Positions 1 through 64,000 of a DNA stretch of 64,000 nt are shown one piece after another (position 1 is the stretch's first letter; every line of letters starts with the position of its first letter). The notes beneath the pieces are model-generated. The model made no database searches. It was not told the origin of the DNA and saw only the letters and a program-made list of their open reading frames with translations. Made by a program: the position numbers and the translations under genes. This stretch comes from Cladopsammia gracilis (lineage: Eukaryota; Cnidaria; Anthozoa; Scleractinia; Dendrophylliidae). The stretch spans positions 753,001 through 817,000 of the forward strand of contig JAJGOT010000193.1 in NCBI GenBank assembly GCA_022457155.1, written 5' to 3'.

Positions 1-383
1 GAACATGGTAAACTTGAGATACTACTGGTGTAGTTATTAAGATTTTTATGTTAAAATTTGAGTGATGTATCTGGGCTACAATGCATGTAATCACATTTAA
101 CTTGCCCATTTGTGACCATTAATTTTGTACTTTGACAGGTTTTATAAACAAATTCATGAACAAATTAAAATGCCATTACAAGCTTTGCAGTCTGGGTTCA
201 TATCTCAAATTCTAAATTTGATTGAAATTATGGTATATAACACTGGATTCCATTTGTTTTCCATACAAAAACTGTATTTTGTGACCTGTTTGCTTAATTT
301 TTACAATATGGAAAATTTTACTCCAAACAGGTCTATTCATGTCATCATATTCTACAGTAAAGTTGTTTTACTCCCCTGTTCAG
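1..383 (+). other. Alpha-catenin intron, 3' part
   Basis: This is AT-rich sequence ending in a pyrimidine-rich tract and an acceptor (ctgttcag) just before the first visible coding exon. I see no other gene or repeat in it. The first exons of alpha-catenin, encoding roughly its first 90 residues, must lie upstream of the window. Confidence 0.8.
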
Positions 384-3300
384 GTGACTCTATGCGTTCA
401 GCTGCCAAAGAGTTTGCTGACGATCCGTGCACTTCAGCCAAGAGAGTAGCAATGGTGAGAGCAGCCAGAGCTTTGTTATCCTCTGTCACAAGGCTGCTCT
501 GTGTCGCAGACATGGCTGATGTGTACCGGCTCCTCGCATCACTTAAACTGGTCAGTTAAGTCTGTTTTCTGTCTTCAGTATTTTACACTGCTGTTTTGCA
601 CAAGGTCTCATTGTTGCATTGTATTATTCATACATAACACAGTTGTTGGACTCAAGATCTGAAGGCTGATGGTTTCAGCTCTGGTTTCTACTCTTGTGTT
701 TGAATGATAGGCACCATACAATTTCATCCACAGACTCAAATGTTAGAGCTTTGACAGACTATATCGAAAACTATTAAGTTGTCGATAACAAAAATGCCAG
801 TCTGTGAAGCAAGTTATTGATAACAAACTTTGAAAAAATGAGTTAGCAGCAACAACAAAAAGCTTTCCTTTCAAAACTGAAAACTTCTTTAGTTGTTGAC
901 AACAAACGTGGCAGTTTATTGTTAACAACTCATTTTTTGGCAACTACATGTAAGTATTCTTGCCAAACAGATTACACTGTAGCTCATGTGTAGCTGCGCT
1001 GGCTACAACCTAAGACAAAATTAGTTGGGAAGGCTTGTAAAATGCTAAAAAATGACACTTCCTTTGGGTTTTAGCTCAATTAATGGTGTGTGAAATGCTT
1101 TTTTTAGCCCCCCCTCTCCCCCAAATCCAATGTTGTTTTGTTTGTTGTTGTTGTTGTACTGTACAAAAGACAGTGTAAGTTAAGTATTTGCATTAACAGC
1201 AACTTTGAAAGAGTGGGGGGGGGGGGGGGGAGGAAAACAGGGAACCTTCCCAACACTTTTGTCTTTGGTTGTAGTCCTGGAAATGAAGTTGACATGTGCA
1301 GTGAACATTAGTTACAAAGCTCTCCCATAAAAAAATATATATATATCAATAATTTTGGCCTCTGGTGGTCAACTCAGTTTAGTTGAATGCACAAAACAAC
1401 TACAGTCAAACCTGTATTATGCGGCCCTCTATCAAGCAATCACCCTCTATTAAGTGGTCACTTAACAAATCCCCAGAATTAAATTGCACCCATGTTTACT
1501 GTAAACTTGACCTCTTTAAAGCTGTTACCTCTATTAAGCAGTCAGTTGGCTATTCCCTGAGGGCGACTGCTTAATAGAGGTTTGACTGTAACTCTCTAGT
1601 ATGTCATGGTCCTCAGAACCATATTACATGACTCTAAATTTGACTCTGTGAATCTTTAATATCTTTGTTCGAGTTGTGTTGTTCTCATTGTTGGTTACTG
1701 TTAACTCTTTGTAGGTGGAGAAGAGGCTGAAGGAACTTGAGAAAGCCAGTAACACTGCAGACCTGTTAAATTCTTTTAAGAATCTTGGAAATGACCTGAT
1801 GGATTTAGCCAAGTTGTCTGGAAAGAGACAAGCAGTGAGTCATGCCTGAACAATAACGTATTAATAGTCACTGTCACTTTTTAATTTTAAACCATGAATA
1901 TGCAAAGCGCTGAATGAGCTACGAAGTTATGAAGACAGGGACAAATATGCAAATTTTCACTCCATTGGTCAATCAGCTGTAAACGTTGAGCCTGCGGTAT
2001 GTAATGGTCACTTACCTTACCCATGGGGATGGTGTTGGAGGATGGGGAGGGGGGTGGAGCAAAATGCATAGAAGAGGGGAAGGAATTAATATGCCAACTC
2101 TCCTGGATTATCCAGGAGTCTCCCAGATTCAGAGCGAATCTCCCAGTCTCCCGTATGGGTTGCCAAATCTCCCGGATACAAGCGACTTTGGATCTTTTCT
2201 CTACAATAGGCTAAGATTTTAACCCCAAATCCAAAAAAATGTGGTCTTTCATTACATGTATATCTTAACTTCACAAACGCTTTTCGGGTCTCAGGAATGT
2301 AGAAAATGGCACCTATAGAGGGTAAAGCCAAAAAAAGTTTTCCGGACTCCCCTAGATGCTCGCGACTATATTGCTCGATTCACACCTTCGGCTCGAAAAA
2401 ATTTCACTCAGAAAAACCTCCCTATTTTCAATCTCCAGAGGTTGGCATTTTAGTGCACATTATGTGCTGGTCACCTGCCCTACCCATGTAGACAGCTTTA
2501 AAGGAGGCTTATAACCTGCTTATACAGCTGTACAAACTGTAAGCTGGTTATTCTCAGAAGCTAATGGTTTTTCTTTTTGTATTTTACTCAATCTAGATAC
2601 ATGTATGATTTACTTTATATAGTGATTAAAAATCCAGATTAACTGGACTAAATTACCCCTATACATGTATGTTTAATGGTTAATTTTCCTTTACTAACTG
2701 TTACTTTTGTTAAATTGCCAGGATTTAAAAGATCCACAAAGAAAAGATGATATGGCTGCTGCAAGAGCAACGCTGAAGGAATCGAGCAAAATGCTGCTGT
2801 CCTCATCCAAGGTAAGAAAATAAAGTTCTGGAGGCATTGATAATGAATTGATAATAATATTATTTGCTGCCAATAAAAATGAATTCCAGTCAGCACCTTT
2901 ACATGTAAATCCAGCCATTAAGGACAAAACAAACTAAAGCTACATGAATATGTTCTGGTTCAAATCTTTTTTTTTTTTTTTTTTGGTTTAACATATTTTA
3001 AAACAGTTTAATTTTTGCTTTCTCTTTTGTCTCAGAATATGATAATGTATCTGGGACAAAGGAAAAGACAAATTAAACTGGTTTGAAAATTTTCAAACCA
3101 AAGAAAATTTTGAACCACACATTTACAAGACACAAGTTGTGGGTGGGGACGGGGGCAGGGGAGGACAAACTTTCTGCTTTCTGTATCCTAAACTCTGCGT
3201 ATGCTTCCCTCTTCTCATTCTCTCCTATCCTATTCAATCCCATTCACTCCAGCCAGCTGCCGTTTTGTTCTGTTTTCTCCCATGGCCACCTGAGAAATCT

Positions 3301-6300
3301 TGTTTTTCACTTGCATGTAATGGTTTCTTGCCTTCTATAGCCTTCCTGCTTAGTTCCCCTTCTCCTCGATGACTCCTCCCATTTTTTCCAGTTGTTTGCA
3401 TGTTTTGTTGGTTTGATGATGCATTTTAAAAGGACTTGAGATCTCTTAGTCTAAGACAAGCTTTTACAGTATCATTTATCATGTGTTTTTTTTTTTTCTC
3501 AGGCATATGTACGTCACCCCGAAGTAGCTTCTGCAAAGGCCAACAGGGACTTTGTGATGAAACAGATGTCAGAGGCAGTGAATGCTATCTCAGGCGCAAC
3601 ACAGGCCACTGGTGCGAGTGGACCACATCCATTGGAGGCACCAGGTGCTCTCGCCTCAGCTTTAGATGACTTTGATGTAAGTTTGGATGAAAATACTGAT
3701 ACACATGGATGATTGATATGTGGTTAATAGGTCATAATAATTATTATCACCAGTATTTTTGCCCAAATGGGATGATTCTTGGAAAACGCTGGAAGTGGTA
3801 CATGAATTTCCAAGCCTCTAGATTTCAAAAATTTCTGGGGGGGATGCCCCCAGACTCCCCTAGAGGCTTGAGCCTTCGGCGCTCATTTTCACAGCCGCCT
3901 ACTATTTCTAAACAGCCTGCTACTCAAAAACTCAGTGAAAGCACTGAGTGTCTGAGGATTATTTTGATTATCCATGTTGTCAATATTGTCAATTGGCAAC
4001 TGACAACATCAAACAAATGGACCCTCGTTGAGTTTAATTTTTTTTTCTTTTGCACTTCACAGGACAATGTTTGTACATGTAGGTAGTGACAAAACTCTTT
4101 GAAGACTCAGCTGTTCAAATGTTTCTTTTTTTTTCGCAGTCTCAAATTGCCATGGATCCTAGTGCTTACTCGGAGAAGCGTACCCGTCCCACCTTGGAAC
4201 AGCGCCTTGAGAGCATTATCAGTGGAGCAGCACAGTTAGCAGACTCCATTTCCACTAGAGATGACACTCGTGATAAGATTATTGCTAGTTGTAATGGAGT
4301 ACGTCAAGCCCTGCAAGATCTCCTCTCAGAGTACATGAGTCATGTAAGGATATTTCACTGTCTTCTACTGTTTTCTTTTCTTAATAGACCCTATTCATAA
4401 ATGGCAGCCAATTTGTTATTCTTTTATACTCATGCTAATCAGCCCAACTAGCCTCATTTTGGAGCAAAAATTCTTTTGAATTTTGCACATGCTAACGAGG
4501 CTAGTTGGGCTGATTAGCATGAATATAAAAGAATAATAAATCTGCCGCCATTTATGAATAGCGTCTCTTAGAGCTGAGATTGGAGATTAATGATGGTACA
4601 GCCTCAGCCTGATGTTGTGCCGTAAGAGTTTATTTTTCAGTCAGGAGACATGTTACAAAATTTTATCATCAGGCGTAACTGCCACATCAGATTTTATAAT
4701 AAAGAGTTTGGCTGTCCTGAACATCTGACATTAGCAGTCATGCCTGGCATATTGACACACCCCAGGTGTATAACTAATACATGTTTACGTTAATTGCTAC
4801 CAGTAAACTATTGGCCAGGAGACCAAGAAGCAATAGTTTCTTTTATAGACTCATTGCAGCAATTGGCAACGATTTCTAAAAAAATTGTGGTCAGGTGTGC
4901 CCACTACTGCTATGTGGGTTTTTGCCAGTGACTTTGATTGCGCCTAATGAATGATAGGGGTGGCGAATGGTAAATCCGAGACTCACCGAGACGCCGAGAC
5001 CCTTGTTTCAAAATCCGAGACTGCGACGGCAACTACGTTATAAAATCCGAGCCCGAGACTCAATGCGGGAAAAAACCGAGCCCGAGGCTCAGTGCCAAAA
5101 ATATCCAATTCACCTATCAAACAACAAACAAGGATGGAGAACGCTTGACAAACGTATACGAGACTCCAGGACAGAAAAAGCACCAGCCAAATGAGACTTA
5201 AAACAAAAACTGCCGAGATTTTGAAACCGGACCAAAATTTTCCGAGAGCCACGATTTTGTAGGTACCATTCGCCACCCCTAATGATAAAAATTGCAGTTC
5301 TTGAGCTTGATGTCAAGGTACAAATCATATTTAACCAATGATATTTTGTGATTTCATCAACCAGAATCTCTGCAAGGGATAATTAGGCACAGTAGTACAT
5401 GGTTGCTAACTTTTCTCTTAATGTTCACAGGCAACAGGCAAGAAGAAAGCAGCTCCTGGTGGATCGCTGGATCAAGCACTAGAAAGGATGTGTAATAGGA
5501 CGCGAGAACTGAGGGGACAGGTAAAAAACATAGATTCCGAAATTCAATGGAAACATCATTTGTAGTGTTATTGGAGAGTACAATTGAAGGGGTGAGTGGA
5601 AAAAAAGCCCCAAGTGAATTCTGATCTACTGCTAGAGTCTCCTTACAGTCTGTCTTGTATATGCTCATGTAACAAAGGGAGAATTTGGCTATAGATCAGG
5701 AGTCACTTAGGGCCGTATCCCAAACTGAAATAAGGCCCTAAGTGACCCTTGATCTGAAACCAAATTCTCCCTTTGTTACATGAGCATATACAAGACAAAC
5801 TGGAAGGAGAATCTAACAGTTGATCAGAAGTCACTTAGGGCTTTATTCCACTCACCTCTTCAATTGTGGTGAGCATGCACACTAGCCTTGATGTCCTTGT
5901 CTAAACCGTTCTGATATCTTCTTCTTCAGTTGCGCCGGGCAGTTGTGGACCATGTATCAGATTCCTTCTTGGAAACTACAATGCCACTGCTTATGTTAAT
6001 TGAAGCAGCTCAAGCAGGGAATGAAAGGGAAGTGGAGGAGTGTGCTAAGTTGTTCTCAGACCATGCTGCTAAACTGGAAGAGGCATGTTTGTTATCATAA
6101 TTATTTTAATTCAAATTTTTTGCTTACAATGTAGATAAATGCAATGTATTTGAAAGTTGTAAACCCAGTTCAGAATTTACACTTTGCTCTGACTATAATA
6201 TAGAAAAAACTGAGATATTAAAATTAATCTACAAAAAAATTAAACTATGTTGCAGGTACCTGTATTTTTATTTCATGAGAACTACAGTGATCAGTGATAG

Positions 6301-9300
6301 GGAGGGGTGGCGAATGGTAAATCCGAGACTCGCCGAGATGCCGAGACTCTTGTTTCAAAATCCGAGACCGCGACCGCAGCTATGTTATAAAATCCAAGCC
6401 CGAGACCCAATGTGGGAAAAAACTGAGCCCGAGACTCAGTGCTAAAAATATCCGAATCACCTATCAACAACAAACGAGGATGGAGAATGAGAATGCTTGA
6501 CAAAAGTAGCTGAGACTCCGAGACCTCGAGGAAAAAAATCCGAGACTCCGGGACAGAAAAAGCACCAGCTAAACGAGACTTCGAGACTTAAAACAAAAAC
6601 TGCCGAGATTTCGAGACTGGACCAAAATTTTCCGAGACCCACGATTTTGAAGGTACCATTCACCACCCCTATAGGGGAGGGGAGGGTATTGGCAGCAATT
6701 TCTATTATAGTTATAATAATAAAAAGGGATGGAAAATGGATGGTGCCATCTGGCTAAATTAAAGGAGGCAAGAGTGAAGGAAATAGCAAATGGGAGGGGT
6801 ATTTTTTATTCCTCTTCCTTGTTGATTATTTCATTACCATTTTAATTTGCTCAATTCATCAGGTGGCTAATCTCGCTTGTTCGATGTCTGTGAACCCTGA
6901 GAAGGTGAAGATGGTAAGACTAGCAGCCAAACGACTGCAAAATCTGTGCCCTCAGGTGATCAACGCAGCTCGTACTCTTGCTGCACGGCCCCACAGCAAA
7001 GTGGCTCGTGAAAACATGGATGTTTTTAAGGAAGCTTGGGAAAAACAACTGCAAGTACTCACTGAAGCTGTTGATGATATCACCAGCATTGATGAATTTC
7101 TTGCCACAACAGGTGGGTTGTTGCAAAGCAGCATTCTGGTTTCTTATTTGATAAACTTTGAAATTTGTGCAAAAGAACTTTGTTGTTTGTATTAAGAGTG
7201 GTGTGAATCATGATCATTTACTGTCTCTTTAGTTGCATTTTCAATACAAAAGATTTTATAAATGATTTGATTATTTCCCAACAGAGGCTCATATTTTGGA
7301 AGATGTGGACAAATGTGTGCAAGCTCTCCAAGACAGAGATCCAGAGACAGTGGACAGGACCGCTGGACAGATCCGAGGACGCACGGCAAGACTTGAAGAT
7401 GTCGTCGGTGCAGAAATGGAGAACTACCAACAAGGACCGTACACAGATAATGTCATGAGAGCAGTCTTGGTTATGCGCAATGAGAGTGAGTTTTCTTCTT
7501 GTCCTGGGCTAAGTCATACCCAACCTACATGTATTATGTGGTTGTCAAGCTTAACTTTAAAAATAGGCTAGATTGTAGATTTATTATGACGAAACCGAGC
7601 AATCACAGCAGAAAAAGATATACCTAACTTCTTGGTAAAAATCTATTTTCAGTTCATTTTGATAATCCAACAAAAGAAACCAGCTCTGATGCCTTGCATG
7701 GAGTGACCAGGAGAATAACCAACCTCCCTTCCTCCACACCTGGGCGGAGAGAGAAAATGTGAAACAAAGTCCCTTGTCTAAAGAAACAACATGATTACAC
7801 AGATCAACCCACTGCAAGAAATTACCGCACCTGCAGAGAACTAAATTCTTTTTTCTTATCCATTTTAGTTGTCCCACACTTTGCTCAGAATGTGGAGAGA
7901 TCAGTGACGACTCTTACTAGAGATCCCCATGGAGAAGTAGATGAAGCGCAGTTTATTGATGCTTCTAAACTGGTAAGTTTAAATGTTGTACTTGATGTTG
8001 CAAGCTTTAAACTTGTAATCTTTTGTTCCATGTATCTATCCCTTTGTTTAGAAATATATTGATCAAATTATGTGTATTGTTTTTAGGTGTATTCAGGCAT
8101 CAGAGATATTAGAAAAGCTGTTCTTGCTGGAAAAGTAAGTTCATTTTACAACGGAAATAATTAGGAACAAGAGGCTCCAAGCAGCCTATACTCATGCGCA
8201 TGCATAGAAAGTTTTATGATATATTTTAAACATGATAAGAAGATGTCTCACATGGAGAAGAGTTACTCCTTTCATTCAGTCATCGTTCCTGCAAAACACG
8301 TTGTTTACTATTGAATGTTTTGTAGATGAAGACTGTACCACAATGAAGCCAGTGATTCGTCTTAAGTCTTATATATACCTAATGTGAACATTAGTAATGT
8401 AAGTAGGGTTGTAGGAGACGCTGTCGTGACACTTCAGTAACGCTGTTTTACCGGAAGTGAGAGTACCCGGAAGTCACTAAACAGGAAGTGTAAATGGCAA
8501 AGCTATGAACCGGAAGTGCACAATTTAAAATATGCGTGCATAAATTTGCATGCAAAATCGTGCCGCTATATCACACGCATGAGTAATAAGGAATAAAAAA
8601 CAGCTGACTAGCTGACTTGAAAAAGCTGGGTTGTTGAGCTGTACAGAGGGAGGAGGGGAGTGAGAAATGTAAAAAAATTTCATGCTTATGCTGTGTGACT
8701 AGCTCATTATTGGTGACCTTTCAGGGGAAAACATACACTAGCACTCGACTGTTAAACTGTCTATTAAGCATTTAACTGTTTGGAAAGTGTTTAGATGGTT
8801 GTTAAGGCCTGGCGCACGCTACTGGTGTACATGGCTAAAATTCACACTTAATTTAGCTCTTCTGAAATTATTAAAATTCAGTTTAGGTTGAGATTTGGTA
8901 AAAAAAACTAAAGTTCATTAATGTCTTCCCTGTGAACAATTTTAGTTTTGCATAAAGGGTTGAATAAAACAGAAAATTTTACAATAGTCACCAAAAATGA
9001 GGCCATTTTGGACACTACGCGTAACATTTACAGTCTAACCTGGCACAATTCATAATTTCTCCGCTTTGATGATATGTAGGCATTTTTTCTTTTGCAATTA
9101 AAGTTAATAGCTAATGAGCATTATGTATTTTAAGAATGACTTTAAACGATCGAAAAATAACAAATTTATAGCAATTTGCAGCAAGGTAACCTAATATTAC
9201 GTACCTACAAAAACAACCTGGTCGAAAATTTTCAAAATCGATTTGGTTTTAGCTCCGTTTCTTATGTTAAAAAACAAAAAGACTTTTGAAGTGCTCATAA

Positions 9301-12300
9301 GTTCAGCTTATTTCCTGGGCTAACAATTTTGCAATTTGGAAAATGCATACTCAAACTACAATCCAATTTTCACGGTTAGACTGCGTTTATTTTACATAAA
9401 ATACGTTTCGTTGTACGTTGGATCGAAATACGGATTCTACAGTGTGCCTTGGCACGAACAAGTTGTGCATAAAGTGTGCCCAAGTTGTGCATGAAGTGTG
9501 CATGTCTAGCTTTTTTTCATGCCTAAGCTGTACCTAAGCAGTGCCTAAGCTGTGCCTAAGTTGTGCCTAAATTGTGCCTTAATTCGGGCCTAAATTGTGC
9601 CTTTGAACGGCGTTATGTAAATATTCCCGGGAAACATTATTTTCATCTTGCTCGTGTCACAGCGCTTTTTGGTCACACATTGTTATGACGATAAATTGTA
9701 AGATTGTTCTCATGCAACGAATTATTTTTTCTCCAAGTGAAAGCGACGGCGGGAAATCAGTAATCGTGTTTACTTGTATTCTTCCCGCACTGCCGCTTTC
9801 CCAGCCGTTTGGAGATGTAGAATAGTACTTGTATTTAATACAGATGTAGTTTCTGACCATTCGGTCATCGGCTTTGAATAATACTGCCAAACATTCAAAA
9901 AGTTGTTCGAACAAATTGACGTTTTGGAGTTTTATCATTCGATTTGGATTTATAAAACGGAATGGGTCATTTTATTCATCGGATGAGCTGTCTGGTGTTT
10001 TCACAAGTTGGTCAAATTTCAGCAATAAATTAGCATAACCTGATGTCAAAGATTGGCGTGTTTATTGACAAAAGGATCTGTCTCCAAAAAGAATCAGTGC
10101 ACCAGTTGAGTAACAATGATTACAAAGCGGAAAACAACGCTAATTTCGAATTGTTAAAACAGAAAGATAGAATTATATCACGTTTTCTTCAAATATTTAA
10201 GTTCACGACGCATTTTATACCAAACAATCTTTGTTTAAGCGACACTTTGCAACACTTTGTATTTTCGGCAGGAAAGTTCACCGGTGTTTCGTTTCGTTTC
10301 AGCGAAATTTCTAAAAATTGTAAAGTATTAAACTCTGTGGACCGAACGAATAATTTGAACGACTTTCCTAACGCTTTCAACGCGTCAACGGCCTGGAAAA
10401 AAGTTTTGTACGCTTTTTTTATAAACGCTTCAAACGGCATGGATGAAAATTCGAACGGTTTTTCCAACGCTTCTAATGCTTTCCTAAACCATTTTAACGC
10501 AGTTTCCGAACTGCGATCAAACGCTTTTAGGCCGCTTAACAGATAACTGTTTAGTGAAAGTTTTCCCGTGGAAGGTCACATTTATCATGTTTTATTATTA
10601 TGTCTTGCTGTTGTCGCTCAATTCTCGTTTGTTTGTCTTGCTCGTGTCAGCCAAATTATTACTATGACTTGTCGCTTTCGATTCTCGCTGATAACCATAT
10701 TTTTTACGGACTGAATCTGGTTGGTCACTCGCCGAGAATTTTCGTACGGCTTGCCTTCGGACGAGTTAAATATAACGTTTCCGAAAAACGTGCCTAAATG
10801 GGCGTAAACTGTGCCTAAGCTGTGCCTAAACTGTGCCTAAGCATTCTGTAAAACGTGCCGAACCTGTGCCTAGTCTGTGCCTTTTATGTTTTTTTTTCTC
10901 GTGTGCTTTTGCGTGAAATCCGTGCCTTTCACAGAACGTGAATTGGTGCATAAGCACGGTGTTACGCTCGTGTACACAAGTAGCGTGCGCCAGGCCCAAT
11001 GCTGTAGGGTTCAGGCTGCATTAATATTGGGCCAACGATGTAAGGCTCTGGCTACATTAATATTGGGCCAATGAAGTAGGGCTCTGGCTACCTGAATATT
11101 GGGCCAATGAAGCTGGACTCTGGCTACATTAATATTGGACCAATGATGTAGGTCTCTGGCTGCATTAATATTGGGCCAATGAAGTTGCGCTCTGGCTATA
11201 TTAATATTGGGCCAATGATGTAGGGCTCTGGCTACATTAATATTGGGCCAATGATGTTGGGCTCTGGCTTCATTAATATTGGGCCAATGATGTAGGCCTC
11301 TCGCTGCATTAATATTGGGCCAATGAAGTTGGGCTCTGGCTATATTAATATTGGGCCAATGATGTAGGGCTCTGGCTACATTAATATTGGGGCAATGAAG
11401 CTGGGCTCTGCTACATTAATACTGGGCCAATGATGTTGGGCTCTGGCTACATTAATATTGGGCCAATGATGCAGGGCTTTGCGTACCTGAATATTGGGCC
11501 AATGAAGTTGGGCTTCGGCCACATTAATATTGGGCCAATGATGTAGGGCTCTGGCTACATTAATATTGGGGCAATGAAGTTGGGCTCTGGCTACATTAAT
11601 ATTGGGCCACTGATGTTGGGCTCTGGCTTCATTGATATTGGGTCAATGATGTAGGCCTCTCGTTGCATTAATATTGGGCCAATGAAGTTGGGCTCTGGCT
11701 ATATTAATATTGGGCCAATGATGTAGGGCTCTGGCTACATTAATTTTGGGCCAATGAAGTTGGGCTTCGGCCACATTAATATTGGGCCAATGATGTAGGG
11801 CTCTGGCTACATTAATATTGGGGCAATGAAGCTGGGCTCTGCTACATTAATACTGGGCCAATGAAGTTGGGCTCTGGCTACATTAATATTGGGCCAATGA
11901 TGTAGGGCTTTGCCTACCTGAATATTGGGCCAATGAAGTTGGGCTTCGGCCACATTAATATTGGGCCAATGATGTAGGGCTCTGGCTACATTAATATTGG
12001 GGCAATGAAGCTGGGCTCTGCTACATTAATACTGGGCCAATGAAGTTGGGCTCTGGCTACATTAATATTGGGCCAATGATGTAGGGTTTTGCCTACCTGA
12101 ATATTGGGCCAATGAAGTTGGGCTTCGGCCACATTAATATTGGGCCAATGATGTAGGGCTCTGGCTACATTAATATTGGGGCAATGAAGCTGGGCTCTGC
12201 TACATTAATACTGGGCCAATGAAGTTGGGCTCTGGCTACATTAATATTGGGCCAATGATGTAGGGCTTTGCCTACCTGAATATTGGGCCAATGATGTTGG

Positions 12301-15300
12301 GCTTCGGCCACATTAATATTTGGCCAATGATGTAGGTCTCTCGCTGCATTAATATTGGGCCAATGAAGTTGGGCTCTGGCTACATTAACATTGGCCCAAG
12401 GGCCTGGCGCACGCTACTGGTGTACATGGCTAAAATTCACACTTAATTTAGCTCTTCTGAAATTATTAAAATTCAGTTTAGGTTGAGATTTGGTAAAAAA
12501 ACTAAAGTTCATTAATGTCTTCTCTGGGAACAATTTTAGTGTTGCATATAGGGTTGAATAAAAGAAAATTTTACAATAGTCACCAAAAATGAGGCCATTT
12601 TGGACACTACGCGTAACATTTACAGTCTAACGTGGCACAATTCATAATTTCTCCGCTTTGATGATATGTAGGCATTTTTTCTTTTGCAATTAAAGTTAAT
12701 AGCTAATGAGCATTATGTATTTTAAGAATGACTTTAAATGATCGAAAAATAACAAATTTATAGCAATTTGCAGCAAGGTAACCTAATATTACGTACCTAC
12801 AAAAACAACCTGGTCGAAAATTTTCAAAATCGATTTGGTTTTAGCTCCGTTTCTTATGTTAAAAAACGAAAAGACTTTTGAAGTGCTCATAAGTTAGCTT
12901 ATTTTCTGGGGTAACAATTTTCAATTTGGAAAATCCATTTTCAAACTACAATCCAATTTTCACGGTTAGACAGCGTTTATTTTACATAAAAATACGTTTC
13001 GTTGTACGTAGGATCGAATTACGGATTCTACAGTGTGCCCAAGTTGTGCATGAAGTGTGCATGTCTAGCTTTTTTTCACGCCTAAGCTGTTCCTAAGCAG
13101 TGCCTAAGCTGTGCCTAAGTTGTGCCTAAATTCGGGCCTAAATTGTGCTTTTGAACGGCGTTATGAAAATATTCATTATTTTCATCTTGCTCGTGTCACA
13201 GCGCTTTTTGGTCACACATTGTTATGACGATAAATTGCAAGATTGTTCTCATGCAACGAATTATTTTTTCTCCAAGTGAAAGCGACGGCGGGAAATCAGT
13301 AATCGTGTTTACTTGTATTCTTCCCGCACTGCCGCTTTCCCAGCCGTTTGGAGATGTAGAATAGTACTTGTATTTAATACAGATGTAGTTTCTGACCATT
13401 CGGTCATCGGCTTTGGATAATACTGCCAAACATTCAAAAAGTTGTTCGAACAAATTGACGTTTTGGAGTTTTATCATTCGATTTGGATTTATAAAACGGA
13501 ATGGGTCATTTTATTCATCGGATGAGCTGTCTGGTGTTTTCACAAGTTGGTCAAATTTCAGCAATAAATTAGCATAACCTGATGTCAAAGATTTGCGTGT
13601 TTATTGACAAAAGGATCTGTCTCCAAAAAGAATCAGTGCACCAGTTGAGTAACAATGATTACAAAGCGGAAAACAACGCTAATTTCGAATTGTTAAAACA
13701 GAAAGATAGAATTATATCACGTTTTCTTCAAATATTTAAGTTCACGACGCATTTTATACCAAACAATCTTTGTTTAAGCGACACTTTGCAACACTTTGTA
13801 TTTTCGGCAGGAAAGTTCACCGGTGTTTCGTTTCGTTTCAGCGAAATTTCTAAAAATTCGCTTCTTTTTTTTAAATTTGCTTTGCGAATTTTCGTGTGCG
13901 AGTTATCATGAGAACGATGCGAAAGTACTCTCGAAATGTCGGCGATATTTTGTCGAATATTCACGAGAACAAAGAACGAAGAAGTCAAATCAAACTACAG
14001 AGAAGGTAAGCCTTAAAACTGCTGTTTAAATGTTTTGTTCAAACGACTTTTGTAAAGTATTAAACTCTGTGGTCCGAAAGAATAATTTGAACGACTTTCC
14101 TAACGCTTTCAACGCGTCAAAGGCCTGGAAAAAAGTTTTGTACGCTTTTTTTTATAAACGCTTCAAACGGCATGGATGAAAATTCGAACGGGTTTTTCCA
14201 ACGCTTCTAATGCTTTCCTAAACCATTTTAACGCAGTTTCCGAACTGCGATCAAACGCTTTTAGGCCGTTTAACAGTACGTTTTCCCGTGGAAGGTCACA
14301 TTAATCATGTTTTATTATTATTATGTCTTGCTGTTATCGCTCAATTCTCGTTTGTTTGTCTTGCGCGTGTCAGCCGAATTATTACTATGACTTGTCACTT
14401 TCGATTCTCGCTGATAACCGTATTTTTTTACGGACTGAATCTGGTTGGTCACTCGCCGAGAATTTTCGTACGGCTTGCCTTCGGACGAGTTAAATATAAC
14501 GTTTCCGAAAAACGTGCCTAAATGGGCGTAAACTGTGCCTAAGCTGTGCCTAAACTGTGCCTAAGCATTCTGTAAAACGTGCCGAAGCTGTGCCTAGTCT
14601 GTGCCTAACTTGTGCCTTTTATGTTTTTTTTCTCGTGTGCTTTTGCGTGAAATCCGTGCCTTTCACAGAACGTGAATTGGTGCATAAGCACGGTGTTACG
14701 CTCGTGTACACCAGTAGCGTGCGCCAGGCCTTAAGAGATGGAACCTATACTTCTGCTCATGTATTTAAGTGGCAAAAGTCTACAGTTTCCACCCATATGG
14801 GAGGCTAGACAGCTTTAAAGCGATTGCGGATGTGCGTGCTTGGTCCTGCTTGTTTAGGTTGGCGATCAAGCTGTGTACAACTTCTTGTTTTTAAGTACAA
14901 ACACTGAGATTGTGATTGTGGGTAGCCATTCATAGTTAATCCTTACATTGACCAAAACATCCTGAGTTAATGTCTCCAGGCCTCTTGTTATTTATGTCCT
15001 TTGCATTCACCTTTTATCAGATACGTGACTCTGGAGGAATTCTAGAAGAGCTTGCGATGGAGGATGCAGCAGCAGAGCTTTTTGCCGAGGCTCAGGCACG
15101 CGCCCGAGAACAAGCTGCTTATGAACAACTCAAAGCTAGTGGTATGTGTTACCAAGCATATCTGGTCCATGACATTAGGTTTGAATGAAGGTTTAAATTT
15201 TGCATGTTCTGTGCTTTTCTACCATATTAAAGACCTGCACAATTTTATGGAGAAAACTTACATGTAAAAGGCATGTTCCAAGGGAAACACAACTTGTTTC

Positions 15301-18300
15301 TCTACAGAATCTTTAAGACTTTAGGCACATCTAGTGTACAGTACACCTATTTTACTTATACACCAAAACCAAAAAGGATGGTCAATCAGTGGTTTGGGAA
15401 TTACTTGTAAAGGAAGATACATGCAGTCAAGTTTCTCCTTTCTGACACCTTGATAATACTGCATTATAGACAGCTCATCTGAGTCCAATGAGACCAAAAT
15501 TCTTATAGCCTTTGGTGTCTGTATTAAAGAGGAACTTAGCTTGACTTTTGCTGATGCAAAAAGTGTTTTATTTTGTTAAATATTCAGTTAAATTTAACCC
15601 TTCAACTTCTAAGAGTGCTAAAATGCAAAATTCAAGAAAAATCCTAAATTTCATTTTATAAAGTATTGAAAAACAAAATTAATGGAACCTGTAATGTCTA
15701 GTCCAGTCCATTCCTGTATGTTTATAGCTTGCGCATGCATGATACATTGCTTACGCCATCGCATGTGTAGTTTGGTTTTTGGTTGCATTAAAACTATGGT
15801 TTTACACATTCAGACTGGTTGTTTCAGCGCCACACAAATGTATTCACTGTTGCTAAAAAAGTTTCATTTGGCTGGCCGCACCATAGGATTTTGTTGGCAG
15901 AATCAAAAGTTAGAACTACATTTCATAATTCATAATTGACTCTTCAGAAAACTGTAAACTTCAAAACCTAGAAAACTTCATAATTGACTCTGGGAGCGAA
16001 AGGGTTAAGTATAGTTTAATAAACGAGCAGGAGTGCTTTATCAAGTTTAAAACACGAGGCGCAGCCGAGTGTTTTAGACTTGATAAAGCACGAAGTGCGA
16101 GTTTATTAAACGGCTTCAAAAACTTCTGATGTAGATCTATTCATTCTTGCACTAATATTTGGATTTTGGGTTATTTTGGGCAAGAAAATTGAACGCAAAA
16201 TTTAGCCGTGTCTACATCAGATATAAAGACACACTCATTAAACATTAATTTCCTTTGTATTTTCTTTATGAATTATTAATGAGTTTTTGAACAAACAATA
16301 GTAAAGCCTGAATGTTTCAGGGGTTTTTGTTGTGAAATTAAGAAAGAGAAAAAAGGGGTGTTTCTTGGTGTTGTGGATGGTGTGATCACCAAATGACGTA
16401 AAACAAAAGGTTCAAAAGACACTGAACAATACCCACAACAATGGCTTCCTCAACACCAAGAAACACCCAAAAAAAGGGGAACTCATGATCAGACGGTGGT
16501 GTTTGGTGTTGTTGGTGCTGAGTGATCTGGCCGTCAAGCACTTGCCCATAAAAAATAAGGAAATGAATTCATTTTATTTTGTAGGTAAGGTTCAGTTTGA
16601 AGTGCGTGCTGATGGAGGTGAAGATGAAGGGGGTATGGGTGTGGCCTCTATCAAGGTGAATGGCGTGGAACACTGCCCCAGGAAGGTAGGGCACAATGTT
16701 GTGGTTCTTGATCCAACTGGTGACGTTGTTGCGGCTGAAAATTTCAACACAAATTCTGGGGAGGGTCCTGCTTTGGGACAGTTCCTGGATCAGCTTCCTG
16801 AGGATCATGTTGTTCTTGTGGCTACCCAAGGAGTTAATGGCAGAGAGCAAGGTGAGTGTTGCTTAAAGTGCCTATGTTCAAGACAGGAAATAGTAAAATG
16901 CCCAATAATAAACAGTACCACGTGAGAATACTGGTCAAAAGCTTTCATTCGAATGGTCACACTTATGGTTTCATCCACAGACTCAAAAGTTAGAACCACC
17001 TTGAACAGCATAATAAACAGCACCACAGAAAAGTACTGCTGAATTTAATTACCACATGTAGCTGTCATTTGAATGGTCACACACTGTGTGACACCTTGGC
17101 ATTTCCCACATAGACTCAAAACCTAGAACCACCTCGTATATAATGCAGTAAACAGCGTCACAGGAAAGTACTGCTCGATAGCTTCTGTTGGAATGGTCAC
17201 ACTTTGGGATTTCATCCACAGACTCACAAATTAGAACCACCTTGTACAGCATAATAAACAGCATCACAGTAAAGTACTTTTTACTAGTTTTCATTTTGGG
17301 ATTTCACCAACGCACTCAAAAGTCAACCACCATGTCTGCATAATAATGCATCAGTCAATTGAAACCCCGGCCCCCCGACCCCCGGGACATAGCGGGAGAT
17401 AGCCGGGATTTAACGCGGCAAATGCCGGGATTTAACGCATATTTAACGACGTGTTGGCCCCGGGGGGCCGTGGAATTAACAAAATGTCTGTGTGACCGGG
17501 GTCACTGAGCGGGGATTTAACATGAAGGACTAAAGGAAAAGCCTCGTTTTCCAAAATGGCGGCGGAGGAGAGAGAGTTGCATGCGTTTTAATTCATTGTA
17601 TTGAGGCGTATTCACATGGACTTCATATGTACATTATAGATGGTTGTTAGTACTAAAATTGTGCATTTGGATAATGCAGTGCAGTGTTGTACACGCACGC
17701 ATACCGCGCATACAGGGTAATTCAAAGAAAGCTAGTTCAACAGGCTTCTTATAAATTTTTTCGATACGCTAATAAACTTTGGAGTCTTTCAATACCTTTC
17801 ATGTTACAATCATGTTACCTAAAGTATTCAATGGCTTACTTAATTATCAATGAAACGGCATATTTTGTTGCTCTAGTTAAAGAATGCAAATTTTGCATGT
17901 GCTATAAATCAAGTTATCAAGTTGAAGAAAGTATTCTTTTGTCAATACTCTTCATTACTTGATTAACTTTCAAGATTGAACTTGTTTGAAAAGTAGAAAA
18001 AACTATATTAAACTTAATTTGTAAAAACGTTTAACCCAACCAGAATACTTATACCGTAAATCCTCTATTAAGCCCCCCTTTTTGGAGCAAGAAATTCATT
18101 AAGCCCCCCCCCCCCCCCGTTTTTAGCCTCGCCCCCTTCTTTTTCCTTCACAACCAGACAATCAAAAATATAACGGCTGACTGTATAACCGGTACATCTG
18201 TACCGTTCCAATCCGGGCACGCATCGGCGTGCCGGAAAAATTTTGTCGGGGGGCTAAACTTAATTTGCCCGAATGAAACTCGCGACGTCATGTTTATTTG

Positions 18301-21300
18301 TCATGATGATGATTCTAGCACTCGCTGACATTTTACTTTTCTACCACTGTGAACGATGCGAGAATTAGCTTCTACATCTCGCATTCTTCGCACTTCACAC
18401 GGTACCGATAAGATATATTTTACGAGACTTCGACGAAGAGTTCTACGAAGACACCAACCACTGGGCACGAATTCATATACACGGTACTCGGGAGCTTTGG
18501 AGAAAATATAACCGGTATAGTTGTACTAAAAATGAGCATTATTATGGTAATCAATGAGTGGTGAACAGCCTGTATTTCGCTAAATGGTAATAAGCCCCGC
18601 ACTATCTGTTAACGCCTCCTCCCCCTCAAAACACTTGAAATCAATAAGCCCCCCGGGGGGCTTAAAAGAGGATTTACGGTATACCATGCAAAGAAATACA
18701 CACACTTTTGCCATGAAGTTGAATAAAAGTAGTTACAAGAGTTCCCATTATCAGGCACGTGAGTTTTAATTTAAATAATTAAATCGGCCTTGTTTTATGA
18801 GACGTTTGAGATTCGCACACCAGGATCGTATTAGAATGTAGTCACTGAGGAACGTCTATCAGTCCCGTGTCCTAAGTGCGGAATTACTAAAAGCGTCTTT
18901 ATTAAAATACGCCTATCGTATTTTTCACGTGAAAATGAACTAATTTTATATATGAGGTCAAATTTCACTGAATTTCACTGTTGCCCAACTTCCCTTTTTG
19001 TCGAGCTTATTTTTGGGTGGGCTTTTTTTTGGTTGGAAATATTCGTTAAAAAAATCAATAGGGCTATTTTCGGGTGGCATTTTGTTTCTTAAAATTTTGC
19101 GAGCCATTTGCGGTCATTGAATTTTCTGAATATGCAATCAATAACAAATTTTTGTTTAATCTTTCAAATAATACCCGCAAGTCCTGACAGAAATGCCATT
19201 GCTGTAAAGACACAAGTTGATCAAGGCGATTGCAAGAGAAATACTGTCGTGGGGCATATTCCTAAACCACTTGCCCGAATTTTAAGTCCCAATGATCAAG
19301 GACAAAACCATAACTTATATACAGGCAAAAAGAGGTGAAAGCAGGTGAAAATGCGGAGCACCAGGGGGAGTGTCGGTTCAAATCGGTGGCATTGAACTGC
19401 CTTGCAAGTTCTATCGTGTTTAAATAAAGGATCTCAGTGTAGAAAATATAAGTAAAATCTGCAAAGGACTGCAAACGATGATGCTGCTAACGGTATACGT
19501 AGGATACATGTTTGCGAGAGACCTAAACAGCCAAAAAATAAACAAACATTAACATACAGTGAACTGCAGGGCTGATCTGACTACGTAAGAAAGTAATCTT
19601 TGTGAGACACCATCACTATAGAAACCGTTAAAGTAGTATCGCAACCGTGGACATTTGTTTTGTTGTTATTGCAACTCATCAGCACGGTGAAGCGATCTTA
19701 CGCAGATCCTACGTATACCGTAGCAGCATTATTGTTTGCGGTCCTTTGCAGATTTTACTTTTATTTTCTATATATTTTGGGACGTACGTATTTACAGATC
19801 TGATATGCTCTCAGTTTTCTTTTCAGGCATGGTTTTACCCATGCGTTTAAATGTTCAGATCGGCTTTGTCCATCTTTGAGTGACATCTTTGCGACTCTAT
19901 GGGCTCCTTGTTTCCCGGAACATGTAAAGGCAACGTACGCGTGATTCGGGTAACAAGTGAGTACACTGCGGGTCATTGTGTAATCTATTTGTGTTAGCAT
20001 TCTTGCTAACATCATTTAGTTCATCGCTGCACCGTGCTGATGAGTTGCAATAACAACGAAACTGCTGTCCACGATTGCGATCCTACTTTATCTGCTTTCA
20101 ATTTTGTATTGGTACTGTCGTGATGGTGTCTCCCAAAGATTAATTTTTACGTAGTCAAATCAGCCCTGCAGTTCATTGTATGTTACTATATACTAAATTT
20201 TAAACGGCCAAAAGGAAAACATACCAAGAGTGAGAAGAGAAATTCGAAAAGGACAGTAAACTTATAAACACTGGTGATTCTCTTTTGTGTTGATGATAAT
20301 TAAAAGCAACGCCCAAGTTGAACATAACTCCTTTATAATGTATTTTCAGGTCAATTCTTAAAACACTCCCATGGGCTTGTATTCGGGGGGGGGGGGGGGG
20401 GGGGGGGGGGCTTATTATTGGAAGGAATTTTTCGTTATAAATTAGGGGGGCTTATTTTCGGAGGTTTACGGTATATAGTTTGACGATTGGAACGAGTCCG
20501 GCTGAGACCAGCAAACCAAATCGAGTTGTGTTTATTTTGTTCTGAAGTACAAATGCCGCGCTATGCGGGGCTTTTAACAAACTACTTGACCCCGGGGGCG
20601 GGGGAATTAGCGGGGGTTTAACACCAAACAAATGTTAAATTCCCCGCTAGGTCCCGGGGGTCGGGGGGCCGGGGTTTCAATTGACTGATGCATAAACAGG
20701 TTTGAATGGTCACACTTTAGGATTTCATCCACAGACACAAAAGTTAGAACTGCCTTCTACAGCATAATAAACAGCACCACAGGACAGTGCTGCTCAGTAG
20801 CTTTCATTTGAATGGTCACACTTTAGGATTTCATCCACAGACTCAAAAGTTAGAACCACCTTGTACGGCATAGTAAACAGCACCACAGGACAGTACTGCT
20901 CAGTAGCTTTCATTTGAATGGTCACACTTTAGAATTTCATCCACAGACACAAAAGTTAGAACCACCTTGTACAGCATAATAAACAGCACCACAGAAAAAG
21001 TACTGCTCAATAGCTGTAATTTGAGTGGTCACACTTACGATTTCTCAAAAGTAAGAAACACCTTTTGCAGCATAATAAACAGTACCACAAGAAAGTACTT
21101 CAAAATAGCTTTTGATGGAGTGGCTTTACTTGGATTCCAAAGTTAGAATCACATCACCTATATCTGTTGATATATTTGAGGCTTACTACACTCACGTCAC
21201 TGGCTTCACTTGTTTTTCAGGTAATAATGTTGGCGCAGCTGCCCCAGCACTAGAGCGCCTGGGAGCTGAGGGACCATTCGACCCAGGTTACCATGGTTCA

Positions 21301-24300
21301 TATGCTTTCTCTGGCTGCACTGGTCCCACACCGAGATTTTACACCAAAGCAGAGATACGACCAAGATATCACGGCCCAGCAATCGTTGCTCAGCTGATTC
21401 CCACGCCAGCTGCTCAGAAAGGTTCGTGTTAGTAGTGCAAAGAAGCACATACAGGCATTATCATACATTATTCATCACTTCACGGATACAATACTAGCAG
21501 TAATCACAGATTATGGAGATTTCCGGCGGAAATGAGCCCCTGAAAAAAAACAATAGGGGCGGCCATTTGGAAGACCGTCTACCAAAAAATCTCAAATTTG
21601 ACTCCAACACGAAGTTAGGATTGCGTTCTTCGAACGCGATAACTCACAATTGACCAAGCTCCCATCTGGCCTTGTAGCTCAGTGGTAGAGCGTTTGCACT
21701 GGAATTGCAAAGGTCATGATGAGACTCATGGGTCTCAAATTGCAACACCTTCAGTTGCAGCTCTTACAAGGTCTTCTGATTTGCTGAGAAAACAATAGAA
21801 CAAACAACACAACAATGGACCCCAGCCCTGAAAACAATAGAGCTGCGTGATACCCAGGTCCGGTGAAATTAGAGGTTGTTAAGAGCTGTGTGGTATCTGG
21901 AAATTTCACTTGATCGACATGTAATGGTCACCAGACTTACACATTGGGACAGTGTTGGAGGGAGGGGAGAGTGGGGAGTTGGACGCGGTGGGTGGGGGAT
22001 CGGTGAAGAGAAACGTCTAAGAGAGGGGAGGGGAGGGTGTGAAGGTTTCGTAGGCCAGCTTTTGAGCCTTTGATTTACCACTGTGAACTCTTATTTATTT
22101 GTTTGCTCACAGAAGCACATTATAGTACTCAACTATCTTCATAGATGGAATCTAGTATTGGACAAGTACATTTATACGTTATGTAAAGTTCCTTGTGACT
22201 ATATCTTGGCAGGTTTGGTGAAAGTTGCTATAGTTGCTGAAGGAGAAGATGATCCAAAAGCAACAGGCCGAACATCCATCAAAATCAACGGCATCGAGAG
22301 ATCTCCAATGATGCGAGGACACAACATAGTCGTCCTGGATAGTGATAGAAACTTCATCATGGCAACGAACTTTGACACAGCTGATTCATCCAAGGGGGAG
22401 GGGGTGAAGATGGCCAAATTTTTACAGCAGCTTCCACAGGAGAGGATAGTGTTGATTGGTACTCAAGGGAGCACCGGTAAGTACTAAAGTTTAATGGGGA
22501 TGGGGTAAGAATGGCCAAATTCTTTCTGCAGCTTCCTCGGGACAGAATAGTGTTGATTGGTACTTAGGGGTCCACCCGTACTAAAATTTAAGGGGGACGG
22601 GGTGAAGATATACAAACTTTACTAAGCAGGCCACTGTTACCATATTTATTTGATAGCGCATTAATTAATTTGTTTACCTCTTTAGGTTCAATGAGAGTTT
22701 TCGATTGTGCTTATGATTCCATCGCTTACCATCTTGTGAAAACAAGATTGTCTGAGTCTAAAGCAGAAATATGTACTCGGAGGGTATGGGAATGGGCATT
22801 GTGTTCGGTTTATCCTTCCGCTTGTGCTTGCAACTCCAACAATCTTGTTTTCACTCGATCATAAACGACGGAGTCATTAGTGAAATCGGAAGAAAATGGA
22901 AACCTTCTTATTCTTGCGACTCCAATTCTGTTGGGCTACCGACTCCATTATTTTATTTTCACTAGGTTGTAAGCGCCGTTACGACTTCCATAGACTGCGA
23001 GCAGTCTCTTATTTTTCTTTAAATCAGTCGAGCGCGATCGATCCGAGAATGGCGTGACATACGAGCCGCGAGGAACGAGGGCAGCAATTTGCATAATTAC
23101 AAGTGTACGCTCTCTCTCGCGCGTGGCACTGAGGAGAAAAGGGCGACAGCTCGCGGTCTACGACTTCCATGACAACTCCGACTCTGACCCCATCGCTTTT
23201 GAAAACCAGCCTTTAGAACTCACACTGAAATCTTGTTTTGTAGGCACATCAGTTAATGACGCCAAGGCCGCCCTTTATGACATAGGTGCATCAGGGAATG
23301 TCCATCCTGGGTTCCATGGATCGTGGGCCTTTGTAGGTTACACAGGTCCTGAACAATTCAAATGGGCCAAGGTCATCAGCCAACCACGGTACAAGGGACC
23401 TGCTGTTATTGAGGAGATGATAACCAGTCCTTCAGCAGAGGCAGAAATAAGTAAGTTATTTACCAGTTGGATATTAACCAGTCCTCACAGTGTTCCGTGA
23501 AGGGGGACGCAAACCTAATCTTTTGTTTGGTGTCCTGTGTCATCAAGGGCCTTTTCTCGGCTTGAAACTGGAATATACTTTTGCCTCGCTTTCATGAAGC
23601 CTGTCGGCCTTCCTTTCATGTTAGAATAATGTAGGGTCTTGCATGCTAAATCTTTTGTGTCGTGTTCTGTGTATGAGATTTTTGTGGAATTTCGCCGGGT
23701 AATCCTTTATCAAAGTATTTTTAATTTGCAGGTCAGGGTTTTTCTGCAACCTTCTCGCCTTTGTTGAAGAATAGCCATGTTGTTGTAGCCTGTTTACAGC
23801 CGCCCTCTACCCTCAAGAAAAATCATAAAGGGGGTGGCTGCACACGTGTCAAGAGCGAACTAAGCGGCCACATAATTCACCTCGTGAAACTTGTTTGTAA
23901 CTTGTTTTCTTTTTTTATCAGTCTGATATAAGTCAAAGGCAATACGAGACAGAAATAACGCGTTGTACATTGTAATGTTTTGCCGAGGTGGAGACTTGAG
24001 AATTCATTGTGTTTTTACTTTGTCTACAGCTGCCATGAATGCCAATGAGTCCGAGTATGAACCAGTGTCTGATTATGAATGGGAAGGAGCACAGTCTGAT
24101 TATGAGGCCCGATCAGAGTTTGAAGACACTGATGACTGGGATAAGGATAAGAGCATGTCCAAGAGAAGTGCCAGGGTATGATTTGGTCTTAGAGCGGTTT
24201 CCAGTTGAGTGTCGTAAAACCAAATCCAAAGTATGATTACTCTGACCAATCACAACACACGCAGGCAATCTAACAAACCAATCAGAACGCGAAACAAATA

Positions 24301-27300
24301 CGTGTAGCCGGCGCCAAGCGCGGGAAAACACGTGCAGGCAAGTCACGATTGGCTTTGGTTTTACCTCTGGTTGAGAAAGTGCCCAATTACAAAGCGTACT
24401 GAGCAATGTAAAACCAAAGCAATCGCGAAGTTACTTTCAACACTCAATTGAAAACCGCTCTATTTTGCTCTAATAATTAAACTTCTCTACGAGAGGTAAC
24501 ATAATAGAAAATTGAGCTGGCTGGACTTTATATAGCGGATTATCAATGTCCAGAATTAGCTTTGTTTCACTTTTGTATGCTTACCATGTTGTTTCTTGTA
24601 GTGCTCTAGAAAAGGGTTCAAGTTTTAATCTGGCATTGAACGTAAAAGGCAGTTCCAACCCGTTTGACCAGCAAAATATTCTTAAATGTCTAAACTAACT
24701 ATATTTAACCCTTCTACTTCAAAGAAACTTGTACTGGGACCTTACATTTTTAGTAGAACTCTAATTAAAAGCTCCCGAAAGTGACCGCGACTATCTGTGG
24801 GATTTTTTTAACTGGGCCTTTCCTGCAATTTTAAACTTTTGTAAGGTTGAAAAGCAGCAGTTGCTTAAAAGACTGAAGTTTATAAAAAGAAAAAGAAAAC
24901 GTTCATTTTCTCGATGAGTGCACTGTAGAGTCATTATATTTGCGCCGTTAGGGCAGTTTCCAATTGAGTGTCGTAAAACCAAAGCCTAAATAGAGCAGTT
25001 TTCAATTGAGTGTCGTAAAACCAAAACCAAAGTAATTACTCTGACCAATCATAGCAGTCGTAAACAATCCAATGAACCAATCAGAGCTCGAAGCAATATA
25101 CATGTCGGCAGCGCCAAGCGCGGGAAAACGCGTGCGAGCAAGTCACGATTGGTTTTGGTTTTACTTCTGATTGGTCGAGAAAGTGGCGGGAGATTTTTTA
25201 GCCAATCACAAAGCGTAGCAATGCAAAACCAAAGCAATTGTGTAATTACTTTCGACACTCGATTGAAAACTGCTCTAATCACTCTGACCAATCACAACAG
25301 ACGCAGACAATTCAATGAACCAACCAGAACTCAAAGCAAATACATATCGCCAGCGCCAAGCGCGGGAAAAAACGTGCAAAGAAGTCACGATTGGGTTTGG
25401 TTTCGCTTCTGATTGGTTGAAAAAGTGGCGCGAGATTTTTTATCCAATCACAAAGCGTAGCAATGCAAAATGAAAACCGCTCTATCAGAAAAACGATGCA
25501 CGTAATCCCTTTGACATGTTGATCAACTTGTGACCAGCTTTAGTTACAACCATGTTAATTCCCGATTGAATTCTTTGCTCCATCAGTCACTCATGAGAGC
25601 TTTACCAGCGGAAGAAAAACTAAAGATTGAGCAGCTGACCGAAGGACTAAAGCAAGAGAAGAGAATGCTGGAGAGAGAGTTGACCAAGTGGGATGAGAGC
25701 GGAAATGATATCATCATCCTTGCAAAGAAGATGTGTATGATGATGATGGAAATGTCTGACTTCACAAGGTTAGGCTTGATTTGTCGTTACTTGACCCTTT
25801 AACTTTTAGAGTCAATAATGGAAACATATAGTGATGTTCTAACTTTTGAGTTTGTTGACGAAATCCTGCAGTGTGACTATTCAAATGAAACCTCTTCGTC
25901 AGTAGTTTTGCATGGTACCATTTGTTCTAACTTTTGAGTCTGTGGATGAAATCCTATGGTGTGACCATTTAAATGAAATCTCTTCGGCAGTACTTTTGCA
26001 TGGTTCCATTTCTACTTCAATATTTTACAAAATGAAATTTGGATTTTTTCGTGAATTTTGATTTCTGGCACTCTTGGGAGGGGGCTATATCATGGAGATT
26101 TGGCGTGTTTGGGTCAAAACTGCCTTTGCTTATAGAACACCAAGAGGAAGATATCATGTGACTTTTCAAAGGGAGAACAAACCACAATCAATTTTTAGCC
26201 TTCTGAAGGGTAAAGTGACAGATTTGCGGCAAAATTTAGGAAGACTGCAGGGAGGGGATTTGTCTCGAATAAGGAAAAATAAACACATAAAAAGTTTTTA
26301 AACATTCTCATCTTTGCTTCTGATTCTGATCATAGGGGAACTGGACCTTTGAAAACAACAATGGATGTTATTGACGCAGCCAAGGTATGCCTCTTAATCC
26401 ATGTTAATCCATGTTAGTCCATGTTAGTTCATGGTAGGCCTTGTTAGACCATGTTATTCCATGTTAATCCATGTTAGTCCTTGTTAATCCATGTTAGAGC
26501 GATTTTCGTATGACCTTGAAAAACGGTTTTCCTGACTGTTGGCGATTTGTTTGCTCGTTTTCCCGCTAAAATATCCCTAATTTGGAAAGAGGCTTGTTCG
26601 ATTGACCCATCAGACGACGGAAGTAGCCTGCGTAGTAGGCGTCGAAGAAAGGGGAACTTTTCGCGCCCCCTTCCCCCTCCCTTTTTACGCCTGCCACGCA
26701 GACTAGACGGAAGGGACAGAAGCGGAATCAAAAAAGTTATGATCTATTGGAAATCACTAAACTCACGGAATCAGAAGCCGGTCCTCAGCTTCAGAGTCTT
26801 GAAAGTGAATAGTTTGTTGTCAGTTGATTTTGTTTGACAACAGGTTCGATCCATTTATAATTGTTGCTTTCTCTCTTATTTCAGAGGATTGCAAAGGCTG
26901 GAGCAAAGATGAACCAAAAAGCTTCAGAAATTGCATCGAGGGTGAGCTCGGATTATTTTTTTGCTTTCATATCAGTAACCTGGAGCTAATTGTTGGTTTC
27001 ACTCCACAAGCTAAGTATATCTGAAGAGCTTGACTCAAGCGCACTTAAGATTCTCAAGTAACATTTCAGAAAATTGGGTTTTTCACACCTGATAAGAAAC
27101 TGTTTTACTTGCTTCTGTTTTCTCACTGGTCAAGTGCCTTCTCAAGCTTGCCGTATTGTGAAACCACCAAATATTGACGAATGCGAAAAATCTTGCGGGA
27201 TTGTTGTTTTCAATGGCTTATTCTAGTGCTTTTATGGTTTTATGGTTTTATGGTATTCTTTTTGTGACAAATACAAAAGTGTGAAAGTCTAAAACGTTTG

Positions 27301-29038
27301 AAATGTTTCCATGATTTGTGTCTTTGAATAGTGTCCTGATTCAAGCTCCAAGAATGACCTGATGGCGTACATACAGCGTATTGCACTCTATTCTCACCAG
27401 CTAACTATCACGGCGCGAGTGAAAGCTGATGTACAGATGATAAGTGGTGAACTTGTCGTGTCTGGGGTAAGTCGTTCTTTGGTTAGCTTACGAGCAGCCA
27501 CTCTTTTCTTTCATGCAGAAATAGTCAAGTAGAAGCGAAGCGTGCAAGCGCGCGAGAGAGTCGCTTGCCGAGTGGTCTCTCTTGAGCGGTTGAAACACGC
27601 AGGCGACCGCGCGAGTCGCGATACGCGGGCGAACGTAACAAATCACCTGCATGCCATGAGAAGTTGCGAATGTCAAACACGTTTTTCGAGAGATAACTCG
27701 TAGTTGCCAAGGGGCGTTTCTTTCGGACCTTAACTTAAAGTCTGCATCTTTTATTCTGTAGTATGATTTCGGAAGAAGTATTGTTTTATAGCAAAGCTAG
27801 CAAACAAACGGCATGATGTCAACTTAATTCATGCTCTGTGTAATTTTTCCTTAGTTGGACAGTGCTACCTCCCTGATTACAGCTGCCAAGAATCTTATGA
27901 ATGCCGTTATTTCAACTGTCAAAGCTTCTTATGTTGCCAATACCAAGGTACGGTAAATTATCAGAGCTCGGCTTTAATGTGCACATTGATAATAGACGCC
28001 GAACTGGGCTGGTTGAAGCTAGCAAACAGTTGAAAGTGAACCTGTTCACAGGCTCATTATACTTCTTATTTTTAATCTTGGCCTCCTAACAGTCGCCAAA
28101 TTTCGGTTTGTAAAGTATTGAAGAGCTTAACTTCTGGATTTACGTCTGATTGGTAGAGAAAGTGGCGCGAGATATTTTAGCCAATCAATCAAATCGTTGT
28201 TAAAAAGAAGTACGAAGTGGTAATGTAAATGTGTCTTCAAGTTATTTCAGTAATGCGATAATGCTTATGCAAGCAATAATTTTACTTTTTCTTTTCTGAT
28301 TTTTTATCTGTTCGTCTCTTTACAGCACAAGTCTGGGGAAGCCAGGGTAAGAATCTATTAAAATAATTATTACAAAAACCATAATTATTTTAGTTACTAT
28401 TTGTAATCTGAACACGTCACGTGAAAACCACCGTTGTCCAGTATACTGTCTGTAAAGCAGCCTTATGTTCCGTACGATCCGCAGATACATAACCTAATGG
28501 GACAGTTTATGAGCAGTGTTGTGTTCATTTCATTCTATTTCGTTTTCCTTGAGTGTTTGGAAAAGGCACTCTATGACTTATGACGTGGGAGGGAAAATTT
28601 TACATGAGGCATAGAGCGGAAGAGACCTTGTGGAGATTGCCACGTTGCTGAAGGAGAGGAGGGTGGGAAAAAACCCGTGATGCTCAGATGATTCAGTGTC
28701 GAAATAAAAGAGGACGAAGTCGCCTGACATAACCTTAAAAAGATGGGAAAACTCCCCAGAGGTTCCGTGACAGGGCGTGACGCACGTGTAGTGAGTTCTA
28801 GCAGTGAAATCGAATAACTAAGATATTTTCGTTAAAAGGTGCTTTTCTCTTTGAAATCTAGACTGCCAGTATCACTTGGCGCATGCGTGCGCCGGAAAAG
28901 AAACCTCTCGTGAACCTCGAAAAAGATGACCGCGTACCACAACTACAGAGGGCAGAGAAAGTCAAGCAGGAGTCGCCGATACAAGCTCTTTCTGAATTCG
29001 ACACATCCGAAGTGAAACGACAACCAGATTTCTACTAG
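384..29038 (+). CDS. CTNNA: Alpha-catenin with two inserted ILEI/PANDER domains (5' partial)
   Basis: Alpha-catenin links cadherin-beta-catenin complexes to actin at cell junctions. I read 24 coding exons: 384-550, 1715-1834, 2722-2811, 3503-3676, 4140-4343, 5431-5520, 5930-6082, 6863-7112, 7285-7485, 7869-7972, 8087-8134, 15021-15141, 16585-16851, 21221-21421, 22213-22476, 23244-23450, 24030-24175, 25587-25768, 26336-26384, 26885-26941, 27332-27466, 27855-27947, 28326-28346, 28862-29038. They join into 1172 residues ending in TAG. Numbered from the first full codon, residues 1-183 are the N-domain side, and 184-251 hold the vinculin-binding helix (VRQALQDLLSEYM). Middle-domain bundles run to about 533, a charged helix covers 534-573, and two ILEI domains cover 574-886. 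An acidic linker follows to 935, then the actin-binding domain with DDSGNDII-like ESGNDIIILAKKM, LLAYLQRIALY-like LMAYIQRIALY and APEKKPLV. The intron after 6082 starts with GC, and 28326-28346 is a 21-base microexon. Family and exon assignment are firm; use of the ILEI exons in mRNA is inferred from frame and splice sites. Confidence 0.95.
1403..1588. mobile_element. Mariner-like MITE in alpha-catenin intron
   Basis: The left end reads CAGTCAAACCTGTATTA and the right end, reversed, CAGTCAAACCTCTATTAA. Both are flanked by TA (1401-1402, 1589-1590). The interior repeats the motif ctctattaag. CAGT ends with a TA target fit Tc1/mariner-type non-autonomous elements; related copies lie at 49809-49995 and 55139-55294. 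Confidence 0.7.
1835..3502. other. Alpha-catenin introns with dispersed repeat fragments
   Basis: Apart from the 2722-2811 exon, this stretch has no coding signal. At 2090-2440 the phrases ctcctgga, ctcccagat and ctcccggat recur, and similar wording returns near 40950-40985, so this looks like a dispersed repeat. The text around 1985-2070 (gtaatggtcac ... gttggagg) is matched at 21920-21990 in another intron. Confidence 0.5.
4386..4566. mobile_element. Foldback MITE, copy 1
   Basis: The termini AGACCCTATTCATAAATGGC and, reversed, AGACGCTATTCATAAATGGC are inverted. Nearly the whole element folds on itself: gctaatcagcccaactagcc near the left is matched by ggctagttgggctgattagc near the right. 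A second copy of almost equal length is at 57785-57966. The target duplication is not clear here. Confidence 0.75.
4956..5280. mobile_element. MITE with 6-bp target duplication, copy 1
   Basis: The ends are the perfect inverted repeat AGGGGTGGCGAATGGTA. It is flanked by the direct repeat AATGAT (4950-4955 and 5281-5286). The interior is made of short ccgagac subrepeats. A second copy at 6303-6670 has a different 6-bp flank, so the 6-bp duplication is a property of the family. Confidence 0.85.
5581..5866. mobile_element. Foldback element with arms of about 135 bp
   Basis: The left arm starting caattgaaggggtgagtgg is matched in reverse by ccactcacctcttcaattg on the right, and the match continues through tatgctcatgtaacaaaggg. 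The short loop lies near 5725. Flanking target duplication is not evident. It sits in the intron just before the exon at 5930. Confidence 0.75.
6083..6084 (+). other. GC splice donor (GC-AG intron) in alpha-catenin
   Basis: The exon ends GAAGAG and the intron begins GCATGT. Only this junction keeps the frame into the exon at 6863 (LEE then VANLACS, the conserved family order). The nearest GT, at 6087, would put a stop codon just inside the next exon. Confidence 0.85.
6303..6670. mobile_element. MITE with 6-bp target duplication, copy 2
   Basis: Same family as 4956-5280: it begins AGGGGTGGCGAATGGTA and ends taccattcaccacccct, with one change. It is flanked by ATAGGG (6297-6302 and 6671-6676). 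The interior carries extra ccgagactcc subrepeats, which explain its greater length. Confidence 0.85.
7640..7860 (-). mobile_element. Degraded SINE fragment
   Basis: The words ccacacctgggcggagagag and cccttgtctaaagaaacaac match the body of the tRNA-derived SINE at 48403-48700 in the same orientation. No intact promoter boxes are visible. It lies in the intron before the exon at 7869. Confidence 0.5.
8806..10996. repeat. Arm 1 of the composite element
   Basis: It starts and ends with the 26-bp inverted repeat; the right end has one mismatch (tgtacacaag). Near each end lie runs of an 11-12 bp unit, gtgcctaagct (about 9480-9600 and 10795-10890). An open frame at 10043-10546 has no recognisable domain and is disrupted in arm 2, so I do not call it a gene. 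Confidence 0.75.
10997..12400. repeat. 36-bp satellite array with a 179-bp higher-order unit
   Basis: About 39 tandem copies of a 36-bp unit, gggccaatgatgtagggctc followed by tggctacattaatatt, make up the whole stretch. In the right half a variant reading tgtagggctttgcctacctg (or gtttt in the second) recurs at 11901, 12080 and 12259. That is every 179 bp, or five monomers with one of 35 bp, which shows higher-order amplification. The copies have no unique spacers, so it is not a CRISPR-type array. Confidence 0.9.
12401..14730. repeat. Arm 2 of the composite element
   Basis: This is a direct copy of arm 1 with few differences over most of its length. It has about 193 bp (13859-14051) that arm 1 lacks, between the shared texts tctaaaaatt and gtaaagtatt. 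Its right terminus carries the outer TTAA flank. Confidence 0.75.
15142..16584 (+). other. Alpha-catenin intron with hairpin repeat
   Basis: At 16014-16111 an inverted repeat begins gtttaataaacgagcaggag, ends cgagtttattaaac and contains gctttatcaag on both arms. The rest holds no coding signal or recognised element. The intron separates the last middle-domain exon from the first ILEI exon. Confidence 0.5.
16890..17343 (+). repeat. 105-bp tandem repeat, first block
   Basis: About four copies of a unit of roughly 105 bp include the words gaatggtcacactt, atttcatccacagactc, aaaagttagaaccacc and agcataataaacagcacc. The array resumes at 20696 after the inserted element. The same family occurs at 25830-26010, 31860-32560, 50975-51235 and 56220-56310, on either strand. 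Confidence 0.85.
18054..18679. mobile_element. Nested MITE with CCGTAAATCC ends
   Basis: Termini CCGTAAATCCTCTATTAAGC and, reversed, CCGTAAATCCTCTTTTAAGC are inverted and flanked by TA (18052-18053, 18680-18681). A similar right end (gaggtttacggtata) recurs at 20461-20475 after a 26-base G run, so at least one related fragment lies in the same host element. Confidence 0.7.
19540..20190. repeat. Inverted repeat inside the PIF-like element
   Basis: The text around 19560-19690 (gaactgcagggctgat ... gcaactcatcagcacgg) recurs reversed at about 20030-20180 (ccgtgctgatgagttgc ... atcagccctgcagttc). Arms are about 150 bp with many changes. It may be a further nested element or the core of the host element. 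Confidence 0.6.
20385..20410 (+). repeat. 26-base G run
   Basis: An uninterrupted run of 26 G lies beside the fragment ending in ggtttacggtata. Such runs are prone to sequencing error, so its length is uncertain. Confidence 0.8.
20696..21115 (+). repeat. 105-bp tandem repeat, second block
   Basis: This continues the array interrupted at 17343, with about four more copies carrying atttcatccacag, agttagaaccacc and cataataaacagcacc. The first copy is joined to the right TAA flank of the 3.3-kb element. Confidence 0.85.
21668..21765 (+). mobile_element. tRNA-like SINE remnant
   Basis: The text ttgtagctcagtggtagagc is an A-box and D-arm of tRNA type, followed by an anticodon-stem-like ttgcactggaattgcaaagg. 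The expected B-box is broken by extra sequence, so this is a tRNA-derived repeat and not a functional tRNA gene. Confidence 0.5.
22493..22622 (+). pseudogene. Tandem partial copies of the ILEI-2 first exon
   Basis: The last part of exon 22213-22476 plus the start of its intron is repeated: 22493-22589 reads as MAKFFLQLPRDRIVLIGT and then a TAG stop, against MAKFLQQLPQERIVLIGT in the real exon. A third, shorter piece (gggggacggggtgaagat) begins at 22590. The spacing is about 100 bp. The donor is changed (cacccgtact for caccggtaag), so splicing from it is not expected. Confidence 0.85.
22640..23243. other. Intron between ILEI-2 exons with repeat-like sequence
   Basis: The stretch repeats phrases such as aacaagattgt / acaatcttgttttcac and gactccaa / cgactccat, with GC-rich wording unlike the surrounding introns. 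It is probably a degraded mobile element. I cannot place its ends. Confidence 0.4.
23451..24029 (+). other. Alpha-catenin intron, nothing recognised
   Basis: The sequence is unremarkable, with normal splice signals (gtaagt at the left, tctacag at the right). I see no inverted ends, tandem repeats or coding frame in it. Confidence 0.6.
24192..24460. mobile_element. MITE of GAGCGGTTTTC family, copy 1
   Basis: The inverted ends are GAGCGGTTTCCAGTTGAGTG at the left and, reversed, GAGCGGTTTTCAATTGAGTG at the right, flanked by TA (24190-24191 and 24461-24462). The interior holds ctgaccaatcac and gcgccaagcgcgggaaaa. Two more copies follow within 1 kb, and a worn one lies at 53545-53757. Confidence 0.8.
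24952..25482. mobile_element. Cluster of GAGCGGTTTTC-family MITEs
   Basis: A short end fragment (24952-24990) is followed by a full copy at 24993-25275 with TA flanks. A third copy (25278-25482) starts directly at the second copy's right end and lacks its own left terminus. Shared internal words include ctgaccaatcac, cgccaagcgcgggaaaa and gtcacgattgg. They lie in the intron before the exon at 25587. Confidence 0.8.
25830..26090 (-). repeat. Reverse-strand copies of the 105-bp repeat
   Basis: Two copies read ttctaacttttgag, tgatgaaatcct and gtgtgac, the reverse complement of the family at 16890. The text after it (gaattttgatttctggcactcttggg) is matched at 56355-56385, so the two loci share a longer segment. 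Confidence 0.7.
26395..26498 (+). repeat. 10-bp minisatellite
   Basis: About ten tandem copies of tccatgttag or tccatgttaa begin just after the donor of the exon at 26336-26384. Confidence 0.85.
28326..28346 (+). other. 21-base microexon of alpha-catenin
   Basis: It lies between tttacag and gtaagaa, encodes HKSGEAR and is phase 0 at both ends. It can be included or skipped without changing frame. It falls where the actin-binding domain meets the C-terminal tail. Confidence 0.75.
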
Positions 29039-30098
29039 TTTTCAAACTTCTGCGGCCTGAGGTCAACGAAAGCAGACCTGTAGTCTAAGCCTTTGATACA
29101 GAATTGACAAACCGTTTACCTTGACAGTGAATGGGTGGATTTGAAGTGCGCCGATTGTAAATATTTCTGTTCTCGCTAGAGAGTGTTTAAACCGGAAAAA
29201 AACGAAAAACGTCCGAACGAAAACCGTCCTGAGCTTGAAAAGGATTGGTCAGTTTTCTGGGGATTCTGCCGGTTTTGGAATTTTAAGTATTTTAAGTATT
29301 TTAAGTGTAGAGAAGATAACTTAATGAGGCAGTTTTCGTGGATTTTTAATCCAGCTCCCTTGCATGTATGGACTGGGCCGTTACGCAATGCCTGTCACCA
29401 AGTTAGGGTAAAAGTGTTGCGTGACAACCCTTATTGCAAGCTCTTTCATTGAAGCAATGATCGTTTTCAGTTAACTGACTGGTAATTTAATGCGATTTTT
29501 TTAACAAATTCTCCCCAAGTTGCGCCGGAAGGAAGGATTGCTGTGAGTGATATATTGTTTGGTGCCTGAATGGGTTAATCAATTTTTTGTAGGACCAAAA
29601 TGGTCTGTAAATGTTTTTAGAGCTGAAAGGAACAAGCTCCGTCGAGTTGTAAATACAACATAATGCGACCTTAGCTTACCGATTTCTTGTTTAAATATAC
29701 TGTCTGCGTTAATTAAGCTTGTTTACCCTTCCCCGGCTCTTGGCTACAAATCTTTAGTTTGCATAGCAGGGGCTGGTTTATTTATGTGGGGTGGAGGAGC
29801 CTTCACACGAGCGGTTTTGCGTCGCCATGAAATCGCGGTAAACATCGCAGCAAAAATCGCTCGTGTGAACGGGCCTTACCGTAAACATGTAACTGAAAGC
29901 AAGCAAGCAAGCAGTAATTTCCTTTAGCTGAAGCCCGTGAAAACAAGACATCTGTTTGCCGCAGAAAATCAGTAGAATCAAGACAGCAGTTAGGACTATT
30001 TTTGTAATTAGGTAGCTTGCTTATGAGAATTGCACATAATATCTTAATTTCACAGTAGATATGAAGAGCTTTCACTGCTTGAATAAAAAATAAATAAA
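29039..30098 (+). terminator. Alpha-catenin 3' UTR and candidate poly(A) signals
   Basis: About 1 kb of sequence without a credible coding frame follows the stop codon at 29036-29038. Two overlapping-range AATAAA hexamers at 30082-30087 and 30093-30098 are the first strong candidates. Transcript ends cannot be seen from sequence alone. Confidence 0.5.
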
Positions 30099-30419
30099 AC
30101 TTATGCTTCTAAAGTAGTGATTTGAAATTGCATGGTGTATTGCAACACCGAAGACCACTGGCAGTAATTGAGTGTATAAAATACAATTCAAACACAAGCC
30201 TTGGGTAATAAAGTGTGAACAGCGACTTTTATTTGTTGTCCTGGCTTTTATTGAACCACTTACAACACATCTCAGATATTTTTACAAAACCGAACAAACT
30301 TTAGTACTATCGGATTATATTGTCGGGTGGGTGAAAAATTGTTCGAAAATGAAAACAAATCAAAATGTAAACTTTTGAAGCCAAACACCTCTTATACTAA
30401 GAAAGATGTGATGTTCATC

Positions 30420-30550
30420 AGGTCACAAGGATGGGACAAAGAAAAAAATGAGTCCCCGACAGGAACAACGAACCTATGACCTTACGCACAACGGTCGGAT
30501 GCTAACTCTGAGCTGCGAGAAGCTCTTGGCGAACTTGCCCATATATCGCC
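30420..30550 (-). mobile_element. tRNA-derived SINE copy
   Basis: The minus strand reads gcagctcagagttagcatcc-like A-box wording and then aaggtcataggttcg, a good B-box. It ends in ctcatttttttctttgtccc. The element at 43196-43317 shares this order and tail. Confidence 0.6.
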
Positions 30551-30562
30551 ATGCCGATACGG

Positions 30563-30615
30563 CAACCTCGTTCCCAGGGTCTCTCTTCTTCCCAGAGACC
30601 CTGGGAACGAGGTTG
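30563..30615. mobile_element. 53-bp perfect hairpin element with 10-bp target duplication
   Basis: Two 22-base arms, caacctcgttcccagggtct + ct and its exact reverse complement, enclose a 9-base loop (cttcttccc). The flanks GCCGATACGG at 30553-30562 and 30616-30625 are identical direct repeats. The whole unit looks like a very small transposed foldback. Confidence 0.8.
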
Positions 30616-30623
30616 GCCGATAC

Positions 30624-30919
30624 GGTAGAGTCTAAAATAATGCTATAGCTCAGAAGGAGGTCGGACACCTTAATGAGAATATATAACGGAGTAACTGGTT
30701 AGCTTTCAGTTGAGGTTAGCAGTTTATATATGTTAAATTTAGGCCTAAACCCGAGAAGCTAGGTGGTACCCTGGTGAGGTCACAGGTTCAATCCTGAGTG
30801 GGGATTTTCTTTTTTACACTTAAAAATTTATTGAATATAAAATTCTAAGTGTCGACATTACGTTATATATTCTCATTAAGGTGTCCGACCTCCTGAGCTA
30901 TAGCAGGTAGACTCTACCT
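30624..30919. mobile_element. Inverted-repeat element with tRNA-like boxes
   Basis: The outer arms (ggtagagtcta ... tgctatagctcag, continuing to ttaatgagaatatataacg) recur reversed at the right end (cgttatatattctcattaag ... ctgagctatagca ... tagactctacc). The left arm resembles a tRNA A-box (tatagctcagaagg), and caggttcaatcctgagtggg at about 30782-30801 is a B-box. It may be a SINE with an inverted partial second copy. Confidence 0.6.
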
Positions 30920-30939
30920 ACTGAAACTAGGTTCATATA

Positions 30940-31252
30940 CAGTCTTTTGATTAAACGTTGTCATTGATCGGTCTCATCCCTACGCGACCAGACCGAAAAG
31001 GATTATGGAGTGAAATCAATTCACATTCAACAACTGCACATTATCAAAATACGGAACGTCCTTAACGGAATGTATCGAAGCGACTCTTGTTGTCTTTGCG
31101 TAACACGCGAAGACAAACGTGAGTTTTGTTCCCCATTTGCATTGTAAACGCGATAGAGAATAATTAATCATGCATTTTAATTCACCCATACTCCCTTTCG
31201 GTCTGGTCCGTAGGGGTAAGACCGATCAGTGACAACGTTAATCAAAGGACTG
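30940..31252. mobile_element. MITE with about 56-bp inverted ends
   Basis: The left end cagtcttttgattaaacgtt and the right end, reversed, cagtcctttgattaacgttg are inverted and continue through gatcggtct and gaccagaccgaaa. The CAGT ends suggest a TA-target family, but the flanks are not decisive. Confidence 0.7.
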
Positions 31253-32917
31253 TGTGATATACGCAATACGTACTGCTTCAGGATCATTCTCGTCCCCAGA
31301 TGGCGGACGGCAAACGGTTACGTGAACCATCGTAAGGACCTTTTACCAACGTTTTTGGTTTCGAAGAAGACTGGGGGCGGGGGGGGGGGGGAATTGGGAA
31401 AGAGAAATTGGGGTACACAACGCGAAATTGTTTTCTCAAAGAAAAGTTGCGCATGCTTGTCTGTTGCCCACCAATTTAGAAGTGAATCGCAAACATCCCA
31501 AAATCATTAAAAACGGTTTATTTTTAAACATTGTTCAGATTGCAACGTGGTTTACTCTTGCACTTTCAGAATCAAAACGCGTTTCTAACTTTTGAAATCA
31601 AAGAATAAAGCAAGGCTGATATTACGTGGAATATTATCCTCGCTTTATACTTTGATTTTATCTCTATTTTTGGCTGGCTAGATCTACTCTAGACCCTACG
31701 TACACGAGCAGAATTTACATTCGCGATCCTTTGCTTCTTTACCCGGCGCAAAAGAATCCACTGCTCGGTATTGCTTCTTATTTACTATCTTTTGAGTCAA
31801 ATAGAATTTACTGAGCCAAACTGTACAGAGTTATTCTAGGTGATTTTGGCCACCGAGCACAACTTTGCACTACTTTGGTAGGTATTATGCTGCACGAGGT
31901 GGTTCTAAATTGTGTGTCTGTGGATGAAATCATAAGGCCTGTCGTCATTCAATCCTCAGCAGAGAAAAAGATGGCGACTGGTACATTTACCCATAATTCT
32001 TAGCGCACAAAAACCTTAACAACGTTCATAAAAATGTAAAGAAAAGTTATAAAATCTTCAAACCTAGTCTACACATTGTCCTTAGTAGTGGAAGAAATAT
32101 TGTAAAAATTTGGCTTTCTTTGTGCCTTATGTGCTGTGTTAGATCCGCAAGGTATTGTGGTAAAATGAACAGCTGCCATCTTTTTTTTCTACGGTGGATT
32201 GAAAGCTATTGAGCAGTACTTTTATCAGATGGTACTCTTTATTATGCTGTACAAGGTGGTTCTAACTTTTGATTCTGTGGATGAAATCCTAAAGTGTCGT
32301 CATTTAAGTGAAAGCTAGAGAGCAGTACTTTCCTGTGGTGCTGTTTATCACATGCTGTTCAATGTGGTTCTAACTTTTGAGTTTGTTGACGATATCCTGA
32401 AGTGTCGCTATTCAGAATGAGGGCTACTGAGTTTTTCTTTCCTGCAGTAGTCTATTTTGCTGTATATAATAATGACTGCGTGGTTCTAAACTTGTCTGTG
32501 TGTGAAATCCTAAAGTGCGACAATTCAAATAAAAGCCCTTAAACAGTTCTTTTATTTGTTGCTGTATTTTCATTATAAAGCAAGTGATAATATAAATTAT
32601 TGTTCAGCTTTGTTCAAAATATTCTTGCCTATAATTACAGAGAGAAGCGCCAAGTTTGACTCCTCTTATTCAACCATCCGAATGCTTGAAATAAGGTAAT
32701 CAGATTTGAATGATAGCTTACTGAAAAACCACCTCAAAGTAACAAGTGAACTTCAGCTGGTTAACAGGAAGCTATCCTCTATTATATTCTGTAAATAAAT
32801 TACATATAAAAGTCTCATTTTAGCACTTGGATTCGCGCTGCGACATCATTCTTGCCCTACATGGCATCAATGATTTATTAGAAATCAGACTTTGCTCCTC
32901 GTATATTGACGTAATCT
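31253..32917. other. Spacer between convergent alpha-catenin and LMAN2 genes
   Basis: It includes reverse-strand copies of the 105-bp repeat from about 31860 to 32560 (ctaacttttgattctgtgg, atgaaatcctaaagtg). The part before 31860 shows only a short G run at 31379-31391. On the minus strand an AATAAA (plus-strand tttatt at 32874-32879) lies 39 bp past the LMAN2 stop and could end that gene. Confidence 0.6.
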
Positions 32918-35900
32918 TCAGTAAAAACGCTTCTTTGAATCTTCTTGGCGTTTATGGTAGACATAAACAGAAATTCCAATGACGCAGACGATAACAAGAG
33001 CGATCCAAAACAACCAGGAAAAAACCTTTACAGTTCTTGAAGAGAAGCTTCCTTGCACGTCCTCAGTGCGTTCTAAACAGACGCAAGATCAAACGTTAGT
33101 GAGATGCGGTAATTATAGACTATTAAGGAGGACTATTTAACGGCAGTGTTGAATTGACTGGAGTCTAATTTTGATTTGATTTGTGGTGGCAATTCGTTTT
33201 TATCCCAATTGCAGACATAAGTTTCAATCCAATTGTAAAAGAGCGTCCAATTAAGTTGCACAAAGTGTTGAATCGTTTTCTACTTTCTGCAACAAATTTC
33301 TTCAGTCAATAACTCAAGTTTTGAAAAAAAAAAACTTGTTTTGCCACACTCTTTAAGTCGACCAATCACAGCCCAGCATGGATGTGACGTTTGAATGACA
33401 TTTCAACATTTTTTTTTTGTTGCACGTCAAATTGTTACTGTGACAGCACTTTCACTCTCGACTGTCCTCGAATTCCAAAGTTCTAAGACCATTCCAATAA
33501 AATGTTCCGTTTTCCACCTCCCTTACGCACTGTCCGTGTAAGCTATGTTTCGGTCCGTATAAATTGTACGGACCGTAAACCTTGCAGTCGGTCCGTGACG
33601 ATCCGTAAACTGTATGTCATTATTAATTCCCGCTTTCAAGATAGAAATTTAATGTCCTTTTATATGAGCGCGTTATTTTCGGCTTCACGCTTAAAGACCA
33701 AGGTATACACACATTTCTTGTTTGCTTGTTTCCTCTATCTTCTTTATTAGGGGTTACCGATTGTGTTTTGCGATAATAACATGCACACTCCGTATGACTT
33801 CAGCACACGGACCGTAAGCAAGGTTGACGAACCGTACGGATCGTACGAAGCGTCACACTGTGAGCTGTTGTGATAATGATATGCACGTTCCGTATGACTC
33901 AAGAATACAGACCGTAAGCAAGGTTGACGATCCGTACAGATCCGTAACAGTGCGACAGTATTGGACATGGGTGTCTCCCTTTTGTTCTATCAAAATCCAC
34001 GTTTGCCCAAATGTTGAAAGATTATAATAAATAATGCTCACAAACATTTCATATTTAAAATGGGCTACAAAGAGGCAGTAAGGTTGTTCCAAAGGAAGTT
34101 AAGTCTATAGCACATTTGTTTTCACCGTGATGACGATTTGCTTAGAGTTCTCACGTATCAGAACGTAAATCTGAAATTTTCTTTACTAACCCACAATATT
34201 GCATGGGTCCGTCGGGCAATGGGAAGTGAAACATTTTTCAGGGAAGGCCTAATAGTTTTGCTCCTCACGTGCTCTTCAACACTTGAGGTCATATAGCCCA
34301 AAACTTCTTCATTGTGAAATACAGAGGCCATAAAGAACAATATAATAATATTGGCATAAATTTCACACACCTCTGTATGGTTCAGCTCCAGAAGCAAATG
34401 GCACTATTTTAGAGCGGTCTTCGTCCCTTTTGTCATCAGACATGACTGGTACTTCAGTCTCATAGAACTTTATGGATATGATGTCATGATTGTCTGCAAC
34501 GGCAGGAAAACAAACAAACAGATCTTCACAAAAGTGCTGAAAGAATTGCCCAGTTCACATGCTGACATGTGAATTTGTTTCTTGCATGAAGGCTAAATGT
34601 CCAAACAATTCACCATAGAAATGGCCATCACCTGGGTGCGGGGGACTGACATATCAAGTTGTCGGCGGTGATTGTCGGAAATTGTGAAAAGAACCCCTAA
34701 AAGCTACTAGAAACCTGTTTTATGGGTGTGGCTCACATAAAAAAAAACGTTTTTTTTCTCGGGGGGTTGGTACGGCTACCAATTCTTTCTGAAAAGTTTT
34801 TCCGGTCAGCATAGTTTTTATGGTAATTTACCCTTATTTTCAAATCTTTCCCCAAAATGTTTTCCATTTTCCAAATAACTGATTACATACATTAAAGGGT
34901 ACAAAGTGGTATAAATATTTAATTATAAATTATAAATCTAATGAAAAATTAAAGTGCACATGAAGTGAAATTTCACTACCATTTTTTTTTTCGATAATCC
35001 GAAAATAGGTGTTTTAGGAATGATTTTGATGGGTAAATAAGTCACTCGAAGTGGCGGGAACATATTTTAACAAGCGACACAAGTTGGGCATATTAGACAA
35101 GGATCTGGGTTCTAGTGACGTCATTAGTATGTTTACAACTGAGTGTGTCACTTGTTTTATAGTGAAGTTTTGGCAACTTGTGGAAGGATTCTTTCAATTA
35201 AATATGTTTGAAAGCGACATGTATTTTAGCCCCGGGTTCATTCCCTTCTTTGCCAGGTTTTGTTGTGATCAAACACATGAATGACGTCACAAATACATTG
35301 TTTGTACTTTTTAGGCCGAGCTCAAAATGCCATAAATTTCAGGCCCCGGCGGGAGTTTTCAAACGGCTAAAAATAGTGGATCCTCTTTGCGCAAAAGAGG
35401 AAAACGACTGAAAATGAAATAAAGGTGATACAAAAAACATAAAACCCTAAAACAAAACGGTAGTGAAATTTCACTTCATGTGCACTTTTAATTACACAGC
35501 AATGGTTAAATACCTGCAAGTTGTCCAGTGGCAGCTGATGCTCCAAAATACAATCCTGTCGGCAGTTTAACCCCACTCACATCAAAGCAATCTCGCCATT
35601 CGTTTTTGTTGTCAACATCTACCAACATCTACCAATCAAATTACCACAAATTAATACTTAGGTATCAGCCAACCCAAAAATATTGCATTTTTCAAAACTG
35701 GAGATTTTTAGATGCTCTCACTGGTAAATTTCATCAAGAGCTAAATTTATTATCTTTGAAAAAAATTCCAGGGAGACATTTTATTTCTGCAGAAAGTTGT
35801 TAGGCTCAAAAGATTTTTCCGTGTTAGTTATGATATCTTAATAAATCGACCACTGGCAAGACCTGGTCATGTTTGATTAACTTGTACTTTAACTTGATTA

Positions 35901-38371
35901 ACTTGTACTTGTCAACAAGGCATGTGATATCACAGCACATGCTAGCTGTTTCGGACTGTTTCAAACAATGGTTACTTGTTTTATCAAGTTTACAAATTGC
36001 TATTATTTACGTGCTTGCCATTGTGTTTGACTTAGCAGAATCTAAATTTAAAAATATATCCCCAAGTTGATTTGGTAAACTTACAGTTAAGCGATTTTGT
36101 GTTCCAGAGTAACGAATGAGAGCATAAGTGTCATGTCCTCTGCCACGGAAACTTGCCTACAATTCAAACACACTCTGTTTGAGACATTTAGACTAAACTT
36201 GGCAAATGACAATATATGTAATATAAAAGTTCCCCAAGAAATGTCTTAATTCCCTATTGTTCCTATGTTTGCCAAGTTTGAAACTAACTTGCATAGTAAC
36301 ATGGGTTAATATACAGGGCATGATTATGAGGGTACATGTGTGAGTGTCATGTGCAAAGGGAGACATCTTGTGTGCTTCCTTAAAATTGCAACACAGAGGA
36401 ACTGGTGCCTTTTATGCAAGCTAAGTTAATAATATTGAAACCTACAGAGAATACCAAAATACCAAGGGGGTACAGGGCACAATGGAAGGCTTGTAGGAAA
36501 AATAGAGACCACACCCCCATGTATGCTATCCACCCACCCCCCGTACTATTCCCACCTAATCAAAATCAGTGATTGAACTTAGTTTAACAATCACACAGTT
36601 ATAGATGCAGTGCAGTAGATACTTTATACTGAACAGCCAGAAAAATGAACACAGAAAAAAACACCTGGACTGTACATGTAAATGTTGCAGTAGGTACTTT
36701 ACTTACTGAGCAGCCAGCCAGTTGGCTGTGCGTTCCATCTGAATCATGATCGTAATGAACAGACCCATTACCAACCATAGCAGAAATGTATGGATGATCA
36801 TGCTGAAATGAAAATAAATTTAATCAAATTACACAGTATAGGCCAAGGGATGGTTCTTAATGAGTGTTTTTTTTGAGGCACCCAACTGCTGAGAACATGC
36901 CTCCTCGGGAGGAGGGGCATCAGTGATGTAGCATGACCACCCTGTCTGCCTGTATCCACTGATCCACCTGGCAGATACTTAAAAAATGTAGTTCTCTCCT
37001 CTGGTAAATAAAAACCTAACAAGTGATGATGTCAAATCTCAAGTCTGACTTGAACCCAAGCTAACTCTGACAATGATTTTTGTGCTTCTCTTAAAACTCT
37101 GAGACAGCCAGGGTGTACTGCAGTACACTAGTGTCCTACCTGATGTTCTCCATTGTGGTTACTGTAAGTGTCAAAGAATATTCCAAGACCATAGAAATAA
37201 TCCTTGCCACCAAACACACTGCCTGGAGGAATAAGAACAAAGAACCTTGTCAGTTATAACTAATGGTTGAACCCAGGGTTTGCCCTCTGCCCCCTGCCCC
37301 CCAACCTTATATGGCAAAAAAATAAGGCCTGATGAGCTAAAAAAAATTAACTTCATGGGATGCCGTGGGAACAAGTCATGCACTGTCATGAAGCAGACTG
37401 CTGCCTACATTGACTCAAGTTTGTTGTATTTAGCCACATTGCCAGAACCATGTAGACAGCCATAAGAGATTTTATTTGCAATTCCAGTAAATACATGCAC
37501 ACTCCAATAGAAAATGCATGACTGATGAGAGCCTAGCATATGGAAATTGAGGGGTGTGCAGTTTATCGTAATAACTCAGTTTTACCTTCTTGCATCCTTT
37601 CTCTGCTATACCAAAATGCCAATCCATCTCCAAATAAGGTGTCGCCACTCCCATGGACTTTGAAATGCAGCAACACTTCCCAGTCTTTAACACGACATGG
37701 CTGTCAAGAGAAATTAAATAATTAGCTACTGGCACAGGACACCCAATTCACACTCATTTGGTGATACCTGGGTATTCTGTGAATTATAACCATTATATTA
37801 CAGTAACTTGTCATGGAGGGATGAGGAGCTAAACCAAAAGATAAAGGGGTGCACGTGGGAATGCTATCATAAAAGACAAAAATAAAGGCCAGGAAGTAGG
37901 ATGTGGCCATCTACGTAAAGGACTGAAGGTGGGAGTGCTGCAGATGGGAAGTTGGAGGAAATGCAAGGAAGGACCCTGAAGGTGAAGCATTCTAGCCACT
38001 TCTGGGCCACACCCCTTAAATGACTGAGCTGGGCATGAGCATGATGAAAACAAGAGGAAAGCAATAATTAAACCGTGTCAGTTTATGAGCTGAAAACTTG
38101 CTTTATTACTAAGTCTACATGGCTGAAAAGCTGGACACGAGGAGAGGTGAGAGGTTTATAACAATAAAGTGTAGTTCCAGAAAAAATCCATACCAACCCC
38201 ATGGAAGGTCATTGGAAATTCCTAGGGGGAGGGGGGTCTTAAAAGCCAACATTTTAGAAGCAAAGTATGAAGCTAAACTGGAATTTCCTGGGGGGATGGG
38301 GGGGTGCTAAACAAAAAACCTTCCATGGGGGGAGTATGGATATTTTCTGGAACTGCACAATAACAATAAAT

Positions 38372-38423
<52 letters not shown>

Positions 38424-41400
38424 GACATTACTTTACTTTTCCCTGTCTTTACTTTTACATTACTTTTCCCTGCCTCGAATAGTGTTTTTGCTAATTTGCA
38501 GGGCAACTGTATTTAAGTTCATATGTCTAATAAATTTTTGTTTGTTTGTTGTTGTAATAAGCGACTTATATAGCGCACATATCACATGTCTCATGGCGCT
38601 TTACATACACTTATGAGAATGAGATCAGACCTCAGCTTGAATCTAAGGGAGCATTTCTTTTGGACATATTCTGCCCATTCCAAAAACGGAATACCTCAAA
38701 ATATTGCACCTATTCCTCTCGTAAAAATTTAATATGGAAAGAAGTCGCTACTTTGACTATGTGTACTGGACAAATTTTGGCTTGTGAGAATGTTAACAAC
38801 ATAGTTTTGTTAGCGTATTCTGATTTCAGAATGACCAGAATATGTCCCAAAAAAATGCGCCCTAAGTTTAAATCTCTGTTTGGTATTCACAAAAAAGTGA
38901 CCTAAAAGCATTAAGGATTGCATCCACCCTCCCTATTGAGAATTTTGTTTACTTTGTTCGTTTGTTTTTCTGGGAATATATGCCAAGGCCTGGGAACTTT
39001 GCATTCCACTCTACGGTGTAGTGCTTACAACCTCACCCTCCTTTTAGAAAGTCCTGGCTCTCCGACAGCCCCTGTTACAGGGTATTTGAATAATAGTATT
39101 GAAACAACTAGACAGAGAAGTAATAAATGATATTGTTTTCAGTGACATACCACACTATTCCAGAGACCACCTGTTTTACTCTGGTGATCAGGTGTCAATC
39201 TAATGTAGCTACTTGATATAAAGGTACTTCCATGGAAATCCCAGTATGGTATCCCAGGACCAGAACCTAGAAAAAACAACAACATTGTTTCCTGGTCTCA
39301 AGGGTCCAATAACCTGGCCAATTTCAGCCCTATTAAAGGGGCACTGTCGCAGCTGAAATGTGGTATTTCCATGATTATGGCAAGGAGCTTGCTTTAAGTT
39401 TACTTTATTATCTTGAAATTGGAAGAAACCATCGCCAAAAGTGATAGAAGCAAAGATATATAAACTACTGTAAACAGAAAACATAACGGGCTAGAAAAGT
39501 CAAATTTCACAAGAACCCAAGTTTGATTTCTTGACCGCCTGTCAATATATCAAATTTCATGACCTGTAACTGTTCCAGGTATTAAATCTGGTGTCAGGTT
39601 ATATCAGTATTCAATCCAGGTGAGCTAACCCTAACCCCAGCACCAAGCTAACTCTAAGTCACAAAGCTAACTCTACTAGTTCAAAGCTAACCCTAGCTAA
39701 TTATAATGCAAAGCCTGCTATTAATCCAGGGGTGCACCTTCAAAATCTCCCAAATTTTTTGTTTTCCAGTGAAATTTCAGCTGGTGATAAGTTCTCTTTC
39801 TTTTTGGTGAAATTGGCTGGTAGCCGGCTCTTAATATAGCTACATCCCTGCTAACCATCACAGCACTGGCTACATGTACCTTTGTGCTAAAGGTGATGGT
39901 TAGCTTTGTAGTTGGGTTAATTACTGTAGGGTTAGGGTTAGCTAGGGTTAGCTTACCTAGATTTAATACTGGGTACAATGCACATTTAACCTGTAGATTG
40001 AATACTGATTCAACCTGAGAATGGATTTTTTTCCTTTCACATATTAACCACTTCAATCCTTGCAATCCTGCACTTTATCTCCAACCTACTACATAACTTT
40101 TTTCTGCTCTATAGAATCTTTTTATCAAACTAAGTTGTATATTTGGTGGCATTTGGCGATATAACATGGAAATAAGCTGAGCGAAATTTTGCTATTTCAG
40201 CAGGACAGTATCCCTTTAAAGGGGCTGAGATTTTAGCCTGGCTTCCCGAACAAATCTTCTAAAAAAGATGTTTGTGATTACCTAAACAAAGTTCCAGCCT
40301 GGGCCGAAATGTGATTACGTAAAGAAAGTTCCAGCCTGGGCCGAAATTTTGCCCGGTTGGAATTTCCAGCCTGGTTTGAGCTAAACGTGCTGAAAAGAAA
40401 ACATGAGCATGTGCAGGGCTGTCAGTAAGGGCCATCACCTGTAGCATCTGTTACGGGTGAGTACACTTGATGGGCCCTTGTTGTTATGGGTGATCTTGCC
40501 TGTTGTATGTTAAATTGACTGACAAAGCAACAAGCTTGTTACAGGTGTTAAGATCAGAGCAACACATGTCTCAAATCTTAATGACAGCCCTGTATGTGCA
40601 GCAGTTGTGTTTTCAATGAAACCAGATGGCCACCACAAAGGAGAAAAGGATTCATCCAGGCTGAAATTCATCTTTTATTATAATCACAAGATGTTTGACT
40701 CCCAGGCACAAAATTTCTTGGTGTAAAAAAAATGGTCATAATCCCACTCACAGAGATCTCATCAGTATCTCATATACAGATCCCACGTACAGGTTGTAAG
40801 TGATTGCCATGCTTTCTCATATTCTGTCATTGAACGCAAAAACACTAAAACAAAAGAAATTGGAGTGTGGCAGAAGTATTCCATGGTGATGATAGAGAGC
40901 TTGCCATGTGATAATCTGTGTGGGAAAATTATCTTACAAACGGACATAGCAACTCTCCTGGATCTCCTGGTCTCCCAGATAAGACAACAAATCAGTCCCA
41001 GAAATATTTAAAATTTGGGGTACCAGGTTCTCTGCATTTTCTAGCATCTGACTGTTACAAAAACTAAGAAGCCTCATTTATCAGAATTATAAATACCATT
41101 TCCAGTGACAGTGGAATTACAGAAGATTAATTTACATACATAGTTTCGTATTAAGTTGTAGTTTATATTGAATTGTTAATGCCTGATATATTTACCGTGT
41201 TTTAAATAAAGATGACAATGATGATGATGATGATGATGAATCCCGATTTTTGGAACCCTCAATTTTTTTAACCTCTCCATTTTTCAAACCAAAATTCATT
41301 TCCCTTGAATTTGATTTCAGTCTATGCCACGTTCGATTTTTCCAACCAATTTCTGTTTCCCTAGGTGGTTTTGAAAAATTGGGATTCCACTGTACTTGCC

Positions 41401-42165
41401 CCCCCCCCCCAGGGGGGGGGGGGGGCAAAGTGTTGTGAGGGTAAAATCAAGGGGAAGGGGTGCCAGATGTTGGCATCTCTGTACATTAATCAAAAGTTTT
41501 TGTGGGATTGGTTCCTTCTATTAGGAATGATCCATACAAGTTTTGCCTGGCAATGAGAAATTGAAAGAAAGACAAAATCTCTGACGCTCATTTCAACGTG
41601 ATCGTGAACATAATGACTAATCATATTAGCTTACATTAAAGTTTAATAAGAATAAAACGACGTTTAACTACCAGGTAATTGCAATAAAATGTAAAAACAA
41701 CGATGAACAATAAAAAGAGTTTCTTGGGAAAGTACCAAATACTACGATTTCGAGCGTGAACCCATGCATGTCACATGCAAAATTGCTAATACATGCATTC
41801 ATGATTGATTTACAATATATAAGACAACTTCAAGCTTGATTTAGAAATCCGATAACTCAGAAATAAAGCAATATTATAAACTTAATGAATCAAATTTAGG
41901 TAAAAACTAACGTAAAAACTATAAGAAACTTGTGTTTCTCTAGACAGGAAATGGAATACTAAGCTAACTAATACGTGCAAAGTTCAGTTAACGTCCAAAA
42001 GTTCAATTTCAAAAGGCAATAGACTATCAGATTAAACTAAAATTTGTTGTTTTTACCTTTAAAAATTGAATGTTCCTTTCGGAGATATCCTTTAGATTCT
42101 TCACCTGCTAAAACGTTAGATATAAGAACGAAGCACGACAACAAGAACACGTTCGTGAACTCCAT
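32918..42165 (-). CDS. LMAN2: VIP36-type L-type lectin (LMAN2-like)
   Basis: This is a single-pass cargo receptor that binds high-mannose glycoproteins in the early secretory pathway. Nine exons, 5' to 3': 42165-42057, 39266-39151, 37700-37586, 37222-37140, 36802-36707, 36156-36085, 35628-35514, 34493-34371, 33072-32918. They join in frame into 327 residues. Residues 1-20 are a signal peptide (hydrophobic FLLSCFVLISNVLA). The lectin domain follows, with IPYWDFHGST, RLTPDHQSKTGGLWN, GDGLAFWY, FFDTYSN, GNGSVHYDHD and GCSASFRGR, then FGASAATGQLADNHDIIS. The paired cysteines are in AGCSA and RDCFDV. A membrane segment near the end (WLFWIALVIVCVIGISVYVY) precedes a short tail ending KRFY, the ER-exit type ending of VIP36. 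Human VIP36 is 356 residues. LMAN2 and LMAN2L cannot be separated here. Confidence 0.93.
33772..33950 (+). repeat. Two-copy tandem repeat of about 99 bp
   Basis: The words tccgtatgact, ggaccgtaagcaaggttgac and gaaccgtacggatcgta recur about 99 bp later with changes (cagaccgtaagcaaggttgac, gatccgtacagatccgta). A looser relative (ggtccgtataaattgtacgg) lies at 33552. All are in the last LMAN2 intron. Confidence 0.65.
34953..35487. mobile_element. TTAA-flanked MITE close to an LMAN2 exon
   Basis: The ends AGTGCACATGAAGTGAAATT and, reversed, AAGTGCACATGAAGTGAAAT are inverted over about 30 bp. TTAA lies on both sides (34949-34952, 35488-35491). The element ends 26 bp from the exon 35514-35628, just beyond its splice donor on the minus strand. 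Confidence 0.8.
38169..38359. mobile_element. MITE with 11-bp target duplication
   Basis: Inverted ends gtgtagttccagaaaaaatc and, reversed, gtgcagttccagaaaatatc flank a G-rich interior. The direct repeat ATAACAATAAA lies at 38158-38168 and 38360-38370. Duplications of 8-11 bp suggest a Mutator-like family. Confidence 0.75.
38374..38423 (+). repeat. AAT microsatellite
   Basis: About 16 copies of the trinucleotide AAT follow directly after the MITE's right flank. Confidence 0.9.
39337..40215. mobile_element. TTAA-flanked element of 0.88 kb with AGGG ends
   Basis: The left end aggggcactgtcgcagctga and right end, reversed, agggatactgtcctgctgaa are imperfect inverted repeats. TTAA is present at 39333-39336 and 40216-40219. 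The TTAAAGGG wording fits the Kolobok/T2 type. The middle holds many gctaaccctagc-like short repeats. It lies in the first LMAN2 intron. Confidence 0.65.
40220..42056. other. LMAN2 first intron, 5' part
   Basis: A tandem pair gttccagcctgggccgaaat lies at about 40288-40350. A C run and G run face each other at about 41400-41425 (cccccaggggg) and may form a hairpin. Otherwise I recognise nothing. Confidence 0.5.
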
Positions 42166-42524
42166 TGCAAACTTGCTATGGGAAAACGTTACTCTGCAGT
42201 GTCTCGCTTCGATTGGCTAACAAATATTTCTACCGGGGTAGGCTGAGTAGAATTTTTGCTCATAAATACATATTGGTATTTTTTAGGGTTTTTACATTTT
42301 TATACTACCAAAACTTTGACAACGTAAGTGAACATTAATTGTTTCGCTTCACTTTTGTGATGTATTGCGGTCACTTAAGGAGCAAAGTACATATCTTCTA
42401 CCACGACTCATCCCTCCCCTCCCTCACTTTTAAAACTGAAGGAACTGGAAGGAAGTGACGTTGTTCTATTTTTCGCACGATTTCAAAGCATTCTGGAATT
42501 GGATTATGGGAAGGAAAACACAAG
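42166..42524. promoter_or_regulatory. Divergent promoter of LMAN2 and SLU7
   Basis: Only 359 bp separate the two start codons. On the SLU7 side ggaagtgacgtt (42451-42462) combines an ETS-like GGAAGT with a CRE-like TGACGT. AAGATGGCGGC (42522-42532) spans the SLU7 ATG and matches the YY1 consensus as I recall it. No TATA box stands at the expected position for either gene. Transcription start sites are not visible from sequence. Confidence 0.6.
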
Positions 42525-53960
<11,436 letters not shown>

Positions 53961-56459
53961 TGGTGGAACAGTAAAGGGGGTTACAGAGTATTAATGTGAC
54001 GGTTGAATTGAACTTGTATGTTCACATGCATTTGTCTCATACCAAGTAACAGAAAGATTCACTTGTGAAGGAGCAGTAAGCATCAAGTGTCTGAGACACC
54101 AAAAGTCACCTGTGCTTTTACAATCTCTACAGTGTTGTGACTTTGAAATGCACTGTTGTCTCACTTTGTCATGGTTTACATGCAAGCCCAGAAATATCCA
54201 AGAGACACAGATTTGTCATTCTTAAATGACTTATTAATCTTTATTAAACGATTTCTTTTTCTTCAAGAAGAGAAACAAGGTAGCTGTACATTTGCTTTGC
54301 AAAGCGCACTCTCAGAGAATCATTAGGTACAGACTGTATTGACTGTTTCAAGTTTCCTTCCTTGGCAACGAAGGTGGAGAGCCATTATTTTGTTTTAGAG
54401 CTGTTGGATCAGCTTGGTTTTCTAGAACAAAACAGAGTGTTTTTGAAGTAGAATGCATTCCTATAAATTGCCAAAGAATGCAGAAAATTTCATGATTAAA
54501 AAAAAAATACTTCACTGGCAATGTGATTCTGTAAAAACTAATTAAAAATAACCTGTAAATAAATGTACTGAAGGTGATTACTGGGTGACTGAGTATATGT
54601 ATGTGCAGCAGACTGGAAAATCACAACATGCACTTAACACAAAGTATGCTGAGCAACCGAGGACATCATTTAAGCCTGTGAGCCTGAGGCAGGAGGGGGG
54701 ATGGGTGCGCTGCAGGGGGGGGGGGGGGGGGGGGCATCCACAGACCTCTTACAATTGGAATATCTGCACTCAAAAAATAGAAAAGTAAAGAATGTCTCCC
54801 CAGAAAGACTTTCAACAGATAATTAATCCCCCAAGACTTACCAAAGTTGTCAGTCACCTGACTGTAGCAGACAGACAGCTAACTACAGTCGGCCATCTGG
54901 CAGATTTGCTGGGGAGCTGATCAATTTTACTGTTTAAAAGGATTCATTATGCTTAAGTTTTTGTTTGCCTCGGAGTTGAGTTTCTCTCATATGGACCTCC
55001 TTTATTGTTGTTTAGTTGGATTTTGCCTGAGTGGAATGTGAGACTTGCTGAAACTTTTTCTTCACTCACATTAAAATAAAGTGATTATTAATTGTAACTC
55101 TTTTATAATATTCTTGTCAACCTCAGGTTTGTGACATGCAGTTGAAGCTCCTGTAAACGGACACCTCAGAGCAGAAAAGGTGTCTGCAACTGGAGCGGAC
55201 TGCTTAGGGAAATGACTCCTCTGAGCAGAAAGTTCAAACAGGGTTTTGTCAAAGTGGCCGTAAGTAGAGCTGTCCGCTCAGAGAGCTTCAACTGTAATAG
55301 ATAACAGCACAAGGATAGGCAGCAAATCAATAAAATTACTTTTAATAAGTGACTTTTAAGCACACAAATCTAATCAAATTTAACTTTTCATTATAGTATA
55401 TTTGCAAATTGAATTACAGAACATTACTGAATATTTGCAAATTTGCTATGAGCAAATTTTTAGCTCCACATCAAACTAATACCAATGTCTCGCATGTAAT
55501 AATTATTTGTTTTTGTAAAATTTCCCTCAGACTATAATTATTTTTTGTTTTACTTCCAGCATCAACATATCAAAATGACATGTAATGTCATAAAATAAGT
55601 ACAAACTGCACCCTTTACAAAACCATTAAATTTTTATGAATGTGCAGCTAATAAATAATCACTTTAATAAACTATAATTATTAAGTCACTAAATTTAACT
55701 TTGTTACTCCTAAATAATTTGTACAATTATGCAGTAACAAAGATATTACACCTGTCAATTGCTTGTGACATAATATATATAAAATTTATGAACTTCTCTT
55801 AAACTGTGTTAAACCTTGAAACAATTTGTCATAAAGAAACTTTAAATGGTGATATATTACTTGTAGTCTAAATCACTAGGTACAGTATTTCTCTATTTTC
55901 AACATTCAGTGAAATGTTTTGAATGAACCAGCAGTGATTTATTACACAACAGTGCATCATCATCATCAAACTTTAATTAAATAATAGTAATGTGAACTCT
56001 GTCACTATAAACTACCTTCATAAAAAGTGTTTCTTTTCACAAGGGCTAGCTTACACATTACAACTTTTGCTTCCAAAATTCTTGTTGCAAATGGCTTTCA
56101 CTTGTAGCTTGTGACTTGTCAATCATTTTAATATTGTTCAGATTTTATTGTCATGATTGTTGCTGTTTAGTGGTAGGCAAAAGTTATGTTGCATAAATCA
56201 GCTCTTAGCCTTTCCACAACCACAGTCAAACTTTTGAGTCTGTCAATGAAATCCTATGATGTGACCATTCAAATGAAACCTTTTCAGCAAAACTTTTGCA
56301 TAGTACCATTTGTTTTTTAATGTTTTTATAAAATGAAATATTTTCATTTTCTTGAATTTTGATTTTTCACACTCTTGGGTGTCAAAAAAGTGTTAAAAAA
56401 GTGTTGGTTCCCAATATCATGCATGTACTGAAGTGTCCATTGAGAGATAGCTGGCTGTT
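53961..56459. other. SLU7 3' region and spacer to the desaturase gene
   Basis: AATAAA at 54558-54563 is the first strong poly(A) candidate after the SLU7 stop. A 20-base G run lies at 54715-54734. A CAGTTGAAGCTC-ended MITE is at 55139-55294. The remainder to about 56200 is AT-rich without recognised features, followed by one reverse copy of the 105-bp repeat near 56220-56310. Confidence 0.6.
55139..55294. mobile_element. Mariner-like MITE, CAGTTGAAGC ends
   Basis: Left end cagttgaagctcctgtaaac and right end, reversed, cagttgaagctctctgagcg are inverted. TA follows on the right (55295-55296); the left flank is TG, probably a mutated TA. Confidence 0.65.
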
Positions 56460-57524
56460 TTACTGTATGCCAATAAATTCTGTGATTGGTGGTGCTTTAA
56501 CCATAAGCTCGTCATAATTGTTGTAAAATTTTCTCAGCAGACTGAGGTATGTTGCTTCATTATATGGGAGGCCATTGTTTTTAAGGTAGCTTGACACGAC
56601 TGGCTTGATCTTGAGGCACATGTTGTCAGAAAGTCGTGGGAATAAATGGTGCTCCACGTGGCAGCTGATGATAGAATGGCCAAAGGAGTAATCAAGGAGG
56701 GGATTCCGAGGGAGGTTAAGGGCTGCTGATGCTAGCTGATAGAGTCGCTTGGGGCGCTTTCTAATATCATACATTGGCAAGCCAATATGCTGGAATATAT
56801 TCACATGGATGTAGGGAATGGCAAATACACTACGCATAAAAATGTTGCAAAAGATAGCTCCCAAGATTGACAGACCAGCAACATAATGGAACAAACAGAA
56901 GTGCATCACATAGCCTGCCAGTATTACACACAGGAACCTAGCCTTTGACTGCCAACGTCCAGCAAGCAAATTGAGGCCAACCACAGGGTAGAAACATTGC
57001 ATGAAGAGAGGCGCAATGAAAAGGTATGTATTGCGACCTAAATAAGGTGCACGCCAAGAACTAGAGTCACCCAAGCCAATCACATTGGTGTAAGGGTGAT
57101 GCACCTGGATGTGAGCTTCATAGGCCCCCTCCTCTGTAAAACCTCCCCAGATCTCAACAAAGAATATGGAAAGAAGGCGGTTCCAGAAACGTGACGACCC
57201 TGCTAGTGCATTGTGGACAGCTGCATGTGCAAGCTTCACAGTAAAAGTGGCATGTATGTAGGCAAATAGAAGATAACCTGCAACAAACAAAGGAATACTT
57301 GAAGATCTCATAAAGAGGAGGCTGATTGGAAGAAGTGCGAAGTTGATGAACATGATGGTCAGGTCAATGCCATAAAGATCCCACCAGGAACTACGTGAAA
57401 CTACATCTTTGACCAGCGCATTGAGTCGGTTTATTGATGGCTTGTTTGGCAAGACTTCTTCATCATCTTTCTTGTCATCAGTTATCAGGTCATCTACCAT
57501 GCCAGTCTTTCCATATGGAGGCAT
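56460..57524 (-). CDS. FADS6: FADS6-like membrane fatty-acid desaturase
   Basis: This is a di-iron desaturase expected in the ER membrane. Substrate and position of the double bond cannot be told from sequence. The 354-residue protein has the three histidine boxes: HAAVH at 100-104, HIQVHH at 138-143 and HVEHH at 289-293. It also has HVNIFQH at 240-246. Hydrophobic stretches lie at about 55-70, 78-90, 165-185, 198-215 and 218-230. The first 45 residues are acidic and lack a cytochrome b5 domain, unlike front-end desaturases. The coding region is one exon. A splice acceptor (ttttctag, minus strand) stands 20 bp before the ATG, so a 5' untranslated exon lies upstream, probably ending at 59343. 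The FADS6 label rests on box wording and overall layout. Confidence 0.85.
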   Translation of the reverse strand: MPPYGKTGMVDDLITDDKKDDEEVLPNKPSINRLNALVKDVVSRSSWWDLYGIDLTIMFINFALLPISLLFMRSSSIPLFVAGYLLFAYIHATFTVKLAHAAVHNALAGSSRFWNRLLSIFFVEIWGGFTEEGAYEAHIQVHHPYTNVIGLGDSSSWRAPYLGRNTYLFIAPLFMQCFYPVVGLNLLAGRWQSKARFLCVILAGYVMHFCLFHYVAGLSILGAIFCNIFMRSVFAIPYIHVNIFQHIGLPMYDIRKRPKRLYQLASAALNLPRNPLLDYSFGHSIISCHVEHHLFPRLSDNMCLKIKPVVSSYLKNNGLPYNEATYLSLLRKFYNNYDELMVKAPPITEFIGIQ

Positions 57525-57784
57525 GGCTGATTTACTTGTGATGGCTAGAAAATATACAAAGTAAATTATTCACATGCTAAGGTAAGATAAAGACAACAAA
57601 AGGTAATCTTAAACCATTACAAAGTATCTGCTACTGTCTGATGCCAAAAAGAACAAAGAAGAAGGTGTTAAAATGTTTAACTTGGGTTTTCAAATCAGGT
57701 TTCAAACTGTTGATATAAATAGCTTCTTTTAATTTTAGATGTATTATGTATAATTCCATCATTACAGATAATTCCATAATTTAT

Positions 57785-57966
57785 AGACCCTATTCATAAA
57801 TGGCAGCCGGTTTATTATTCTTTTATATTGATGCTAATCAGCCCAATTACCCTCGTTAGTATGTGCAAAATTAAAAATAATTTTTGCTCTAAAATGAGGC
57901 TAGTTGGGCTGATTAGCATGAGTATAAAAGAATAAATAAATTGGCTGCCATTTATGAATAGGATCT
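57785..57966. mobile_element. Foldback MITE, copy 2
   Basis: It is the same family as 4386-4566, with inverted ends AGACCCTATTCATAAATGGC and, reversed, AGATCCTATTCATAAATGGC. The duplicated segment at 63745-63800 lacks it, reading gataattccattgtt straight through, so it arrived after or was absent from that copy. Confidence 0.8.
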
Positions 57967-58200
57967 ATAATTCCATTGTTATTGGTACTTAAGCTGTTAT
58001 TATTATTCTTTTTGTGGCATGAGAAAAGTTAGTTTGTCAACTTGCTACTTGTAACATTCAGAACTTTTCCAATTTTGCGAAGCAGAGGATGTAGTTTAGT
58101 TGTTCCATTTTTCTGGCAGCTCATTTACAAACCTGTTGATCACAAAGCTGAAGTTTTATGCCGAGTGACCACAACAACAGGTTCCAAGTTTCACAGTTAA

Positions 58201-58386
58201 AGGGAACCTCCATTGTCAGAACAAATTGACGTTAAATTGTTGGAAATAAAGTCGAAAATAGGCGATATTCATATCCATTTTTTTGTACACTAAAATTATA
58301 TTTGCATCTGTTTTTTTAAAAATATATAATTTAGACTTTATTTCCAACAATTTAACGTCAATTTGTTATAACAATGGAGGTTCCCT
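58201..58386. mobile_element. T2/Kolobok-like MITE, TTAA target
   Basis: Inverted ends of about 55 bp start AGGGAACCTCCATTGT and continue gaacaaattgacgttaaatt. TTAA lies on both sides (58197-58200 and 58387-58390). TTAAAGGGA matches the TTAAAGGRR ends I recall for T2-type Kolobok MITEs. Confidence 0.85.
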
Positions 58387-59342
58387 TTAAACAATTTAAT
58401 TCATTTATATGTATTAATCAGCTATCCTCAAGGTATTTGAAACGGAGAGCTGTGTCCTCTTCAGGTAAAAAAAACAATTTTCAGTTTTAACAATATTAAC
58501 CTTTAAATTGCAGCAGTGTGTAAATTCAAGAGGAAAATAAAATTTCATATTACAGAAATTCAGACAAAAATTTGAATGCAACAACCTAAGCAATAAGAGA
58601 AAGGTTTAGCTTCTCACATTACACAACCTGCGCCCAGACGTCACCCGATACCTTTTCGGTCTTTTTCTACCATGTAAGAGATGTAAGAACTTTTGAATCT
58701 GGATAAACCCGGAGAGCCCTACATACTGAACAACAAATGCATGCATGGAATTTTTAATTTACCACCAGCTAATAGGTATTTTGAAACAAAAATATTTGTC
58801 TTGATGCCTTGGTGACAATTTCAATATTTGAGGCCCTGCCAGGGTAAATTCCGAAAGGCGACATGACCCAAAAAGTAGCGACAGCACGTAAAATGAAAAT
58901 GACAAGAGACAAATATTCGTTCAATTTCCGACAGCAACGTGAAACATTGATAAAACACCGACACGAGATATTCTAAAATTCAGACAAGCGACACGGGACC
59001 CCCGCTGGCATGGCCTCATATTTGGTAATTCAGCTTCAATTCAGGACACTGAAGTGAATATATTTAATAATGTACAAGTCGGGAACCTTGTTATATTCCG
59101 CATAACTTCAGCTCAATTACCCCTGCAAAAACACATTAAAGCAATAAAGAATTTTTTTTTCTTAATCAGGTGAAAAACCAGCAAACATTAAGCTTATGGG
59201 CAAATTCATTTCGGAGAAATGTTGACAATTTTTTATAGCAAAATAAAAGCTGACGACATTACTGTTTACTATTCTCGTTGAATATATCGTCTAAATATTA
59301 AAACTCATGATAATAACGCCCAAATCACGACAGTTCGCCTAC

Positions 59343-59480
59343 CTGAAACGTTGGTGAAGAAAAAGCGTAGCCGATTTATTGCCGGGATTTTCTGTAGCTG
59401 CAAAATCTGCAAATAATCGTGGTAACACCTTCTCGTTTGTTTTGGTTTTTACTGGGTTCAAGGTCCAACTATAGCCGCGC
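59343..59480 (-). promoter_or_regulatory. Candidate 5' untranslated exon and promoter of the desaturase
   Basis: A donor at 59341-59342 (minus strand ttcaggtaggc) is the best upstream partner for the acceptor at 57545. The exon's 5' end is not visible; the right limit given here is approximate. Confidence 0.4.
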
Positions 59481-59559
59481 AGGACTGTGAATAAGAAGAC
59501 GTTTCATATGATCGTACATAACGGTCATAAGGTGTTTGGAAAGAGGAGGTAAATGTGAA

Positions 59560-60460
59560 ATGCCATGAAAATAGCAATTCATTATTGTTCTGGGCCCAGT
59601 TGTTCGAAAACACCAATTAGGAAGTCGATTAAAGCTAATCCAGGAGTAAAAGTTGACCGAGGATTTTGTTTTTTGTCTTGTTTGGAAATGTTTTCAAAAG
59701 CAAATTTTGTTTGTAAGCTACAAGTCAAAGTCGAAACTGAAGGCCAAAACGAGGGTCGTGAAGGGGTAAAAGGGGAACTGGGATTAGCCTTATTTTGGAC
59801 TGGGAAAATGGGATTTACTCACTGGGACTGGGATTTAGCCACTGGGAATGGGATGAACAATTATAAAATGGGAATGGGATTTCTTTTCTTCAGCGGTCTT
59901 TGTTCCAATATTTTGAAAAAGAAAAATAAAATTTCGTAGCAATAGACCTTGCACTCCTCAGTAGCGACAGTAGAGACCGTGAAATCAGTATTTTTCGCCT
60001 TCGCGCCCGCGGTCTAGCTACCAGGCTTACACGGTTGCATAGTTCGAGGGTCGTGAAGGGGTAAAATGGGAACTGGGATTTGGACCAAATTTAGGCTGGG
60101 AACTGGGATTTGGTACCCCCCTTCACGACCCTCCAAAACGTTTTCAGAAATATTTTCGTTGAATACTTATTCAATCGGATTCAAATTTGTTGCTTATTCT
60201 ATTTTAACTTAACCGCGCTTTGAACTACCCGGCCCAGATTGTTAAAAATAGCAGCAACGGCCCTATATACCGTAAAATCATGTCAACGAGTTGACGTGTG
60301 ACACTAGTGTGTGTTCTGTGTGAAACACGGGGCGCAGAGGAATCCGGCTACGGTGAACCACAAGTTAAAGTAAGTGAACTTGAAAATGCTTTATTTTTCA
60401 AGAAACTGCTTGGTTCCAGATGGTCATATTAAAATATGATTCATTACTGAATAAAATTTT
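59560..60460. repeat. Dispersed GGGATT-type repeat sequence
   Basis: The words gggtcgtgaaggggtaaaa and gggaactgggattt occur at 59750-59790 and again at 60047-60110. The latter is followed by its reverse (ccccccttcacgaccctcc). A 124-codon frame at 59565 lies in this repeat and has no recognised content. Confidence 0.5.
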
Positions 60461-60475
60461 CGGATCATGTGTACT

Positions 60476-60720
60476 AATGACACCCGCGGTCGAGTGTCGA
60501 TCGATACTAGCGATCGACACCTCGATCGCCCCGCGATCGACACTCGATCGACATCTCGGTCGACATCTCGGTCGACAGACTTTCAATTTTCGTTGACACT
60601 CTGTCGAGTGGCGATCGATACTAGCGATGACCACACGTTCGATGTCGGTCGACGTGTCGATCGCTACCTTACGGTCGGGTGTCGGTAGCATGTTGGTCGT
60701 CTGTCAGTGATATATCAGTG
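60476..60720. repeat. CGATCGA-rich low-order repeat
   Basis: Short near-palindromic units (gatcgatactagcgatcgac, tcgatcgacatctcggtcga) recur irregularly. Their meaning is unknown. Confidence 0.7.
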
Positions 60721-60789
60721 GTATGTCGCCCTCTGTCGGTGATGTATTCTTCGCAGTATCCCTCCAGTATCCTTCGCAGTATCGCAGTA

Positions 60790-60939
60790 TCCTTTCAAAA
60801 CGGGTCACTCGCTTGTACGTTGCGCTTCGTTTCTCGTGCTCTTTTCAAAGCGTTTTGAAGTCCAGATCTAGACGCGCTCTTTTTCTCTATCGGTTAACGT
60901 AGATCAGACCTAGAGTGCATTAACTGAGGTTTTAAAAAA
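60790..60939. repeat. Duplicated segment, copy A
   Basis: cttgtacgttgcgcttcgtt, ccagatctagacg and tagatcagacctag to gaggttttaaaa recur at 62745-62874. Copy B then runs directly into desaturase sequence, while copy A runs into unrelated sequence. Confidence 0.75.
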
Positions 60940-61629
60940 TAATATAGGCCTTTCTATTTGCCGGACAATGAGTAATGTGCAATAAATGATGGCTTCTCTT
61001 TGAAATCCTAACTTGAACAAGCAAAAAGCAAGCGCCCGCCTCTCACGACTGAGTGAACATTGTTTGTGTTGAGATAATTATTCAAATTTGAATCCGTTTG
61101 CCGGTCTCGTGGGAGTTCGTAGGAAGACAGTTTGGAGCGCCATTTTTAGTTTACGGAACACCTTCTAGAAATAGCGATTTGATACTATTTCCACACATCC
61201 TATTAAATCCAAACTTCGCCAATCTTTTGTTGAGACATGAGGCTAACATTTCCAGGGTGAACCGTAGTTAGCAAGTCCTTTCTTCAATAGAAAGACCTTC
61301 CTGAATATCAATGCGGTATTTTTTCCATACTGAAATCAGCGAAGAAAAAAACGAATTTTAGAACGCTATTCGATAGTAGTTGTCCAAATCTCAAGGAAAT
61401 AAAAAGGGTCTTAAATGATTCCTTAACAACTCATCTGAAAAAGCCAGGGTGAACCTAACCGCCAAAGTTAGCTGTTTTGTTATGGAGTAAAACATACACC
61501 TCGTTTCGCCATTTCCCCCCATTTTCTTTGTAACTTGGCTCTTCTGTCAGACGGAAGCTTTTCAAATTTAGCGCTCTGGACCGTAAGAAGGTCCCGGATA
61601 TATCGCGGTATTCTCGGCGATGACACTTT

Positions 61630-62020
61630 TAGTTTGTGATGGCAGTCATGGAGTAGCGTGCACCCCTCCAGGACACTTTGTGATGACAGTCATGGAGTAG
61701 CGTGCACCCCTCCAGGACACTTTGTGATGACAGTCATGGAGTAGCGTACCACCCCCAGGACACTCTGTGATGCCAGTCATGGAGTAGCGTGCAACCCCCA
61801 GGACACTTTGTGATGCCAGTCATGTAGTAGCGTGCACCCCTCCAGGACACTTTGTGATGACAGTCATGGAGTAGCGTGCAACCCCCAGGACACTTTGTGA
61901 TGCCAGTCATGGAGTAGCGTACCACCCCCAGGACACTTTGTGATGCCAGTCATGGAGTAGCGAGCACCCCCAGGATACTTTGTGATGCCAGTCATGGAGT
62001 AGCGTGCACCTCCAGGCATC
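61630..62020. repeat. 44-bp tandem repeat
   Basis: Nine copies of a 42-46 bp unit (acactttgtgatgacagtca, then tggagtagcgtgcacccctccagg) vary mainly in the number of C residues. Confidence 0.9.
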
Positions 62021-62269
62021 GCCCGGAATGCCATTGTCTTTCGCGACATGTACTTAGAGTGCCCAGTTTCTTGATGCGCAGCATAATTATTGTCATATGC
62101 AGATCAAGTCGGTTGTAATTGGTCAACAGATTAAGGTTCGGGAATACTCTAGTCTCTAGTCTCTTGCAGATTCAACTGCTGTCAATTACACGGTTTGATG
62201 CGTGATGTAAATCCAAAGGTGTGATAAAGTTAACAATTGTGCTGTAATTAAAGGCGGACCGCACTCTTT

Positions 62270-62725
62270 TCAAAGCATTTTGTCAACAAATTCGTGTGCG
62301 GCAAGATTTTATTTAGATTCGCAATGGCAAAAACATTTTCCTCAGAACATGGTTTTCAGTTAAAAGCGTTGCCAAATAGCGAGCGCGATGTGCGGCTCAC
62401 TCGCTTGTTCGTTCCGCTTTTTTACTCGCGCTCTTTATGGAACTTTAATATGGCGGAAGACTGAAGAGGCTCTAAGGCTGAAATTTTGTATCAAAGTACA
62501 GCATTTTAACAGTGTTTAGATCGTTTTAAAGTTATTTTAAGTGCGTCGAATGTCTATAAAAGACGTCATGTCTTATTCTTCTCGCTCTTTACCGAGCGTT
62601 TTGTCAACAAATTCGTCTGCGGCGAGGTTTTCATTTTGACTTGTTAGATTCGCAATGGTCAGAGTACGATTACAAAAACATTTTCCGCAGAACATGGTTT
62701 TCAGTTAAAAGCGTTGCCAAATAGC
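62270..62725. repeat. Two-copy tandem duplication of about 320 bp period
   Basis: tttgtcaacaaattcgtgtg, agattcgcaatgg and ggttttcagttaaaagcgtt to atagcgagcg occur at about 62277-62390 and again at 62597-62730. Confidence 0.75.
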
Positions 62726-62873
62726 GAGCGTGAATCACGGTTCACTCGCTTGTACGTTGCGCTTTGTTTCTCGTGCTCTTTACAAAGCGTTTTGCAGTCC
62801 AGATCTAGACGAGCTCTATTACTCGATCGGTTAAGGTAGATCAGACCTAGGGTACATTAACTGAGGTTTTAAA

Positions 62874-63590
62874 ATGAACATGATGGTCAGGTCAATGCCA
62901 TAAAGATCCCACCAGGAACTACGTGAAACTACATCTTTGACCTGCACATTGAGTTGGTTTATTGATGGCTTGTTTGGCAAGACTTCTTCATCATCTTTTT
63001 TTAATGTCATCAATGATCAGGTCATCTGTAACCGCCGGAGGCGAACTTCTAGACAAATGTCCTTCACATCAACAATTTAACGCTCATTTTTTATTCTTCC
63101 AAATCGGAGTTGACAATTGAATAATCGGTTGAGTACGATGGACGACATACGTACGATGCGATGAGATGAGATGAGTTTAGATGAGTTGAGATGAGTTTAG
63201 ATAAGGTTGAAACTGAAATAACAAACAAATAACTAACTTACAAAATATACAAATACTAACGCAAAAAGCGAAACGAAGCAGAAGTCTGACAACTAATCGG
63301 ACACTTACATTGCTTACGGCGCTGTAGAAGAACCTAGAGAACTCTGCTAGAGGCTAATGTACTGCACGAGGCGTATCGTTGAACTCAACGGTGGAAAATA
63401 AAACTGACAAACTAAAGAAAAACTTAACACTGCTATATAACAAAATGCTAATGAGCCGACATGCAAGGTATGCTGAATACCCAAGCCAACCTAATTAGCG
63501 ACATGATTGTATATAGGTGTTTAGATCCAACATCATCCATACCAGTCTTTCCATAAGTCTTTCCATAAGGAGGCATGGTTGATTTACTTG
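62874..63590 (-). pseudogene. Truncated duplicate of the desaturase 5' end
   Basis: 62874-63026 matches 57345-57498, and 63533 onward matches the start codon region and 5' intron of the desaturase. Only about the first 60 codons exist. Four extra bases (gacattaaaaaaag for gacaagaaag) shift the frame. A 12-bp duplication (tatggaaagact) follows the ATG region, and a solo LTR splits it. The splice acceptor ttttctag is kept, so the copy arose from genomic DNA and not from mRNA. Confidence 0.85.
63027..63532. mobile_element. Solo LTR with 5-bp target duplication
   Basis: The element starts TGTAACCGCC and ends GATCCAACA, the TG...CA form of retrotransposon LTRs. TCATC flanks it at 63022-63026 and 63533-63537. 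Inside are gatgagatgag subrepeats (63158-63200) and AATAAA at 63397-63402. No internal retroelement region remains, so it is the product of LTR-LTR recombination. Confidence 0.8.
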
Positions 63591-64000
63591 TGGTGGCTAG
63601 AAAATATACGAAGTAACTTAATCACATGCTAAGATAAAGACAACAAAATGTAATCTAAAACCGTTACAAGAGTGTCTGGTACTAACTTACATGTTCAATT
63701 CAAGTTTCAAACTGTTGATATAAATAGCTTCTTCTAATTTTAAATATTATGTATAATTTCATCATTATGGATAATTCCATTGTTATCGATACTTAAGCTA
63801 ATATTATTTTTCATTTTTGCAGTGCATATAACAAAAATTCCAAAAAAAAATTAAGCAATAAGAGAAGGTATAACTGCTCATATAAGTGTAGCCTGCACCC
63901 AGACATAACCCGATACCTTAGTGTCAATTTTTTTCTACACATAGATATATATAATGGCTCCATAAAAGCCCGCTCTCCCCCCCCCCCCCCCCCCCCGGGC
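63591..64000. repeat. Duplicated desaturase intron sequence and terminal C run
   Basis: 63591-63815 follows 57542-57760 and 63850-63935 follows about 58588-58675, with the foldback and T2-like MITEs absent. A 20-base C run at 63977-63996 closes the window. Confidence 0.7.

Follow-up and report, generated by a model that had tools for sequence, protein, structure and literature searches.

The window analysed, a stretch of 64,000 nucleotides from the coral Cladopsammia gracilis (contig JAJGOT010000193.1, positions 753,001 to 817,000 of the forward strand), almost certainly carries a gene for an alpha-catenin with two ILEI (GG) domains between its M and actin-binding domains. Alpha-catenin is the textbook link between cadherin and actin. 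The protein encoded in the window matches the Pfam families Vinculin (PF01044; E 1.3e-264) and ILEI (PF15711; E 8.6e-31), the latter in two stretches scoring 49.6 and 65.2 bits singly, and each domain alone passes the Pfam cut-off of 27 bits. When compared with PDB sequences by phmmer, residues 1-531 aligned with chain positions 108-637 of mouse alpha-E-catenin (4k1n), and residues 900-1162 with positions 645-908; on the 906-residue chain 6upv_M, which is without the 4k1n offset of 6, the first part covers 102-631. This two-part alignment indicates that residues 532-899 (368 amino acids) form an insert between 4k1n positions 637 and 645, and the alignment of both flanks places it directly behind the M domain, ahead of the linker that leads into the actin-binding domain. 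The N, M and actin-binding domains of alpha-E- and alpha-N-catenin (CTNNA1 and CTNNA2) align throughout with the coral protein, in which a short acidic linker still precedes the actin-binding domain, but which differs by these approximately 368 extra residues, consisting of a helix and two ILEI domains. The C-terminal actin-binding domain is present by sequence, residues 924-1162 matching the alpha-N-catenin domain (4k1o) with E 8.8e-84. Vinculin was rejected as the identity of the gene, since phmmer matched catenin alpha-1 with E 2.2e-266 and metavinculin with 2.5e-48.

The gene has 24 exons on the + strand (384-29038), which read as one frame of 1172 amino acids up to the stop codon. GT-AG boundaries are found at 22 of the 23 introns, and GC-AG at the remaining one, after exon 7. 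Exon 1 (384..550) encodes the end of the N-terminal region, and exons 2-7 (1715-1834, 2722-2811, 3503-3676, 4140-4343, 5431-5520 and 5930-6082, the last with the GC donor) continue through the N and into the M domain. The remaining M domain is encoded by exons 8-11 (6863-7112, 7285-7485, 7869-7972 and 8087-8134), and M-domain similarity stops at exon 11. Exon 12 (15021..15141; amino acids 534-574) encodes a linker with a helix leading into ILEI1. The first and second halves of ILEI1 are encoded by exons 13 (16585..16851) and 14 (21221..21421), and those of ILEI2 by exons 15 (22213..22476) and 16 (23244..23450), all four being phase 1-1. Exon 17 (24030..24175; amino acids 887-935) encodes an acidic, weakly conserved linker preceding the actin-binding domain, and a single open frame runs from exon 12 through exon 17 into exon 18. 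Exons 18-24 (25587-25768, 26336-26384, 26885-26941, 27332-27466, 27855-27947, 28326-28346 and 28862-29038) encode the actin-binding domain and the C-terminus up to the stop. The 24-exon chain, together with the Pfam matches, confirms the original prediction that four exons with good splice sites encode two ILEI domains in one frame. The position then given to these exons, between M-domain and actin-binding-domain exons, also holds, but exon 12 proved to encode the helical linker inside the insert and not part of the M domain.

Two further coding exons, with ends assigned by eye, were located by tblastn just upstream on the same contig: one containing the start codon (C387:747067-747195; ATG context GCCACCATG) and a second coding exon (C387:751278-751467). 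These match the N-terminus of a homologue, P0001, with 96% (45 amino acids) and 91% (67 amino acids) identity, and the full protein including both has 1279 amino acids, the same length as P0001. From the P0001 match, the N-terminal segment that binds beta-catenin in alpha-catenins appears to be present. No hydrophobic leader was seen by eye in the first coding exon, and the ILEI domains lie inside an alpha-catenin rather than in a protein with the make-up of a secreted FAM3 cytokine. As the frame starts with an alpha-catenin N-terminus, we infer that the protein is cytosolic.

Database searches yielded 13 proteins containing both PF15711 and PF01044, 12 with residues 520-1000 as query and one more with a profile. 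Eight of them come from Stylophora, Orbicella, Actinia, Actinostola, Dendronephthya, Paramuricea, Hydractinia and Clytia, genera of stony corals, sea anemones, octocorals and hydrozoans; vinculin-family and ILEI domains are joined in relatives from four cnidarian groups. Six of the 13 were rescanned, and two ILEI stretches were found in each. Both searches scored only the 8000 candidates with most shared words, and the first one missed Clytia; a third search gave eight proteins and no new taxa. The recurrence of one architecture in 13 database proteins from several cnidarian groups indicates that it arose neither by chance nor as an artefact. Five of these proteins (P0001, P0002, P0003, P0009 and P0011) are on contigs of 4.0-5.1 kb, which fit the coding sequence and are far shorter than the gene, and so probably represent transcripts.

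The profile search found 1694 proteins, and of the best 120, 12 contained ILEI and 108 did not. Forty of the ILEI-less proteins are without names, and the 68 named ones are presumably bilaterian, judged from those names. A tree of the region outside the insert was built from the 108 ILEI-less proteins, 11 fusion proteins and the window protein, leaving out the partial P0006 and P0010; an earlier tree contained 50 of the 108. The cnidarian rows were cleanly separated from all 108 ILEI-less proteins, with support 1.0. The interval between the M and actin-binding domains is 389-407 amino acids in the 12 cnidarian rows, against a median of 42.5 (range 3-81) in the 108. Judged by sequence, the ILEI pair is a feature of alpha-catenin in the cnidarians sampled; Nematostella, Hydra, jellyfish and sponges did not appear among the proteins recovered. 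It is highly improbable that the ILEI exons form part of a nested gene or are ordinarily removed by splicing. Exons 13-16, being phase 1-1, could be skipped in frame, so that ILEI-less isoforms are possible; but the fusion recurs, the five transcript-sized contigs, from relatives of this species, count against exons that are always skipped or belong to a separate transcript, and in the best 120 of 1694 relatives all 108 proteins that lack ILEI group apart from the cnidarians. This explanation was therefore set aside.

We also looked for other vinculin-family genes in the same genome (878 Mb, 1469 contigs). A scan that scores the best exon candidates only gave 17 PF01044 matches, on C387 (the ILEI alpha-catenin), C329 and C1260. 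The C329 gene, a putative vinculin gene, showed 29-36% identity in two M-domain stretches and 40% over 40 residues of the actin-binding domain. C1260 carries a diverged alpha-catenin- or catulin-like gene, with 22-76% identity over short stretches, and an ILEI query of this contig gave no match. No second clear alpha-catenin was seen among the best-scored exon candidates, and a second ordinary alpha-catenin was set aside.

In AlphaFold models of two homologues, P0010 and P0006, both ILEI domains are predicted to fold like FAM3 and POMGNT1; profile and fold comparison both match ILEI. A helix is modelled before ILEI1 (161-189 in P0010, 462-489 in P0006), and the ILEI pair looks rigid between low-confidence stretches. 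The actin-binding domain is modelled poorly and the models have pTM values of 0.45 and 0.51, so that the domain arrangement is not readable from them. Taken with the sequence, the homologues and the gene structure, these models of homologues bear out the prediction of an alpha-catenin with two tandem ILEI domains.

The ILEI domain is common to the coral protein and FAM3A, FAM3B and FAM3C (PANDER/ILEI, PF15711), which are secreted signalling molecules. The coral domains differ in being internal to an alpha-catenin, in having lost a sugar-binding triad, and in having few cysteines (two in ILEI1, none in ILEI2). The triad is that of the glycosyltransferase POMGNT1, whose stem binds GlcNAc with contacts from R129, D179 and R207; passages of PMC9802357 describe these residues as conserved in FAM3 proteins and Fam3L2, and report carbohydrate binding by Fam3L2 and FAM3C. 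All three residues are present in the aligned POMGNT1, FAM3B, FAM3C and first TMEM2 segments, but only one of 26 catenin ILEI domains, ILEI1 of P0011, has the full triad. In the coral, R129 is the most that either domain has retained (V/G/H in ILEI1, R/G/H in ILEI2), which argues against simple glycan binding and weakens an earlier suggestion of that function; a simple lectin was set aside. O-GlcNAc occurs in the cytosol, and one or both ILEI domains might read beta-linked GlcNAc there, for example O-GlcNAc on junction proteins, in the manner of the POMGNT1 stem and FAM3C. The predicted likeness to the POMGNT1 stem, the binding by Fam3L2 and FAM3C and the intact P0011 triad are in keeping with such a reader, yet the lack of a full triad in all other catenin domains makes it quite improbable. 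Pairing of ILEI domains between molecules, which would cluster alpha-catenin, has a precedent in the solved mouse FAM3C 'ILEI dimer' (5lc4). We consider it unlikely here; with the cysteine content of the two coral domains, linkage by disulfides of the kind found in secreted proteins is not expected.

Passages of PMC7588230 present a view of alpha-catenin in which tension stretches the linker between the M and actin-binding domains and acts on the start of the latter; this would put the ILEI insert on the load path. Tension between beta-catenin and F-actin would then run from the helix through ILEI1, ILEI2 and the acidic linker to helices H0/H1 of the actin-binding domain. The ILEI pair would be a folded block fixing the distance from the force-sensing M domain to the actin-binding domain, and could present a protein-docking surface in place of the glycan binding seen in POMGNT1 and FAM3C. 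Because the insert lies on the load path we propose a folded module for docking and spacing, in which docking is the more conjectural step. The earlier suggestion that the domains set spacing or bind a partner is plausible. As an overall explanation, an ILEI-carrying alpha-catenin with a folded spacing-and-docking block on the tension path is probable; that the pair serves as a docking module there is plausible, if somewhat short of probable. Most descriptions of this type of domain to date concern secreted proteins; here it is situated where pulling force would have to pass.

Conservation of the insert bears on whether the pair does more than act as a passive spacer or mechanical buffer, lengthening and stiffening the connection without any ligand. 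Invariant columns make up 23% of ILEI1, 25% of ILEI2 and 28% of the N/M region, and 15% and 2% of the linkers. Identity to the window protein in ILEI versus N/M was 83-89 versus 92-95% for stony corals, 65-73 versus 76-77% for anemones and 43-51 versus 50-58% for hydrozoans; only for octocorals were the two about equal. By pairwise identity ILEI thus changes a little faster than N/M in every comparison but the one with octocorals, and its conservation perhaps reflects upkeep of the fold alone. This faster change, the nearly constant interval in the 12 cnidarian rows, the placement of the pair in series on the connection and its rigid appearance in the models would all suit a passive spacer. 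Such a spacer is possible but on balance doubtful, as the invariant columns, compared with those of the linkers, and the persistent distinctness of ILEI1 from ILEI2 seem to exceed what it would need. A further reading is a ligand-gated clutch of the cnidarian adherens junction, in which a cytosolic ligand on the ILEI pair would alter how tension reaches the actin-binding domain. The ligand could be a protein bearing O-GlcNAc, a metabolite occupying the ILEI cavity, or a peptide from a partner. We regard this reading as rather unlikely; if true, it would be a mode of junction control missing from bilaterian alpha-catenins.

Other ILEI proteins are organised differently. A catenin ILEI profile was made from 12 domains that belong to 6 sequences. 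Most of it, positions 21-147 of 153, aligned with chain positions 1147-1272 of TMEM2 (8c6i), a stretch towards the C-terminus, and positions 34-120 with the TMEM2 GG domain. Unlike the presumably cytosolic coral protein, TMEM2/CEMIP are extracellular and hyaluronan-related, according to passages of PMC10276149, which give FAM3, POMGnT1, phage gp35 and TMEM2 as GG-domain proteins, with catenin not among them. C. elegans FAMP-1 likewise has two tandem FAM3-like domains, but the region after them resembles part of the POMGNT1 catalytic domain, and a vinculin-family domain is not mentioned in the passages concerned (PMC9802357). No description of ILEI in an alpha-catenin was found in the literature searched, which included portions of PMC13245172, PMC11613877, PMC9802357, PMC8478517, PMC4265756, PMC7588230, PMC10276149 and PMC6067901, and whose coverage does not extend to the Nematostella studies of Clarke et al. 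(2016, 2019; cited in PMC13245172). The statement that no alpha-catenin of this form had been described thus holds for the papers searched, but such proteins are already in public databases, mostly as 'catenin alpha-2-like'. Cnidarians are commonly chosen as an outgroup when the ancestral animal junction is reconstructed. If their alpha-catenins generally carry the ILEI pair on the tension path, this outgroup has undergone a change of its own, and about one quarter of the protein is missed by constructs or models with the vertebrate layout. The ILEI fold, familiar from proteins that are secreted or lumenal and from a phage protein, would also now be found in a protein expected to be cytosolic.

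To follow the history of the pair, 26 ILEI domains were compared; they come from 13 sequences, of which the window is one, and P0004 was left out. A tree of these domains without outgroups separated 13 ILEI1 from 13 ILEI2 domains with support 100/99. Both sets contain anthozoan and hydrozoan members, which indicates that the duplication is older than the split between these groups. When the tree was rooted with FAM3, POMGNT1 and TMEM2, ILEI2 remained one group (98/99) but ILEI1 did not, three hydrozoan-type ILEI1s lying at the base, outside a 23-row group (98/97), in a tree for which the tool warned of long branches. An intron splits each ILEI of the window at the same alignment column, in a glycine codon and in phase 1, so that a two-exon phase-1 cassette was apparently duplicated. 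Elsewhere in the genome, an ILEI exon on C325 is also phase 1-1 with similar ends, as assessed by eye, and over 66 residues is 35% identical to ILEI1. Of nine other ILEI places compared by tblastn, one on C377 matched best, with 44% identity over 108 residues of ILEI2; it has no intron where the window ILEIs are split. A discoidin-like open reading frame (F5/8 type C, E 1.1e-4, below the Pfam cut-off) is situated 2.7 kb upstream of it. These sequences hint, short of proof, that the catenin ILEI domains came from an ILEI gene of the extracellular type by exon shuffling.

The closest ILEI relative among the ILEI places retrieved from the coral genome was the domain at locus L014 on contig C377, which lies 2.7 kb beyond a discoidin-like ORF and is closed by a stop codon. 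Six partial ILEI matches, all on the same strand, were found between positions 104941 and 285438 of contig C514, and are likely to represent a tandem family of ILEI genes. Contig C1260 carries a diverged alpha-catenin- or catulin-like gene (L029-L033), in which no ILEI domain was detected.

In the homologous Actinostola protein P0007, the ILEI alpha-catenin is joined to an N-terminal CBS-domain region (precomputed PF00571 and PF25562 matches); this junction is probably a gene-model error. When the Stylophora model P0004 was compared by eye with P0002 as reference, the segments of exons 7 and 11 were found to be absent, perhaps missed by the gene finder. In the Cladopsammia alpha-catenin gene, exon 7 is followed by a GC-AG intron (6083-6862).

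Repeats were found within two introns of the alpha-catenin gene. Intron 11 contains a minisatellite of 39 copies of a 36-bp unit (10996-12399). Its flanks look duplicated, because near-identical ORFs, as judged by eye, are encoded on both sides (about 9.2-10.7 kb and 12.8-14.4 kb). In intron 13, inverted repeats of 51 nt, 98% complementary and spaced by 3246 nt, delimit a unit at 17346-20693 that looks like a DNA transposon or a non-autonomous element, and a tandem repeat of approximately 106 bp adjoins it (20701-21044).

Elsewhere in the window, an ORF on the forward strand (50017-50316) matched part of the Slu7 splicing factor (PF11708, E = 1.5e-11), and the reverse strand carries an ORF that resembles a fatty acid desaturase (PF00487, E = 1.3e-15) and runs through 369 codons without interruption (56463-57569).
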